DNA of 64,000 nucleotides. It comes from Verrucomicrobiota bacterium. GTDB taxonomy: Bacteria; Verrucomicrobiota; Verrucomicrobiia; Opitutales; Opitutaceae. The notes under the pieces were generated by a model. The model was not told the origin of the DNA, searched no databases, and worked only from the letters and a program-made list of their open reading frames with translations. The stretch covers positions 1-64,000 of the forward strand of contig JANYJB010000068.1 of assembly GCA_025361935.1 (NCBI GenBank), read 5' to 3'. Below, one piece after another: positions 1-64,000 of the stretch. The stretch's first letter is position 1. Each line of letters starts with the position of its first letter. The translations under genes and the position numbers were made by a program.

Positions 1-646
1 GCGCATGCTTGGTGTGCGTGTTGAAAATCCAGAAATGCGCGGACTCGGGCAAAGGCACCGCGTCAAAGCGAGGCCCCTTGCAATCAATGAAAACAAGGTG
101 GTCCTTTTTTCCAAAGCCCGACACGCCCTGATCAAGAATACCGCACGGCACACCTACGAAGTTGTTCTCCGCATGCTTGCCGATTTTCACCAACGTCTCG
201 CGATTTGGATGCTGGTCGGTGAGCGCAAGAAACGCGATCCCCGACGCCAGCTCGATCGCCGCGCTGCTGCTCAGGCCCGCGCCGGTCGGCAGGTTGGAAA
301 CCGCCGCGTAGTCGAAACCCTCGGGTGCCTTGAGCTTGAAAGCCGGGAGCGCCATCAGCACGCCGAGCGGATAATTGATCCAGCTCGCCCCGTCGGTCTG
401 CTTAGCCGTCACGTCCGCGCCCAACTCCACCACCTTGCCCGCATATTCACTGAAAAACCGGCGCTTCCCGTCCGTGCGCGGCGCGACCGCCACCCACACG
501 CCGCGGTCGATCGACGCGCCCAGAACTGTGCCGCCATTGTAGTCGGTATGGTTGCCGATGAACTCAATCCGGCCAGGCGCACGGGTGATGAACGCAGGGG
601 CGCGGCCATGGACTTGCTGGAAGAGGGCGGTGATTTTCTGCTGCAT
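1..646 (-). CDS. galK: Galactokinase, partial (C-terminus runs off the window start)
   Basis: Minus-strand translation from ATG at 646: MQQKITALFQQVHGRAPAFITRAPGRIEFIGNHTDYNGGTVLGASIDRG...LPTGAGLSSSAAIELASG; GHMP kinase and galactokinase signatures. Confidence 0.9.
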   Translation of the reverse strand, partial: MQQKITALFQQVHGRAPAFITRAPGRIEFIGNHTDYNGGTVLGASIDRGVWVAVAPRTDGKRRFFSEYAGKVVELGADVTAKQTDGASWINYPLGVLMALPAFKLKAPEGFDYAAVSNLPTGAGLSSSAAIELASGIAFLALTDQHPNRETLVKIGKHAENNFVGVPCGILDQGVSGFGKKDHLVFIDCKGPRFDAVPLPESAHFWIFNTHTKHA

Positions 647-685
647 AAAGGGAGCGGCCGGAATGCCCTGCGGCGCGCCAAGGCG

Positions 686-943
686 TCAACGTGTTTCCCG
701 CGCAGGCGGTTGTCTCACGCCCTCAAATCCCGCCGGTGCCTCCCCTTGGCTTCCCTTGGTGACGAGCTCCAGCAAGTAGGCCATCGCCTCGGTGCGCGAA
801 ATGCCGCGCTGAGCGGCGAGCTGGTCGCACCGCTTGAGCAACTGATCGGCCATGGTCGCGGCCGCAGCGGACGTGGGAGCTCCAAGCCGGGCACAAAGTT
901 GAACAAGCTGATCGCGTTCGCTGATGACGTGTCGGTTGTTCAT
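686..943 (-). CDS. Small hypothetical protein (85 aa)
   Basis: ORF overlaps the ygfZ stop by 4 nt and precedes galK. Confidence 0.55.
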   Translation of the reverse strand: MNNRHVISERDQLVQLCARLGAPTSAAAATMADQLLKRCDQLAAQRGISRTEAMAYLLELVTKGSQGEAPAGFEGVRQPPARETR

Positions 944-1875
944 GGCGTGTCGATAAGACGAATATATGCGTGCCCGCCTGGCTCAGCGGCAAGCGGAGCA
1001 TTCACATCAAGCCGCAGCGTCGTCACCAACGCGAGCCCTATGAAACCTCCCGCGCCGTCCGCCACCGCCGAGCGCAGTTCCCCGATGCGTGTCTCCCCCT
1101 GAAGCAGCGCGCACGGCACCGCCGGCACCGGCCCTTCGCCCGCCGACACGCGCACGAGCTTGCGACGCAACTGCCCCATCGCCTTTAACCGCGCCATCAC
1201 CTCCTGCCCAAGGTAACAGCCCTTCGTATAAGAGATGGCGTCCGCTTCCAGGCCGCCTTCGTTGGGCAACTCGCCCGGACCTATGTCCGCCGGAACCTCC
1301 GCAATGCCCGCCATGATGCGCATGCGTTCCATCTCCACAGCCGATAGCGAAGTCAGTCCTTCGGGTAAAGTCGCGCCAAACGGCCGCAACCATTCCCACG
1401 TCTCCTCCGCCCCGCGCCGCCCGCGAAAAACAAACCCGTCAGTCGTCCTTAAAAATCCCCCAGGCATCGGTAAAGCTCCGCCCGTCAACTCTGCGAGCCG
1501 CTCGGTTCCTCCAAGGCCACCCACCGCGAACCCGCTCCACTGCTCCGTCACGTCCTCGATTATCACATCATCCGCGATAATGTAGCTTTCCAGCCGTTCA
1601 CGAATCACCTCCGCCTTCGATGAAAAACTAATAACCCACGCGCTTTCAGAAGTTTCCCGAAGCACAAAACTGTCCGCCAGCACCTTTCCCTTATAATTGA
1701 GCCATAACCCATAGGCCACGGGAGCCTTCGCTGAAGACCTCAATTCCTGCGTAAATTGCCCTTGAAGAAAAGATAGCGTATCCTCACCCGTAATGCGAAG
1801 ACAAGCGCTCAATCTGGATTGATGCCCCCACCGCTTGGGCAGGGCCGAAATGACCATATTTTTATCTTTATGCAC
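940..1875 (-). CDS. ygfZ: YgfZ/GcvT-like folate-binding protein
   Basis: KGCYLGQEVMAR motif typical of YgfZ. Confidence 0.88.
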   Translation of the reverse strand: MHKDKNMVISALPKRWGHQSRLSACLRITGEDTLSFLQGQFTQELRSSAKAPVAYGLWLNYKGKVLADSFVLRETSESAWVISFSSKAEVIRERLESYIIADDVIIEDVTEQWSGFAVGGLGGTERLAELTGGALPMPGGFLRTTDGFVFRGRRGAEETWEWLRPFGATLPEGLTSLSAVEMERMRIMAGIAEVPADIGPGELPNEGGLEADAISYTKGCYLGQEVMARLKAMGQLRRKLVRVSAGEGPVPAVPCALLQGETRIGELRSAVADGAGGFIGLALVTTLRLDVNAPLAAEPGGHAYIRLIDTP

Positions 1876-1920
1876 AAAAATAAGTTATAAACAATAGTGG
1901 GAGCTTCTGGGAACTTTTTA

Positions 1921-1948
1921 TTGACGAACTTCAGACCAATCGTATCAC
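1921..1948 (+). promoter_or_regulatory. Putative sigma70-like promoter (TTGACG-N16-TATCAC)
   Basis: ttgacgaacttcagaccaatcgtatcac upstream of a hairpin-rich leader. Confidence 0.4.
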
Positions 1949-1954
1949 TAACGA

Positions 1955-2100
1955 AGTCAGATTAAAACACTTCTCCTGCTTAGCAGGAGTTTTGGGGTAA
2001 CTAAGAAAGCAAATGGCCGGTCGCTTAGGGGTAGGCGACCGGCCAACTTATTTTAAATGTTTGAACAAGCACCGCATCGTCTTGATGCGGTTTTTTTATG
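1955..2100 (+). ncRNA. Structured leader or sRNA with three hairpins, the last a terminator, upstream of DAHP synthase
   Basis: ctcctgcttagcaggag; ggccggtcgc...gcgaccggcc; accgcatc-gtctt-gatgcggtttttttt. Confidence 0.5.
2070..2099 (+). terminator. Rho-independent terminator or attenuator
   Basis: accgcatcgtcttgatgcggt followed by T-run. Confidence 0.7.
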
Positions 2101-2165
2101 CCCAAATGCGAAGCCGCGCCGCAGGCTTGCGGTCGGCTGTCTTTTTACGCCAAGGTCACAAGTTC

Positions 2166-3221
2166 ATGCACAAGACGTCCGACATCAATGTCGTGGAGAC
2201 CAAGGCCCTGCCTTCGCCCGCCCACCTGCTGGCCGAGCTGCCCAAGACCGAGGCCCAGGCCGCTTTCATCACCCGCGCGCGCCAGGAAATCCACCGCATC
2301 ATCTTCACCGACGACAAGCGTTTCCTCCTCGTGGTCGGCCCCTGCTCCATCCACGACACCACCGCTGGCCGCGACTACGCCAAACGCCTTGCCGTCCTCG
2401 CCGCCGAGGTCTCCGACCGCGTGATGATCGTGATGCGCGTCTATTTTGAGAAACCCCGCACCACCGTCGGCTGGAAGGGCCTCATCATGGACCCGCGCCT
2501 CGACGGCTCCAACGACATCGCCGCCGGCCTCGGGCTCGCCCGCACTTTTCTCCGCGAGGTCCTCGACCTCGGCCTGCCCACCGCCACCGAGCTGCTCGAC
2601 CCGATCACGCCTCAATACATCGCCGACCTCATCTGCTGGTCCGCCATCGGCGCACGCACCACCGAATCCCAGACGCACCGCCAGATGGCTTCCGGCCTCT
2701 CGATGCCTCTCGGCTTCAAGAACGGCACCGACGGCGGCCTCACCGTTGCCATCAACGCCATTAAAGCCGCCGGCCAGCCCCAGACTTTTCTCGGCGTTAA
2801 CCTCGAAGGCCAGGCCGCCGCCATCGTCACCCGCGGCAACCCCAACTGCCACGTCGTCCTCCGCGGCGGCGCCAAAGGCCCCAACTACTCCGCCGCCCAC
2901 ATCGCCGAAACCGAGGCGGTCCTCGCCAAAGCCGGCCTGCCCAAAGCCATCCTCGTGGACGCCTCCCACGACAACTCCTCCAAAAAACACGAGCTCCAGC
3001 CCGACGTCATCCGCGACGTCATCGGCCAGATCTCCGCCGGCAACACCTCCATCATCGGCGCGATGGTCGAGAGCAACCTTGGCGCTGGCAACCAACCCTT
3101 CCCCCAGCCCCTCGAAAAACTCAAATACGGCGTCAGCATCACCGACGGCTGCATCGACTGGGCGACCACTGAAAAAATGGTCCGCGAGCTCCACGCCGCT
3201 CTCGCCCCGCGCTTCGCCTAA
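2166..3221 (+). CDS. aroG: 3-deoxy-7-phosphoheptulonate (DAHP) synthase
   Basis: LLVVGPCSIHD...MRVYFEKPRTTVGWKGLIMDP...; start taken as ATG at 2166 (MHKTSDINVVE). Confidence 0.92.
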   Translation: MHKTSDINVVETKALPSPAHLLAELPKTEAQAAFITRARQEIHRIIFTDDKRFLLVVGPCSIHDTTAGRDYAKRLAVLAAEVSDRVMIVMRVYFEKPRTTVGWKGLIMDPRLDGSNDIAAGLGLARTFLREVLDLGLPTATELLDPITPQYIADLICWSAIGARTTESQTHRQMASGLSMPLGFKNGTDGGLTVAINAIKAAGQPQTFLGVNLEGQAAAIVTRGNPNCHVVLRGGAKGPNYSAAHIAETEAVLAKAGLPKAILVDASHDNSSKKHELQPDVIRDVIGQISAGNTSIIGAMVESNLGAGNQPFPQPLEKLKYGVSITDGCIDWATTEKMVRELHAALAPRFA

Positions 3222-3290
3222 ATCCGCCCACCCAAAACCAATTCCTGCGTGTCCCGCCCCCTTCAAACCTGCTTAACTTAACCTCTCCCT

Positions 3291-4277
3291 ATGAAAACTC
3301 CCATTCGCGTCGCCGTCACCGGAGCTGCCGGCCAGATCGGTTACTCCCTCCTTTTCCGCATCGCCTCCGGCGCGATGTTCGGCCCCGACCAGCCCGTCAT
3401 CCTCCAGCTCATCGAGGCCCCCTTTGAAAAAGCCCTGAAGGCCCTCGAAGGCGTCGCCATGGAGCTCGACGACTGCGCCTTCCCCCTCCTCAAGGGCATC
3501 GTCCAGACCTCCGACCCCGCCGCCGGCTTCAAGGACGCCAACTGGTGCCTCCTCATCGGCGCCAAACCCCGCGGCCCCGGCATGGAACGCGCCGATCTCC
3601 TCAAGGACAACGGTGCCATCTTCATCGCCCAGGGAAAAGTGATCGACGCCGTCGCCGCCGCCGATGCCCGCGTCGCTGTCGTTGGCAATCCCGCCAACAC
3701 CAACTGCATGATCGCCGCCTCCCAAGCCAAGCGCCTCCCCGCCGACCGCTTCACCGCGATGGTGCGCCTCGACCAGAACCGCGCCCAGACCCAGCTCGCC
3801 AAGAAGGCCGGAGTCGATCTCACCGCGGTTAAAGACATCTTCATCTACGGCAACCACAGCCCGACCATGTTCCCGTCGTTCGCGCACGCCTCCATCAACG
3901 GCAAGCCCGCGACCTCCGTCATCACCGACACCGCCTGGCTGCAAGGCCCCTTCCTTGAAACCGTCGGCAAACGCGGTGCCGCCATCATCGCCGCCCGCGG
4001 ACTCTCCTCGGCCGCCTCCGCCGCCAACGCCCTCGTCGATCACGTCCGCAGCCTCGTCACCCCCGGCGCGATCCACTCCGTCGCCGTGAAGAGCGAGGGC
4101 CGCTACGGCTTCGACAAGGACGTCTGGGCCGGCATGCCCGTGCGCACCACGACCCCCGGCAGCTACGAGGTGATCGAAGGCTACGCCATGGACGACTTCG
4201 CCAAGGCCAAGATCGCCGCCACCAACCAAGAACTCGTCGAAGAGCGCGCCGCCGTCCTCTCGATGATCACCGCCTAA
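3291..4277 (+). CDS. mdh: Malate dehydrogenase
   Basis: [21 protein letters not shown]...GNPANTNC...GNHSPTMFP. Confidence 0.95.
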
Positions 4278-4311
4278 GCCTGCAAATTTCGTCTAATTGG
4301 TTCTGGACGGA

Positions 4312-4343
4312 GCGGCGCCTCACCCCTGGGCGCCGCTTTTTTG
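4312..4343 (+). terminator. Rho-independent terminator downstream of mdh
   Basis: agcggcgcc-tcacccctg-ggcgccgctttttt. Confidence 0.8.
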
Positions 4344-4363
4344 CGCCCATATTTCCGCCCCAT

Positions 4364-4475
4364 CTTTCTCGTTCTCGTTCTCTTTCTCTTTCTCGTTCTC
4401 TTTCTCGTTCTCCCGTTCGATTCCGCCACCCATCGGAGGAGAAAGATAAAGATAAAGAGAACGAGAAAGAAAAAC
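4364..4475. repeat. Polypyrimidine/polypurine repeat tract with inverted symmetry
   Basis: (ctttct/cgttct)n followed after a short spacer by (gagaaag/ataaag/aacgag)n. Confidence 0.8.
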
Positions 4476-4502
4476 GATACCCAGCCGCAGATTCTCCAAC
4501 CC

Positions 4503-5195
4503 TCACAACAGCCCCGACAGCACCCGGTCCTTCGCGAGCTTGAACTCCGCCCGCACCGCCGCGAACGCCTCCACGAGTTCCTTCGGCGAACCGTTCCGCC
4601 CGAAATCCATCGCCAGCGTCGCCCCGTCGCACGTCACCTCCGCCGCCACGCCCTCGACCGACAGCGTGCAATTCCGATAATCCGACGGATACGCCACCCG
4701 CAGCTTCGCATCCGCGTCGAGCCCTTCCACCGCGTCGATCACCGCCTCCACGCGCACCGCTTTTTTCAGCGCAAACGCGATCGCCGAAAACTGCCCCGCG
4801 AACAGCGCGTCAAACTCAGGCGTCCGCACCACGTCGCCGTTGCGCAACCCATGCAGCGTGCGCGTCACCGCGTAGCTCGCCGGATCGCCCTCCGCCAACG
4901 CATAGGCGATTTCCAAGGTAAAATCCTTCGCCGTGAGCGTCGCCACCGGACTCGATACATCGAGCGAGATCGCCGTGCGTTTGTAGTTCATTCCCGTCCG
5001 CGCGCGCTGAAAAAACCCTTCCGCCTCAGCCGTGAGCTCTGCCGCGCACAGTTGCGCCAGAAACCGCGACGTCGCCGCGTTGACCGCATCCGGCACCGTG
5101 TGATGCGACTTCTTAAAACCGGCCAGCGCCTTCACCGCGCCGCCGCCGCGCCCCACGAGGCTCACCTGAGATATGAACTCCGCCGATTTCGCCAT
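4503..5195 (-). CDS. Hypothetical protein
   Basis: Long ORF, start at MAKSAEFISQV. Confidence 0.65.
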   Translation of the reverse strand: MAKSAEFISQVSLVGRGGGAVKALAGFKKSHHTVPDAVNAATSRFLAQLCAAELTAEAEGFFQRARTGMNYKRTAISLDVSSPVATLTAKDFTLEIAYALAEGDPASYAVTRTLHGLRNGDVVRTPEFDALFAGQFSAIAFALKKAVRVEAVIDAVEGLDADAKLRVAYPSDYRNCTLSVEGVAAEVTCDGATLAMDFGRNGSPKELVEAFAAVRAEFKLAKDRVLSGLL

Positions 5196-5316
5196 GATTT
5201 CCCTAATCAACAGTCAAAAATGAAATCTGGAAATCAGGAAATCAGGAATCAACGATACGACTATGCACCCGTCCCTCCTTGGCCGTTCCTGACTTCCTGA
5301 GTTCCAGATTAAAATC

Positions 5317-5721
5317 ATGTCTCCTCCCATCCCCGTCGTCTGCGCCCTCATCGAAGATCACTCGGGGCGCATCCTCATGGCCCAGCGCCCGCCGCACAAA
5401 CACCTCGGCCTCAAGTGGGAGTTCCCCGGTGGTAAAATGGAAGCCGGCGAGTCGGCCGAGGCCGCCCTCCACCGCGAAATCCGGGAGGAACTCGGCTGCG
5501 CCGTCGAGATCGTCCGCGCCCTCCCCCGCACCACGCACGCCTACGAAAAAATCACCATCGAGATGATCCCCTTCGTCGCCCGGCTCGCCGCCGGCTCCGC
5601 CGAACCACACCCCCACGAACACGTCGCGCTTAAATGGGTGCGTCCTCCCGAACTCGCCTCGCTCGATCTCCCAGCCGCCGACGCCCCCATCATCGCAGCC
5701 TATCTCGCCACGAGGTCATAA
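5317..5721 (+). CDS. mutT: NUDIX hydrolase, MutT-like 8-oxo-dGTP diphosphatase
   Basis: Nudix box GGKMEAGESAEAALHREIREELG. Confidence 0.9.
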   Translation: MSPPIPVVCALIEDHSGRILMAQRPPHKHLGLKWEFPGGKMEAGESAEAALHREIREELGCAVEIVRALPRTTHAYEKITIEMIPFVARLAAGSAEPHPHEHVALKWVRPPELASLDLPAADAPIIAAYLATRS

Positions 5722-5747
5722 ATTGATAAAACTCGCCCCGACCCCTT
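5718..5747 (+). repeat. Left terminal inverted repeat of a ~950-bp inserted segment
   Basis: ataaattgataaaactcgccccgacccctt; 28/30 match to reverse complement of 6641-6670. Confidence 0.85.
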
Positions 5748-6050
5748 AGGATTGGCCGTCGGCGACCAGAGCGCAGCGGAGGGCCGGGGCACTCCACGGC
5801 GGGCGGAGCAACGCGCAGCCGGTGGGCAAGGGTGCCCACCGCTTCCGGCCGGGCCACTGCACCGCGCAAGCCGCCGCCCGGCCCGACCGCACTCCACCGG
5901 ACCGAAGCGACGACGGAGCGGAGGGAGGAAGCAGACGGCGTGACAGATCGGAGTCTGCGGAGAGCTGGCGCGACGTGTGCCGCTGCTTCATTGGAGAACG
6001 TTGCGCATCAATTAACACCTAGCGACATGACCCTTTTTTTCGGGGCGTCC

Positions 6051-6443
6051 TCAAACGAACTGAAGGCTGGATACTATTTCACTGCAGTAGCCATTGAGTT
6101 GATCCGCAGACTCAATTTTGGATTCTGCATAAAATACAGCCACATCAACTCCTTCACCCACACACATATTTAAGTAAAAAACACCATCTTTAGTCTCACT
6201 AAACTTACGGCATATACGGGATCGGTTTCGTGGGTCGTCGAACGCTTCCCCTTCTGGAATCCAATACATAACACGATCCTTAATTTCGTTTTCGAGAACA
6301 GGACCATCAGCCCTTAAGACATGAATCGCGATCTTAAGGTCCCCATTTGAAAAAATCGTTCTACTACGTATTTTATCGACGCTCAGCTCACGCGGAACTT
6401 CCGCCCTCCACCAAGTGCCTTCGTATAAATTAACGGACTTCAT
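6051..6443 (-). CDS. Hypothetical 130-aa protein (immunity-protein-like position)
   Basis: ATG overlaps the stop (ATGA) of an upstream truncated CDS. Confidence 0.55.
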   Translation of the reverse strand: MKSVNLYEGTWWRAEVPRELSVDKIRSRTIFSNGDLKIAIHVLRADGPVLENEIKDRVMYWIPEGEAFDDPRNRSRICRKFSETKDGVFYLNMCVGEGVDVAVFYAESKIESADQLNGYCSEIVSSLQFV

Positions 6444-6636
6444 TCAGGTTTACTTTTTTTCGGGACATCAATTACCCGGGGGTTTCGATCTTGTAGCTTA
6501 ACCGGGCTTTTAAGCTCTATATCGCCATCTGGATTTTTATTAAACCTCGCTTCTTTTGCACTAACATCAAATTCGACAACCTTAGTAGGTTTCCCCTTAA
6601 GTCCGCCAAGCTCTTCGGCAGCAGTTTCAGCGGGCG
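6440..6636 (-). pseudogene. 5'-truncated CDS tail (SPAETAAEELGGLKGKPTKVVEFDVSAKEARFNKNPDGDIELKSPVKLQDRNPRVIDVPKKSKPE*)
   Basis: Protein-like frame that starts abruptly at the inverted repeat with no start codon. Confidence 0.5.
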
Positions 6637-6640
6637 ATCA

Positions 6641-6670
6641 AAGGGGTCAGGGCGAGTTTCATCAATTTAT
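6641..6670 (-). repeat. Right terminal inverted repeat
   Basis: aaggggtcagggcgagtttcatcaatttat. Confidence 0.85.
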
Positions 6671-6721
6671 AGAGATATTCCCAAAGAAAACCGGCGAGTC
6701 ATGTTAGTTTAATGCTGTTTA

Positions 6722-6763
6722 GAAAAAGCCCGCGAACGTCTTAACGACATCCGCGGGCTTTTT
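6722..6763 (-). terminator. Bidirectional rho-independent terminator, probably the original ssrA terminator
   Basis: aaaaagcccgcg...cgcgggcttttt directly distal to the att repeat. Confidence 0.75.
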
Positions 6764-6774
6764 GTCGCACGAAG

Positions 6775-6803
6775 TGGTGGAGGTGCCGGGATTTGAACCC
6801 GGG
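6775..6803 (-). repeat. Attachment-site direct repeat (duplicated ssrA 3' end)
   Basis: tggtggaggtgccgggatttgaacccggg, identical to 49501-49529. Confidence 0.93.
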
Positions 6804-6849
6804 GGCTTTTGGCCTATAACCCTAGGTAACGCCTCATATTTTTTACATT

Positions 6850-6874
6850 TAGTGGCTTTTTAGTGGCTCAAAAA
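6850..6874 (+). repeat. Subterminal 25-bp direct repeat (left copy)
   Basis: tagtggctttttagtggctcaaaaa, identical to 49365-49389. Confidence 0.85.
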
Positions 6875-6896
6875 TCGACTTCGCCAAACAGAGCGA

Positions 6897-7712
6897 TTAC
6901 TCTGCGTCAGATGGCCACTGGAATTTACACCGCATCAGGGGTTCGAGGAATCCATGTATCGCCTCTATTCTAGTGCCGATTAAGCTCCGTCCGTCCGTGT
7001 CCCATCGGTGGATTATGCCCATGAATTTAGATTTTCGAATATCCCAATCACCGCTTACGCCTTGGTAAGTTCGCTATACACCACTTCCACTTAACCCAGG
7101 AGGGTCCTTGAGCCACGCCTCGGCACCTCTTTCATCTCGCTGAGCCTCCGACTGATCGTATTCGAGGGCGAAATGCAGGTTTGGATCGAAATCAGTCCAA
7201 GTAGCAATTCCCTCGAATGTGGAATAAGGCAAGGAATTGGAATAGATGCCGTTAGCCAAAGCAGAAAATCGACTCTCCTTATCCGGATAGCCATGGATGA
7301 AAACGATTTCGCGTTGTTCTAGTTCGGACTGAGCTGCAAAATCTGAGAGAATCAGGGGAATGACGTTTCCAATTACAATAGAGCTGGGAGACAGAGGCAA
7401 AATTGCCAGATCCAGATTGGGCTCCTTACATCGGAGAAACGGAGTTTGAATCGGATGGGGTTTATCACTGCCATTGGAGTAAGCTCCCACCGGATATTTT
7501 AGTAGAGCCGATGCAACATGGTCTGCTGTAAGTATGAAAACGGTATCGTTAATTTCAACGAATACACCTGTTCCCACAAGCTCACCATGGTCTGGATCCG
7601 TAGCTCCATAAAATGCGGCGATAGTTCGAGCCGTCTGGTTTTTGAGGGATGAACCTACCACGAGCAGTTGTGCTTCGTCCTTAGGTGAGCGTTCAGGAGA
7701 TTTCATATGCAA
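6897..7712 (-). pseudogene. Trypsin-like serine protease interrupted by an in-frame TAG at 7074-7076
   Basis: GTGVFVEINDTVFILTADHV (His), NLDLAIL (Asp), DPPGLSGSGV (Ser), then TAG, then RTYQGVSGDWDIRKSKFMGIIHRWDTDGRSLIG... in the same frame to TAA at 6897. Confidence 0.7.
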
Positions 7713-7811
7713 GATACGGAGATTTACAATTGGTTGTAAGAATCGCCCAAAAAGCGGCGGTCATCTGAGCGACCGAGGCCAGCCGCCTTGGCGTCTTAAG
7801 TAAAACATCGA

Positions 7812-7852
7812 CGCGGGGCCACCCCTTTCCCGGGGGTGGCCTAGCCCCGCGC
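7812..7852 (-). terminator. Strong GC hairpin downstream of the AAA+/nuclease operon (no clear U-tract)
   Basis: gcggggccacccc...ggggtggcctagccccgc. Confidence 0.45.
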
Positions 7853-7894
7853 AATCAAGACCATTCGCCTAGACCCTCAAAAAGACTCCTACTA

Positions 7895-8620
7895 CTACCC
7901 TGGTCTTCGCAGCAGCCGAAACTGACCGGACTGCGTGAGTCGCAAAAAAGCGTGAGGATGAAGATTGCCGGTTTTGAAATGCTTAAGCCGGACCCAAGCA
8001 ATCCACTGCTTGTCCGGCGACCAACGAACTACGAGGTCCGGGGTGGTCGCGGGGCGGAGTCCGAGCGCGCGCCAGTTGAGCTGCACGCCCTCAATTGCAC
8101 GGACGATATCCAAGTGAAGAGTCGGCTCACCTTGCCGAGGGAGTTCCTGAATTTCCGGTATCGGAAACTGACCAAGCAAAGTGGTCATGCAGTGGTGAAT
8201 AATCCGAGTGATGCCCCTGTGGGCCTTGGGCGTATCCGCTTCGCGCCGGGCAATCCCGCAACACGCCGCCAGCTCAACGGGGTCGAAGGTGGAGAGTCCT
8301 GATACCTCCACGTAGTGAATCCACCACATTGGTCGACTGGCCAGCGCACGTTCCAACGCTGGAACCAAGCGCCATAATTGGGAGGGGTTATTCCGTTCGT
8401 AGGAGCGAAGCATCTGAAGGAGATCTTCTGGCTGCGGCAGCGCCTGAGTCTCGCGCGAGAGGAGCGAGCGCAGCCCAAGCTCGTTTGCGATTACCAAACA
8501 TAGTTCGAACCGCGATTTGAGCGTGCCGCGAGTAAGCGCGGCCTTGAGCGCGCGGATTAGCACCGGCCAACGGCCACAGGCAAGTGCTTCCACATCTACT
8601 TCCCATGATTCATCCGGCAT
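7895..8620 (-). CDS. Hypothetical protein, last gene of the AAA+/nuclease operon
   Basis: 241-aa ORF overlapping the AAA+ gene end. Confidence 0.7.
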   Translation of the reverse strand: MPDESWEVDVEALACGRWPVLIRALKAALTRGTLKSRFELCLVIANELGLRSLLSRETQALPQPEDLLQMLRSYERNNPSQLWRLVPALERALASRPMWWIHYVEVSGLSTFDPVELAACCGIARREADTPKAHRGITRIIHHCMTTLLGQFPIPEIQELPRQGEPTLHLDIVRAIEGVQLNWRALGLRPATTPDLVVRWSPDKQWIAWVRLKHFKTGNLHPHAFLRLTQSGQFRLLRRPG

Positions 8621-9911
8621 AAGGTTTCCGTTGGTTTAAGTTTTCCTGAATTTTGAGGAGAAGGTCGGAAGCCATGCCCTCCAAGACACGCATCCCGCAT
8701 TGCGTAAAATCAATCGTCTTGGGGTCGATGCACTCTCCAGCCTGGGCCGCGAGAGCGTTCAATCCGTAGTTTTCAAGCAGCTCTGGCACCTCGTCCGGCA
8801 GCGGATAGTTGAGCAAGAGCAGCTCGGGGTGAAAACGCGCGATGAGTTCAGGAGGGATCGTCTGCGCAGCTCGAATTCGGGCCGCCGTGGAATCGGTGAC
8901 GGAAGAAGTCCCCGATACAAACCCAATCGATTTCGGAGGGTTTGCATGAATATTTTGCCACGTGCCCGAACCCATGAAAAAAATTCCCTCTGTCGCCGGG
9001 TTCGCCTCCTTTTCGTCGCGACTAGTATATCTGCGAAAAGCCTCCATCGGCCAGTCACCATCCAGCATAGCAAAGATTTCCTGCATCACACTCTTGGTCC
9101 ATGAAGAGGATGAGGAGCCCTTCATTTCGCCGAACTTGTCGATCTCGTCCACTTGCACGATCAAGCGCTTGTGCAGGGACGCCTGACGGAGAATCATGAA
9201 CTGAGTAGGCTCGTATTCCTTTCCCACGCCCTGCGGCATCCAGCGAGCGAAGGAAATCATCATGTGCTTCGCGTCGACTTGTTCGGCAAGCACCTTGGCG
9301 AGCTTCGATTTTCCCACACCCGTGGGTCCGGCGATCAGCGGATAAACCCGCGGCCGAAGAATCGAATTTCGATGGGACTGCGAAAAGAACAGCTCCGCGA
9401 GAGAGGAACAGCGAGTGACAACCGCGGATTGGCTGCGAGTGAGCACATGACCCTGTCCGTTCAGTTTTGCCGCCCCCACCTGCGGCGAACCTTCATCATA
9501 TTCGTCAATGACCAGATCAGCCTCCGACTGGGTCATCGATTTGTGGTAGACCGCTTCGGAAATTAGCTGGCCTGCCAGTTCCCGGTTGTTTGCCGCGAGC
9601 TGGGTCTCGCGCAAAAAATCCAGTAGCCTTGCACTCGAAAATTTGGCCAGCAAGTGGCCGCACACGGCAGCGAAAAGTTCCATCCTGCCCTTGGGCACCA
9701 TGCCCCACCAGAGCTTCTCGTTCTCCGTGAGCCAGACGAGGGGATCGCCCGTTGGCGAAGGAACGTCGATGCCGGCGACTCTAAGCCAACGCCATACGGA
9801 AAAAGCCATCCGGCGTTGCACGGCAAACGGCACTTCGGACATCACCGATTTGAAATTGATGTAGCCTATCAAAGCGCGAGATGTGACTTGGTTTTTAAAT
9901 TTCGGGTTCAT
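8610..9911 (-). CDS. AAA+ ATPase, ClpX/Lon-like
   Basis: Walker A AGPTGVGKSKLAK; Walker B RLIVQVDEIDK; start MNPKFKNQ overlaps the upstream stop. Confidence 0.85.
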   Translation of the reverse strand: MNPKFKNQVTSRALIGYINFKSVMSEVPFAVQRRMAFSVWRWLRVAGIDVPSPTGDPLVWLTENEKLWWGMVPKGRMELFAAVCGHLLAKFSSARLLDFLRETQLAANNRELAGQLISEAVYHKSMTQSEADLVIDEYDEGSPQVGAAKLNGQGHVLTRSQSAVVTRCSSLAELFFSQSHRNSILRPRVYPLIAGPTGVGKSKLAKVLAEQVDAKHMMISFARWMPQGVGKEYEPTQFMILRQASLHKRLIVQVDEIDKFGEMKGSSSSSWTKSVMQEIFAMLDGDWPMEAFRRYTSRDEKEANPATEGIFFMGSGTWQNIHANPPKSIGFVSGTSSVTDSTAARIRAAQTIPPELIARFHPELLLLNYPLPDEVPELLENYGLNALAAQAGECIDPKTIDFTQCGMRVLEGMASDLLLKIQENLNQRKPYAG

Positions 9912-10276
9912 GCAGCACCCTCCAAATCCCAAGGACCATACAAATACAGAGCCCCTTCATCGATCCGCACCCCGAGGAACAAATCATCGGTCTCACCGGA
10001 CACCGTCAGCGAAAAGCCGATGAGTTCCACCATCCCGATGGGGGCGCGCCCCAAATTGGAGTTGGCTCGCAGCACTTTTCCAATCTGGCGCAGGAAGCCC
10101 GCGATCAAGGGAAGTGAGCTGACATCAGGCTCCAACCGCTCTCCGAAGCTGCACAGGTGTTCCACGGCCCCATGCGTGATGGAAAGCGGGCCACCTATGG
10201 CTTCGACCCACGACGGGATCTTTTCCTGAATCGCAACGACAATACAGTCTGCTTTGATGCGGTGGTGCTTCGGCAT
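9908..10276 (-). CDS. Hypothetical protein (122 aa)
   Basis: Operon position; start MPKHHRIK. Confidence 0.65.
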   Translation of the reverse strand: MPKHHRIKADCIVVAIQEKIPSWVEAIGGPLSITHGAVEHLCSFGERLEPDVSSLPLIAGFLRQIGKVLRANSNLGRAPIGMVELIGFSLTVSGETDDLFLGVRIDEGALYLYGPWDLEGAA

Positions 10277-10292
10277 GCTACTCTCCCATTTT

Positions 10293-10742
10293 TCAAGGTT
10301 GTGGGGTATGACGATGCACCAACTCCGTGATCTGACGGCATGCCGCATCGTTCTTTGCGAGGCGCTCTAAAATCAGCCCCATCAAATGTGCATACTGCGC
10401 ATGATCCTTGGACCACATTCGGTGCGCGTTGATATGTTTCAGGCAGTCGCCCGGACGATGAATCGCGAGTAACTCCTCAAAGTCGTTTACGACTACGGAC
10501 TGTAGTTCTAAGGGCGCGTCCGCCGCGAGATCGAGAACACGGCAGAACTCGTCACCGAGTTGGTCGGCCAGAAAAGCGATCTCCTCACGCCCAGGCAATG
10601 CGCAGCCTACGGAGGCAGCGATGTTGTCGAGTGCGAGGATAAGTGCCCGCTGACCGGCCTCGTCCCGTTGCGAGAAATCAACGAACAAAAGCGCATAGGA
10701 AGTTCCAAGGCGGCTATACGGGTCGATGTGATTGGAGTGCAT
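10293..10742 (-). CDS. Hypothetical protein (149 aa)
   Basis: Operon position, tight spacing. Confidence 0.65.
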   Translation of the reverse strand: MHSNHIDPYSRLGTSYALLFVDFSQRDEAGQRALILALDNIAASVGCALPGREEIAFLADQLGDEFCRVLDLAADAPLELQSVVVNDFEELLAIHRPGDCLKHINAHRMWSKDHAQYAHLMGLILERLAKNDAACRQITELVHRHTPQP

Positions 10743-10754
10743 TGTAATTCTAGG

Positions 10755-11360
10755 TTAAGCGGCCAGTTCTTCGATGACGGGGATCAACGCGCCCGGTTCG
10801 AGTATCCACTCCACGCGAGTGTTGTCTTGGGCTAGCGAGTCAAAGACGTAGATGACGATGAGCGCGACATTGCCGGCGGCGATTTCTTCCGCGGAAGAGC
10901 GGCAGAGCGCATAACAAAGCAGCTGAGCGGCATCGACGGCGCGGGCCGTTGCGCGGAAACGTTTAACCACTTTGAGTTCCACCACTGCGGCGATGTTGCT
11001 CGCCACTGTGCCTACCGCGTCGGGCTTGCCAACGAGACGCAGGCCCTCATGGCGGACCTTTGAGTTAGTGCTAGTCGCCACGAAGCCAGCGTCATCAAGA
11101 GCCTTGATCGCGCCAGACAACACATGGTTGGAGCGGGCGTCGTAAGGCTCCTCGCCGCGAAGGAGTAACTTAAAATCACGATCGAGGTTATTGAAACCGA
11201 CGATGGGTTCCTCTCCGCGGCGGTCGATGACCTCACGAGGGCCTCCGTATGCCAGATTCATGTTCCAGAGATGTTTGTCGATACGAGCGCGGAGGTTGGG
11301 GTGATTTTCCCAGATGCAGTGGGAAAATTTGTGAATGTGACGGTCGGCGATGATTTTCAT
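10755..11360 (-). CDS. PD-(D/E)XK nuclease-like protein
   Basis: GKPDAVGTVASNIAAVVELKVVKRF matches the D...ELK core of PD-(D/E)XK. Confidence 0.7.
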   Translation of the reverse strand: MKIIADRHIHKFSHCIWENHPNLRARIDKHLWNMNLAYGGPREVIDRRGEEPIVGFNNLDRDFKLLLRGEEPYDARSNHVLSGAIKALDDAGFVATSTNSKVRHEGLRLVGKPDAVGTVASNIAAVVELKVVKRFRATARAVDAAQLLCYALCRSSAEEIAAGNVALIVIYVFDSLAQDNTRVEWILEPGALIPVIEELAA

Positions 11361-11368
11361 AGTTAATA

Positions 11369-11713
11369 TTAGGTTTCAGGAACGGCGTCGGCCAAGACGC
11401 CGAAAAGGATGCTGTCGTTGAAATCACACAACAGTAGCGGCAGGGGCGTCGGGTCTTGGACGTCCCGCAGGCGATAAGGAAGCAACACGGCGTGGGGATG
11501 GCGGGGCAAGCGCCCCTGCAAGCCGGCACAGCGGCTGATCAGGTCGCACGTCTGACGCTCCAAACGTTCTTGCCGCCGAGACGGAACGTCAGCGGCCACC
11601 TCGCGCATGGCCCACGCAAAATTTTCGGTCACGAAGACGCCAACCACCAGAAGGTTTCCCGGCACAAACTCGTCGAGCGGGTGGGCGGCAATGTCTGGGC
11701 GGAAGGTCGGCAC
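11369..11713 (-). CDS. Hypothetical protein (114 aa), first gene of operon, GTG start
   Basis: ORF immediately downstream of a palindrome. Confidence 0.55.
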   Translation of the reverse strand: MPTFRPDIAAHPLDEFVPGNLLVVGVFVTENFAWAMREVAADVPSRRQERLERQTCDLISRCAGLQGRLPRHPHAVLLPYRLRDVQDPTPLPLLLCDFNDSILFGVLADAVPET

Positions 11714-11719
11714 ACCTTA

Positions 11720-11742
11720 TATATGTTACCGGGTAACATATA
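11720..11742. promoter_or_regulatory. 23-bp perfect palindrome in divergent intergenic region (probable operator)
   Basis: tatatgttacc-g-ggtaacatata. Confidence 0.75.
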
Positions 11743-11792
11743 AAGCAAGTAGAAAGCTTGCGTGCAGGCGCGGATTCCGGTCGAACAACGGC

Positions 11793-12194
11793 GTGCCTAT
11801 TCAAAGACCAGCCCCCACTTCCGTTTGCGTGCATCCCGCACTGCTCGACCGGCTGCGGGGTTCGGCCAAGGTGCTCGACATAAGCATGAACAGCGCGGTG
11901 CTCAAGGCCTGCGACGATCTGTCGGCAATTCTGAACAAGGGCTGGCGGCCCAAGGCGCGGGTCGCCCACGACGGCACCACGTATTTGATGCTGAGGATTG
12001 CACCGGAAATAAAAAAAGGGTGGGACGAAGCCGCCAAAGACGCGGAGCTGACGTTCTCCGCATTCGCACGTCTCGGCTCCCTCGCCACGCTGCTCGCCAT
12101 CGAGCACAAGACACAGGTCGTCTGGCCGCTGCAATTCAAGCGGCAGGACTTCGTCAGGGCCGTATCCCTCGCGAACACCGACGGCTGGCTTTGA
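11793..12194 (+). CDS. Putative tandem ribbon-helix-helix (Arc/CopG-like) regulator
   Basis: Two RHH-like segments: SVCVHPALLDRLRGSAKVLDISMNSAVLKACDDL and LMLRIAPEIKKGWDEAAKDAELTFSAFARLGSLATLL. Confidence 0.55.
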   Translation: MPIQRPAPTSVCVHPALLDRLRGSAKVLDISMNSAVLKACDDLSAILNKGWRPKARVAHDGTTYLMLRIAPEIKKGWDEAAKDAELTFSAFARLGSLATLLAIEHKTQVVWPLQFKRQDFVRAVSLANTDGWL

Positions 12195-12313
12195 TCCAAG
12201 GCTTTTCGGAGGGGACGTGTGACCCGTCGCGGGGCGTTTCGCCCCGCGCGGTTCACGGTGTGGCTGCGGTTGCACCGCTTTCAGGCATTCCGCTTGGGAT
12301 CGGTATCAACCTC

Positions 12314-12700
12314 ATGCCCCAAAAAGCATATCACCTCGTCCCCCATCGTCCTCGTCTCGGTTTCTTGCCGATTCTGGTTCTTTCCGCCCTTCACACAAAT
12401 TCCTTCGGTGAAATCAGCCCTTCACTCGATTTCCTCGCCAACACCCTTGGCTCTCCCGTGGAGGGGCGGGCCATCGCCACGGCTGTCGCCCGCTATCACG
12501 GACTGGAAACATCAACGTGTCTTCTGCTGGTCGGGAAAAAGTATCGCGCCGTCTGGAGCGTGGATGGAGATCTCGAGCGCGTTGAAGCGCTCGCTCGCGA
12601 ACTGTCGGCGAATTTCGCCGGCGATTTTAATGGCGTTCGCGATCTCAGGCCGACCGCACCGCAACCCGAAACGGAAATTGAAAGAGAGGGTTCGCTATGA
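12314..12700 (+). CDS. Hypothetical protein
   Basis: MPQKAYHLVPHRPRLGFLPILVLSALH..., stop/start coupling with next ORF. Confidence 0.5.
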   Translation: MPQKAYHLVPHRPRLGFLPILVLSALHTNSFGEISPSLDFLANTLGSPVEGRAIATAVARYHGLETSTCLLLVGKKYRAVWSVDGDLERVEALARELSANFAGDFNGVRDLRPTAPQPETEIEREGSL

Positions 12701-13275
12701 AACCACGCGTTTTACTCAGTATTATCCTTGGGTTGCTGGCTGCTGGCGAGTCCCGCAGCCAAGTCGAAAACCGCCCCGCGCTTTCGCTCGTCCGCAGCGG
12801 AACAGTCCTTGGCGACAATCTCCTCGAACGGTTGGGGGCCGCTGCCAAGTCCGCAGGCTATCACGTCGAGGTCGCCGATATCCGCGCTCAGGCGGGTGGC
12901 ATTCAACTGGTATTGCCCGGCCTAGTGCTGACTCCAGCTGCCGACTACCTCCAGAAGCCCATTCGCATTCCCGTCGTGATCTTGATTGGCCGCTCGGAAC
13001 GGCTGTCCGTTTCATTTAGGGCTATCACACGCCCCAGTGATCCGCTGTCCGAGGGCTCCGCGGTCCGCATCGTTCTCCGCCAGATCCTAGATGACAAGGT
13101 GGTCGCGCATCAGACAACCAAGCTGGTCCAAGGCTGGACCACTCCGGCGCTCGACTGGGTTGCCGACCGCGACTGGCGCGCCGGCGAATTGGTCGTGGAA
13201 ATTATCCCGATGTTCTCAGGAGCCGTAAAAATCACCCTGCCGCAGGGACTACTCCTGCCGGTGATCAAAAAATAA
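12697..13275 (+). CDS. Hypothetical secreted protein
   Basis: N-terminal hydrophobic signal MKPRVLLSIILGLLAAG. Confidence 0.6.
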   Translation: MKPRVLLSIILGLLAAGESRSQVENRPALSLVRSGTVLGDNLLERLGAAAKSAGYHVEVADIRAQAGGIQLVLPGLVLTPAADYLQKPIRIPVVILIGRSERLSVSFRAITRPSDPLSEGSAVRIVLRQILDDKVVAHQTTKLVQGWTTPALDWVADRDWRAGELVVEIIPMFSGAVKITLPQGLLLPVIKK

Positions 13276-13288
13276 GCAGCTGATTCAG

Positions 13289-13322
13289 CGTTTGCCTGAG
13301 GCGCTTTGCGCCTCGGCAAACG
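13289..13322 (+). terminator. Stem-loop downstream of the 12697-13275 CDS
   Basis: cgtttgcctgaggcgc-ttt-gcgcctcggcaaacg (one bulge), no U-tract. Confidence 0.5.
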
Positions 13323-13410
13323 TCCTAACCATGGACCTCGCAATCCGCGTTCTCGTCTTACGGCAGAACGTCACTGCACCCAACAAAAACAACAACACAC
13401 CTCGACTCAT

Positions 13411-14025
13411 CTATGAATACTTCATCTCGCCATTGCCAGCGGTGAGCGCGACGAGCCCGCATTCGTCCAAAGCTGAGACCAAAGCGGCTCTGTTGCGTTG
13501 AGAGCCATAATAGCGGGTGAGCGCCAAATCCTGATTAAAGTCTCCCATCACGAAAAACTCATCATCGGGATACGTTCGACGTAGATTCAGCCAGTCGAAT
13601 TTTTGGAGTGCGAGCGCCTCTCGGAACGCCACTCCTCCAACCGAGGGGTAGCCATGCCACTTGTCTCCACCCCAGGGAAGGACGGTTCCAAAGACCAGAA
13701 AGGGCAACTCCCCGTCTGGGTAAGCGCGTGCGGCGGTAGTTCGAATCGGATCACTTGTCGCCAACTGCTCCAACCGATGCTTTGACCAAATCATTGCCCA
13801 TCGGTCGGCTGAAGTGTCCCGTCCGGGAATGCCATCACGCCCCTCGGCGGAACTACAGGAATGAGGAAGGCTTGGCGTGAAGTCCCGATGCGTCTCGGTG
13901 AGCACCCACACGTCTGCGGCTATTTTATCGGTATACTGCCGTAAGGCATCACGACGAACTACCGTAGCCGCACGCTCAAGATTCCAGTTCGCAAGTTTCA
14001 CGCGACGGTATCCGTGGAGGGGCAT
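13411..14025 (-). CDS. Endonuclease/exonuclease/phosphatase-family protein, probably C-terminally truncated
   Basis: VKLANWNLERA, ADVWVLTETH, FFVMGDFNQDL; the expected C-terminal DH motif is absent. Confidence 0.7.
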   Translation of the reverse strand: MPLHGYRRVKLANWNLERAATVVRRDALRQYTDKIAADVWVLTETHRDFTPSLPHSCSSAEGRDGIPGRDTSADRWAMIWSKHRLEQLATSDPIRTTAARAYPDGELPFLVFGTVLPWGGDKWHGYPSVGGVAFREALALQKFDWLNLRRTYPDDEFFVMGDFNQDLALTRYYGSQRNRAALVSALDECGLVALTAGNGEMKYS

Positions 14026-14101
14026 GGTCAGAGTCTCATCCGCCCACTTTCGTCTTCACAAGAAAATGATCCGTGCTCATGGCACCGTCGCTTCTGCGCC
14101 T

Positions 14102-14449
14102 TCATCGCCGCCCGACTCTCGTCCGAAACGCCACATACTTCACCCCGTCAACCGGCAGCATGAAGGACTCCCAGATGTCCCCCGCTCCGCCTCGGCAGCG
14201 GAGCAGCGTTATGACCTCTTCGCCCTGCACCAGCACGATGTTCCCCTCGTGACCGCTTCCCGCCGCTCCTGTTGATTCGAAGAACTCGAAAAAACACCGC
14301 TTGCGCGCATCCGCCACGTAGAACTCCGCCTTCAGCAGCTCCGCCCCGGGCGACGGGAAAAGACTCCGCAGCTCCTGCGGCAACTGAGCAAACCTACACG
14401 GCTCGCAATGATTGCGCAGATAGAAGACCACTCGCGCTATGGCCGTCAT
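14102..14449 (-). CDS. Hypothetical protein (115 aa)
   Basis: Overlaps the end of the exonuclease ORF. Confidence 0.55.
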   Translation of the reverse strand: MTAIARVVFYLRNHCEPCRFAQLPQELRSLFPSPGAELLKAEFYVADARKRCFFEFFESTGAAGSGHEGNIVLVQGEEVITLLRCRGGAGDIWESFMLPVDGVKYVAFRTRVGRR

Positions 14450-15015
14450 AACGGAAACTCCATTTTGACGGCTTCCAGCCCAGCCGCTTTATCCGCACCG
14501 CCTTTGATCTTCAGCATCCGCAAAAAGGCGTCGGCCAGAATTTGCACATCGCCCAACGCATCGTGCCGGCAACGCCCCTCGGTCGAAATCTCCAGCCGCT
14601 CGGCGAGCGCATCCAGATTGTGCGGTCCGCCGTAGCCCCAAAGTGACCGCGCCACTGCCAGCGAGTCCACGAACGTCACCTCGCGCATCGGCAGTCCATG
14701 CCGCACGCACGCCGCCCGGATGAAACGCATGTCGAAGCGCCCTCCGTTGTGCGCCACCAACGTCGCATCCCCCGCAAACCGGGAAAACATCGCCAGTCCC
14801 TCCGCCGCATCCGGCGCATCCGCGACATCCTCGTTACCTATTCCCGTGATTTCGGAAATCACCCACGGGATTGCCCGCGCCGGACGCACATACGTCGAAA
14901 ACGTATCCTCACGCACGAGCCGCCCCTCGCGAATCCGCGTCCCGGCGATTTGGATGATCTCGTGGTAATTGGGCGACAGCCCTGTCGTTTCCAGGTCAAA
15001 TATTACAAAATTCAT
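14446..15015 (-). CDS. DnaQ-like 3'-5' exonuclease (DEDDh), motifs intact
   Basis: MNFVIFDLETTGLSPNYHEIIQIAG; HNGGRFDMRF; RHDALGDVQI. Confidence 0.88.
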   Translation of the reverse strand: MNFVIFDLETTGLSPNYHEIIQIAGTRIREGRLVREDTFSTYVRPARAIPWVISEITGIGNEDVADAPDAAEGLAMFSRFAGDATLVAHNGGRFDMRFIRAACVRHGLPMREVTFVDSLAVARSLWGYGGPHNLDALAERLEISTEGRCRHDALGDVQILADAFLRMLKIKGGADKAAGLEAVKMEFPL

Positions 15016-15048
15016 GGTTATCAGTGGTTCTGAACCGAATTTACCAGC

Positions 15049-15095
15049 AAGGGGTGGACATCCGATGTCAGCCCCCATGCGATAACGTAGCGATC
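15049..15095 (+). promoter_or_regulatory. Shared 46-bp promoter/operator block, copy A
   Basis: aggggtggacatccgatgtcagcccccatgcgataacgtagcgatc directly before ATG. Confidence 0.6.
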
Positions 15096-16133
15096 ATGCC
15101 AAAACCCAAGCCAGTTCGCCGCCCCCGGTCCCGCTCCGCCCCCAAGCGTGATTTCCTGTCTTCGCGTCCGCCCCTCGCTCGGATGATCGCCATCCACAAC
15201 ACCCTTAAGGAAGAGGTATTCCCGAACGCCAACACCCTTTCCAAGCAACTCGAAGTTTCCCCGCGCACCATCCAGCGCGACATGGAGTTTATGCGCGACC
15301 AACTCGGCCTGCCCATCGACTACGACGAGTCCCGGTTCGGCTTTTACTACACGAGCGACGTGGAAGCCTTCCCGACCATCCACCTCAGCGAAGGTGAACT
15401 GCTGGCCCTTGCCTTCGCCAAGGAGGCATTGCAGGCCAACCAAGGGACACCCTACGCCGGCGCCCTCGCTACCGCCTTCAACAAACTTGCCACCTCGCTC
15501 TCGAACACCGTCAGCTTTTCGCCCGGCGAACTCGCCGGCTTGTTTTCCTTCCGCACCGCCGGTCGCGCTCCCGTGGACGAAGCCCTCTTCGTCCCTCTCG
15601 GCCAAGCCGTGCTCGAACAGCAGGCCGTCACCTTCGGTTACCGCAAATCTCCTAGCGAGCCTGCGGAGCACCGCCACGTCGAGCCCTACCACCTAGCCTC
15701 GATCAACGGCGTTTGGTATCTCGCCGCCATGGATCTTGATCGCGGGGCCATGCGCACCTTTGCGCTCAACCGCATGAGCGCGCTCACCCCGCTCAAACGC
15801 CATTTCAAACGCCCGGTGGATTTCTCCCCCGACGCCTATTTCGGCGACAGCTTCGGCCCCTTCCGTGGAGACGACGAAGCCATGACCGTGCGCATCGCTT
15901 TTAAGCGCTACGCGGCCGGCATCGTCCGCGAAAGGCTCTGGCACCGGTCGCAGGTCATCGAAGAAAAACTCGACGGCGCCCTGGAACTCCAACTTCACGT
16001 CAGAGACAGCTACGAAACCCTCCGCTGGGTGCTCGGGTGGGGTGACCAAGCGCAACTCCTCTCGCCTCCGCATCTCGTCGAAGAAATGCGAGCCATGGTC
16101 GCCGAGATTCAATCTGCCTACGACCCGGCCTAA
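15096..16133 (+). CDS. WYL-domain transcriptional regulator with N-terminal HTH
   Basis: NANTLSKQLEVSPRTIQRDMEFMRDQLGLPIDYD...VEPYHLASINGVWYLAAMDLDRGAMRTFALNRM. Confidence 0.9.
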   Translation: MPKPKPVRRPRSRSAPKRDFLSSRPPLARMIAIHNTLKEEVFPNANTLSKQLEVSPRTIQRDMEFMRDQLGLPIDYDESRFGFYYTSDVEAFPTIHLSEGELLALAFAKEALQANQGTPYAGALATAFNKLATSLSNTVSFSPGELAGLFSFRTAGRAPVDEALFVPLGQAVLEQQAVTFGYRKSPSEPAEHRHVEPYHLASINGVWYLAAMDLDRGAMRTFALNRMSALTPLKRHFKRPVDFSPDAYFGDSFGPFRGDDEAMTVRIAFKRYAAGIVRERLWHRSQVIEEKLDGALELQLHVRDSYETLRWVLGWGDQAQLLSPPHLVEEMRAMVAEIQSAYDPA

Positions 16134-16204
16134 AAGGGTAGGACGTGACCCGTTTACCCCGATACTTTGGGGCAGGGCGCCAACAACACGCGCACATTTC
16201 CCAA

Positions 16205-16250
16205 AGGGGTCGTCAACGCATGTCAGCCCCCGCCCGTTATTGTGGGCGGA
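16205..16250 (+). promoter_or_regulatory. Shared 46-bp promoter/operator block, copy B
   Basis: aggggtcgtcaacgcatgtcagcccccgcccgttattgtgggcgga directly before ATG at 16251. Confidence 0.6.
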
Positions 16251-16910
16251 ATGACATCCCGAGCCACCCCGTCCGCTAAAGTGGCGTCCGTGCAAACGTC
16301 GCTTCCCAACCTCGTCGTCTTCTATCTTGAAACCACCGGGTTTACGCCGGACCGGCACGAAATCATCCAGATCGCCGCGGTGCGACTCGCCACCGACGGC
16401 TCCATCGTCGACACGTTTTTCACCTGCGTCCGCCCGCGCTTCCCCGTGCCGCGGCACGTCACGGTGCTGACCGGCATCCGCAACGCCGATGTGGCCGGCG
16501 CGCCTGCCGCCCCCGAGGCCCTGCGCGCCTTCGCGCGTTTCTTCGAGGACGCAGGGGTGGGCGGCACGGCGCCGATTCTCGTGGCTCACAACGGTCACCG
16601 CTTCGGCCTGCGTTTCATCGCCGACGCCTGCGCCCTCCACTCGCTGCCTCTGCGCCCCGTGCGCTTCATCGACAGTATCTGGCTCGCCCGCACCCTCTGG
16701 CCCGCCGATTCTCTGCACAACCTCGACACGGTCGCCGAACGCCTCGGCATCGACGTGAACGCACCACGCTATCGTCATCACGACGCCCGCTCCGGTGTCC
16801 AGATCTTGGCAACCGCAGTGCACCGCATGGTTCAGCATCTTTTACCAGTTGCCCCTGTTAAACAGCTCCAAGCCGAAGCCCGTGAACATGATTTCATCGC
16901 AACCGCATAA
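16251..16910 (+). CDS. DnaQ-like exonuclease paralog with degenerate catalytic motifs
   Basis: VVFYLETTGFTPDRHEIIQIAA (DxE to YxE), HNGHRFGLRF (D to G), HHDARSGVQI. Confidence 0.8.
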   Translation: MTSRATPSAKVASVQTSLPNLVVFYLETTGFTPDRHEIIQIAAVRLATDGSIVDTFFTCVRPRFPVPRHVTVLTGIRNADVAGAPAAPEALRAFARFFEDAGVGGTAPILVAHNGHRFGLRFIADACALHSLPLRPVRFIDSIWLARTLWPADSLHNLDTVAERLGIDVNAPRYRHHDARSGVQILATAVHRMVQHLLPVAPVKQLQAEAREHDFIATA

Positions 16911-17598
16911 CCTGCCAAGCTTCGTCATCATCGACCTTCAAACCACCGGCGTTTCGCCGGACCGGCACGAGATCATTCAGATCGCCGCCGCGCGGATCAA
17001 TGCCGACGGTTCTGTCGGCGCCCATTTATCCACCTACGTCCGTCCCTGCAATTGCGTGCCGCTGCACATCACGACGCTGACCGGTATCCGAGACGCCGAC
17101 GTGGACGACGCGCCCACCGCTCCCGAGGCGCTGCGCACCCTTGCCCGCTTCGTCGAGGACTCCGCCGAAGTCGGGGCGGGCGATCCCATGATTGTCACCA
17201 TCAAGGGCCACATACCCTTCATCGCCGCCGCCTGCGCCCGCCACGCGCTCCCGGTGCGTCCAGTGCGCTTCATCGACCCTCTCTGTTTTTTCCACGACTT
17301 CTTTTATATGTTTTCATTTCAATTAACGATCTTCCCCGACGAAGCAGACCAGACCGATATATTCGACCCGACCGACATGGGTATCTCGACGGTCATGGCC
17401 AACCCGGCCGACGTGGTGTCCGCGATCAAAGAATGGCTCGGCATCGACGCCTCAGGCCGACCCCATCCCCGCCATGACGGAGCCGACATCCGCGTGCGCC
17501 TGTTCACTAGAATGGTGCGGCATGCTACTGAGTTTTTGTGGGATGCGAAAGATCTCCAAGCCAAAGCCTGCGAGCATGATTTCATCGCGACCACATAA
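16888..17598 (+). CDS. Second degenerate DnaQ-like paralog overlapping the previous gene
   Basis: VIIDLQTTGVSPDRHEIIQIAA (E to Q); motif II lost (TIKGHIPFIAA). Confidence 0.7.
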   Translation: MISSQPHNLPSFVIIDLQTTGVSPDRHEIIQIAAARINADGSVGAHLSTYVRPCNCVPLHITTLTGIRDADVDDAPTAPEALRTLARFVEDSAEVGAGDPMIVTIKGHIPFIAAACARHALPVRPVRFIDPLCFFHDFFYMFSFQLTIFPDEADQTDIFDPTDMGISTVMANPADVVSAIKEWLGIDASGRPHPRHDGADIRVRLFTRMVRHATEFLWDAKDLQAKACEHDFIATT

Positions 17599-17824
17599 CC
17601 CCTCCCTCACGCGACAAACAGCTCGAACAATCCACCCTCGGGAGTTGGCGCTCGACGATGCCCCGTTCTTTACTGAGATCGAAATGGCTCTAATCCTTTT
17701 GCATGGAGGAATCCTGAGTGACAGTGGCTCTCTGATAATAATACGTTCCCATGCCGGATAAACCTTCGGTTCCGTAGCCAGCAAACTTAACCTGTTCCTT
17801 GTCGGCACACATATCGAAATAGCC

Positions 17825-19123
17825 ATGCCCCACTCCTACACCGAAGACCAACTCAAGGAGCACGCCGCCATTGGGTTGTTCGCGGAGCTTTTGACTGCGG
17901 TAAAACCAGCGTTGGCGGCCGCCGACAACGAATGGCGAGATGTCGCGGTTAAGAAAGCGCCCGGCTTTCGCGCACTGTCTCTGCTCGGTCCTGATGAAAA
18001 TGGTTTGTCAGACATCATCGCCGAGCTGCTTGACCCGAGTGCAACGCATGGGCAGGGCGAGACTTTCCTTAACCTTTTTGCATCGCGCTGCGGCGCGGTC
18101 GGCAAGCACCCGAAAGACCGTGTGACCATTCATCGTGAGTCATGCACCATCTTCATCGCAAACCAACGGCGGCGGATGGATATCTTGATTGACGGCAGGA
18201 AGTGGGGAATCGGCATTGAAAACAAGCCGTGGGCGGGCGAGCAGAAAGACCAGTTGCAGGATTACGCTAATGATTTGGAAATGCGCTTTGGCGAAAACTT
18301 CCTGCTCATTCGTCTCATCGGGTGGGATGTAGGTGCCACGAGCATGGATTCAAAACGGCAGGCGCAGCTCTCGGCACAGGGCAAATTCGCATCGTGGACG
18401 TATGCCCAACTACGCGACTGGGTGGACGAATGCCAGAAACACTGCCAAGCCCCGCGGGTCACCGCTTTCCTCGATGAATTATCCCTCTACTTCACAGCGG
18501 AATTTTTAACCGCCACTAACCTTCGCGCAGATATGGAACGAAAACACTTACTCCCGGCGCTGGAATCCATTCTGAAGAAAGACCCCGGCCTGCTCCAATC
18601 CGCCGCCGCCATTGCCGAGGTTTTCCCGAAGCTGCGACAGGAGTTCGTCAATCGGCTTTTCAAAGAAGTTGCGGAGGATGTTAAGAATGACCTTGGCCAA
18701 GCGGCAGATTGGCATGTGCATGGGATCGACGGTAATAACTTTGTGGAAACAGATAATGCTGCATTTGCGTTCTCACACCAGGATTGGCGTGAATTGTATT
18801 GGGTCCAGTTGGAGTCGCAGCCAAAAGTAGGCCGCGTCGTCCTCGGTATTTGGCATCACGATGGAATCAAGCGAGATACAAACGTTCATAGAGTTTTAAA
18901 GCAATTCGGTTGGGGAACGATTCCTGGCGGATCGAATTGGGATGCCCACGGGCCATTGCCCGAACCTTTCACGGATTGGACGACGAGCGCGGGTATTGCG
19001 GCAGTGGTTAATCAGCGTGCAGAACTCAAGAAATTGCTGACCGAGGAGTTCGTGAAACTTTGCAGCCATTTTAAGACCCCGCTGGCGAAGCTGGCGAAAG
19101 CTGCCGAGCTAAAACGTAGGTGA
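17825..19123 (+). CDS. PD-(D/E)XK nuclease superfamily protein (PDDEXK_4-like)
   Basis: ENGLSDIIAELLDP...RRMDILIDGRKWGIGIENKPWAGEQKDQLQDY. Confidence 0.82.
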   Translation: MPHSYTEDQLKEHAAIGLFAELLTAVKPALAAADNEWRDVAVKKAPGFRALSLLGPDENGLSDIIAELLDPSATHGQGETFLNLFASRCGAVGKHPKDRVTIHRESCTIFIANQRRRMDILIDGRKWGIGIENKPWAGEQKDQLQDYANDLEMRFGENFLLIRLIGWDVGATSMDSKRQAQLSAQGKFASWTYAQLRDWVDECQKHCQAPRVTAFLDELSLYFTAEFLTATNLRADMERKHLLPALESILKKDPGLLQSAAAIAEVFPKLRQEFVNRLFKEVAEDVKNDLGQAADWHVHGIDGNNFVETDNAAFAFSHQDWRELYWVQLESQPKVGRVVLGIWHHDGIKRDTNVHRVLKQFGWGTIPGGSNWDAHGPLPEPFTDWTTSAGIAAVVNQRAELKKLLTEEFVKLCSHFKTPLAKLAKAAELKRR

Positions 19124-19197
19124 GCGGCCACTGATCCGAGGAGGTCAGCAACGGTCTTTCAGGCAAGGGTATGATCAGGGGACTCCAACTTTTCTGA

Positions 19198-19243
19198 AGG
19201 GGTCGTCAACGCATGTCGGCCCCGGTCCGCTATCGTGGGCGGC
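19198..19243 (+). promoter_or_regulatory. Shared 46-bp promoter/operator block, copy C
   Basis: aggggtcgtcaacgcatgtcggccccggtccgctatcgtgggcggc directly before ATG at 19244. Confidence 0.6.
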
Positions 19244-19525
19244 ATGACATCTCCGGTAGCATCAACAGACGCCAAGCCCAGCGTCAAAATGTGGGAGTTC
19301 GCCGTGAAGAACATGCGGACCAACGAAACCGTTCATTTCCTCGGCCAAGGCGCGACCATGGGAGATGCCTGGAAAGACGGTTACGGCAACCTTGGCCCTA
19401 CCATCGCCAACAAACGACTCACTCTCGCCGTAACGCTGGCCGACGGTCTCCGCGTTCACCGCGACCAAGCCCGCTTCGAAGGCGACACGCCTTACGACCC
19501 GGCCAAGGAAAAGCCGCTGGCATGA
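19244..19525 (+). CDS. Hypothetical protein (93 aa)
   Basis: MTSPVASTDAKPSVKMWEFAVKNMRTNETVHFLGQGATMG... Confidence 0.55.
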   Translation: MTSPVASTDAKPSVKMWEFAVKNMRTNETVHFLGQGATMGDAWKDGYGNLGPTIANKRLTLAVTLADGLRVHRDQARFEGDTPYDPAKEKPLA

Positions 19526-19580
19526 AATCCGGGTTCCGAAAACCATCGTCCCTTTCACCCTAACTCAAAAACAACACACC

Positions 19581-19895
19581 ATGGCGCACATCATCCTCCA
19601 AAACCCGCACTCCGGTATCATCAAGAAAGCACCCATCGGCTTCTCCTGCACCACGCTCTTCTTCGGCCCGCTCCCCGCGCTTTTTCGCAGCGATTTCAAA
19701 TGGTTCTTCATCCAGCTCCTCTGCGCCCTGCCATTTGGCGTAGGTTTCCCGCTCTTTGCGTTCATCTATAACAAAATTTACGTCAAAAAATGCCTCGAAG
19801 CCGGCTATAAGGTGAAGTCCGTCGAAGGCTCAACCATCGAAGTCTTGAACGCCAAGCTCGGGCTGGAGCTACCGATAATGCCGGGGAGGGCATGA
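19581..19895 (+). CDS. Small membrane protein, HrgC-like
   Basis: IIKKAPIGFSCTTLFFGPLPALFRSDFKWFFIQLL...FPLFAFIYNKIYVKKCLEAGYKV. Confidence 0.55.
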   Translation: MAHIILQNPHSGIIKKAPIGFSCTTLFFGPLPALFRSDFKWFFIQLLCALPFGVGFPLFAFIYNKIYVKKCLEAGYKVKSVEGSTIEVLNAKLGLELPIMPGRA

Positions 19896-19921
19896 TCTAC
19901 GGGTCCAGAATCCATCCCCCC

Positions 19922-20446
19922 ATGCACCCCTACCTTCTTGGCATCCTGTTAATCGTGCCGTGGACCATCCTCGCTATCATCGGTGTGCAACGTGGCCTTC
20001 AGAACAAAGTGAGAGTATATAACAGTCGCTTCGACGTCTGCGTGACGGTGACCCTCTGCCTTCTCTTGATGGCAGATGTCTGTCCCGACGGGCTTTCTCC
20101 CGCAGGCTTGATATGGAACAAAGCGGCAACGCTTCTCGTAGCCCTGCCTTGGTTGTGGGCAGCCAAACGAGCCAATCGGCGGTGGCGGGATTTCTGCTTG
20201 GCCGTTCCCGCCAAATTTTCACTGACGCTGGCGGTAGGCATGTCCGGTGCCATTACCTTCTTGTGCATCCTGAAAGCAATGTCGCCAAAGACAGAACTCG
20301 AAACGGCGCTCGTGAGCGGAATAATGACCGCGGTCGGTGCTTGGGTGAGTTTTCGCATCTACAAAATCTTTTTCAAACTTCTGCTTAGCACTGCTAGTCT
20401 CCCCGCCGTTGGTGCGACCTGTCAGAATACAGATGCCAATGCATAA
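19922..20446 (+). CDS. Hypothetical membrane protein
   Basis: Several hydrophobic segments; start MHPYLLGILLIVPWT. Confidence 0.5.
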   Translation: MHPYLLGILLIVPWTILAIIGVQRGLQNKVRVYNSRFDVCVTVTLCLLLMADVCPDGLSPAGLIWNKAATLLVALPWLWAAKRANRRWRDFCLAVPAKFSLTLAVGMSGAITFLCILKAMSPKTELETALVSGIMTAVGAWVSFRIYKIFFKLLLSTASLPAVGATCQNTDANA

Positions 20447-20708
20447 GCCATATTTCGCCACCCAGAATAAAAACCGCGATTCCGCACACATTCTAGGACC
20501 TGATCGCAAGGCTCGCACCAAGCTCTGGCTCTACCTCGCAGGCATGATAGTATGCCCGGTGTTGTGCATTTTATGGATTACGTTCGATGCCTCATTTAAC
20601 TTCCACATCGACCCGCGAAGAACGCCGGTTGATGTTCTTTCGGTCATAGCCTGCAGCTTTGTTATTTATCGAGGGCATCTGTTCATTTCGGAAGCCCGCT
20701 TTAAGTAA
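20433..20708 (+). CDS. Hypothetical membrane protein
   Basis: Overlaps the preceding CDS; two hydrophobic segments. Confidence 0.5.
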   Translation: MPMHKPYFATQNKNRDSAHILGPDRKARTKLWLYLAGMIVCPVLCILWITFDASFNFHIDPRRTPVDVLSVIACSFVIYRGHLFISEARFK

Positions 20709-20739
20709 AACCCCGTCAACCGAAACAACTCCCGCCCCC

Positions 20740-20991
20740 ATGAGTAATTATTACTGCAAGCACTGTGGCACCAAATACTCGAGCATCAGCAGTCTCACGG
20801 CTGGCTCGTGCTTTCGTCACCCCGCCGGCTCCAATAAAGGCAAACACGCATTGTATGAAGGCGCGGAGAAATCCCGCTACGAATGCAAATTCTGCGGGAC
20901 TGGTTATTCGAGTCTTTCGAGTCTCACCGCAGGTTCTTGTTACCGGCATCCAATCGGCTCCAACAAGGGCAGGCACGAAGCCGCCCTCTGA
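20740..20991 (+). CDS. Tandem zinc-finger-like small protein
   Basis: Two copies of YxCKxCGTxYSSxSSLTAGSCxRHPxGSNKGxHE. Confidence 0.75.
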   Translation: MSNYYCKHCGTKYSSISSLTAGSCFRHPAGSNKGKHALYEGAEKSRYECKFCGTGYSSLSSLTAGSCYRHPIGSNKGRHEAAL

Positions 20992-21146
20992 CTCCGCTCC
21001 CTAGGTAATCCGTTTCGCCCATCTCACCGATTACGAGGCGTCCACTCGTATTTATCTGATGCCAATAGGTTTATCTCGCCCGTCAGGCAGAATAACTCTG
21101 CTTTGTTCTTCAACCCGTTGGCTGACTCGTTACGTTCTCCAGACCG

Positions 21147-21245
21147 ATGGCGCTTAAAAAGTCCGAACGCTACTCCTTCCTTTGGCAAAGTTGCAACGAG
21201 CTGCGCGGGGGCATGGATGATGGACAGAACCTTCAATACCTCGTT
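21147..21245 (+). pseudogene. N-terminal remnant of a type I methyltransferase subunit (HsdM)
   Basis: MALKKSERYSFLWQSCNELRGGMDDGQNLQYLV resembles the HsdM N-terminus. Confidence 0.7.
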
Positions 21246-21450
21246 GCAGGCCTCGCTTCGGATATTGGGCGCGGGTGGCCCCGGCGGCCTGTGGGTGCTG
21301 GCTCCCGCCCGCTGCCGACCGTGAATGGCGTGCCGATACCTCTGACCAATCAGAACCAGCATACGAGGCTAACCATCCACTGGCTGCGCAACGAACATCG
21401 GGCGGCACCGACTCCGGCCCAACGCTATTAAACCGCCCCCACTCCTCTTC

Positions 21451-23265
21451 ATGTCCACTCCAACTCAAATACAAGGCGGCACTATCGCACTCAGGTCTGT
21501 CCGCGAACTCCTCAGCGAGAACGGAAAACCTGCGCGATATTGGATTCCGTCCTACCAGCGTGGCTATCGCTGGACCCGCGTCCAAGTTGCCCAGTTACTG
21601 GACGACATCTGGGACTTCATCGAGGCGCCTGGCGCGCAAGATCGATTCTACTGCTTGCAGCCGATCGTTGTCAAAAGGCACTCCGATGGAAGAATCGAGG
21701 TCGTGGATGGGCAGCAGAGACTAACCACGATTCACATCATCCTTCTTTGTCTGAGGGATATCGCCAAGCTTCTCACCAAGACCTTTTTCGAGCTAAAGTT
21801 TGAGACCCGGAATGATCCCGCGCGTCCTTCGCTCGACTCGATCGACCTGTCGAAGGCGCTGGATAATCCCGACTATTTTCACGCCTGCGAGGCCTATGAG
21901 GCGGTCCAGGAGTGGTGCGGTTCGGGCAGTCACGATGAGTCTCATCAGCTGAAATTGATCCAGCACCTGCTTAACGCCGATACGGCCGGTCCGAACGTGC
22001 GCGTCATCTGGTTCGAGCTGGGACTGAATGACAACGTGGTGGATGCCTTTACCCGCCTAAACGTCGGCAAGATTCGCCTCACCGACGACGAGCTGATCCG
22101 AGCCCTTTTTCTCGGCAACGGCCACGGCGCAACCCCCGAGGAGGCGGCCATCAAGGCCCAGATAGCCTACGAATGGGACCTAATCGAGAAGGGCCTTCAA
22201 GCACCGGACTTCTGGGCCTTTCTCACCGAGGACAAGCGGGAACAAAACCGCATCGGCCACCTCTTCGAGTTGATGGCCCAGGCGGAGGACATCCCGGTCG
22301 AGGACCATCATGACGAGTATTGGGTCTTCCATGTTTTTAGCGATCGGCTCCGGAGAAGCACGCTCGAGAAAGAGTGGCTGCGCATAAAACAAGAGTTCAT
22401 GCGCTTCCAAGAGTGGTTCGAGGACGAGCGGCGCATCGCCTATCACATCATCGGCTTTCTCGTCACCCAGTCGGTCGAGATGTCCGAGATTCGCCGCCTC
22501 TCCGAGCAATGCACCAAGAGCGAATTCCACCGCCGCCTGCGTGACCGGGTCTATCAATGGCTTAATGGGAAAGAATGCGTCCCTGCCGAGGAAGAACTCC
22601 GCGCCGACATCGCCACCTATCTCGACGCCTTGGAATATGGGACCGACAAACAAAAGAAGCGCATCCGCGCCATCCTCCTCCTTTTCAACATCGCCTCTCT
22701 TATCGAGAACCGCCGCTCCAACCTGAAGTTCAACTTCACCGCATTCAAAGACCGAGATTGCGGCTGGGATTTGGAGCACATTCGCTCCCTCGCGTCCGAT
22801 AGAATCAACAACCGACCCGAATGGCTGGAGAGCTGCCATCGTTTTCTTATTGAGCAACCCGACCCGCATTGGAAGTCGCTGGCCGAGGAGGTCTCGGCCC
22901 AGATCGCTCTGGGAGACGACGCGTCCACGGATAAGTTCAAAAGCCTGCGGCTCTCCATCCTCAAGCAACTTGGCGAGGACTCCCAGCCCGAGGAGCGCAA
23001 CGACATCTCCAACCTGACGCTGCTCGATAGCGGCACCAATCGAGGCTACAAAAACGCACCCTTCGCGGTGAAGAGGCGGACCATCCTCGCGGTGGACAAA
23101 GCGGGCGTTTTTGTCCCTCTCTGCACCCGCAACGTCTTCCTCAAGGCCTACAGCGCGCACGTCGGCAGCGCCATCGTCTGGTCCGACCCAGACGCCGACG
23201 ACTACGAGAAAGCCATCGTCAACACCCTCGTCGGCTTCTTCCTCGGCAAGGAGGTCGAAACATGA
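21451..23265 (+). CDS. DUF262 + HNH-type (DUF1524-like) protein, GmrSD-like
   Basis: IPSYQRGYRW, VVDGQQRLTT; C-terminal WDLEHIRSLAS...NLTLLDSGTNRGYKNAPFAVKRRTI. Confidence 0.85.
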   Translation: MSTPTQIQGGTIALRSVRELLSENGKPARYWIPSYQRGYRWTRVQVAQLLDDIWDFIEAPGAQDRFYCLQPIVVKRHSDGRIEVVDGQQRLTTIHIILLCLRDIAKLLTKTFFELKFETRNDPARPSLDSIDLSKALDNPDYFHACEAYEAVQEWCGSGSHDESHQLKLIQHLLNADTAGPNVRVIWFELGLNDNVVDAFTRLNVGKIRLTDDELIRALFLGNGHGATPEEAAIKAQIAYEWDLIEKGLQAPDFWAFLTEDKREQNRIGHLFELMAQAEDIPVEDHHDEYWVFHVFSDRLRRSTLEKEWLRIKQEFMRFQEWFEDERRIAYHIIGFLVTQSVEMSEIRRLSEQCTKSEFHRRLRDRVYQWLNGKECVPAEEELRADIATYLDALEYGTDKQKKRIRAILLLFNIASLIENRRSNLKFNFTAFKDRDCGWDLEHIRSLASDRINNRPEWLESCHRFLIEQPDPHWKSLAEEVSAQIALGDDASTDKFKSLRLSILKQLGEDSQPEERNDISNLTLLDSGTNRGYKNAPFAVKRRTILAVDKAGVFVPLCTRNVFLKAYSAHVGSAIVWSDPDADDYEKAIVNTLVGFFLGKEVET

Positions 23266-25667
23266 TCACTACCCCTCACCCCATCACCTACCTGGAGCTA
23301 CTTTCGCGGCACCAGCGCATCCGTATTCCCCGTCTCCAGCGCGACTACGCCCAAGGGCGCAAGGGCTCCAAGGAGACCGATGTTCGTAACACGTTCTTGG
23401 ATGTGCTGCATAAGGCTCTTGAGCGCGCGGGCGAGGCCGCCTTCACCCCGCTCAATCTCGACTTCGTTTACGGCAGCCGGGAGCAGTCGCCCACAGAGCA
23501 CTTCTCTCCGCTCGATGGCCAGCAGCGCCTCACCACGCTATTTCTCCTTCACTGGCTGCTCGCTTGGCGCGATGGCGACGAGAGCTGGCAACACTTCACC
23601 GAGACCTTCTGCGAACCCGACGGGCGTTCCCGATTCTCCTACGACGTCCGCACCAGCTCGCGGGAATTCTTCGATGCCTTGGTCGCCCACCGTCCGCCGC
23701 CGTCCGGTGAAGCCGGCGCGGATTTCGATCTGAAGGCATGGATCACCGACCAGCCCTGGTATTTCCAATACTGGCGCCTCGATCCAACCGTCCAAGGCGT
23801 GCTGGAGATGCTCCAGGCGATGCATCGGCACGCGCTCTTTCAGCTCCGCCCCGGCCTGCTCTACCGGCAGCTCACCGCTACGGATCGCCCGGTCATCACC
23901 TTCCAACTCCTCGACCTCGGGCAGTTCCCGCTCTCGGATGATCTCTACATCAAGATGAACGCCCGCGGGAAGCCGCTAACGTTCTTCGAGACCTTCAAGG
24001 CCCGCTACGAGGCCAAGCTTTCGGACCACTTCCCGCCCACGGAACGGCGCGAGATTGGCGACGCATCTTTCACGATGCGCGACTTTATAGCGCGGCGGCT
24101 CGACACCGCCTGGACCGATCTACTCTGGGTCTACCATAGCGACGGTAGCTCGCGCGTGCCGCAGCGCGTGGACGATGCGTTCATGAACATCTTCCGCATG
24201 GTCGCCTTGGCCACGCGCGATCCCGTCCAAGATCCGCTCTTCTACACCCCGCAGATCGAGGCCCTTCGGTCGGAGGAAGATTCTCCGACCTACTCGGCGT
24301 TCGAGTCCCACGGATGGCTCGACCCCGAATTCTCGGCGGTGGTCGTCAGCCTCCTGGAGAGTTGGTGCGAGGCCAAGGGATTCTCCCTCTCCGCCGGCGG
24401 CCCCTTCGATGAAGCCGCCCTTCTCGGTCCGCTCCTCCAGGAGTCTGCCCAGCTCACGGTGCCGCAGGTAGTCCTCTTCTGCGGCTACGCCCTCTTCGTC
24501 CGGAAGCACGAGGGCAAGTTCCAGCCTTCGGAACTCGGGGAATGGATGCGCATCGTCCACAACCTCGGCTACAACTCCGATATCGACCGCATCGAGCGAC
24601 TGCAAAGTGCACTGGGTGCGCTGCGCGATCTCCTGTCCCATGCCCGCACCATCCTGACCCACGTGGCCGAGGTGGGCCGACGCGCCGGCATCGCCATGTT
24701 CTATGCCGACCAGCAGCGCGAAGAGGCGCTCAAGGCCGGCCTCCTGCTCGCCGATCCTGACGGCTGGCGCCCGCTGATCGACCAAGCCGAGCGCCACGGC
24801 TATTTCCGCGGCCAGATCGGCTTCCTCCTTAAGTTCGCCGGTGTAACGGCGGAATGGGAGAGCACCGGCGGCTGTGCCTGGTCCGCCGCCACCCATGCCC
24901 AGCTCCAAGCCTCGTTCCGCTCATACTATGCAAAGGCGGAGATGATGTTCGACTCCAAGGGACTCATCGACCTCGGGAAGAATGAGGATCGTTCGACCAG
25001 CGCCCTGCTCAGTGTGGGCGACTTCCTCTTGCCCAACGGCAACTCCAACCACTCCTTCCTAGTAAACGACGCCAGCAAGCCCTTCAGCTGGAAACGCTTC
25101 CTCCGCGACGACACCCCGCAGCGCGCGCTGCTCCAGCGGCTATGGGATCACCCGGCCTACACGACGCCCCCTGCGGCAGGTCTCGATGCCATCATCCAAT
25201 CGGCGAGTGGCATGGAGCCTTGGCGCGAGGCGCTGGTGCGAAACGTGGAGGCCATCCGCTACTGCAAGGACCGCAACATCCAGCACTCCGAAGACAATCA
25301 CGTCATTCTCCTGATGCGTAAGAAGCGCAGCGCGCCGCACGCCGAGCTTTTCACGTTCCTCCTGCACCCCCGTTTGCAACCCCCGGCGCTCTTTACCAAG
25401 GGCGAATACTTCGAACGCGACGCGCCGCATATCCCGCTCAGCTTTCCTTGGAAGGGCGCGCAACGTGGTCTCAATATCTATGGCCGCGACGGCGGCTTTG
25501 AGCTGTGGATCAACGTGCAAAATCTACCCGATCTTGAGACTGTGCTTGAACAGCGTGGCGGTTTCGTCGCCCAAGACGCGCATGCCGCTAACCTGATGCG
25601 GCCAGTCTCGCCAGCCGATCTTGATCGCACTCTACTCGAAATTGCTAACCTCCTTGCCGCTTCGTGA
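23262..25667 (+). CDS. Large DUF262-domain protein, second gene of the pair
   Basis: IRIPRLQRDYAQGR...PLDGQQRLTTLFLLHWLL; 4-nt overlap with upstream gene. Confidence 0.82.
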   Translation: MITTPHPITYLELLSRHQRIRIPRLQRDYAQGRKGSKETDVRNTFLDVLHKALERAGEAAFTPLNLDFVYGSREQSPTEHFSPLDGQQRLTTLFLLHWLLAWRDGDESWQHFTETFCEPDGRSRFSYDVRTSSREFFDALVAHRPPPSGEAGADFDLKAWITDQPWYFQYWRLDPTVQGVLEMLQAMHRHALFQLRPGLLYRQLTATDRPVITFQLLDLGQFPLSDDLYIKMNARGKPLTFFETFKARYEAKLSDHFPPTERREIGDASFTMRDFIARRLDTAWTDLLWVYHSDGSSRVPQRVDDAFMNIFRMVALATRDPVQDPLFYTPQIEALRSEEDSPTYSAFESHGWLDPEFSAVVVSLLESWCEAKGFSLSAGGPFDEAALLGPLLQESAQLTVPQVVLFCGYALFVRKHEGKFQPSELGEWMRIVHNLGYNSDIDRIERLQSALGALRDLLSHARTILTHVAEVGRRAGIAMFYADQQREEALKAGLLLADPDGWRPLIDQAERHGYFRGQIGFLLKFAGVTAEWESTGGCAWSAATHAQLQASFRSYYAKAEMMFDSKGLIDLGKNEDRSTSALLSVGDFLLPNGNSNHSFLVNDASKPFSWKRFLRDDTPQRALLQRLWDHPAYTTPPAAGLDAIIQSASGMEPWREALVRNVEAIRYCKDRNIQHSEDNHVILLMRKKRSAPHAELFTFLLHPRLQPPALFTKGEYFERDAPHIPLSFPWKGAQRGLNIYGRDGGFELWINVQNLPDLETVLEQRGGFVAQDAHAANLMRPVSPADLDRTLLEIANLLAAS

Positions 25668-25807
25668 TCTATTCCCAGATCCTCCTCGACGACCTCAAGA
25701 TTGAGGTCCCCTGCCCACCATAGGATTTTCTCCACGACTTCCCGGCGCTGTATTCGGTCAACGGCAGCAGCTTTTTGAGGTTGGTGAAAAATCACCGAGG
25801 ACTAAAA
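25664..25807 (+). pseudogene. Possible remnant of a third, translationally coupled gene
   Basis: GTGA overlap; VIYSQILLDDLKIEVPCPP*DFLHDFPALYSVNGSSFLRLVKNHRGLK*. Confidence 0.35.
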
Positions 25808-25817
25808 TGATTCACGC

Positions 25818-26960
25818 CTATCTTGGTTGGGCCGGGGGACTGATCTTGGCCCAAGCCTGCTCGAACACCGGCTCTTGGAAATCTGGTGATCCTTGGCGGG
25901 AAATCCATGCCCCAATACGTGCGACAATATCTTTGGTGAAAGGATCGGTGACCTGCCCTATACGGTGGTAGTCCGCGAGGCGTGCAGCCGGCAAGTTTTG
26001 TAACTGCCAGAAATCGAGGATACCCCCTGGATATGTCGCCGACGGAGGTAACAAGTGATACCTAGTATTTGTCTTGTTCACAATTTCTTTCAACTGGGTC
26101 CGGTCTATCAGGCTGGCTGCGGTGAGGGGGACGATGCGGACCATTTGATAAAACAAGGGCGGTTTTGCCGCTCGTGGAGGTGCCCCAAGTGCCGGTGGCG
26201 TGAGAGAGCGCGTGATTTTGTCGACATCACATGCCGGCGTCACGAGAAAGAAATGATCGCCATGTCCACCGCCGGCGACTGGCGCCGCCAAGAGGTCACC
26301 GGTCCCGACTCTCGTGCCAACTGCGGGAACGATATACATCTCCTCGTTAAGATAAGGATCCCAGTTTTCGCAGTTCCCGTCCCGCTGTAAGATTGCGAGC
26401 ACATGGAAAACTGTGTGTCGCAGAATCCGACGGCGCACCTCATCGTCGGCCATCCCTTGATCGAGTCGTTCTAAGATCGGTCCGAGATGATCCCAGAAGA
26501 CAGTTGAGAGAACTCGGTTAAACTGTCCGCCGGGCTGGAATACCTGAAGGACCTGAGTGCGATCCACCCGAAGAAAAAACTCGAATACGACGTTCCCGTC
26601 TCCGCCTTTATTGAAATACCTGAACAACGTGGACGGCTTCTCGGTCAACGTGCGAAGTTCAGGAGCAAGCTCGCCGCTGAATGAGGTTACAATAGCGACT
26701 GGCATCAGATAGTGCGAATGTATCTCCTTTGCGACCGCATTGCCCTCTGCCTCACCGGCATCCGCTGTCAGCCTTAGATCAAGAATTGCTCCATCGTAAC
26801 GCGATTGCTTTAGGCGCGATAGCGCCTCGGATTTTGTCTTAACCACATCAAGTTCAACTCTGCACACGCCTCGACGCTCATAATCGCGAACCGGGGACCG
26901 GTAGTTGCTTTCAATATAATCGTCTTGGTCCTCTAGGACGAGCAGCTTGAGGTTAGGCAT
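25818..26960 (-). CDS. Receiver-domain (REC) protein with uncharacterised C-terminal region
   Basis: LVLEDQDD, GAILDLRLT, AIVTSFSG, RYFNKGG. Confidence 0.8.
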   Translation of the reverse strand: MPNLKLLVLEDQDDYIESNYRSPVRDYERRGVCRVELDVVKTKSEALSRLKQSRYDGAILDLRLTADAGEAEGNAVAKEIHSHYLMPVAIVTSFSGELAPELRTLTEKPSTLFRYFNKGGDGNVVFEFFLRVDRTQVLQVFQPGGQFNRVLSTVFWDHLGPILERLDQGMADDEVRRRILRHTVFHVLAILQRDGNCENWDPYLNEEMYIVPAVGTRVGTGDLLAAPVAGGGHGDHFFLVTPACDVDKITRSLTPPALGAPPRAAKPPLFYQMVRIVPLTAASLIDRTQLKEIVNKTNTRYHLLPPSATYPGGILDFWQLQNLPAARLADYHRIGQVTDPFTKDIVARIGAWISRQGSPDFQEPVFEQAWAKISPPAQPR

Positions 26961-29574
26961 TTTGAGGTGTCGGTGAAAAATCTAGGCTGAAATAAGCGCC
27001 AACCGGGGCATGAATCGCCTTTAGCGAAAACCCGTTTCTCGTCGCGGCCTCTCCGGCAATGGGCAAACCGAGGCCAATACCGCCTCGCAACGAGAAATGT
27101 GGTTCGAATATGTTCTCGGTCGCGATGTGCTCACGGGGTATACCGGGGCCATTGTCCGTGATTTGGAGACGGCTCAGATTGCTCGCCTCTTCGACTTCGA
27201 GATGGAACCTGATAGTCGGATCCACCACCAGCGGATGAGTAATCCAGTAGACTGAGTTCTCCACCAAGTTGTAGAAAATCGCTTTGAGATCTGTCTCCCA
27301 TGCGGTGACCTCGAACCCTTCGGGAATGTCGATGACCACGGTGATGCCGTTTGCCTTTATTTGTTCCTCGAAAGCGCCAAGCACTTGGCTGATCGCGGTG
27401 CGGAGCCTCATGGGAGCCTTTTTTGCCCGCGAACGGACCCCGAGCGGCTGGATGCGGTCGAAGAGGGCAGATACTAGCACCAAAGCGCTACGCACGCTAT
27501 CCATCGCGCGTAGCACCTCGTCCATAAGAATCGGACTCGGCCCCTGACGCAGCTCGTCAAGCAACTCGGGAATCCGCCGACTCTGGGTCCGAAGGATACC
27601 GATGGCCCTATTACCTTCGTGCAGCACAATGCCCACGACTTTGCCGAGTGTCGCCTGCCCCTGATAGATTGCGATGGTCTCCTCTAGTTTGGCGACGATC
27701 TCCTCTCGTGCCTTCTGTTCCTCGCGCAACAGGATTTCCACTTCATCGATCTTGCCCGGCGCCACTCCCTCGTTTTTCAGGAACGAGGTGATCTTGGTTA
27801 CCGGCCGCTCGTAGTCCCGCAACTCCGCAAGGAGTTCGCCTACCCGTGGAGCACGGTTGATGCGCCCGACGGCGCGCCTGATCGAGAAGCGTCGCTCCTG
27901 CAGGTCGCCAACGATGGCCTTCACTATCGCCTTCAGTCGCTCGTAGTGTTCGTCTTCTCTCAGGCCGTCGCGTGCACTTTTTTCTTCAAGATGCGACTCA
28001 GCCTCCGGAGCGATGGAGACCACGCCGAATGTCTGATTGTTACTGATGGCGAAGGTCGGATTGTTGATGCGGTCCCGGTCGAGGCCCATCCAGTCGTCAC
28101 CTTGGTCACCGTAGGGGCGTATCCGGAAATCACCGCGAAACACCATGATACCGCAGCTTTCGTCCAACATGCGCTTGAGCTGCGCTCGGGTGGTGTCACC
28201 CAACAGGTCTCCACGTGATTTAGATCGACCAATAAGCTCATGCAGCGAGGCGGTTTCCCTGTCTATGACCCTGAGATCCAACCGAATTGGACCGCATGGG
28301 GCTCCGGGCAAATCGGTGAGCACTAGATCCAACGGTTGTTCGGGGCGACCAACGACCAGCGGCGACTGAAAAAACCCCACCAAATGGCCGGCGCTGTCGA
28401 TGTCTGCAGCGATGCGATAATCGAACTGGTCCATCACTGGCAACGGCTCTATCTCCTCGGGTCCGTCCGGCTGTCCGGTTGAGTCGAATCCCTCAGTAAC
28501 AAGAAGAACTTGGAAATCCTCGGCGTTCCGCGCGTTGAGGGGGAACAGCATTCGCTGGAGGTCCAAGCGTAGTTTTCCGAAGTCGTCCCGGTTCCAATCC
28601 CGGTAGACTTCGTCGCCCTTCCGCACTGTCATTTCAAAAAGCGTTCCGTGCCTAGGGGGGCCGACGATCTGTCGCTTCTCCACAAGAATCCTAACCTCGT
28701 CAAGAAACCGAGCGGTCCGAAAATCGGACGCCTGCAAAAGAAGCGATGTCTCGGTGTTACTCGATGTGGTTGCGGTCCGCAGAAAGATTTCCTCGCCGAG
28801 CACAAACGCCGCGAACCGTCCGATGCCCTTGTTGCCCTGCATAGGGCGTCCTTCTGGGCTGTGGCGCCGGGTGAGCTTGTCAGGAGTTGCCGGCACCAGC
28901 CACGTGCCGGTGACTTGTTCATAGGTCATCCCATGACCATCGTCCTCCACCATGATCCGAATGCTTGCCGCTGAGTCGCGAACCACGCTCTTGAATGTGA
29001 TTATGACCGTGTGCGCATCGGCATCATAGGCGTTCTTTACCAGCTCAATCACAGCAGCCTGCGCATCCTTGATGAGATTCTGCCCGATGGTGTGGATGAG
29101 CCGAGCTGCGGGTCGGATACCATGGAAATTTTGCTCCGGAGCGGACGCCGGCGTCTCGGGGGCCGTGCTGGAAAGGCTGAGCCATTGCTGATGATCCAAT
29201 GGGGACGGTTTTGCATCGCTGGCCTTCTCGGACCTAATGAGCATTCCCGCCGGTGTCTTTTGCAGAACCACCGCATCTCCCGCCCGCAGTCCGTTGACTG
29301 CAAAAAAAGCCGTGAGCCCGGTGAGACGGTATTCATTACGAGTCCCGCCGAAGAACTCGTTGTTATAATAAATGAAGTTGAGAGACCATGGGCGGCCATC
29401 GGGGTCGGTGGCCAAGATTTCCGCGCGTGGATTCTTCTCCTCCGCCTTCAGCGGGGGGAAGAAGGCAAGGTCCGTTCTAGGAACCAGCAGCCCCGCCACG
29501 TGCGCCCCCGTTTCCCCGGTATCATTCAGGCTAAGCACTTTCCGGAAAACGCTGATCAGATCCATGTTCCTCAT
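26953..29574 (-). CDS. EcoRII-N-like domain + Hsp90/GHKL ATPase + C-terminal histidine-kinase-like ATPase
   Basis: KVLSLNDTGETGAHVAGLLVPR...FIYYNNEFFGGTRNEYRLTGLT; IELVKNAYDADA/VEDDGHGMT; VVGIVLHEGNRAIG; NLVENSVYWI/ITDNGPGIP/GGIGLGLPIA. Confidence 0.8.
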   Translation of the reverse strand: MRNMDLISVFRKVLSLNDTGETGAHVAGLLVPRTDLAFFPPLKAEEKNPRAEILATDPDGRPWSLNFIYYNNEFFGGTRNEYRLTGLTAFFAVNGLRAGDAVVLQKTPAGMLIRSEKASDAKPSPLDHQQWLSLSSTAPETPASAPEQNFHGIRPAARLIHTIGQNLIKDAQAAVIELVKNAYDADAHTVIITFKSVVRDSAASIRIMVEDDGHGMTYEQVTGTWLVPATPDKLTRRHSPEGRPMQGNKGIGRFAAFVLGEEIFLRTATTSSNTETSLLLQASDFRTARFLDEVRILVEKRQIVGPPRHGTLFEMTVRKGDEVYRDWNRDDFGKLRLDLQRMLFPLNARNAEDFQVLLVTEGFDSTGQPDGPEEIEPLPVMDQFDYRIAADIDSAGHLVGFFQSPLVVGRPEQPLDLVLTDLPGAPCGPIRLDLRVIDRETASLHELIGRSKSRGDLLGDTTRAQLKRMLDESCGIMVFRGDFRIRPYGDQGDDWMGLDRDRINNPTFAISNNQTFGVVSIAPEAESHLEEKSARDGLREDEHYERLKAIVKAIVGDLQERRFSIRRAVGRINRAPRVGELLAELRDYERPVTKITSFLKNEGVAPGKIDEVEILLREEQKAREEIVAKLEETIAIYQGQATLGKVVGIVLHEGNRAIGILRTQSRRIPELLDELRQGPSPILMDEVLRAMDSVRSALVLVSALFDRIQPLGVRSRAKKAPMRLRTAISQVLGAFEEQIKANGITVVIDIPEGFEVTAWETDLKAIFYNLVENSVYWITHPLVVDPTIRFHLEVEEASNLSRLQITDNGPGIPREHIATENIFEPHFSLRGGIGLGLPIAGEAATRNGFSLKAIHAPVGAYFSLDFSPTPQNA

Positions 29575-29817
29575 CCCAATCGCTTGCGGCGGCGGGCGCG
29601 AACAAAAACAGTAGGGTAAGCCCTGCGCAGCTTGTTCACCGACTCGGCCAACAACGAGACGCCGGGCTGCGACGGCGGTGCCAACTCGGAGAACGGAGCC
29701 GGCGGCGTGGTGACCAGTCAGGCTGTGTTCCCAGATCCGAATTACCCTCCACCCTAGTTTTCCCAGAGCCACGTTCACCCGCGCATCGCGACGCTTGTTA
29801 CCCGCAATTTTGTCCCG

Positions 29818-30075
29818 CTAGAATTCGGCACGCGCTTGCGGGGCTTTAAAATGTTTAGGACAGCCGTGCCAGAAACAACCGTCGACAAACACGGCAACCT
29901 TCTCGCGTGGGAATATGAAATCTGGCCGACCAACCATGGCTGGGTGTCGGCGCCACCCAGAGATCCGGGCCGCACGCAGCAACCGGGCCTGCAATATTTC
30001 TGTCGATTCGTTGCGACGGCCGCGTATGCGTGCCATCAGGGCCGAGCGCTGCAGCGCTGTCATGATGTCGGCCAT
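29818..30075 (-). pseudogene. vsr: Very short patch repair endonuclease (Vsr), interrupted by in-frame TAG at a conserved Trp position
   Basis: LMARIRGRRNESTEI...GRPDFIFPREKVAVFVDGCFWHGCPKHFKAPQARAEF*RDKIAGNKRRDARVNVALGKLGWRVIRIWEHSL. Confidence 0.75.
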
Positions 30076-30087
30076 CAGATTGACCTG

Positions 30088-31575
30088 CTAACCAAGAATC
30101 GACGCGACGATCGAGCCGATTTGCTTGGCCAAGTAGGGAGGAACCGCGTTCCCGACCTGATGATACTGCTCTGTAACTGGCCCCTCGAAGTAGTAGTTGT
30201 CGGGGAATGTCTGCAAACGCGCAGCTTCCCGGACGCTAAGACTCCGGCACTGCGAAGAGTCGTAATGGATGTAGTAGTGACCGTCCTTGGAGATATGGGA
30301 GGTAATCGTGGTTGAAGGCCTTCCGCCGAGTTGGACGCGGAATCGGTCGGCGAACGGAGCACCGTCAAGACCCGCGTTGGCGTGATTCGGACGCAGAAAA
30401 TGAGGTGCGTCACGCAACGTGGGTGACCGTTCGTAGTGCCGGCCATATTCGGCCCAGAAGAAATAGCGGACCAGATCACGGCGCATATGCCCCCGACTGT
30501 TGTGGTTCAAGACCACTGGCAGCAGGGGATCGGAATACCAATTGGCGTGAACTACGGGTGCAGCCGTCGCCTCCAGAACTTGGCCGCCTAGAGAAAGATT
30601 ATCCGAAAGGGACTCCGCCCGTTTTTTGAGTGCCTTTGCAAAATCAGGTTCTAAGTTATTGAACGCGTAGCCGGTAATATCGTTGATGGCTTGCCGCCAA
30701 GAAGTGGCGGAGTCTGCCTCCTTCGACATGCGACTCCGAATTCTTGGCAGATCCGAAATCGCAGTCGCGGCCGAAACCAGCGCGGTGCGATCAGCAACCA
30801 TGCGTTGGGGGCGCTTCTTGATGTCGTTTCTCACCCCGAATATAAACAGGCGGTTTCGGGACTGCGGGACTCCATGCTCCTCCGCATGCAGCACAAATTC
30901 GCGTTTATTCTCAAATATAAGGCCTTGGGCTGCCTCGTCTCCTAATCCGTGCAATTCGTATCCAGCCTCACGCAATCCCTTACAGATCATATCGAACATC
31001 CCATTGCCTTGCCACTTTGCTGACAACAGGCCGGGAACATTCTCCATGACGAAAACCGCCGGCTTGAAACGACGGACTACCTTCAGGTATTCGAGATATA
31101 ATCGGTGCCTAGGATCCGCCTCAAAATCCACCAGCGCTTCACGCGACCTACGAGCGCGTCCCACTAGGGAGTAGGCTTGGCACGGAGGGCCGCCGATCAA
31201 TACGCACTCACGAGTGCCCATCCTAGACAGGGCGGCCGATACGCGATTTTCGACCTCATGACTTGTGGACGGCTTACCCAACTCAGCCAAAAGAGCCTCC
31301 GAGGCTGCGACCTTAGCTGCGGCACCCATCTCGGAGAAGAGTTTTTCGCGAGTGATCGCACCCGAGATATACTCGATATACCGGCGTTTCGATTTGTCTG
31401 AATCAAGATGCCGAAACAGAGCCCGCAGCTCAAGAGTTTGGTGCGCCCAGTGGTCCCGTTCAACGGAAAGAACGGTCTCGAAGATACGGTTTCCTTGCGA
31501 GTCCCGGACATGGCTGAAACCTTCGTTCAGGCCGCCTGGTCCGGCGAAAAGGTCAATTAGCGGGATCGGGGTCAA
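30088..31575 (-). CDS. dcm: DNA (cytosine-5-)-methyltransferase
   Basis: IDLFAGPGGLNEGF; GGPPCQAYSLVGRARR; FVMENVPG; QVGNAVPP. Confidence 0.95.
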   Translation of the reverse strand: MTPIPLIDLFAGPGGLNEGFSHVRDSQGNRIFETVLSVERDHWAHQTLELRALFRHLDSDKSKRRYIEYISGAITREKLFSEMGAAAKVAASEALLAELGKPSTSHEVENRVSAALSRMGTRECVLIGGPPCQAYSLVGRARRSREALVDFEADPRHRLYLEYLKVVRRFKPAVFVMENVPGLLSAKWQGNGMFDMICKGLREAGYELHGLGDEAAQGLIFENKREFVLHAEEHGVPQSRNRLFIFGVRNDIKKRPQRMVADRTALVSAATAISDLPRIRSRMSKEADSATSWRQAINDITGYAFNNLEPDFAKALKKRAESLSDNLSLGGQVLEATAAPVVHANWYSDPLLPVVLNHNSRGHMRRDLVRYFFWAEYGRHYERSPTLRDAPHFLRPNHANAGLDGAPFADRFRVQLGGRPSTTITSHISKDGHYYIHYDSSQCRSLSVREAARLQTFPDNYYFEGPVTEQYHQVGNAVPPYLAKQIGSIVASILG

Positions 31576-31729
31576 GGTTGTGTCGTGTGGAATGTCGGTG
31601 AATCAAAATTGCTGCCAGGAAATAAGTTTTTCCTCCCTGTGTCCAGGACGTGCTGATCATCATTTTATGGCCCTTACAGATAACGCATTATGGAAGAAGT
31701 CCTATGGGATAACCTCCGTATTTGAGCGA

Positions 31730-33820
31730 TCATGCCTGTTCACCCGCGAGCACTCTCAGATCATCCTCGTTCAAGACCGAACGAAGAGCTGAAAGATTGG
31801 AATATCGCGACAACGCCTTACGGAGGATTTTTGCCTGCTTTTCACTCGGCGACTTGCCAGCTGGAATGAGCCGGTTCGCCATAGTCTCCGCGACGCCGAC
31901 CCAGACGGGGTTGGCGTCGCCGCGCCGCGCCGCGTCCGCCACGCGCAACCATTGGTCGGCCGACAGCTTGAAGAAAACTCGGATGAGGTCCGCTTCCGCT
32001 TTCGGCCGCGCCATGTCTTTTATCGAAAACTGGTCCCAATCGGCTGCCGGGTTCAAATCGAGTTCGATTCCACGGGCGAGAACGGTCTCGCGGCACTCGT
32101 TCCGCTTGGCCCATTCCGTAACGTTACGCGGACCGGCCGATTGCCGGATGGCCAGATCGCAGGCAGGTATGGCGACACGCAGCACTTGGTCGATTTCGAG
32201 TGTCACCGCCTGCCCGGTCCAGATTTTCCGCCAAGGGAGTCGCTTCGCCGTCCGCACCGAAATCAGCATGATGGCATACGCCACGAGGTTCGCCCGGTAT
32301 CCGACGATCCCGAGTTCGCCGCAGATACGCTCGCCCTGTCGCTGCACGAGCGCGAGGCAGCATATCCGACGGAAGTCCTCTTCGCCCGGCAACTGGCTTC
32401 CTTCAGTGTTGGTGGAGGTCGCGCCCAGCACCGCCATTAGGCGGGCGAAACATTTTTGGCGGCCCAGACTCACCGAGTGGGCCTCCTGCTCCCAACTTAA
32501 AAGATAACGCGCAAGATCGGTCTTGTCGAATTTCGTGCGCGATGGATGGCGGTTCCGGAACGCCAGTTTCTGCGGCCCGGTTGTGTGCTTCGCCAAGTCG
32601 TCCGCATACTGGCCACGGACCCGCTCGTAATACCAACGGATAGGCCGCCCAGCTGAATCCTCATCGCGTTCGGCCTCGACCACGCGCGAGTGCCGCTCCA
32701 GCTCAATGTGCCACGGGTTGTTTGCGAAAAAATCTGCGTCTTGGATACGATTCTGCGTGTTTGCGAAGCGCGAGATTTTCGGCACCAGCTCGTCGATGAG
32801 TTCCTCCGGAACCACGGTGAGCTTCATCGCGACACCGATGGAGGACACATCCACCTTATCCTCACGGACGCAACGGGCGATGGAGGCGGTCGTCTGGCCC
32901 CCGTTCACAATTTGAAAATCTTCGGCGGCGAGCAGATGATAGGTTCCATCTGGCGTTTTCCGGAGCCGCACCTTCGAGGCCGTCACCGAAATGCCATTGT
33001 TGAATGAGAGGAAATATTCCGGCTTCGAGTGAATCGTTTCTCGAATGCCCTTGTTAACCTTCCCGGTGAACTGCAAGAACGCGCGAACGTTGCGTTCCAG
33101 CAGGCGCATCCGGTGCTCATTGTAGAGCGTCGCCAGGAAATTTCCCGGCACCTTGGTGAGCAGCACGCCGACCCGCCCGTTTTGGATCTCAGCGGCCTCC
33201 CGGTCCGAAACTAGGCATGGCAATCCGCCGATGGGCTCGAAATCCGCCACCAGCTGTTCGCGTCCGCTCTCTCGGGTCCGGACCAGTCGATCCGCATCCC
33301 AAACAGCGGTCCGGATCGCCGTTTCGGCGGCGGAGCCCGCTGCCACATTCGAGACCCGTCCTGTCGTCAGCACGCAACAGACCACTCGGCCTTGGTCCGC
33401 CCGATAATCGGTCTTCAGTGATTTAACCAATTCGCGCGCCGGGTCGGAATCTTCGAGTTCCACCTCCGTTCCGTTTGCAAGCGCTTCCACTGCTGCGAGC
33501 ATTTCCTTCACCGCCTGATCCAATTGTTTTTTCGGACAGGTTACTTCTGGCCAGCTCCGGTCCAGCTCCAGATCGGCATGCGCATCGACCACCGCGAACA
33601 CGGTCATGATACTGTCCTCTTCATCAATATCGTATCCATCGAGGGAACACAGCTGGCGACCCGATTTGAATCTGACTGGCGTCCATTGTGGATTCGTGAG
33701 GAATCCCGCTTCAGCGACGATGCCTGCCAGTGTGCGGAAAACCGCTTCGCTCCGGTGCAGGCCGCCATCGGCCCCAATGGCGTATTCGTGGATTTCTTGT
33801 CGGATAGGTTCGATGCTCAC
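31730..33820 (-). CDS. AIPR (abortive phage infection) family protein
   Basis: NVRAFLQFTGKVNKGIRETIHSKPEYFLSFNNGISVTAS...IVNGGQTTASI. Confidence 0.88.
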   Translation of the reverse strand: MSIEPIRQEIHEYAIGADGGLHRSEAVFRTLAGIVAEAGFLTNPQWTPVRFKSGRQLCSLDGYDIDEEDSIMTVFAVVDAHADLELDRSWPEVTCPKKQLDQAVKEMLAAVEALANGTEVELEDSDPARELVKSLKTDYRADQGRVVCCVLTTGRVSNVAAGSAAETAIRTAVWDADRLVRTRESGREQLVADFEPIGGLPCLVSDREAAEIQNGRVGVLLTKVPGNFLATLYNEHRMRLLERNVRAFLQFTGKVNKGIRETIHSKPEYFLSFNNGISVTASKVRLRKTPDGTYHLLAAEDFQIVNGGQTTASIARCVREDKVDVSSIGVAMKLTVVPEELIDELVPKISRFANTQNRIQDADFFANNPWHIELERHSRVVEAERDEDSAGRPIRWYYERVRGQYADDLAKHTTGPQKLAFRNRHPSRTKFDKTDLARYLLSWEQEAHSVSLGRQKCFARLMAVLGATSTNTEGSQLPGEEDFRRICCLALVQRQGERICGELGIVGYRANLVAYAIMLISVRTAKRLPWRKIWTGQAVTLEIDQVLRVAIPACDLAIRQSAGPRNVTEWAKRNECRETVLARGIELDLNPAADWDQFSIKDMARPKAEADLIRVFFKLSADQWLRVADAARRGDANPVWVGVAETMANRLIPAGKSPSEKQAKILRKALSRYSNLSALRSVLNEDDLRVLAGEQA

Positions 33821-34791
33821 GGGGGGGAAAGATGGCGGTTGGACGAACGGAACGGTTCGAGCGCGCCCAACTCGATCGCATAGCGCAATTCGGCGACCCC
33901 ACCCGGAATCGACCGGATGTCCACATGAGGAAACCCTTCGCGAACATCATAAACATCCAGACCGAGCACCAACATGCGGTCGCGGTATTCGTCCGCTTGC
34001 GTCTCAAGGTAACCGTATTCGGCCAGCAGTTCTTCGAAGCGTTGCTCTTGCATTGTCGACATGCGCGCCCGCAATAGGGCGACGCTTTCGCGGAGGGTGC
34101 GCCCGGCCGGCCCGCCCACTGAAATCTGCACTGCCGTAAGATGCAGCGGACGGTGCGGATCGACTCCGATCTGGCTCGGCTGGGAAATATGCACGCGAGC
34201 ACCGGATTCCACTCGCCATGTTTTCACCTCGACCAATCCCTCGGTAAACCGGAAATCGTGCAGTTCGCGGGCAGGCCCCTGCCACGACTCAAGCGCGGCA
34301 TCAACGCCATCGACCGCCATCACAAGTGAAAGCACATGCAGTTCGCCGAAAAGACCGCGCACTTCCTCGTCGGTCATAAACCCCGAGCGTTTCTGGAGAA
34401 ACCGACGCCAGAGTGAAATTCGCCGAAGCACGCGTTCGACAGCGGGCATATTCTCATCTGGCCGCTCGACCACAGACACTAGGTCGGCGCCCATCATGGC
34501 GAAGAGGTCGGCCACTGCGGGATCGCCGAGCAGGATTGGAAGCCCCAGCGTCTCCGCTCCGACCTTCACCGGACGTTCGAACGAGAAGCCGCGTCCAGAG
34601 TCGGGGCGCGGCAAGCGTGGCAAGTCCGCAGCAGCAAAGCGGACCATTAGGCCTTGGCGGCGGTCGTGTGCACGCAGGATGGCCCCGATCGGCAGGCTAC
34701 CACCGTGCATCTGGAGATACAGGTAAGGCCCGCCGGATTCCGGCTGCCGGCTGATTTGGGCCCATGCGCCTACGAGGTCTTGCGGACTCAT
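33817..34791 (-). CDS. PD-(D/E)XK motif protein (DUF4420-like)
   Basis: GLFGELHVLSLVM...FRFTEGLVEVKTWRV; 4-nt overlaps on both sides. Confidence 0.8.
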   Translation of the reverse strand: MSPQDLVGAWAQISRQPESGGPYLYLQMHGGSLPIGAILRAHDRRQGLMVRFAAADLPRLPRPDSGRGFSFERPVKVGAETLGLPILLGDPAVADLFAMMGADLVSVVERPDENMPAVERVLRRISLWRRFLQKRSGFMTDEEVRGLFGELHVLSLVMAVDGVDAALESWQGPARELHDFRFTEGLVEVKTWRVESGARVHISQPSQIGVDPHRPLHLTAVQISVGGPAGRTLRESVALLRARMSTMQEQRFEELLAEYGYLETQADEYRDRMLVLGLDVYDVREGFPHVDIRSIPGGVAELRYAIELGALEPFRSSNRHLSPP

Positions 34792-37628
34792 GTGGACTCA
34801 CCCCTAGCCTTGGCCTCCGCCCGGATTTTTTCTTCCTGTTCCTCCTGTTCGTCGCGTTCGATATCCTCCGCGAATTGCTCGCCGAAGAGTTCCACCAGCA
34901 TCCTCGGGTTACAGACATAGTCTTGTCCGAGATCGTGCTCGGAACTTGGAAAGCTGATGGCCACGCCGATGAGGGGTTCTGTCGCCTGCTCTGCTTTGGC
35001 GACCGGAACAATCGGATAAAGTAGGAGTAGGCCTCGCTCCGCCGGTCGATTCATCCGGTAAAACGGGGCGCGCTTCACGTCGCCGAGCAGTTTCGCATCG
35101 GCGACCGCTTTCCGGTATTCCTCCGGGCTAAGATCGATCGCTTCATCTTGGCCCACGGCCACGCCCCGGAATCCGAACTGGTCGGGCCGGCGCGCAGCCT
35201 TGTTCTGGTCGAGATTCCGGCTTACCGTTCGATAGTCACGGCCCGCAATGGCCGGCATTTCAGAATCCCGGCTACCGATCATCGCCACGGTCCAAGTGTC
35301 TAGTTCACCCTCGCGATTCATCGACTCGATGAACTTGGCAACCATGCTAGATCCGTCTGTCGTGCCGTCGAAACAGACGTTGGACGTCGCCCGGAATCGC
35401 CGCAGAAAATCCAGCACCGTTGTGCTATCCACTTTTCCCCAACGGTGATGGTAGGACCCCTTCTCACCGCTCGCCATGAGATTGCTGCCAGCGGCTTTCC
35501 CGTGCACCGCTTCCATGCGGTCGATCAGCGTGGTGAAGGCCCGATAATTTTCCGCCGCTGCCGAGCGGGCAATGTCGAGCGACGAAGCGAGGCTCTCGGC
35601 AAAGTGAACCCGCACCGTTTCCCCGCGACGCATTTTGTTCATCGCTGTCACCAGCATGTCCACGCGTGGCTCGCGCACGCGCAACCCGTATTCCGTTGGT
35701 CGTTTGTTGAGAAAGCACATGCGGCTGAACTCCCGACGGAGTTCCTCGGTTGCGAGGGCGATTCGGCGGAAATTCCCGACCGTCACTCGCGGCGCATAAA
35801 CTCGGCAGAGATGGGCGTAACCAGGTCGGTATCCGAACCACCGGCCCATCTGCATCAGCGTGTCGAACGCACGGGCACCGCGAAGGAAATAACTTATGCT
35901 GAGACCAGAAAGCGTAAGGCCCCGGCTGAGGCGGTCGCCTCCGACCGCAACCACCACTAACCCGTCGGGCTTGCCGGCATAGTCGAGATTTTCCTTCGTG
36001 CTGCTATTAATGCTTTGAAAGGTCATCCGGTCGAACGCCGCGAGCACTTGCGCACGCACTTCCGCCCAGCTGGGCAGCACCGGCTTCACGAGCTGCTGGG
36101 ACGGATGGGTCTCGAATTTGGGGAAATCCTTCACGAAAATCTTTTCCCAGATTGCCTGCAAGGCTGCCCATTCCTTTTCCTCCCCAGTTCCGTGACGCAG
36201 TCGCTCGACCAGTGAAGAAATCTCGTTCTCGACGTGTTTCGTAACCTTCTCTTGAACATCCGTGAAACGGCTGACGTGCACCAGCATCGACATGTGTTCC
36301 TTGGCATGTCCGAGCGCAATTCGCGCCGCGACAGTCAGAAGGAAAGCGCGCAGCGCCTCCTTGAGGGAATCAGGTAGATCCGGCAGGACCACCTGACTGC
36401 GCTTGTGCCGCGGGGGCAGCCATGCATCGGCATCCTCAGCGGGCTGATGCATCGGCAAGGGAGCCATTCCGGAGATGTTCAGACTCTCGTCCGCTTCCCG
36501 ACCAAAGACCTCTTCGGGTCCAATATAGTTGGTGGGACTCTTGAGACTCGTGATAAATGATTTCGGGAAAATGTCCGAACCGCGGCTGTCGAGATTCCGG
36601 TCGAGCCGCTTTTCGACCGGTTCGGGATCCATGAAAATGTTAGCATAGGGCGTGGCGGTGTAGCCCACGAAACCGACGCGATCGCAGCGCCATAGTATCT
36701 GCCGGATGAGACGGTTGATCGTGGTCGGATTGGTCTCGGGATCGGTGTCTGCGGTATTGATTGACGAATGGTCGGCCTCGTCGTCGATCACCAAGGTGGG
36801 CACCGTGAGGGACGCTTGGTTGTTCGCCTTCTTCACCCAGTCCAAGAGGTTCTTCAGGATCGAGGCATTCTTCTTCACCACCAAAATGACGGGGGCTTGC
36901 CCCGGTGTAACATGGAGGTGCGAGTTCACGATTGCGCCGTAGTCGCCCGCAACAGACGTGAGAGTGATGATGTCCGGCAGCGGCACCGCCGGGTCACCAG
37001 GCACACGAACCCGAGCAATGCGGCGGTTCGACCACGACCGGATTCCGAAATGCGCGAAGTTGTTGCGGCTGTCCTTTCCGATCAGAACCTCCTCAACTCG
37101 CTCCTGCGTCTGTTGGCGCAGGTTCTCGTGAATGCCGGAAAGGATGATGATTACCTTGTAGCCGGCATCCAACGCTTTCGCGACCAGCGCGGTGTAGTGC
37201 TGCGTTTTGCCCGACTGGACGTGACCAACCACGAGGCCGCGCCGGTCCCAAATACCCTCACGCTTGGGATCGCCCAGCAAGTCGATCACCTCCGTGGTGC
37301 TCTCCTCCAACTCCTTCATCACCTGCAGGGGACGCCTGACCTCAGCAGCCAGATAGGACTTTAGCCAAGGCCAGTGCACCCAGTCGCGGCCCGTTTCGGG
37401 CGTCATCCACCGTTCGATCTCTTCATTATCGACCATCGTTTCCGCCCGCCCAACCGAAACGACGATGTTCGTGAGAGCTTCGTCGATTAGGGAGCGGCGT
37501 TCCGGCTTGAGATGCGGAGCGTGCACCAGCATCTCGTCGATCTGTGCCTCAACGATTTCGGGGGTCGGCACGCCGTCGGCAGCAATCGAGGCCAGAGCGA
37601 CATTGAGAAAGGCTTGTCGGGAGAGCAT
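34788..37628 (-). CDS. Z1-domain superfamily 2-like ATPase
   Basis: GLVVGHVQSGKTQHYTALVAKA; TLVIDDEADHSSIN. Confidence 0.88.
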   Translation of the reverse strand: MLSRQAFLNVALASIAADGVPTPEIVEAQIDEMLVHAPHLKPERRSLIDEALTNIVVSVGRAETMVDNEEIERWMTPETGRDWVHWPWLKSYLAAEVRRPLQVMKELEESTTEVIDLLGDPKREGIWDRRGLVVGHVQSGKTQHYTALVAKALDAGYKVIIILSGIHENLRQQTQERVEEVLIGKDSRNNFAHFGIRSWSNRRIARVRVPGDPAVPLPDIITLTSVAGDYGAIVNSHLHVTPGQAPVILVVKKNASILKNLLDWVKKANNQASLTVPTLVIDDEADHSSINTADTDPETNPTTINRLIRQILWRCDRVGFVGYTATPYANIFMDPEPVEKRLDRNLDSRGSDIFPKSFITSLKSPTNYIGPEEVFGREADESLNISGMAPLPMHQPAEDADAWLPPRHKRSQVVLPDLPDSLKEALRAFLLTVAARIALGHAKEHMSMLVHVSRFTDVQEKVTKHVENEISSLVERLRHGTGEEKEWAALQAIWEKIFVKDFPKFETHPSQQLVKPVLPSWAEVRAQVLAAFDRMTFQSINSSTKENLDYAGKPDGLVVVAVGGDRLSRGLTLSGLSISYFLRGARAFDTLMQMGRWFGYRPGYAHLCRVYAPRVTVGNFRRIALATEELRREFSRMCFLNKRPTEYGLRVREPRVDMLVTAMNKMRRGETVRVHFAESLASSLDIARSAAAENYRAFTTLIDRMEAVHGKAAGSNLMASGEKGSYHHRWGKVDSTTVLDFLRRFRATSNVCFDGTTDGSSMVAKFIESMNREGELDTWTVAMIGSRDSEMPAIAGRDYRTVSRNLDQNKAARRPDQFGFRGVAVGQDEAIDLSPEEYRKAVADAKLLGDVKRAPFYRMNRPAERGLLLLYPIVPVAKAEQATEPLIGVAISFPSSEHDLGQDYVCNPRMLVELFGEQFAEDIERDEQEEQEEKIRAEAKARGEST

Positions 37629-37630
37629 GG

Positions 37631-39187
37631 TCAGGAAAGGTGCTGGCGGATCTGCTCCGCGTGGTAAATGAACGGTTCCGCAGTCAAAACAATGCGCTCG
37701 GCTTCAGTCGCGCTATGGCCATGCCCACGCATGGTCTTGATGGCCTTGCGGGCGAACACCGCCATTCCTTCAATTTCCTCAGAGGACGGCTCGTTCACAG
37801 CACCATTGGTGGTCCGTTTCGGGTCTTGAAGAATCGCCTCCAAAGGCAGGAGCCTCTCGAATGCGCGGAGAAAATCCTCCGCCACGGTGGAATCTTTGAC
37901 CGACTGCTTAAGCGTTTGGACAACAGGATGCGCCCGGTTGATGCGGAACCGGATTGAATCCGGGGTGGGAACTTGGTTCCAGAAAGCCTGCCCGACGGGA
38001 TCGTCGTGGGTGCCGGCCGTCGGGGCCTGCCGGTCCCCGCGGAAATTGAACACCGCCATCGCATGACGTCGGGTCGCTTCCGCAATACGCTGAAGATCGG
38101 CTAGCTGCCAAGAGGGCAGCACGACACTCGACTTCATCACGTTTAGGCCCCACCCGGCATCGAGCGCGTTGGGCAGATCGATCCGGATGCGCGCGAGTCG
38201 ACAGTTGTCCTCAGCGGGGAACAGTCGCAGCCAGCCCCCCGGCACGATCAGCCGTTTCGCCCGATAAACCAAAAAACCCTGATGCGCACCCCACCCGAGG
38301 GGGCCGGCCATCCGTTCGTTCTGAGCTGTTGTGACTTTGGAATGGTGCGGCAGCACGTATGAAGCCGCTTCTATTTTGTCGCCGAGGATTTCAGTATCCT
38401 TAAGGACGCCACCCTCAAAGGGGTCCCATCCGGCAATGGCCGATGCCCCGAGCCGGATGGTCACGCCGGCGTTGATGAAACGGTGAAAGACCATGCCGAG
38501 ATGCCGGGAGATTTTCCGCGTCAATGCCGTTTCGTTTTTCTCTGCGTTCGCAATAAGTGACGAGCGGGTGACCAGCCGGTCGAGATGTGTCACGATCACC
38601 ATCGTGCCAGTGGACCTTTTGGACTGTGCCAGCGTCGATTGCGCAAGAAGTGGCACCGCTTCCTGGTCGGGGCCGTCAAGCATACGCCATCCGGCGGTTG
38701 CAACATGATCTAGATCCCAGCGTAACACCGTCAGGGGGCCGCCGATCCCAGCCCGACTCGCGACCGTGAGTTTCCGACCCATTGAAATTGACGCGGTCTT
38801 CATGCCGAGGCCGAACCGACCAAGATCATCGGGACGCCGCACCCGCCCCGGACCATCGCCACCCCAGCGCATGGCCTCCTCCAGTTTCGTGGCCGACATG
38901 CCTTTGCCATCGTCCTCGACCGTTACGTAACCGCCAATTGCAGTCGACCGTGGTGGGGACACTTGAATTGTCACATTGCGCGCTTCTGCCGTTATACTGT
39001 TATCCACCAGATCGGCGAGGGCGGTGGGTGGCGTATACCCAATGTTCCGCAGCCCTTCGACCAGCGCGAACGGATGCGGTGGATTCTCCCTTCCTTTGTC
39101 CTGTTCGTCGGAAGCCGGTGCGTTTTTGGGAGAGCGCTTTCCATTCGCTGCCGAACTCATGACGACCTGCGACTCCCTTGCTCGCAA
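37631..39187 (-). CDS. Hsp90/MORC-like GHKL ATPase
   Basis: ALADLVDNSITAEA; VEDDGKGMS; DDLGRFGLGMKTASISMG. Confidence 0.85.
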   Translation of the reverse strand: MRARESQVVMSSAANGKRSPKNAPASDEQDKGRENPPHPFALVEGLRNIGYTPPTALADLVDNSITAEARNVTIQVSPPRSTAIGGYVTVEDDGKGMSATKLEEAMRWGGDGPGRVRRPDDLGRFGLGMKTASISMGRKLTVASRAGIGGPLTVLRWDLDHVATAGWRMLDGPDQEAVPLLAQSTLAQSKRSTGTMVIVTHLDRLVTRSSLIANAEKNETALTRKISRHLGMVFHRFINAGVTIRLGASAIAGWDPFEGGVLKDTEILGDKIEAASYVLPHHSKVTTAQNERMAGPLGWGAHQGFLVYRAKRLIVPGGWLRLFPAEDNCRLARIRIDLPNALDAGWGLNVMKSSVVLPSWQLADLQRIAEATRRHAMAVFNFRGDRQAPTAGTHDDPVGQAFWNQVPTPDSIRFRINRAHPVVQTLKQSVKDSTVAEDFLRAFERLLPLEAILQDPKRTTNGAVNEPSSEEIEGMAVFARKAIKTMRGHGHSATEAERIVLTAEPFIYHAEQIRQHLS

Positions 39188-39484
39188 TTCCTACAGCCGG
39201 ATTCACTGAGGATTTTGGGCATGCGCCCACGGACGCACTCGCGGGTTTCCTGCCGGGGGTTCCTTGCTTTTCTGAACGGCATCGCAACCAACCGGTTATA
39301 GCCATCGGTCAAACATGCCGAGTAAAAATTTTGCCCGAACTTACGATCGCCTTTTGAGAACCCCTTGGGGGTAGAGGCAGCGCCTCTCATTGCCTGCGCG
39401 GTATCTTCGTTGAGGAGGCCATTTTTTCCTGGGCAAACACCGTCCGGCGGTTCAGCTTAGCATTACGGGAAATCCGCAAACCGC

Positions 39485-40015
39485 ATGGGTCTGACCTATC
39501 ATTATAGCTTCGCTGCACCGGCCGTTGTCATGGCAGACGAACTCGCGGCGTTCCTTCAGGACGTAGAGGGCGACGCCCGCCTCATGGGGTTCCGCCCGAC
39601 CACGGTCGTCAACGGGCCGTTCGACAATCCGGATCGACGCAATTTCGCACGCCGTGTTGCCCGAGGATTTGTCGTCGAGGACGACCGCCTTCGCGGAGTG
39701 GAATTTCCGGAGACTACATGCTGGAATTTCGGGTCGGAATCAGACTCCTGTCGGCTTGCACCGGAGCATGGCGTGTTCCTCGTGGTTACTGATGAACGCG
39801 CGCAGGAAATAGTATTCGGATTCTTCAGATACCCCCGAGTGATCCGTGACCGCACCGGTCGGGAAATCATGCCGGTGCCTGGCAACGGGGAGTGGAGGTC
39901 GGGAGATTCGATCAAGAGCCCTGATCAGCGCTACCGCGCAATTGTGCGGCGGTTCGCCGAAGCCGGTTACCTCGCTTCAGAAATCGACGAATTTGTTCCG
40001 GCCTCCCGACCCTGA
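39485..40015 (+). CDS. Hypothetical protein
   Basis: 176-aa ORF MGLTYHYSFAAPAVVMADELAAFLQ. Confidence 0.6.
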   Translation: MGLTYHYSFAAPAVVMADELAAFLQDVEGDARLMGFRPTTVVNGPFDNPDRRNFARRVARGFVVEDDRLRGVEFPETTCWNFGSESDSCRLAPEHGVFLVVTDERAQEIVFGFFRYPRVIRDRTGREIMPVPGNGEWRSGDSIKSPDQRYRAIVRRFAEAGYLASEIDEFVPASRP

Positions 40016-40061
40016 CCGGATCCGCTTGGGAACGGCCAACCGAACAGCTATACGTCATCCC

Positions 40062-40334
40062 ATGCAGACGCCCATGAATGGTTTCATTGCCCGCACTGTC
40101 CGTGGCACAAAACCGCGCACCGCCCAACGTATGAAGGCACTGGCTCGGGTTCGCTGGGTGCTGGCAACGGAGGACGGGCAGTTCGTGACGGTGGATGAAC
40201 GCGCACGGGCAACGCTCACGCGCGAGCCGGCAAAGGCTACAATTTACGATGGCCGCGACAACGAGACTCTCAAGGCTCGCTTCTTCGAGGTGCTTCTCAA
40301 GGTTCCGCTTACGGTCGTTATCCTCGATTCATGA
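40062..40334 (+). CDS. Hypothetical protein (90 aa)
   Basis: MQTPMNGFIARTVRGTKPRTAQRMKALARVRWVLATEDGQFV. Confidence 0.5.
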   Translation: MQTPMNGFIARTVRGTKPRTAQRMKALARVRWVLATEDGQFVTVDERARATLTREPAKATIYDGRDNETLKARFFEVLLKVPLTVVILDS

Positions 40335-40378
40335 GCAAGCTGGCTTGAAATCCACGCTTCCGAATGAGCGAGCCATCG

Positions 40379-41260
40379 TCAGCCTCCGGCGAGTTCAAAC
40401 CAGTGCACCTTTACGGGATAACGCTTCCCGCCCGGCATGGCCGCGTCGGCCTCATGTAACTTGCCGAGCAGATGTTCAGTGGGGGGCGTAGGCAGGGCAA
40501 AATCCCTTCCCCTGAAATCGAGCACGCAATATGCACCATTTACGGTGCCGGTTACATCCATATAGCGGCGGAGTTGATCCGTCAGGCCGGAGATTAGGTC
40601 GGCACTGTGGGCAGACTTGAATTCGGCGCAGAGCCGGCAACGGGTTCCATCCTGCAGCGTGCCTGAAAAGAGAAAATCCACCGATCCGGCGGAGGATCGC
40701 GCCTCCGGCTGCACGTCGATGTTCGAGAGCAGCATGTGATCCACCAGCATAGAATGAATTGCGGCCTGCACGTCGATCTCACGCTTCGGCTTCCGCGTCA
40801 CGATGCGATTGCCTGCCCGCTCCAAGTCCCAAAAAAAATCCCGGCTCAATACTGGACCGAGTCGCTCCTCGAAGCGCTGCAAAGACGAATGCACGCGTAT
40901 AGCGAATTCCTCCTGCGACGCAAAGAAAGTGACAGGGGTCATTTCCTTGCCTCTCACCCAGACAACCAGTTCGGGCGGAGGCGATATCGGTTCCGCTGGC
41001 GCATCCACCTGTGGAAAGTCCCAGTGAGTAAGATGCGTGCCGAAAGAGAGAATGAGCGCGTCCAGCTTCCATGATACCAGTGCGGATTTCGGTAGCGCCT
41101 TGTCGCGACACCAAGCTTCGTCAATGGAGAGTTCAGCCCCCGGCCGCTGGATGACCAGCCGGCCATCAAGATAACCTATATTGAAATACCAGCCGAAGCC
41201 GGCGATGCGGCAGATCACGGCTCTTATCTTTTTCTCCAGTAGCTCGCGCGAAAAAGGCAC
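40379..41260 (-). CDS. Putative PD-(D/E)XK nuclease
   Basis: REIDVQAAIHSML...GSVDFLFSGTLQDGTRCRLCAEFKSAHS. Confidence 0.55.
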   Translation of the reverse strand: MPFSRELLEKKIRAVICRIAGFGWYFNIGYLDGRLVIQRPGAELSIDEAWCRDKALPKSALVSWKLDALILSFGTHLTHWDFPQVDAPAEPISPPPELVVWVRGKEMTPVTFFASQEEFAIRVHSSLQRFEERLGPVLSRDFFWDLERAGNRIVTRKPKREIDVQAAIHSMLVDHMLLSNIDVQPEARSSAGSVDFLFSGTLQDGTRCRLCAEFKSAHSADLISGLTDQLRRYMDVTGTVNGAYCVLDFRGRDFALPTPPTEHLLGKLHEADAAMPGGKRYPVKVHWFELAGG

Positions 41261-41429
41261 TTACACTGTGCCCTCGGTAGCAATCAGCGCACGAGGAGTG
41301 ACCCGGCCACCGGCGAGGGGATCTACGAAGAATTCTACCGGGACGGAAATGGGATTGGATTTCGGCATGGAGCGCGGAGTTCAAGGCTTGTGCTCTAGCA
41401 ACTGTGTCGCGCATTGCGCGACAGAAACT

Positions 41430-42452
41430 TTAAGTTTTGGAAGAAGGGGGTGAAGTAGGCTTCGGCCAGTTTTCAGCACAGCGCAAAAAGCCCAGCCATG
41501 GGTTAGTCACCACCGACCTTAGGCGAGGTGGATCAGACTGGGCGAGGTGGATGCAGCGCTCCAGCGACGGATCTTGTTCCAGGACTATCCTCCACACTTG
41601 GCTGATTGGGGCGCCATAGACTTCCGCCAGAATTTTCACCGCCGCGACAATCAGATGATTCGGATGTTTTCTTCGCACTAGCCGCTCTAGCAGTAGGTCT
41701 ATTGCTGATTCTGGAAGAAGAAACTCACGGGCGAAATCCGCGACAAATTTCTCTCCACTCTCGGCCTCTAGGTCGGCACTGCGAAAACGCCTTCGCAACC
41801 CGGCCAGCATTTCGGCGGCCGCCCATCGCTGCTCATCCGGCGGCTGCTTGTCAGGCACCACGATGATCTCTCGCTTATGCGTGAGGGTTCGAAGCGTTAA
41901 GATCCCTGAGCCCGACTGAGAAATCTCAGCTGGAAGCAGAATAATGGAACGTGGCCCCAGAACCATCGACATGTCTCCGATGGGCGCGTGCGAGCCCAAG
42001 CCCCATCTGAAGCGAACCCGCTGAGCCAAGCGTTTTCCATCACTACGGCCGGCACCGCGCATTACCCCCGGGCCCTCTGAGCCCACTGCCATCGCGCTCG
42101 GCGCGATGCCAAGGAGAGTCATCACATCTTGGAAGTTCAGCGGAACGCCGCTTTCATCCCGTGCAGCGACCACCCATTTTAATTTGCCGCTGGGGAGGCT
42201 GCGAAGTTTCACCCGCCGATCAAAATCGGCGCGGGAAATTTCAAGTGCATTCAGCGCAGTTTGAAGCTCTTCCTTGGTAAGCTTACGGTTCCCCGTCTTG
42301 ACGCGGCTCCATGTAGGTTGGCTGAAGCCAATCCTGCGCCCCATCTCTTTTTGAACGAGGTTCAGCTCGTCTATCATCGCGACCAGAACTCTGACTGCCT
42401 CGGCAGGAACGGAGTCGTCAGAATCTGAATGTTGGCGGCGTCCTAGCTTCAT
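41430..42452 (-). CDS. XRE-family HTH regulator with degenerate ImmA/IrrE-like domain
   Basis: LVQKEMGRRIGFSQPTWSRVKTGNRKLTKEEL; FVADFAREFLLPESAI; no HExxH. Confidence 0.65.
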   Translation of the reverse strand: MKLGRRQHSDSDDSVPAEAVRVLVAMIDELNLVQKEMGRRIGFSQPTWSRVKTGNRKLTKEELQTALNALEISRADFDRRVKLRSLPSGKLKWVVAARDESGVPLNFQDVMTLLGIAPSAMAVGSEGPGVMRGAGRSDGKRLAQRVRFRWGLGSHAPIGDMSMVLGPRSIILLPAEISQSGSGILTLRTLTHKREIIVVPDKQPPDEQRWAAAEMLAGLRRRFRSADLEAESGEKFVADFAREFLLPESAIDLLLERLVRRKHPNHLIVAAVKILAEVYGAPISQVWRIVLEQDPSLERCIHLAQSDPPRLRSVVTNPWLGFLRCAENWPKPTSPPSSKT

Positions 42453-42525
42453 CGTAACTGAATAAAGACAGGCACATGGCGTCACTTTAATCGCAAGCAA
42501 GAAGCGCCAAACTATAGGTGACACT

Positions 42526-43944
42526 ATGAATAACAATATACCTACACCAGTCGCGGATAATATTCCGCTCGCCATCAATGTCAACGTCCCCGATCGCCTT
42601 TCCGCTACGGGTTCTGATTTGCTCACCATCGAAGAGGTCAACGAAGTCAGTCGGTTCTTGGATCCCTCCGGCCAGAAACCACCCACCCCCGCTGAAGCAG
42701 TGGCCAAGGTCGACAAGGTGAAGCCCTGCAGGGGGGGCTATTTCACCGAAGAGCGCCGCCTCTATCTTCTGTCAGCAAAGTGGGTCGTCGAAAATGACCT
42801 GTTCCGCGCTGCGAAGGACAAGAACGGCAATCCCTGTGTGGACGCCGATCAATATTTCCGCCTCGTCGGTCTTGGCGACCACAAGGCTGTGTCGAAGGCG
42901 TTGCAGACCGAACGACTTTTCCAACTGCTTCCGGACAACCTCAAGGATCGTGTTCGCGGCCCTGGATGCTTGGAACCACTCCTGCCGCTGGTTACCGCCA
43001 CCGAGGAGAAGCGCCAAGACGCATTCGAGGCACTCAAGAACTGGACTGGCAAAATCACCAAAAGCGTTTCGCGGTCAGTGATGGCGACCCAGAAAGAACC
43101 GCAAGTAGCGGCGGAAATTCAGAAAGTCATTCGCCGCAAAGTTGAAGACGATAAAACCAATTCTGCCATCAAATCGCTGGGGCATTACCTTACGTTTATC
43201 CCGGCTACTGCGGCGCGCTCCTATTCGGCAGCGGTGGTCCTTTTGAAAGCCATGGCGGCAGATTTTCCCAACCTCGTCCCCAAGGGCCAGACATGCTTGT
43301 CCGCCGCGGAACCAACAATGCTGCTTATTGCTAAAGAAGGCCAGAGCCCGGCTTCTCCGTCTATGGCACCGGTGCTGGCGGCAACGTCGGAATCGCCGGC
43401 CGACCATCCTGTAGCCGCAGGTAACGATCATGAGCCGGAACTGAAACTGGAACTCAAACCCGCCACGGTCCTCGCGGTGGGCACGGAAGCACCGGCCACT
43501 TCTTCGCTTGCTGTCCCCTGTGCAATCTCGGGCACAACCGCAGAGCCGCCCGCAGCCGTTCCGGCCGTGTCGGTTCCCAAACTTCAATTCGATCTCGGTC
43601 TTAGCGGAGAAATGGACGAAGCGGCCTCACCCCCTCCTTCGCCTAACAGCAACACATCTCCCCATGCTCCCGAGCCTTCAGCGCACCAAAAAGCCGCGTT
43701 AACCTGGCAATTTCCGAACAGCAAAAAGGTCGCCTATGGAACGATCACGAATGACGAAATCCGCATCGTCATAACCGGCGCTCAAGGCCGCGCAAAAAAG
43801 ACCGTGCTCGGGATACTTTGTCAGGCCGGGTTCACGCAAAAAACAGGCCTGCATGTTTGGACGAAACCGCGCGGCCTACCCAACTACGATGAGGCCGCTA
43901 ACCAACTGGATGAGGTAATGCGGATAATGGTGGAGGCCGCTTAA
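42526..43944 (+). CDS. Hypothetical island-core protein
   Basis: 472-aa ORF divergent from the XRE regulator. Confidence 0.65.
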   Translation: MNNNIPTPVADNIPLAINVNVPDRLSATGSDLLTIEEVNEVSRFLDPSGQKPPTPAEAVAKVDKVKPCRGGYFTEERRLYLLSAKWVVENDLFRAAKDKNGNPCVDADQYFRLVGLGDHKAVSKALQTERLFQLLPDNLKDRVRGPGCLEPLLPLVTATEEKRQDAFEALKNWTGKITKSVSRSVMATQKEPQVAAEIQKVIRRKVEDDKTNSAIKSLGHYLTFIPATAARSYSAAVVLLKAMAADFPNLVPKGQTCLSAAEPTMLLIAKEGQSPASPSMAPVLAATSESPADHPVAAGNDHEPELKLELKPATVLAVGTEAPATSSLAVPCAISGTTAEPPAAVPAVSVPKLQFDLGLSGEMDEAASPPPSPNSNTSPHAPEPSAHQKAALTWQFPNSKKVAYGTITNDEIRIVITGAQGRAKKTVLGILCQAGFTQKTGLHVWTKPRGLPNYDEAANQLDEVMRIMVEAA

Positions 43945-43945
43945 G

Positions 43946-44824
43946 ATGAACGCTTACATTAATCACATCGGCTTGGATCTCCTGAGCATCTACTCAGCCA
44001 CCGCATATATTGGAAACGCGGCTCATAAAAACCACCTGCTCCACACGATCATAGGCCCCAAGCCTCTCGGACCGCACAGCATAGCTGGGACCCGCGACGA
44101 GATCATTAATCGCGGTGACCGCTACAACGCCGCCCAAGGCGAACGGCGCGAGATCTATGCGGCTTGGCACGTGTTCGCACTATCCGTCGGGGTCTTCCCC
44201 AGTATCGAGGACCTAAACCGGATCGGCAAAGCGGGGGGGGACACTCTCGCACCCGATGGCAACGGCTACCTCGCTATTCATTACAATCCGCACAGCGGAG
44301 CGGCTGATATTAACTGGATCGTAAGCGCGTTCCACTTTTCCCCTCTTCTCAAGCCGCGCCGTAACCGCCGACTCAACGAAGAAGCTCAGTTGAGGAACGT
44401 GATCAACGCAGAGTCGGAGACGCTAAACGCAACACGGCCCATTCGCAGCTTGCCAACCATCCCATTGCTCCGTCCGCCGACTTCGAACCGCTTGGAAGCG
44501 AAGGTTGCGGCCTTGGCCGCGCATCTTGGAGTCACTGTGGATGCCTCAACGCTCCCCGGCCTTCTGGCCACCTTAGAGGCTCGGTTCAGCATCAACGCGG
44601 ACCTGCTCCATGTCTCTAAAACTGATAGCGGACGCACCACGTTCACCACACCAATCGCGACCTTCGTCCGCGAAGTTAAACGCTTGTTGTCTCCGCAGAA
44701 GATGCCCGTGCAGAGACCGAATCTCAATGAGGGCGTTAGCACCCTTTTTAACGAGTGGCGGCGATGTGCTATCAGCCCGGCGGGCGACCGTGCTATGGAG
44801 CAATTTGAACCGAAAATGGAATAA
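43946..44824 (+). CDS. Hypothetical island-core protein
   Basis: 292-aa ORF, 1-nt spacing to upstream gene. Confidence 0.65.
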   Translation: MNAYINHIGLDLLSIYSATAYIGNAAHKNHLLHTIIGPKPLGPHSIAGTRDEIINRGDRYNAAQGERREIYAAWHVFALSVGVFPSIEDLNRIGKAGGDTLAPDGNGYLAIHYNPHSGAADINWIVSAFHFSPLLKPRRNRRLNEEAQLRNVINAESETLNATRPIRSLPTIPLLRPPTSNRLEAKVAALAAHLGVTVDASTLPGLLATLEARFSINADLLHVSKTDSGRTTFTTPIATFVREVKRLLSPQKMPVQRPNLNEGVSTLFNEWRRCAISPAGDRAMEQFEPKME

Positions 44825-44829
44825 AATCC

Positions 44830-45897
44830 ATGAATACCGAAACTCAATACCCACTCCCTGTCAGATTAAGCAAATCGCAGTGCTCCACCTTGGAGACGAC
44901 TACCCTGGAGGCAATCAAGACAGCCCCAAAATTTACCAAGACCAACCAACTGGAAGCGATGATCGATGACTTTGTCGTGCGGATGGCAAGCGCTCACTGC
45001 ATCAAGCTGGCGACCGCTAATTATGGAACGGTCTGCGGTGTCGAAGAAACCTTAGCGCCTCTTCTTGAACTACTGGAGGCAGCTCTGGAAAATCGATGGC
45101 CGTTACACACCAGAAACCGTTCGCCTCGTCAGGACGCCCAGCACTTGGAGGCGTTGCACGACCGTATTCCTTTCCTGTTAGGCGAAGTCGCAAAGGCCCA
45201 CGCGATGATCGATGCAACCAAACGCGCTCAACGCTGGTTCGCATTCAACGATACAGCGCATTTAGTTGAAGCCGTTAGTGGCATCGCTAGCGGCACAACT
45301 GCGGCCGACACGAGTGCGATCAGAGCATTCGCCTCAGGTCTCGGTTTGGATGTCCAGGCATACAAGCCTGCGTCATGGTCGAGACCGGAGCGTTTTGTTT
45401 TACAGCGTAGCTATAGCCTTTCCTCCAAAGCCCGCATCAATATCGAGGCAATCATTCACCAATATGGGCTGGGTTCCGAATCCGCCGCGATTCGCATGGT
45501 GCTAGACTATCACGGGAAATCACTTCCAACCATTCTCAAGCCGACCTTGTCTCCGCCGCCTCACGAGGGGGATCTCGACTTCATAAAGGAATGGACCCGA
45601 AACGCCGGCATCGCGTTAAGAAATGGCCGAACCCCTGCAGTGCCCGTTGCAATTGATCTCACCGCCATCTTTGACCGCACTCTAAAGGACATCTTTGCCG
45701 TGCGCGAAAAAAGTAAGGCGCTCGTGTTTCAAAGCACCATGCTCATGCCTTACCATTTGGCTGCATTGGAAAAGTGGTGTGACGCTCAGCATTCATCGCA
45801 CGATTTAATGACGATGCTGGGGGGTTTCAAAACGCTCGGAGTGTTCCAAGGCAACCCCACTGACGTGTTAAAAACGGCATCCTCCCTGATTCCATAA
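44830..45897 (+). CDS. Hypothetical island-core protein
   Basis: 355-aa ORF, co-directional, tight spacing. Confidence 0.65.
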   Translation: MNTETQYPLPVRLSKSQCSTLETTTLEAIKTAPKFTKTNQLEAMIDDFVVRMASAHCIKLATANYGTVCGVEETLAPLLELLEAALENRWPLHTRNRSPRQDAQHLEALHDRIPFLLGEVAKAHAMIDATKRAQRWFAFNDTAHLVEAVSGIASGTTAADTSAIRAFASGLGLDVQAYKPASWSRPERFVLQRSYSLSSKARINIEAIIHQYGLGSESAAIRMVLDYHGKSLPTILKPTLSPPPHEGDLDFIKEWTRNAGIALRNGRTPAVPVAIDLTAIFDRTLKDIFAVREKSKALVFQSTMLMPYHLAALEKWCDAQHSSHDLMTMLGGFKTLGVFQGNPTDVLKTASSLIP

Positions 45898-45927
45898 CCG
45901 AACCAAACAATCACCGAGGACCAAAAC

Positions 45928-46311
45928 ATGTTCGGCATCAACCACGACTTCTCGTCCGAGAACGCACCATTGGATCCACTCGCCCTGCGCGGGCGCGCGC
46001 CCACACCAACTGACCGCGTCGCCCACCTTGAGCCCGACGTCGTAAACAAAAACGATAGTGAGGAATGGCAGCTTGAATGCTGGCGCCGCTGGCCATCGCC
46101 CGCGAATTGGCCGGCCATTCTAGACATTTACGAAGCCGCAGCATTTCTGCGCGTGAGCCATTGGACCCTACGCCGTGCAGCCGTCACCGGTCGCGATGGA
46201 CGTGCAGCCCTGTCCCATCAGCGCATCGGCTCAGCTATTCGTTTTCGCCGAGCAGATTTGGAAAAGTTTGGCCTTGTTCAAGACCGCCACCCCCGGGTAA
46301 GCGCGCTGTAG
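45928..46311 (+). CDS. Excisionase/MerR-like helix-turn-helix protein
   Basis: ILDIYEAAAFLRVSHWTLRRAAVTGRDGRAALSHQRIGSAIRFRRADLEKF. Confidence 0.7.
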   Translation: MFGINHDFSSENAPLDPLALRGRAPTPTDRVAHLEPDVVNKNDSEEWQLECWRRWPSPANWPAILDIYEAAAFLRVSHWTLRRAAVTGRDGRAALSHQRIGSAIRFRRADLEKFGLVQDRHPRVSAL

Positions 46312-46332
46312 AACCACAATCGGACCGCCGCG

Positions 46333-47553
46333 TCACAACGCATCGGCCTCGACCTTAAATGGATTCTCGAAGGCACTTTCGTAGGAATCGAGCACACCGG
46401 CACTGAGGCGAAGCCGACGTCCGACGGCACGCCACTGCGAAACTGCAGTGACTATCTCTCTTACTATTCCTTTTGCTTCGGTGAGCTTGAGTCCAAATCT
46501 AGAGGCAGCTGCCAAGGCTGCACCAATAGACGGTTCCTCTGCATCTTCGGTGATTGAGGTTTTGTTCGTCTGAGCACGGTCAATTTCCGGAACCGGATTC
46601 AAATCATAGGCGGGCGCAAGCGACCAGCGACCAGGCTCAACCATGAGAAAACCGTGATTGCGCAAATGGTCATCATAGTTGCTCGCCAGTAGGGAAAACA
46701 CCAGTCGCCGCCATAATTCCCTGAGATCGGAGGGGACGTCATGACCGAACTGTCGGATGCCATCGGCCATGTGTGCGTAGGAACCGGGATCCCCCGGCGG
46801 CAACCCGAGAAGGGTCGCTGCCGAAATAAACGGGATTCGCCCTACACCGTCCCGGTCAAAGCGTGTGATCACGGACACACTCTGATGACCCACTTTCACC
46901 AACCGGTGGCCAGCCGTCTTGATCCCGGCAGCCTCGGCAAGTTCGAGGGCAAGAATCTCACCAGCAGCAATGTCCCGGACATCGTCAGGCTTGGGGAATT
47001 TGGCAATGCCCAGCTCTCCGCTGGCCAATTGCACCGCGGATTTCGGCCGGGCACCGCCTAGAGGTGAACCTTCCCCCAGTAGAAAACGGAGATCCTTCGC
47101 CGTTTCGGTCTCCCCATGGATAGCGTCCATGGCGCGCAATAATGCACTGAGTTTAATAATCGGAGGGAGGAGGCCAGAACTGTGAGAAAGGAAAGGACCA
47201 TCGGTGCCGGTTCGAAAACGGAGTGCCCCAATCCGAGAGAAGTCATCAAGGGCGAGAACGTAGTCGATGTCTCGATAAGGTTTTGCCCCCAAGACCTTTT
47301 TGCGCACAGCGCGTTCAATCAGAACCCGCCCCCAACGGTCCGGACCACAATCTTGGAACACTCCAAACAACCCCGCCTTGTGGTGGGCACCCTGTTGCAA
47401 TGGAAGAGAGGCGGGATCGATGGCGAATGCGTCTGCGCGGTCGAGCCACGCACGAGTATACTCAAATGTCGCGGCACCTCCTTTTTCTGCAGAATAAAGG
47501 CGCCCGACCTCATGCGTCTGTCCCCGCCAGTCTATGTGAATCTCCAGATTCAT
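46333..47553 (-). CDS. hipA: HipA-family serine/threonine kinase toxin
   Basis: GGARPKSAVQ; ASNYDDHLRNHGFL; WSLAPAYDLNP. Confidence 0.88.
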   Translation of the reverse strand: MNLEIHIDWRGQTHEVGRLYSAEKGGAATFEYTRAWLDRADAFAIDPASLPLQQGAHHKAGLFGVFQDCGPDRWGRVLIERAVRKKVLGAKPYRDIDYVLALDDFSRIGALRFRTGTDGPFLSHSSGLLPPIIKLSALLRAMDAIHGETETAKDLRFLLGEGSPLGGARPKSAVQLASGELGIAKFPKPDDVRDIAAGEILALELAEAAGIKTAGHRLVKVGHQSVSVITRFDRDGVGRIPFISAATLLGLPPGDPGSYAHMADGIRQFGHDVPSDLRELWRRLVFSLLASNYDDHLRNHGFLMVEPGRWSLAPAYDLNPVPEIDRAQTNKTSITEDAEEPSIGAALAAASRFGLKLTEAKGIVREIVTAVSQWRAVGRRLRLSAGVLDSYESAFENPFKVEADAL

Positions 47554-47864
47554 GTGCGTTTGCGGTCAATCCGTTTGGGCAGCCGGTCTTCATCCATGGA
47601 CAATGCGAGCACGTCGCTGGCGCCAGCGGCGAGTCCGGCCAGCCGATCCTGCAATTGCAGGACAAACATCACCGTGGCGAAGGTGCCAAGAGCAACGGTA
47701 GGATCACCACGCTCCAGACGCCAAAGTGTATCCCGACTAACAAACAACCTGGACGCCATGTCGGCGGTGGAAATGCCCCGCTTGCGTCGGGCAAGAGATA
47801 GATCACGTCCCAACTTGCGGAGCGCATGGGCAACTGGAAGTGGAATGGAAGTGACACTTGGCAT
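47550..47864 (-). CDS. hipB: HipB-like XRE antitoxin
   Basis: LGRDLSLARRKRGISTADMASRLFVSRDTLWRLERGDPTVALGTFATVM; overlaps hipA start. Confidence 0.8.
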   Translation of the reverse strand: MPSVTSIPLPVAHALRKLGRDLSLARRKRGISTADMASRLFVSRDTLWRLERGDPTVALGTFATVMFVLQLQDRLAGLAAGASDVLALSMDEDRLPKRIDRKRT

Positions 47865-47988
47865 CCTAATAATGTCTTGTATATCAGACGTAAAATCAAG
47901 TTGAAACAGTTATAGAAGACATAGCAGGAAAAACAGGGCATCCCATACCTCGCCGCTAAATGCCAACCTGCCGGGCAATGCGAACAGA

Positions 47989-49332
47989 TCAGGCGCCTGA
48001 TTCAGCCTCAGCCACCGCCACCCCATGAACTGGGCGCAAGGGACGGATGACCCCTGCTGATTTCTCGGGAAGGATGGCGAAATATTCCTTCCCCTGAGCC
48101 TGACTCACGCCCAATCCCCTGTAGGAATTATGAAGGGTGGCCGCGCTACCCCTGTGCCTAAGAATGAGGGCTGTCCTCGCAGCCGACTGATGTTTTGCAA
48201 CGTGATGGGTGCAAAATGTGCGTCTCCTCGCATTCCAAGGCCAGTCTTCCAAGGCCTTGTTGACCTCTGGTAATTTTAACAACCGCTTAATGGGAACACG
48301 GCCATATTCATCGGCTTTATCCCTGTCTTCAATCGTGGCCAAAAAACGAATCCTGCGCCATTCGCGCAGATAATTTTTGGGCCGAATCAAGCCCTCTTTG
48401 GGACCGTATTCTGACCACCAACTCCAGAAACTTTTCTCCAAGCTGTCGATGACCTCCCTCTTCCCGGTCTTGGCAATATCAGCCGGAATCACCACCTCTC
48501 GTGTCGCCGGCAAAACAAACTCAGCCCGAAAGTTTTCCATCTCATCGTCGGCGCGCACCCCGGCAATCAACTGCACCGTCTCGTGGGCTACGATATGAGG
48601 CGCGTAGCGCTCTGCGGCACGAAGGTATCGCCGCATCTGATCAACAAAAAGAAACTGGATTTCCTTAGGTGTTTCCTTGGGCAGCTGCCGGCGCTTGATA
48701 CCCAGCACAGGATTTACCCGCACCACACCTTTTTCCAAAAGCCATGCGAAAAACGTGCAAATTGAGGTCTTGTGGTTACGCCGGGTGCGAGGTTCGGCCT
48801 CCTTGAGGCCACGAAGGATATAATCGAGAACCTCATTCCGTGTGATGGTCTCGGGGTAGCGCTCGGAAAAGCCCGCCTTCAGGAAGGCTCCCACCCGTGA
48901 CTTCAAATCCTCTATCTGCCTAGTCTTCCCCAGACGAAGCTCCGTCTCGCTGAGAAAGGACTCCTGCCACTCGCCCAATTTCTTCAAAACCCCTTCAGGA
49001 TGGTGCAGACGCCAAAACTTGGCCACCTCCACAAGTGGCACGACACCGACAATTTTCCTCGCCACTTCGTAATCTTCGGCCGCACCGCGATCAAAAAGGA
49101 ATGTGCCTGAGCCGGCAGTTGCATGCTGCTCCAGGATACGCGGCTTGTCGGCTTCGGCCGCCGCCTTGGTCTTGTAAAAGGGGCGATGCCGTTTGAGCAT
49201 CGGCGAACCATTGGAGTTGAGCATCAAGGCTCCACTCGCGTCGGTCTTAGGGGCCGTGTAACGAAGATACCAAGGCTTGGGCTGCTTACCGGATTTTTTC
49301 TGCGGATCAAGATGGGGACCGGTGATGACCAT
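47989..49332 (-). CDS. int: Tyrosine recombinase/integrase
   Basis: AGVRADDE; RRTFCTHHVAKHQSAARTALILRHRGSAATLHNSYRG; adjacent to the ssrA att site. Confidence 0.8.
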   Translation of the reverse strand: MVITGPHLDPQKKSGKQPKPWYLRYTAPKTDASGALMLNSNGSPMLKRHRPFYKTKAAAEADKPRILEQHATAGSGTFLFDRGAAEDYEVARKIVGVVPLVEVAKFWRLHHPEGVLKKLGEWQESFLSETELRLGKTRQIEDLKSRVGAFLKAGFSERYPETITRNEVLDYILRGLKEAEPRTRRNHKTSICTFFAWLLEKGVVRVNPVLGIKRRQLPKETPKEIQFLFVDQMRRYLRAAERYAPHIVAHETVQLIAGVRADDEMENFRAEFVLPATREVVIPADIAKTGKREVIDSLEKSFWSWWSEYGPKEGLIRPKNYLREWRRIRFLATIEDRDKADEYGRVPIKRLLKLPEVNKALEDWPWNARRRTFCTHHVAKHQSAARTALILRHRGSAATLHNSYRGLGVSQAQGKEYFAILPEKSAGVIRPLRPVHGVAVAEAESGA

Positions 49333-49364
49333 GCGTCCATCGTAGCCTAATTCCAGGATAAATC

Positions 49365-49389
49365 TAGTGGCTTTTTAGTGGCTCAAAAA
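49365..49389 (+). repeat. Subterminal 25-bp direct repeat (right copy)
   Basis: tagtggctttttagtggctcaaaaa. Confidence 0.85.
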
Positions 49390-49461
49390 GTCGCAAATCT
49401 AGCCTAATGTAGCATACCTGCACCTAATCTCGCTTTTGCTTAACTTGTTGTAATTATTCAC

Positions 49462-49493
49462 AATAACCCACTTTCAGAGGAAAGTGGGTTATT
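49462..49493 (-). terminator. Element-encoded hairpin immediately 3' of ssrA
   Basis: aataacccactttc-agag-gaaagtgggttatt, 14-bp perfect stem. Confidence 0.65.
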
Positions 49494-49500
49494 ATGAAAA

Positions 49501-49529
49501 TGGTGGAGGTGCCGGGATTTGAACCCGGG
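49501..49529 (-). repeat. Attachment-site direct repeat within ssrA
   Basis: Identical to 6775-6803. Confidence 0.93.
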
Positions 49530-49853
49530 TCCCCATGGCCTTCGCACACCGCGTCTACCCTTATGTGCTGGTATTTATCTCGCCGGCGTAACGCGACCAA
49601 CCGCGCTTAGACGCCGACCAATCCCCGGGTTGAAGATACGACGCAAAGCCCGCGGATGGCTCCATGCGTTATTCCTGCTGTCGTCGTCCACGTTGGTTAG
49701 CAGGAGTCACCAGGCGGACGTCACTGCATTAAGCAGCGAGGGGCATTTCTTCAGTGTTGCCGTTTGTTTGTTTTGAAAGGGGTTTAACGAGAGACTTTCA
49801 CTCTCGAAGGGCAGCGGCGCACTCCAACCAAGGGTCGAATCCAGAACACCCCC
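49501..49853 (-). ncRNA. ssrA: Transfer-messenger RNA (tmRNA)
   Basis: 5' GGGGGTGTTCTGGATTCGAC..., 3' GGGTTCAAATCCCGGCACCTCCACCA; internal tag ORF ending PLAA-TAA. Confidence 0.93.
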
Positions 49854-49992
49854 AAAGTGGGTTCACGAAACGACTGGCGTGCAGCCAATCAAAGAACAGG
49901 AACCTCAAGCTACCCCGTCTCACCCGATTGCGCAAGCGCGCGCTTTCCCCTTGCCCGTCGCTCCGCGCACGTTGCACTCAACCCTTCTTTTC

Positions 49993-52320
49993 ATGGCTGA
50001 ACCCACCGCCCTCCCCAACGCCGACCACGTCCTCCTCATCGCCAAGGAACTCGGCTCGACCGTCAAAATCCACCAGGTCGCCGCGACCGCCCAGCTCCTC
50101 AAGGAAGGCGCCACCGTCCCCTTCATCGCCCGCTACCGCAAAGAAGTCACCGGCGAACTCGACGAGGTCCAGATCACGACCATTCGCGACCGCCTCGAAC
50201 AACTCGCCCAGCTCGACGAACGCCGCGCCTCCATCCTCGCCTCGCTGAAAGAGCGCAACCTTCTCACCGACGCCCTCGCCACCCAGATCGCCAACGCCGA
50301 GACCCTCACCCGCCTCGAAGACATCTACCTCCCCTTCCGCCCGAAAAAGCGCACCCGCGCCACCATCGCCCGCGAAAAGGGCCTCGAACCTCTCGCCGAA
50401 CTTCTCTGGCTCCAGGACCCCGCCACCGACGTCCCCGCCGCCGCCCAAGCCTACGTCGGCCGCGAGTTCACTGCCGACGACGGCAAGAACCTCGTCTCCA
50501 AAATCCTCACCGCCGACGAAGCCCTCGCCGGCGCCCGCGACATCCTCGCCGAACGCATCAACGACGACGCCACCGCCCGCGAAAAACTCCGCGTCCTCTA
50601 CAAATCCTCCGCCGTCATCTCTTCGAAAGTCATCCCCGGCAAAGAAGCCGAGGCCGCCAAATTCAAAGACTACTTCGAGTGGTCCGAGCCGCTCTCCAAG
50701 TGCCCCTCGCACCGCCTCCTCGCCATGCGCCGCGGCGAAAAAGAGTTGTTCCTCATGATGCGCATCACGGTGGACGAAACCCACGCCCTCGCCGAACTCG
50801 AACGCCTCATCGTCAAGGGCACGCACCCGTCCGCCGCCCAAGTCCGTCTCGCCGCACAAGACAGCCTCAAGCGCCTCCTCGCCCCCGCGATGGAAACCGA
50901 ATTCCGCCTCGACTCCAAAAAACAAGCCGACGTCACCGCCATCAAAGTTTTCACCGACAACGTCCGCGAACTCCTCCTCGCCGCGCCCCTCGGCCAGAAA
51001 GCCGTCATGGCCATCGACCCCGGCTTCCGCACCGGCTGCAAGACGGTCCTCCTCGATCGCCAGGGCAAACTCCTCCATAACGACGTCATCTACCCCGACC
51101 GCCACGAAGCCGAGGCCACCGAAAAAATTAAAGGCTTCATCGACTTCTTCAAGATCGAGGCCATCGCCATCGGCAACGGCACCGGCGGACGCGAAACCGA
51201 GACCTTCGTCCGCGCCCTCAAGCTCCCCGCCTCCATCCAGATCGTGATGGTCAACGAATCCGGCGCGTCCATCTACTCCGCCAGCGACGTCGCCCGCGAA
51301 GAATTCCCCGACCAGGACCTCACCGTGCGCGGCGCCGTCTCCATCGGCCGCCGCCTCATGGACCCGCTCGCCGAACTCGTGAAGCTCGACCCCAAGTCCA
51401 TCGGCGTCGGCCAATACCAGCACGACGTCGAGCAGAACGCCCTCAAGCGCTCCCTCGACGACACCGTCGTCAGCTGCGTGAACGGCGTCGGCGTCGAGCT
51501 CAACACCGCCTCGAAACAACTCCTCGCCCAAGTCTCCGGCCTAAACGCCCGCAGCGCCGCCGCCATCGTCGCCCGCCGCAACGACAAAGGCGCCTTCAAG
51601 ACCCGCGCCGAACTCCTCGACGTCACCGGCCTCGGCCCCAAAGCCTACGAACAGGCCGCCGGCTTCCTCCGCATCCAGGGCGCCGCGCATCCCCTCGACG
51701 CCTCTGCCGTCCACCCCGAACGCTACGCCCTCGTCGAAAAAATGGCCGCCGACCTCGGCTGCACCGTGGCCGATCTCCTCCGCGACGAAAAACTCCGCAA
51801 GAAGATCAACCTCCAGACCTACGTCACTGACACCGTCGGCCTGCCCACGTTGACCGACATCATGGCCGAACTCGCCAAACCCGGCCGCGATCCGCGCGAA
51901 AAATTCGAGGCCTTCAGCTTCCAAGACGGCGTCAACAAACCCGAAGATCTGAAACCCGGCATGCGCCTCCCCGGCATCGTGACCAACGTCACCGCCTTCG
52001 GCGCCTTCGTGGACATCGGCGTCCACCAAGACGGCCTCGTCCACGTCAGCCAGCTCGCCGACAGTTTTGTCAAAGACCCGGCGGCCGTGGTGAAGCCCGG
52101 CCAGAAAGTCAGCGTGACGGTCACCGAAATCGACCTCGCCCGCGGCCGCATTGCCTTATCGATGCGCAGCGCGCCGCAGCTCGGCGCGAAGACCGGCACC
52201 GCCGCCCCGCGCACCAGCCCCGGCCAGTCGCGACCCGCCCCAACCGCCGCGCCGGCCCCGCGCCCCCAGCAATCGCTCGGAGGCGACTGGTTCGCCGCGG
52301 CCCTCAACAAAAAGCGCTGA
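49993..52320 (+). CDS. tex: Tex-family RNA-binding S1 protein
   Basis: VPFIARYRKEVTGELDEVQ...AIDPGFRTGCKTVLLD...C-terminal S1 domain. Confidence 0.93.
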   Translation: MAEPTALPNADHVLLIAKELGSTVKIHQVAATAQLLKEGATVPFIARYRKEVTGELDEVQITTIRDRLEQLAQLDERRASILASLKERNLLTDALATQIANAETLTRLEDIYLPFRPKKRTRATIAREKGLEPLAELLWLQDPATDVPAAAQAYVGREFTADDGKNLVSKILTADEALAGARDILAERINDDATAREKLRVLYKSSAVISSKVIPGKEAEAAKFKDYFEWSEPLSKCPSHRLLAMRRGEKELFLMMRITVDETHALAELERLIVKGTHPSAAQVRLAAQDSLKRLLAPAMETEFRLDSKKQADVTAIKVFTDNVRELLLAAPLGQKAVMAIDPGFRTGCKTVLLDRQGKLLHNDVIYPDRHEAEATEKIKGFIDFFKIEAIAIGNGTGGRETETFVRALKLPASIQIVMVNESGASIYSASDVAREEFPDQDLTVRGAVSIGRRLMDPLAELVKLDPKSIGVGQYQHDVEQNALKRSLDDTVVSCVNGVGVELNTASKQLLAQVSGLNARSAAAIVARRNDKGAFKTRAELLDVTGLGPKAYEQAAGFLRIQGAAHPLDASAVHPERYALVEKMAADLGCTVADLLRDEKLRKKINLQTYVTDTVGLPTLTDIMAELAKPGRDPREKFEAFSFQDGVNKPEDLKPGMRLPGIVTNVTAFGAFVDIGVHQDGLVHVSQLADSFVKDPAAVVKPGQKVSVTVTEIDLARGRIALSMRSAPQLGAKTGTAAPRTSPGQSRPAPTAAPAPRPQQSLGGDWFAAALNKKR

Positions 52321-52401
52321 ACCGGTTCCACTCACCCGGGGATTTTCCAACCGTCATTTTAGACGCAACAAATCTGTGCTGTTGTGCTCTATTATCCACG
52401 T

Positions 52402-52785
52402 ATGCCCCACATCACCCCTGAAGTTATCGGCGCGAAGCTCATCCTTCGCGGTATTCACCTCAACCTCACCGAAGCCATGAAGTCGGTCATCCACGAAAAA
52501 GTGGGCCGCTTGCTTCGTCACGAACCCCGCATCGATCGCATCCGTATCGACGTGGATCTCGACAAAACGAAGGGCGCCAAGGCCCACTTCGTCGCCAAGG
52601 GCCACATCGAAATCGGCGGCCCCGACCTCATAGCCTCCGTCGATAGCGACGACGCCTACAAATCCGTCGATTTCCTCATGGACAAACTCGACGGCCTCCT
52701 CCGCAAGCGCCACAGCGAGCTTAAGGATAAACGCCACCATCCTCACGCCGTGGATCTCGGCGCTCCCATTCCCAAGGCGATCTGA
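52402..52785 (+). CDS. hpf: Ribosome hibernation-promoting factor (HPF/RaiA-like)
   Basis: LILRGIHLNLTEAMKSVIHEKVGRLLRHEPRIDRIRIDVDLDK. Confidence 0.85.
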   Translation: MPHITPEVIGAKLILRGIHLNLTEAMKSVIHEKVGRLLRHEPRIDRIRIDVDLDKTKGAKAHFVAKGHIEIGGPDLIASVDSDDAYKSVDFLMDKLDGLLRKRHSELKDKRHHPHAVDLGAPIPKAI

Positions 52786-52905
52786 CCCGCATGGGTCCCG
52801 CTTTTTTGAAAAACGCGACGGATTCGCCTTCGTCGCGTTTTTTGTGCCCGCCAACCACGAATTTTTTCTGGGCACTCACCTGCCGACCAATTAACGTTCT
52901 TCTTT

Positions 52906-54387
52906 GTGGCCCCACTAAAAATTCTGTTCGTAACACCCGAAGTCGAACCGTTTGTAAAAGTAGGAGGCCTCGCGGACATGGTGGGGGCGCTACCCAAGGA
53001 ACTCGCTGCACTCGGCCACGACGTGCGCATTGTGTGCCCCGCCTACGGCTCCGTGCGCGTCCACAGCCCGCGCACCGCCCGGCCCGACCCGCTCGGCGTT
53101 GACGTCGGCACCGAGGCACACTGGGCCCGCACATGGGAAACCACTTTGCCCGCGACCCAGATCCCCGTGTATTTGATCGAGCACGACGGCTTCTTCGCGC
53201 GGCCCGAGGTTTACAGCGGCCCCCACGGCTCCCACGGCGACAATGACCTCCGCTTCGCCTTCCTTTCGCGCGCCGCGCTCACGCTCTGCCAGCAGCTCAA
53301 CTGGATTCCCGACGTCGTCCACGGCCACGACTGGACGACCGGCCTCGTGCCCGTGTTTCTCAACACCACGCTGAAAGATACGCCTCTCGGGAAAACCGCC
53401 TCCGTCTTCACCGTCCATAATCTCGAACACCAAGGCTACGCCGACCGCCGCGTAATTGATTTCGCCCACCTTCCCCACGCGGAGTTCCGCTCGGACAGCT
53501 TGGAATCCGTCGGCGCGGTCAACTTGATGAAGGCCGGTCTTTATCACTCGACCAAGCTCACCACCGTCAGCCCGACCTACGCCGAAGAAATCAAGACGTC
53601 CGCCGGCGGCTGGGGCCTCGACGAAGTGCTGCGTTTCCGCGCCGCCGATCTCGTGGGCATCGTCAACGGCATCGACGCCGACGCGTGGAATCCGGCGACC
53701 GACAAATTTCTGCCCGCGCACTACAGCTCCGCCGACCTGCGGGGAAAGGCCGCCTGTAAGACCGCCCTTCAGGCCAAGATGGGCCTCGCGCATGATCCGC
53801 ACATCGCCGTCTTCGGCGTGGTCGCGCGCTTTGCATCGCAAAAGGGACTCGATCTCCTCGCCGAGGCGCTTCCGCACATCATGGACCGCATGCACGTGCA
53901 GTTCGCCATTCTCGGCTCGGGCGATCCCGGCTTGGAGCACACGTTCCGCTGGGCGGCGAGCCGCTATCCGGGCCGGGTGGGCGTCTGGATCGGCTACGAC
54001 AACGAGCTCTCCCATCTCATCCAGGGCGGCAGCGACTGCTTCGTCATGCCGAGCCGCAGCGAACCCTGCGGACTCACCCAACTTTACGCCATGCGCTACG
54101 GCACCGTCCCGCTGGTGCGGGCGACCGGCGGACTCATCGACACGGTGGAGCAGTTTGTCGAGGGGACGGGAAAAGGCACGGGCTTCCTCTTCAAGGACGC
54201 CACCGCCCCCGCGCTCTACAACACCATCGGCTGGGCCTGCGCGACCTACTACGACCGCCCGGCGGAATTCGCACGTCTGCGCCTGAACGGCATGGCGCGC
54301 GACTTCAGCTGGAAGCAAAGCGCCGCGCACTACGTGAACGTCTACCGTTGGGCGGTCGAGGCGCGCAACGGCGCCAAGCTCGCCTGA
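52906..54387 (+). CDS. glgA: Glycogen synthase
   Basis: ILFVTPEVEPFVKVGGLADMVGALPKELAALGHDV; GHDWTTGLVP; SRSEPCGLTQLYAMRYG. Confidence 0.93.
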   Translation: MAPLKILFVTPEVEPFVKVGGLADMVGALPKELAALGHDVRIVCPAYGSVRVHSPRTARPDPLGVDVGTEAHWARTWETTLPATQIPVYLIEHDGFFARPEVYSGPHGSHGDNDLRFAFLSRAALTLCQQLNWIPDVVHGHDWTTGLVPVFLNTTLKDTPLGKTASVFTVHNLEHQGYADRRVIDFAHLPHAEFRSDSLESVGAVNLMKAGLYHSTKLTTVSPTYAEEIKTSAGGWGLDEVLRFRAADLVGIVNGIDADAWNPATDKFLPAHYSSADLRGKAACKTALQAKMGLAHDPHIAVFGVVARFASQKGLDLLAEALPHIMDRMHVQFAILGSGDPGLEHTFRWAASRYPGRVGVWIGYDNELSHLIQGGSDCFVMPSRSEPCGLTQLYAMRYGTVPLVRATGGLIDTVEQFVEGTGKGTGFLFKDATAPALYNTIGWACATYYDRPAEFARLRLNGMARDFSWKQSAAHYVNVYRWAVEARNGAKLA

Positions 54388-55137
54388 TCACCGGATGGGC
54401 GAACGCAGCGCGACCGGCTTCGCCTTCGCGCGGATGCGCAGGTTGAGCATTTCCACGCCGAAGGCGAAGGCCATGGAGAAATAAATGTAGCCCTTCGGGA
54501 TATGCTGGCCGAGCGCCTCGCCCACCAGCGTCATGCCGATGAGAATCAGGAAACTCAGCGCGAGCATCTTGAGCGTGGGGTGGCGGTTGACGAAATCGCT
54601 GATCGCCTTGGCGAACATGAGCATCACCAGCAGCGCGATGACAACCGCCGCGATCATGACGAGTAGATGCTGCGCCATGCCCACTGCGGTTATCACCGAG
54701 TCGAGGGAGAATACGATGTCGAGGAGAAGGATCTGCACGATCGTAGCGCCAAACGACACGGCCTTGCCGCCAGCCGTCTCGTGACCGTCCGGACTTTCCA
54801 GTTTTTCGTGAAGCTCGATGACGCTTTTCCCGATAAGAAACAGGCCTCCGCCGAGGAGGATGAGTCCCTTCCCGGTCATGTCCGCGTGCAACCCGGGCAG
54901 CGTGAAAAGCACCGCGGTGAGCTTCATCAGCCAGGTCAGGCTGCACAGCAGCAGGATGCGCGTGACGAGCGCCAGGGAGAGCCCGAGCTTGCGCGCCTTG
55001 TCCTGCTGGTGGGCGGGCAGCTTCCCGGCGAGGATCGAGATGAAGATGATGTTGTCGATGCCGAGCACGATCTCGAGCGCGGTCAGCGTGAAGAGGGAAA
55101 TCCAGATTTGCGGGTCGGTGAGCCAGTCCATGGTCAC
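54388..55137 (-). CDS. TerC-family integral membrane protein
   Basis: LEIVLGIDNIIFISILAGKLP...LLDIVFSLDSVITAVGM. Confidence 0.88.
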   Translation of the reverse strand: MTMDWLTDPQIWISLFTLTALEIVLGIDNIIFISILAGKLPAHQQDKARKLGLSLALVTRILLLCSLTWLMKLTAVLFTLPGLHADMTGKGLILLGGGLFLIGKSVIELHEKLESPDGHETAGGKAVSFGATIVQILLLDIVFSLDSVITAVGMAQHLLVMIAAVVIALLVMLMFAKAISDFVNRHPTLKMLALSFLILIGMTLVGEALGQHIPKGYIYFSMAFAFGVEMLNLRIRAKAKPVALRSPIR

Positions 55138-55199
55138 GCAGAAAGCCGTTCGCGCCGCCGGGCGTCAACGGGATGCCTCTTACAAATCCCACCGCGCTT

Positions 55200-56156
55200 T
55201 CAAGCGGGGAAAATCCAGCCCAGCCCGAGTCGCAGCCAGAGCGGGATCAAGAACAAGCCCAGCACTGTCGTGCCGATCACGATCTGCACCGCCGTCAAGG
55301 GGCGGCCGCCGTAGTGCTTGGCGATCACCAGCGGCAAAATCCCCGCCGGCATCGCCGCCTGCACGATCATAACGCGCTTTAAGTCATCGGGGAGCGGAAT
55401 GAATTTCGCCAGCAGCAGGAACATCACCGGCAGCACCCCCAGCCGCAGCACGCTGGACGCGAAGGTGACGCGGGCGTCGAACAACTCGCGCGGACGCTCA
55501 AAGTATTCCATCAGCGTCGCCCCGATCAACAGCAGGCCCAGTGGAATCGCGCAGGCCGCACTCAGGTGGATCACGTTGGTCGCCACTGCGGGCATAAAAC
55601 GTCCGACCTCCAGCGTATTTCCCAAAACCGCCGCGATCAGAGCGACCACGGGCGCGTTGAAAAGTTTTCTCCAGCCCTCGCGCAGCGACAATCCCGCCAG
55701 CATCAAAATACCCACGGTCCAGATCGCGGCTTCGCAGCCGACGTTGTGCACCAGCATCACGCCCACGCTGCCGCTGTGTTCTGAAAACAACGCCGCCATC
55801 AAGGGAAGCGCCATGTAGCCGTAATTGTAGATGCCCGTAGAAAACGCAAAGGTCCGCAGCCCCTCGCCCTGCGTGAGCCCCAGCGTCCGCCCGACGTAAT
55901 AAGCCAGGTAAACGCCCATCGCAATCGTCGCAAAACCCACCAGCGGCGCGAGCAGCAGGTTGCCCGGCTGGCGCAACGCGACATTGCCCAGCACATTTTC
56001 AAAGATGAGGCACGGGTAGAGAAAGTTGACGACGAGCTTGAGCAGGCTCTCGTCAGCCTCGGCGTTGAGCCAGCGCACCCGGCGCATGACCGCGCCGATC
56101 CCGATCAGCGCGAACACGGGTAGGATGAGCAGCAGTAGTTGCCAGTAGGAAGGCAT
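55200..56156 (-). CDS. AEC-family transporter
   Basis: Hydrophobic topology; NFLYPCLIFENVL, AAMPAGILPLVIAKHYGG. Confidence 0.8.
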   Translation of the reverse strand: MPSYWQLLLLILPVFALIGIGAVMRRVRWLNAEADESLLKLVVNFLYPCLIFENVLGNVALRQPGNLLLAPLVGFATIAMGVYLAYYVGRTLGLTQGEGLRTFAFSTGIYNYGYMALPLMAALFSEHSGSVGVMLVHNVGCEAAIWTVGILMLAGLSLREGWRKLFNAPVVALIAAVLGNTLEVGRFMPAVATNVIHLSAACAIPLGLLLIGATLMEYFERPRELFDARVTFASSVLRLGVLPVMFLLLAKFIPLPDDLKRVMIVQAAMPAGILPLVIAKHYGGRPLTAVQIVIGTTVLGLFLIPLWLRLGLGWIFPA

Positions 56157-56169
56157 TGGAAAATCGCCT

Positions 56170-57402
56170 TTATGTTACCCCCGCCATCGCCCGGCCCGCA
56201 AGCCAGCCCGTCGTCCATGCGGCTTGAAAGTTAAACCCGCCGGTCACTCCGTCGATGTCGAGCAACTCGCCCGCGAAATGCAGCCTCGGGCACAAGCGGC
56301 TTTCCATCGTCTTGAAATCCACCTCGCGCAACCGCACGCCGCCGCAGGTGACAAACTCCTCTTTGTTGAGACTTTTGCCCTCGACCGCGAACTCCCCCGC
56401 CGCGAGTTGCGCGGCGAACGCCTCCAGCGCGGCGTTGGAGACCGATGTCCACACCGTGTCCGGCCCGATGCCCGCCGCAACCGCCAGCCGCTCCCAAAGA
56501 CGCGACGGCAGCGCGAACGGATTCCACGTCGTGATTTTTTTCTTAAGGTTCGCCGCACGCGCCGCCACGAGCGTCGCCTGCACCTGCGCCGGCGTGCGCT
56601 CACCGACCCACGAAACGCCAAGCGTAAACTTGTAGCTGCGCTCCGCGAGTTCGCGCGCGCCCCAGGCGGACAGTTTTAAAATCGCCGGCCCGCTCATGCC
56701 CCAATGCGTCACGAGCAACGGCCCGCGCTCTCGCAGACGCGAACCGTCCACGGAGGTCGTCGCATCGAGCACCGACAACCCTTCGAGCCCGCGAATGCGT
56801 GCATCGTCGATGTGAAACGTGAACAGCGACGGCACCGGCGCTTCGATGGTGTGGCCAAATTCGCCCGCGATGATCGAGCCCACGGAGCTCTTGTTGCCGC
56901 CGGTGGCCAGCAGCATGCGGTCGAACTCGCCGACGGAACCGTCGGTAAACTCCACTTGGAATTTCCCTTCATCCGTCTTCGCGGCTTTGCGCACGCCCAT
57001 GCTGGTAAAAACTTTCACGCCGGCCTTGTCCGCCGCGAGACGCAGGCAATCCACGATGGTTTCCGAATTGTCCGTCACGGGAAACATGCGCCCGTCGTTT
57101 TCGGTCTTCAGCTCCACGCCGCGCGCTGCGAACCACGCGATGGTGTCACGCGGACCGAAGCGGTTGAACGGCCCCGTCAGCTCGCGGCCTCCGCGAGGAT
57201 AACGCTTCACCAATTCGCGCGGATCAGGGCAGGCATGGGTGACGTTGCAGCGCCCGCCGCCGGACACGCGGACCTTGGCCAGCGGATGCGCGGTGGCTTC
57301 GTAGAGCACGACATGGGCGACGGGATTCGCCTCGGCGCAGGCGATGGCCGCGAAAAAACCGGCGGCACCACCACCGATCACGATCACACGAGGAGAAGTC
57401 AT
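56170..57402 (-). CDS. FAD-dependent oxidoreductase (HI0933/YhiN family)
   Basis: VIVIGGGAAGFFAAIACAE; KVRVSGGGRCNVTH; LHFAGELLDIDGVTGGFNFQAAWTTG. Confidence 0.9.
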   Translation of the reverse strand: MTSPRVIVIGGGAAGFFAAIACAEANPVAHVVLYEATAHPLAKVRVSGGGRCNVTHACPDPRELVKRYPRGGRELTGPFNRFGPRDTIAWFAARGVELKTENDGRMFPVTDNSETIVDCLRLAADKAGVKVFTSMGVRKAAKTDEGKFQVEFTDGSVGEFDRMLLATGGNKSSVGSIIAGEFGHTIEAPVPSLFTFHIDDARIRGLEGLSVLDATTSVDGSRLRERGPLLVTHWGMSGPAILKLSAWGARELAERSYKFTLGVSWVGERTPAQVQATLVAARAANLKKKITTWNPFALPSRLWERLAVAAGIGPDTVWTSVSNAALEAFAAQLAAGEFAVEGKSLNKEEFVTCGGVRLREVDFKTMESRLCPRLHFAGELLDIDGVTGGFNFQAAWTTGWLAGRAMAGVT

Positions 57403-57558
57403 CACAGTCCGGGAAGCGTGCGGGCCGCCGCATGGTTGTCGCAAACGAAAAACCGCCGGGCCTCGCGGCACCGGCGGTTGGATTTAGACAAGGCTTTTTA
57501 AGTCGATGCGTTTTGCCGGCGGCACCAAGTGCTAAAATACCGGCAAGAATCGAAAGGC

Positions 57559-57981
57559 TTACTGAGCGGGAGCCGCATCCGAAGCGGGGCCTTTCTTTTT
57601 CTTGGGACCATCACCCTTGCCATGCTTGGCAATCATATCCTTGAACTTGGCCTGCTGCTCGGGTGTCAGGATCGCAAGAATTTGATCAGCATGAGATTTA
57701 CGAATCTCCATAAACTTCTCCTTCTTGGCGTCCTTGTCGGTCGCGTTATCCTCATGCAGCGCCTTCATGGCCGCCATTTCGTCGGCAAGAATCGGCTTGA
57801 TTTTGGCAACTTGTTCGTCGGTGAGGCTGAGTTTTTCGGTGAGCTCTTTGATGCGGTCACCGGGATGCATCTTCTTGGCAGGCGCACCAGCATTGGCGGG
57901 AGCGTCTTCGGCACGGAGGGCGGGCGCGGCGGCAAAAGCGGTCAGCGCGAGAACGGACAGGAGTAGTTTGAGCGATTTCAT
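57559..57981 (-). CDS. Secreted Spy/CpxP-like protein
   Basis: Signal peptide; LSLTDEQVAKIKPIL...LTPEQQAKF. Confidence 0.7.
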   Translation of the reverse strand: MKSLKLLLSVLALTAFAAAPALRAEDAPANAGAPAKKMHPGDRIKELTEKLSLTDEQVAKIKPILADEMAAMKALHEDNATDKDAKKEKFMEIRKSHADQILAILTPEQQAKFKDMIAKHGKGDGPKKKKGPASDAAPAQ

Positions 57982-58053
57982 GGGTTTTTAAGAGATGAGG
58001 TTATTGGACTCACCGGACTAGACGCCGGACAAAGAACAAGGTTACGTGTTCCC

Positions 58054-58425
58054 ATGGATCTCACGCGTCTGACAAAGCTTGCCGCGCACACCGTCGAAGC
58101 AACCCGTGGAGAGCTCCCTGCGGTCCTTCGGGAGACGGCCGCCGGCGTGCCCGTGACTTTTCAGGACTGGCCTTCCGGGGAAATCCTGGGGGATGAATTT
58201 GAGCCCGACATCCTCGGCCTTTTCGTGGGCCCGCCCCACGGCGCCCCGGGCGACGAAAGCCAGGGGCTTCCCGCTCAGATCTTGTTGTTTACCGGCAATC
58301 TTTGGGAGTTTGCCGAGGGTGACGACAAGGTATTTTGCAACGAGGTGCGCATCACCTATCTGCATGAGCTTGGGCACTACTTTGGCTGGGACGAGGAGGA
58401 GTTGGCCGAACGCGGGCTGGAGTAA
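58054..58425 (+). CDS. Zincin-like metallopeptidase family protein
   Basis: EVRITYLHELGHYFGWDEEEL (HExxH). Confidence 0.75.
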   Translation: MDLTRLTKLAAHTVEATRGELPAVLRETAAGVPVTFQDWPSGEILGDEFEPDILGLFVGPPHGAPGDESQGLPAQILLFTGNLWEFAEGDDKVFCNEVRITYLHELGHYFGWDEEELAERGLE

Positions 58426-58497
58426 GCCCCCGCGGAACCTTGACGACTCCGCGCTTTCCATCCGGCTGCGCTTTGCCATAGTGCGTCGAATCCCTTT

Positions 58498-59181
58498 ATG
58501 AAAAAACTCCTCTGCCTTCTCCTCGGTCTCACCGCCACCGCCGCCCTGCGCGCTGATGCCAACAGCGATCGCGTCACTTTTGTGACGCGCGTTGAAACCT
58601 GCGAAGCCATCATCCGCGAGTTTCAGTCCGACCCCGCCACCGCCATCCCCGCCGAGGTGCTGCAACGCGCCAAAGCCATCGTGATCACCAACCAACTCAA
58701 AGCCGGCTTCATCGTCGGCTTCAAGGCGGGCTACGGCACCATCATGGTCAAAAAATCCAACGGCCAGTGGAGCATCCCCGTCCTCGTCAGCGCCGGCGAC
58801 GCCAGCCTCGGCCTGCAACTCGGCGGCTCTTCTGTGCAGTCGGTCTATGTCATCATGAACGAGCAGACCCCCAGCCTCCTCTTCGAAGGCCGTTTTAACA
58901 TCGGTGTCGATGCCCAGGCCATTGCCGGCCCCCGCGTCGCTGAAAAGGAAACGTGGAATCGCGAGCTCCTCAACACGCCCGTCCTCGTTTACTCCAAGAA
59001 AAAGGGCCTTTACGCCGGCGCCACCGTGAAGACCGGCTACCTCACCCGCAGCGACGCCATCAACCGCGCCTACTACGCCGTCCCCTACGACCTCCCCGAG
59101 CTCCTTTACGGCAACTTCGTCAACCCGGTTCCCGCCGATGTGAAGCCGCTCATGGATTACGTCACGCAGCTTGCGCCGTAA
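58498..59181 (+). CDS. SYLF/Ysc84-domain lipid-binding protein
   Basis: AIPAEVLQRAKAIVITN...KAGFIVGFKAGYGTIMVK. Confidence 0.8.
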   Translation: MKKLLCLLLGLTATAALRADANSDRVTFVTRVETCEAIIREFQSDPATAIPAEVLQRAKAIVITNQLKAGFIVGFKAGYGTIMVKKSNGQWSIPVLVSAGDASLGLQLGGSSVQSVYVIMNEQTPSLLFEGRFNIGVDAQAIAGPRVAEKETWNRELLNTPVLVYSKKKGLYAGATVKTGYLTRSDAINRAYYAVPYDLPELLYGNFVNPVPADVKPLMDYVTQLAP

Positions 59182-59187
59182 GCTGCC

Positions 59188-59607
59188 ATGTCCAACCCCG
59201 CCGCCGGCGCCGGCCTTCATCACGTCGCCCTTAAGACCAAGTCCTGGGACGCCTCCCTGTCGTTCTACAAGGGCGTCCTCGGCTTCACCGAAAAAATCCT
59301 CTGGGCCTATCCCGATGGCAACCGCGCCGGCCTGCTCGACACCGGCGGCGGCAGTTACCTGGAGATTTTCGAGGACCGCAACTACACGCCCGCGCCCAAC
59401 GGCTCCCTGCTCCACCTCGCCCTGCGCACCAAGACCCTCGACGCGGACATCGCCCGCATCCGTGCCGCCGGCAGCAAAATCACCGTCGAGCCGAAGGATG
59501 TGACCATCAAGACGACGAATGGCGTCGGCCCCGTGCCCGTGCGCATCGCGTTTTTCGAAGGCCCCAACGGCGAAATCTGGGAGCTGTTTCAAAACGAGCT
59601 CACCTGA
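59188..59607 (+). CDS. VOC-family (glyoxalase-like) protein
   Basis: GLHHVALKTKSWDASLSFYKGVLGF...FFEGPNGEIWELFQ. Confidence 0.85.
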   Translation: MSNPAAGAGLHHVALKTKSWDASLSFYKGVLGFTEKILWAYPDGNRAGLLDTGGGSYLEIFEDRNYTPAPNGSLLHLALRTKTLDADIARIRAAGSKITVEPKDVTIKTTNGVGPVPVRIAFFEGPNGEIWELFQNELT

Positions 59608-59617
59608 CCGCCGCGTC

Positions 59618-60121
59618 TTATCCCCGCAGCGCGCGGACGTAAGCCAGCAGCTCGGCCAGGACGACATCCGTCACGGCCGCCTGCATTTCTGCCCGCCGCA
59701 GGCCCGCGCCGACCACCATCCCGTCGGCCGCCGCCACGATGCGTCCGCGCCGCCGATGCACCCACGCCCAGTGCGCAAACGGCTCCCGCACCCCGCGCTC
59801 CTTCGACGGCTCCGCGTAGCCCGTCGTCGCCACCGCCAGATCGCTGCCAAAAAGTTTCGCCGCGCCCAACGCCATCTGCCGCGCGATCTCGGGCGAGACG
59901 CCGTTGACTTTCTTCGCGGCGCGCAGGTCCACGCCAAGGTGCCTCGCCTTTTGTTCCAGCGTGTAGGCCGTGATGCCGCCGAGAAAAAATTCCGAAGCGC
60001 CGGAGATCGCTCCGAGGCGCGCCTGCACCTGCCCAGCGGTGAGGCTTTCCGCGACCGCCAGCGTGAGCCGGGGCGCACGCCTCAGCAGGGCCTTGAGTTC
60101 GTTTGCTTCGCGCGAGTTCAT
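59618..60121 (-). CDS. CinA-family protein
   Basis: LAVAESLTAGQVQARLGAISGASEFFLGGITAYT...ATTGYAEP. Confidence 0.88.
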   Translation of the reverse strand: MNSREANELKALLRRAPRLTLAVAESLTAGQVQARLGAISGASEFFLGGITAYTLEQKARHLGVDLRAAKKVNGVSPEIARQMALGAAKLFGSDLAVATTGYAEPSKERGVREPFAHWAWVHRRRGRIVAAADGMVVGAGLRRAEMQAAVTDVVLAELLAYVRALRG

Positions 60122-60666
60122 GCGGCGGCAGTTTTCATCTTTCGGCGATGCACGCGAGCCTCGGCCCGCAACACCCGCCGCACGCGCCAGCGCTGCATTT
60201 TTGTCACGATGAAACCAACGCACTTCGCCGTGCCGCAGCGACACGGGTGCTCGCGCCAGTTTTCCATTCCAAAACCGTAATCGAAGCTCAGCTCCTCACC
60301 CGCCTCGATGTCGCGCACGGCCGTGATCCAGATGCGCCCGCGCACCTTGCTGCTCTCGCAGTTGGCCTCGCAAGAATGGTTGATGAGCCGCGCCGTGTTC
60401 CACGCCATGCTGCCATCGAGATCGTGGCGCTTGTTGAGCTCGAAAATATACACGCACCCGTCGGCGCGGCCTCGCCTCGCTTTTTCCAGGCGCAGCTCTT
60501 CGCGGCGGTCGGACTCCGCCTTGGTGATGCGCTCGCCGAGGTATTCGATGATCTTCGTGCCGGCGGGAATCGCCTTGCTCGCGTAGAGTCCGCGACCATG
60601 GATGCCGGACGAGCGCAACTCGGCCCAGGGAGAACGCGTGCGCGGACGACGGATTGCGGCGCTCAT
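60118..60666 (-). CDS. SET-domain protein
   Basis: [26 protein letters not shown]...[13 protein letters not shown]...[10 protein letters not shown]. Confidence 0.9.
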
Positions 60667-61421
60667 GCGTGCAACTCCAATCCCACCGGACAATGGTCGC
60701 TGCCCATCACGTGCGGCTCGATCCACGCGCGCTTGAAGCGCGGCTTGAGCGCGGACGAGGCGAGGAAGTAGTCGATGCGCCAGCCGATGTTGCGCGGACG
60801 CGCACCGGCACGGTAGGTCCACCATGAGTAATGGCCGGGGCCTTTCTCAAACTCGCGAAACGTGTCCACGAGCCCCGCCGCCAAGAACGCCCGGAAGCCC
60901 GCCCGCTCCTCGTCGCTGAAACCGGGGTTGCCCACGTTTTCCCTCGGTCGCGCGAGGTCGATCTCCTCGTGCGCCACGTTGAGGTCGCCGCACACCACCA
61001 CGGGCTTTTTCGCTTCGAGCGCCTTCAGATAGGCGAGAAAATCACGGTCCCACTTCTGGCGGTAGGGCAGCCGGGCGAGTTCGTTTTGCGCGTTGGGCAC
61101 ATAAACGTTCACCAAGATAAAATCCGCGAATTCCGCTGTGATCACACGCCCCTCTTGGTCGTGCAGCTCGTGCCCGAGGCCATACGTCACCGAAAGCGGC
61201 GCGTGCTTCGTGAAGACGGCCGTGCCGCTGTAGCCTTTTTTCACCGCCGAGTTCCAGAACGGCTTATAACCGGCCGGCCACGTCACACCCTGCACGTCGC
61301 CGGGATGGCATTTGGTTTCTTGGAGGCAGATCACGTCAGCTCCCGTGCCGACCATGTAGTCGGCAAAGCCTTTTTGCAGGACGGCGCGCAGGCCGTTCAC
61401 GTTCCAGGAAACAAGTTTCAT
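60663..61421 (-). CDS. xth: Exodeoxyribonuclease III
   Basis: [64 protein letters not shown]. Confidence 0.93.
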
Positions 61422-61477
61422 GCGGCGCGACCTTCGGCGGGCGGCGTCGCGATTTCAATACTGGCGTTGCCAGCGGC

Positions 61478-63007
61478 ATGACGATTCTTCACGTTGCCCG
61501 CTTCATGTCGGCGTTCACGCACATCCCTCTCGGCCAGCGCATCCCCGCCAGTCTGCACGGCGTCTCCTGTAGCCTGCCCACCATGCGCGATGTCATCGGC
61601 TACGAGGAAAAGGACCCCGAGATCACCAAACACCTCACGTCCGGCTACCCGCGCTTCGTGGTGCATCCCTTCGCCAAGCGCGCCGCCGCGCACCTCATCC
61701 GCACACAGGGACTCGCAGGCCAGAGTTTGTGGCTCACCTCGTCGCGCCGCGCCGCCGAGCGCCTTCGCACCCACCTCGCCTCGCCCGACGTGCGCCTGCT
61801 CGAAGATGGCCCGCTCACCGGCGTCGCTTTCGCTGAAAACGCCGAACTGTCCGCCCGCGCCAAAACCTTTCTCCAGCACACCGGCATGTTCCTCTCGTCC
61901 CGCGAGGCCGAGGACTACCTCGTGCGCGTCGGCGAACTCGACTCCACCCAGCCCGAGACAACGTTCGAAGGCTACGCGGCGGGCAACGTCAAAGGCCATG
62001 TCGCCCGCGCCAGCGGCCACGCCGAGGCCGGCGACGTGTTCCTCGCCCCCAGCGGCATGAACGCCATCTACGGCGCCTTCCGCGTCGCCGCAGATCTGCA
62101 GCGCGCCAAGGGCCGCACCCGCTGGCTCCAGCTCGGCTGGCTCTACCTCGACACCATCGCGATCCTCCAAAAGTTCACCGACCAACCGGCGCAGGATTAT
62201 CTTTTTCAAAGCGACGTCTTCGAACTCGCCGCGCTCCGCCGGCTCTTCTCCGAGCAGGGCGACCAGATTGCGGGCATCATCACCGAGGTTCCCACCAACC
62301 CGCTCATCCAGACGCCCGACCTCGCCGCCATCCGCGACCTGTGCCGCTCGCATGGCGCCCTGCTGATCATCGACCCCACCATCGCCTCGCCGCTCAACAT
62401 CGACGTCCTCCCCTACGCCGACGTGATGGTCAACTCCCTCACCAAATACACCGCCAGCGAAGGCGACGTCATCATGGGCTCAGTCGTGGTGAACCCCGAG
62501 AGCCCGCACGCCGCAGAGTTCCGCGCCCGCCTGCCCGGCGAACTGGAGCCCGTCTATTCGCGCGACCTCGATCGCCTCGCCGCCCAGATCGGCGACACCC
62601 CGGCCGTCATCACGCAGATCAACGGCTCCGCGCCCGCCGTCGTGGAGTTTCTCCGCACCCACCCGCGCATCAAGACCCTCCACTGGTCCCATCACCCCGC
62701 CTCGCGCGACAACTACCTCAAGATCGCCCGCTCGCCCCACGCGCTCGGCAGCATGATCTCCTTCGAGCTGGCGATGCCGCTCGCGGAATTCTACGACCGC
62801 CTGCGCCTGCCCAAAGGCCCGAGCTTCGGCATGAAGACCACGCTCATCTGCCCGTTCATCTATCTCGCGCACTACGACCTCGTCACCAGCGAAACCGGAC
62901 GCGCCACGCTTGCCGCCGCCGGCCTCTCGCCGGAGCTGCTACGCATGTCGATCGGCTGCGAACCGGCCGAGGACATCATCGCCGCGCTCGCCGAAGCCCT
63001 CGGCTAG
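61478..63007 (+). CDS. PLP-dependent Cys/Met-metabolism (cystathionine gamma-synthase-like) enzyme
   Basis: VMVNSLTKYTASEGDVIMGSVVVN (PLP-lysine region). Confidence 0.75.
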   Translation: MTILHVARFMSAFTHIPLGQRIPASLHGVSCSLPTMRDVIGYEEKDPEITKHLTSGYPRFVVHPFAKRAAAHLIRTQGLAGQSLWLTSSRRAAERLRTHLASPDVRLLEDGPLTGVAFAENAELSARAKTFLQHTGMFLSSREAEDYLVRVGELDSTQPETTFEGYAAGNVKGHVARASGHAEAGDVFLAPSGMNAIYGAFRVAADLQRAKGRTRWLQLGWLYLDTIAILQKFTDQPAQDYLFQSDVFELAALRRLFSEQGDQIAGIITEVPTNPLIQTPDLAAIRDLCRSHGALLIIDPTIASPLNIDVLPYADVMVNSLTKYTASEGDVIMGSVVVNPESPHAAEFRARLPGELEPVYSRDLDRLAAQIGDTPAVITQINGSAPAVVEFLRTHPRIKTLHWSHHPASRDNYLKIARSPHALGSMISFELAMPLAEFYDRLRLPKGPSFGMKTTLICPFIYLAHYDLVTSETGRATLAAAGLSPELLRMSIGCEPAEDIIAALAEALG

Positions 63008-63160
63008 AGCGTTTTAAAATAAAAAGTAGCCATTGCTGCGTGGGTAGAACGCGTTGACCTCAACGCGTTGCGGCGCAGTCGCCTTTCAAGCAAGCACGTT
63101 GGGGTCAACGCGCTCCACCCTTTGGATTATTTGTCGGCTACGTTATTATTTGAACTGCTC
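63007..63160. repeat. Imperfect palindromic MITE/BIME-like element
   Basis: gggtagaacgcgttgacctcaacgcg inverted relative to cacgttggggtcaacgcgctccaccc, similarity extending outward to gagc...gctc. Confidence 0.7.
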
Positions 63161-63183
63161 TAAGATGCGCCGACATCTCGCGA

Positions 63184-64000
63184 TCACCGGGTCAAAACCG
63201 TAAACCGCCGCCAGAGCAGCGCGGCCGCGACCGCCAGTCCGGCCGCCAGCCCGATCCACACACCCACCGCGCCCAGCGCCGTGTGCAGCCCCAGGAAATA
63301 CGCCGCCGGAATCGCCAGCAGCCAGTAGGAGACAAACGTAATCCCCGCCGGCACCTTCACGTCGGCCAGACCGCGCAGCGCCCCCGAACTCACCACCTGC
63401 GCGCCGTCAAACAGTTGAAAAATCGCCGCCACCACCAGCAGCTTCGCCGCGAGCGCGACCACTGCGGGATCATCGATGAAGCCCCCCGCCAGCCGCCCGC
63501 CAGCCAGCGCAAACACCGCCGCCGCGACGCTCATCACCACGCACGACAACGCCAGCGCCCCGAAGCCGATCGACCGCCGCGCCGCCGTGCGGCCCTCGCC
63601 CACCGCCTTGCCGATGCGCATCCCCACCGCCATCGAGAGCCCGAGCGGAAACATGAACGTGAACGCCGCGCAACTGAGCGCGATCTGGTGCGCCGCCAGC
63701 GCCGCCGCACCGATCCAGCCCATGATCAACGCCGCCGCCATGAACGCCGCCGTCTCGAAAAACAGCATCACCGCCGCCGGCACCCCGATGTGCAGCATCT
63801 CGCGGAAACGCGCGCCGCTCAACCCGCGCCACCACGCGACCGGCCACGCCGCCCGAAACTCCGACGACCGCCGCAGCCACGCGTAAATCACCGCGAGCAC
63901 CGCCACCCGCGAGACCAGCGTCGCCCAGCCCGCCCCCGCCAGCCCCAGCGCCGGCGCGCCAAGACGGCCGTAGATGAACACCCAGTTCAGAAAAACATTC
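63184..64000 (-). CDS. MATE-family efflux transporter, partial
   Basis: AGWATLVSRVAVL...GVPAAVMLFFETAAFMAAALIMGWIGAAALAAHQIALSCAAFTFMFPLGLSMAVGMRIGKAVG. Confidence 0.9.
   Translation of the reverse strand, partial: NVFLNWVFIYGRLGAPALGLAGAGWATLVSRVAVLAVIYAWLRRSSEFRAAWPVAWWRGLSGARFREMLHIGVPAAVMLFFETAAFMAAALIMGWIGAAALAAHQIALSCAAFTFMFPLGLSMAVGMRIGKAVGEGRTAARRSIGFGALALSCVVMSVAAAVFALAGGRLAGGFIDDPAVVALAAKLLVVAAIFQLFDGAQVVSSGALRGLADVKVPAGITFVSYWLLAIPAAYFLGLHTALGAVGVWIGLAAGLAVAAALLWRRFTVLTR

Follow-up and report, generated by a model that had tools for sequence, protein, structure and literature searches.

The window analysed here is the whole 64,000-nucleotide stretch of contig JANYJB010000068.1, from a bacterium of the Opitutaceae (Verrucomicrobiota). 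On its minus strand (26953..29574), a single uninterrupted frame encodes a protein of 873 aa, counted from ATG 29574, in which Pfam, a PDB sequence search, AlphaFold and Foldseek together identify an EcoRII-N domain, a MORC-like GHKL-S5 module, a DHp hairpin and a HATPase_c domain, in this order. EcoRII-N, HATPase_c_3 and HATPase_c are all matched by Pfam in this one protein, and the motifs quoted in a preliminary description of this DNA, which gave no strand, all lie in the same minus-strand frame. The open frame extends upstream of ATG 29574 because a broken vsr gene shares it; in our residue numbers the codon at 29559 (Leu of LISVFRK) is 1, and 5 is added for a count from ATG 29574. The AlphaFold model of the fusion kinase (32-sequence alignment) has a mean pLDDT of 84.6 and a flexible or disordered linker at residues 117–146 (plasmid-record rows were left out of the alignments behind the structure models). 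The kinase is followed on the minus strand by the gene of a cognate REC protein of 380 aa (25818..26960), with an 8-nt overlap between its start and the stop of the kinase gene.

The other genes of interest are also on the minus strand. A Vsr endonuclease gene (29818..30087; PF03852, 4.1e-16) is cut by an in-frame TAG, which the alignment places at a conserved Trp position, and because this gene is broken the locus may be decaying. It is followed, going upstream, by a C5 cytosine DNA methyltransferase (DCM; 30088..31575; PF00145, 2.6e-48), and the same DCM type adjoins most kinases of the window clade. Directly upstream of the kinase module we found an AIPR protein (MzaE-like; 31730..33820; PF10592, 2.2e-79; NCBIfam MzaE, 6e-87, under the equivalog cut-off), a DUF4420 PD-(D/E)XK protein (MzaD-like by profile matches; 33817..34791), a Z1 helicase-like protein (MzaC-like; 34788..37628; PF10593, 2.9e-68; PADLOC MzaC, 3e-149) and a single-GHKL ATPase (MzaB-like; 37631..39187; PADLOC MzaB, 6e-75). 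The window thus resembles MZA (MzaABCDE) in having MzaB-, MzaC-, MzaD- and MzaE-like genes; we do not class it as MZA, since these homologues score under the NCBIfam equivalog cut-offs and no MzaA was recognised among the proteins scanned. The kinase and the REC protein match no MZA model, and PADLOC assigned no known defence system to either of them.

Residues 1–116 of the kinase (29212..29574) form a putative DNA-reader domain of the EcoRII-N (B3-fold) type. Pfam EcoRII-N (PF09217) matches residues 2–82 with E=2.5e-12 (47.3 bits, gathering cut-off 25), and the Pfam B3 family matches the N-terminus at 1.3e-4, under its cut-off. Against PDB sequences, the N-terminus matches the EcoRII-N structure 3hqf (E=2.5e-8), EcoRII 1na6 (E=1.5e-7) and the plant B3 protein VAL1 (E=3e-7). 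The modelled domain is beta-rich and confident over residues 1–110 (pLDDT 81–96). The preliminary description had called the N-terminus EcoRII-N/B3-like and proposed domain HMMs and structure prediction as checks; the sequence matches agree with it, and the domain models confidently. Compared with the closest stand-alone EcoRII-N proteins (L006, L008, L020, L021 and L024), the window domain is 55–58% identical, and with others 42–47%; as far as their flanks can be read, these closest relatives belong as subunits to loci that also encode DCM, Vsr, a DEAD helicase, a GHKL ATPase and an HNH nuclease. Four residues (Lys, His, Glu and Arg) are invariant in all 19 aligned EcoRII-N domains, including the divergent N-domains of EcoRII-type restriction enzymes (REases). 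K23, H36, E96 and R98 of EcoRII reportedly contact DNA (Golovenko 2009), and the kept residues stand at such contact positions. K92 and Y41 of EcoRII are replaced by G and L in the window domain, so its site need not be CCWGG. The domain is predicted to bind a specific DNA site. In EcoRII (Type IIE), the N-domains have an allosteric effector role and bind additional target sites (PMC4081073), and a DNA-gated kinase is considered here for that reason; unlike EcoRII, the window protein has no EcoRII-C nuclease, and its output is a kinase.

The MORC/Hsp90-type GHKL module with its S5-like domain spans about residues 148–530 (27970..29118). Pfam HATPase_c_3 matches residues 167–281 (1.5e-17), and a longer N-terminal stretch of the kinase, compared with PDB by Foldseek, matches MORC2, MORC3, SMCHD1 and Hsp90, in line with the Hsp90/MutL-type ATPase that had been read at this place. 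The conserved residues include E172, N176 and a DxGxG motif; E172, N176, D206, G208, G210, G245 and G247 are essentially invariant in 88 relatives, among the matches listed. According to conservation and Foldseek, the window kinase has the GHKL motifs, the S5 domain and the MORC-like fold of a paraMORC, and its N-terminal GHKL is homologous to the BbrUII/HgiDII restriction enzymes.

The second half of the protein is a histidine kinase. When the kinase is compared with PDB by Foldseek, HK853-RR468 complexes rank first, and they are also the best matches of the DHp hairpin (residues 601–706; 27442..27759), which in the model consists of a long helix (601–672) and a shorter one (676–706). The long helix holds the H-box His, H647 (H652 from ATG 29574; 27619..27621; motif LHEGNRAI), which is present in 88/88 relatives and followed by E in 60 and D in 24 of them (among the matches listed); the H-box is HE in 27/27 members of the window clade, with the clade consensus HEGR-P. 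The catalytic ATPase (HATPase_c/CA; 26956..27432) is matched by Pfam at 3.1e-16 over residues 756–858, it contains the N, G1, F and G2 boxes, and its N764 and N768 are found in 88/88 relatives, among the matches listed. The earlier assignments of HEGN as an H-box and of the C-terminus as a second, histidine-kinase-type ATPase thus stand: the His is conserved, and it sits in a two-helix DHp.

The REC protein, to which the preliminary description had proposed phosphotransfer as a check, is encoded by a cognate gene. Its AlphaFold model (pLDDT 89.3) contains a clear receiver domain that matches REC folds in Foldseek. D61 (26778..26780) is found in 59/59 REC partners, as are E/D10, T/S92 and K/R118, and D11 is found in 58/59. 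Fold, acidic pair, Asp, Thr/Ser and Lys identify the protein as a response regulator; the Pfam Response_reg match is under its cut-off (16.9 vs 30.2 bits). Because the key residues of kinase and REC are conserved, both ATPases and the phosphorelay chemistry look to be under selection, and the kinase is predicted to autophosphorylate and to pass its phosphate to REC.

The C-terminal part of the REC protein carries a beta-rich output domain (25896..26363) with GD[IL]...LTPxCD...R-G-P motifs, in which P242, C244, D245, R355, G357 and P359 are (nearly) invariant. Pfam gave no convincing match to this domain, PF02452 (PemK) included, and no recognisable DNA-binding output domain in the protein; no PDB sequence matched the domain either. 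A Foldseek search of viral models (BFVD), with a query that also held the REC domain, returned PemK-like proteins and an endoribonuclease after the REC matches (prob 0.97–0.99, E 0.004–0.05). Comparison of the output domain with the PemK profile by hhalign gave P=0.0026 and a score of 21.4 with a probability of only 11%; 40/40 column shuffles scored lower (maximum 11.9), and the reversed profile scored 11.6. The domain shows no evident counterparts of the catalytic residues of MazF. Judged by these remote matches, it may be a MazF/PemK-like barrel of the SH3-like type. The REC protein is pointed to as the effector because no further conserved nuclease gene is found among the loci compared.

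The pair of a double-ATPase kinase and a REC protein is of a widespread, already known kind, usually found beside a C5 methyltransferase and Vsr, so that it is not unique to the window. Our scan of GTDB for the kinase yielded at least 80 loci; neighbours were counted in 56 loci that have at least 3 kb of flank on both sides (among the matches listed). In 39 of these 56, the next gene downstream, in the same orientation, is that of a REC protein; among the listed loci of the window clade this holds for 22/22. DCM is found within 3 kb of the kinase in 35/56 loci and Vsr in 25/56; Mza-type Z1/DUF4420/AIPR genes are found within 10 kb in 7/56, and an EcoRII-type REase in 5/56. No other conserved gene, nucleases included, stands out in the 56 loci, and many loci have the kinase-REC pair but neither Mza genes nor any recognised nuclease. 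By tblastn against plasmids, we found the double-ATPase kinase without EcoRII-N in Enterobacter, Hymenobacter, Bacillus and 41 Campylobacter records; most of these relatives are annotated as 'sensor histidine kinase', the gene that follows them is a 'response regulator' or a hypothetical one, and a DCM gene is often present. Altogether, such paraMORC two-component-like modules occur in bacteria of many phyla, in one archaeal MAG and on Campylobacter plasmids. Two unannotated matches were seen in phage records.

What is new here is the DNA-reader domain fused to the kinase. None of the papers searched mentions both EcoRII-N and GHKL. EcoRII-N is found on the kinase in 5/88 relatives, a count among the matches listed at loci picked by similarity to the window and not a population estimate. 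An orthologue of 868 aa in an unrelated Opitutales MAG (L025) has the same domain order and 54% identity, which rules out chance resemblance or an assembly artefact as the source of the fusion. Two Chitinophagaceae kinases (L083 and L084) carry EcoRII-N with Pfam E-values of 7.5e-18 and 1.7e-17, and a Duganella kinase (L046) carries a weak one (own profile 4e-8, Pfam 0.005). The Chitinophagaceae kinases directly follow Vsr-DCM-EcoRII-type REase genes, and genes of the same types lie near the Duganella kinase. In a tree built from the sequence outside EcoRII-N (a quick method, with SH-aLRT as the only support), the EcoRII-N label needs three changes, which are forced by well-supported branches; on the simplest reading, the kinase family acquired the domain three separate times. 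At the two Chitinophagaceae loci, a short REC-like protein is followed by an MBL-fold protein (both read from sequence, neither named by Pfam), so outputs may differ between lineages.

Several known systems share parts of this design. Detocs is a two-component phage defence in which a kinase signals to a receiver-linked effector; at the level of design, the window pair shares the kinase-to-receiver idea and is not known to share sensor or effector domains with Detocs. A sister kind is formed by the HEF_HK/Response_reg_2 pairs (PF19191/PF19192) described by Bellieny-Rabelo et al. 2021 (PMC8011034), which likewise are soluble, combine HATPase_c_3, a DHp with an HE/HD box and HATPase_c, and have an adjoining REC-like gene with C5 methyltransferase and Vsr neighbours. 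One relative (L107) scores over the HEF_HK cut-off and is homologous to the window kinase; the window kinase and REC protein have no match to PF19191/PF19192 at E<=10. Unlike HEF_HK pairs, the window kinase adds EcoRII-N, and the window REC ends in a possibly PemK-like domain. ParaMORC and prokaryotic MORC ATPases, which Iyer 2008 (PMC2292703) places in restriction-modification systems, have the same GHKL-S5 module with a MORC-like fold and the same DCM, Vsr, Z1 and nuclease neighbours; the window module differs from them by its fusion with a complete histidine kinase and by its REC partner.

The analysis suggests that the module converts the reading of a DNA site into phosphorylation as a defence signal. 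About evenly balanced, in our view, is the reading that the window kinase serves as sensor in a two-component-like module which is soluble, is allied with a C5 methyltransferase within a restriction or defence island and signals a DNA site through a phosphorelay to a REC output. EcoRII-N would bind a specific DNA site, probably masked in host DNA by the neighbouring methyltransferase; the MORC-like GHKL-S5 module would close as an ATP-dependent dimer clamp and signal to the DHp-CA kinase that DNA is bound; the kinase would autophosphorylate H647, and the phosphate would move to D61. Phosphorylated REC would then free the remotely PemK/MazF-like output domain at its C-terminus to act on the invader or to stop the cell. 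A link to methylation is plausible because a C5 methyltransferase adjoins the kinase, and the methylation-state sensor proposed earlier from sequence is plausible too. The full chain, from unmethylated invader sites sensed by EcoRII-N through the clamp and His-Asp phosphotransfer to a PemK-like effector, is rather doubtful.

The module might instead be a paraMORC-type restriction motor, in which EcoRII-N targets DNA, GHKL-S5 remodels the DNA and cutting is left to nucleases, the DUF4420 PD-(D/E)XK protein for example, with the kinase only gating assembly and phosphotransfer minor or lost. The homology to BbrUII/HgiDII, the Z1, DUF4420, AIPR and MzaB genes that belong to this gene run and the EcoRII-N subunits that accompany single-GHKL ATPases elsewhere are what one would expect of such a motor, as is the placing of paraMORCs in restriction-modification systems in PMC2292703. 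We nevertheless consider it unlikely, since the H, N, G1 and G2 boxes and the REC switch residues are constrained across phyla and many kinase-REC loci have no Mza genes or recognised nuclease. Tight DCM linkage and two-component anatomy would also suit a kinase-REC pair that regulates methyltransferase or defence genes on unmethylated sites, like a restriction-modification control protein; this is the least probable of these readings, as no DNA-binding domain is recognisable in the REC protein, which ends in a beta-rich domain with an invariant P-x-C and a conserved R-x-G-x-P. It is quite improbable that EcoRII-N is a structural or protein-binding part of a kinase sensing another signal (a nucleotide level or a phage protein), as relatives without EcoRII-N would: contact-type residues are kept in 19/19 EcoRII-N domains, and this family, whose loci are associated with DCM and Vsr, gained the domain three times on the simplest reading. 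The 5/88 count (among the matches listed) favours such a signal, and PMC8011034 speculates on NTP sensing. Most members lack EcoRII-N, so in general the family must take its input from another source or from the ATPase module.

With a fused effector domain of known structure that reads DNA, the window protein allows a concrete guess at the input signal of paraMORC two-component-like modules. If the DNA-gated reading is true, a phosphorelay would take its input from the methylation state of DNA. Restriction would then have a mode other than cutting, with self/non-self discrimination by methylation driving signalling instead.

In the vsr gene (29818-30087, minus strand), between the DCM gene and the fusion-kinase gene, the position of the F-W-RDKI motif's conserved Trp is occupied by an in-frame TAG, with the remainder of Vsr following downstream in the same reading frame, which then continues stop-free into the kinase frame. 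The TAG may be a nonsense mutation, a sequencing error or a suppressed stop.

At the Opitutales locus L025, a truncated N6-methyltransferase (HsdM-like) reading frame (L025:234-632) lies 5' of the orthologous fusion-kinase gene, an arrangement that looks like an insertion of the kinase gene into a Type I locus. The EcoRII-N kinase fusions of the Chitinophagaceae loci L083 and L084 are separate from that of the window; they are preceded by Vsr-DCM-EcoRII REase genes and followed by genes for a REC-like and then an MBL-fold (ComEC-like) protein (L083:12662-14380 and L084:12688-14464). Conjugative Campylobacter plasmids (L018 and similar records) bear a predicted kinase-REC module, which a DCM gene adjoins in the records whose region was read.

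Convergent with the REC gene are two mutually overlapping GmrSD/DUF262-type genes (21451-25667, plus strand), another restriction-type pair on the same island as kinase-REC. This island is dense and defence-like, with genes for a PDDEXK_4 nuclease (17825-19123, plus), a WYL regulator (15024-16133, plus) and a HipA-type protein (46333-47553, minus). The window also contains a tmRNA gene (49501-49853, minus; tag GNTEEMPLAA), and Pfam recognised no integrase in the neighbouring 447-aa frame. Since tmRNA genes are usual integration sites, the defence genes may sit on an island beside this tmRNA gene.
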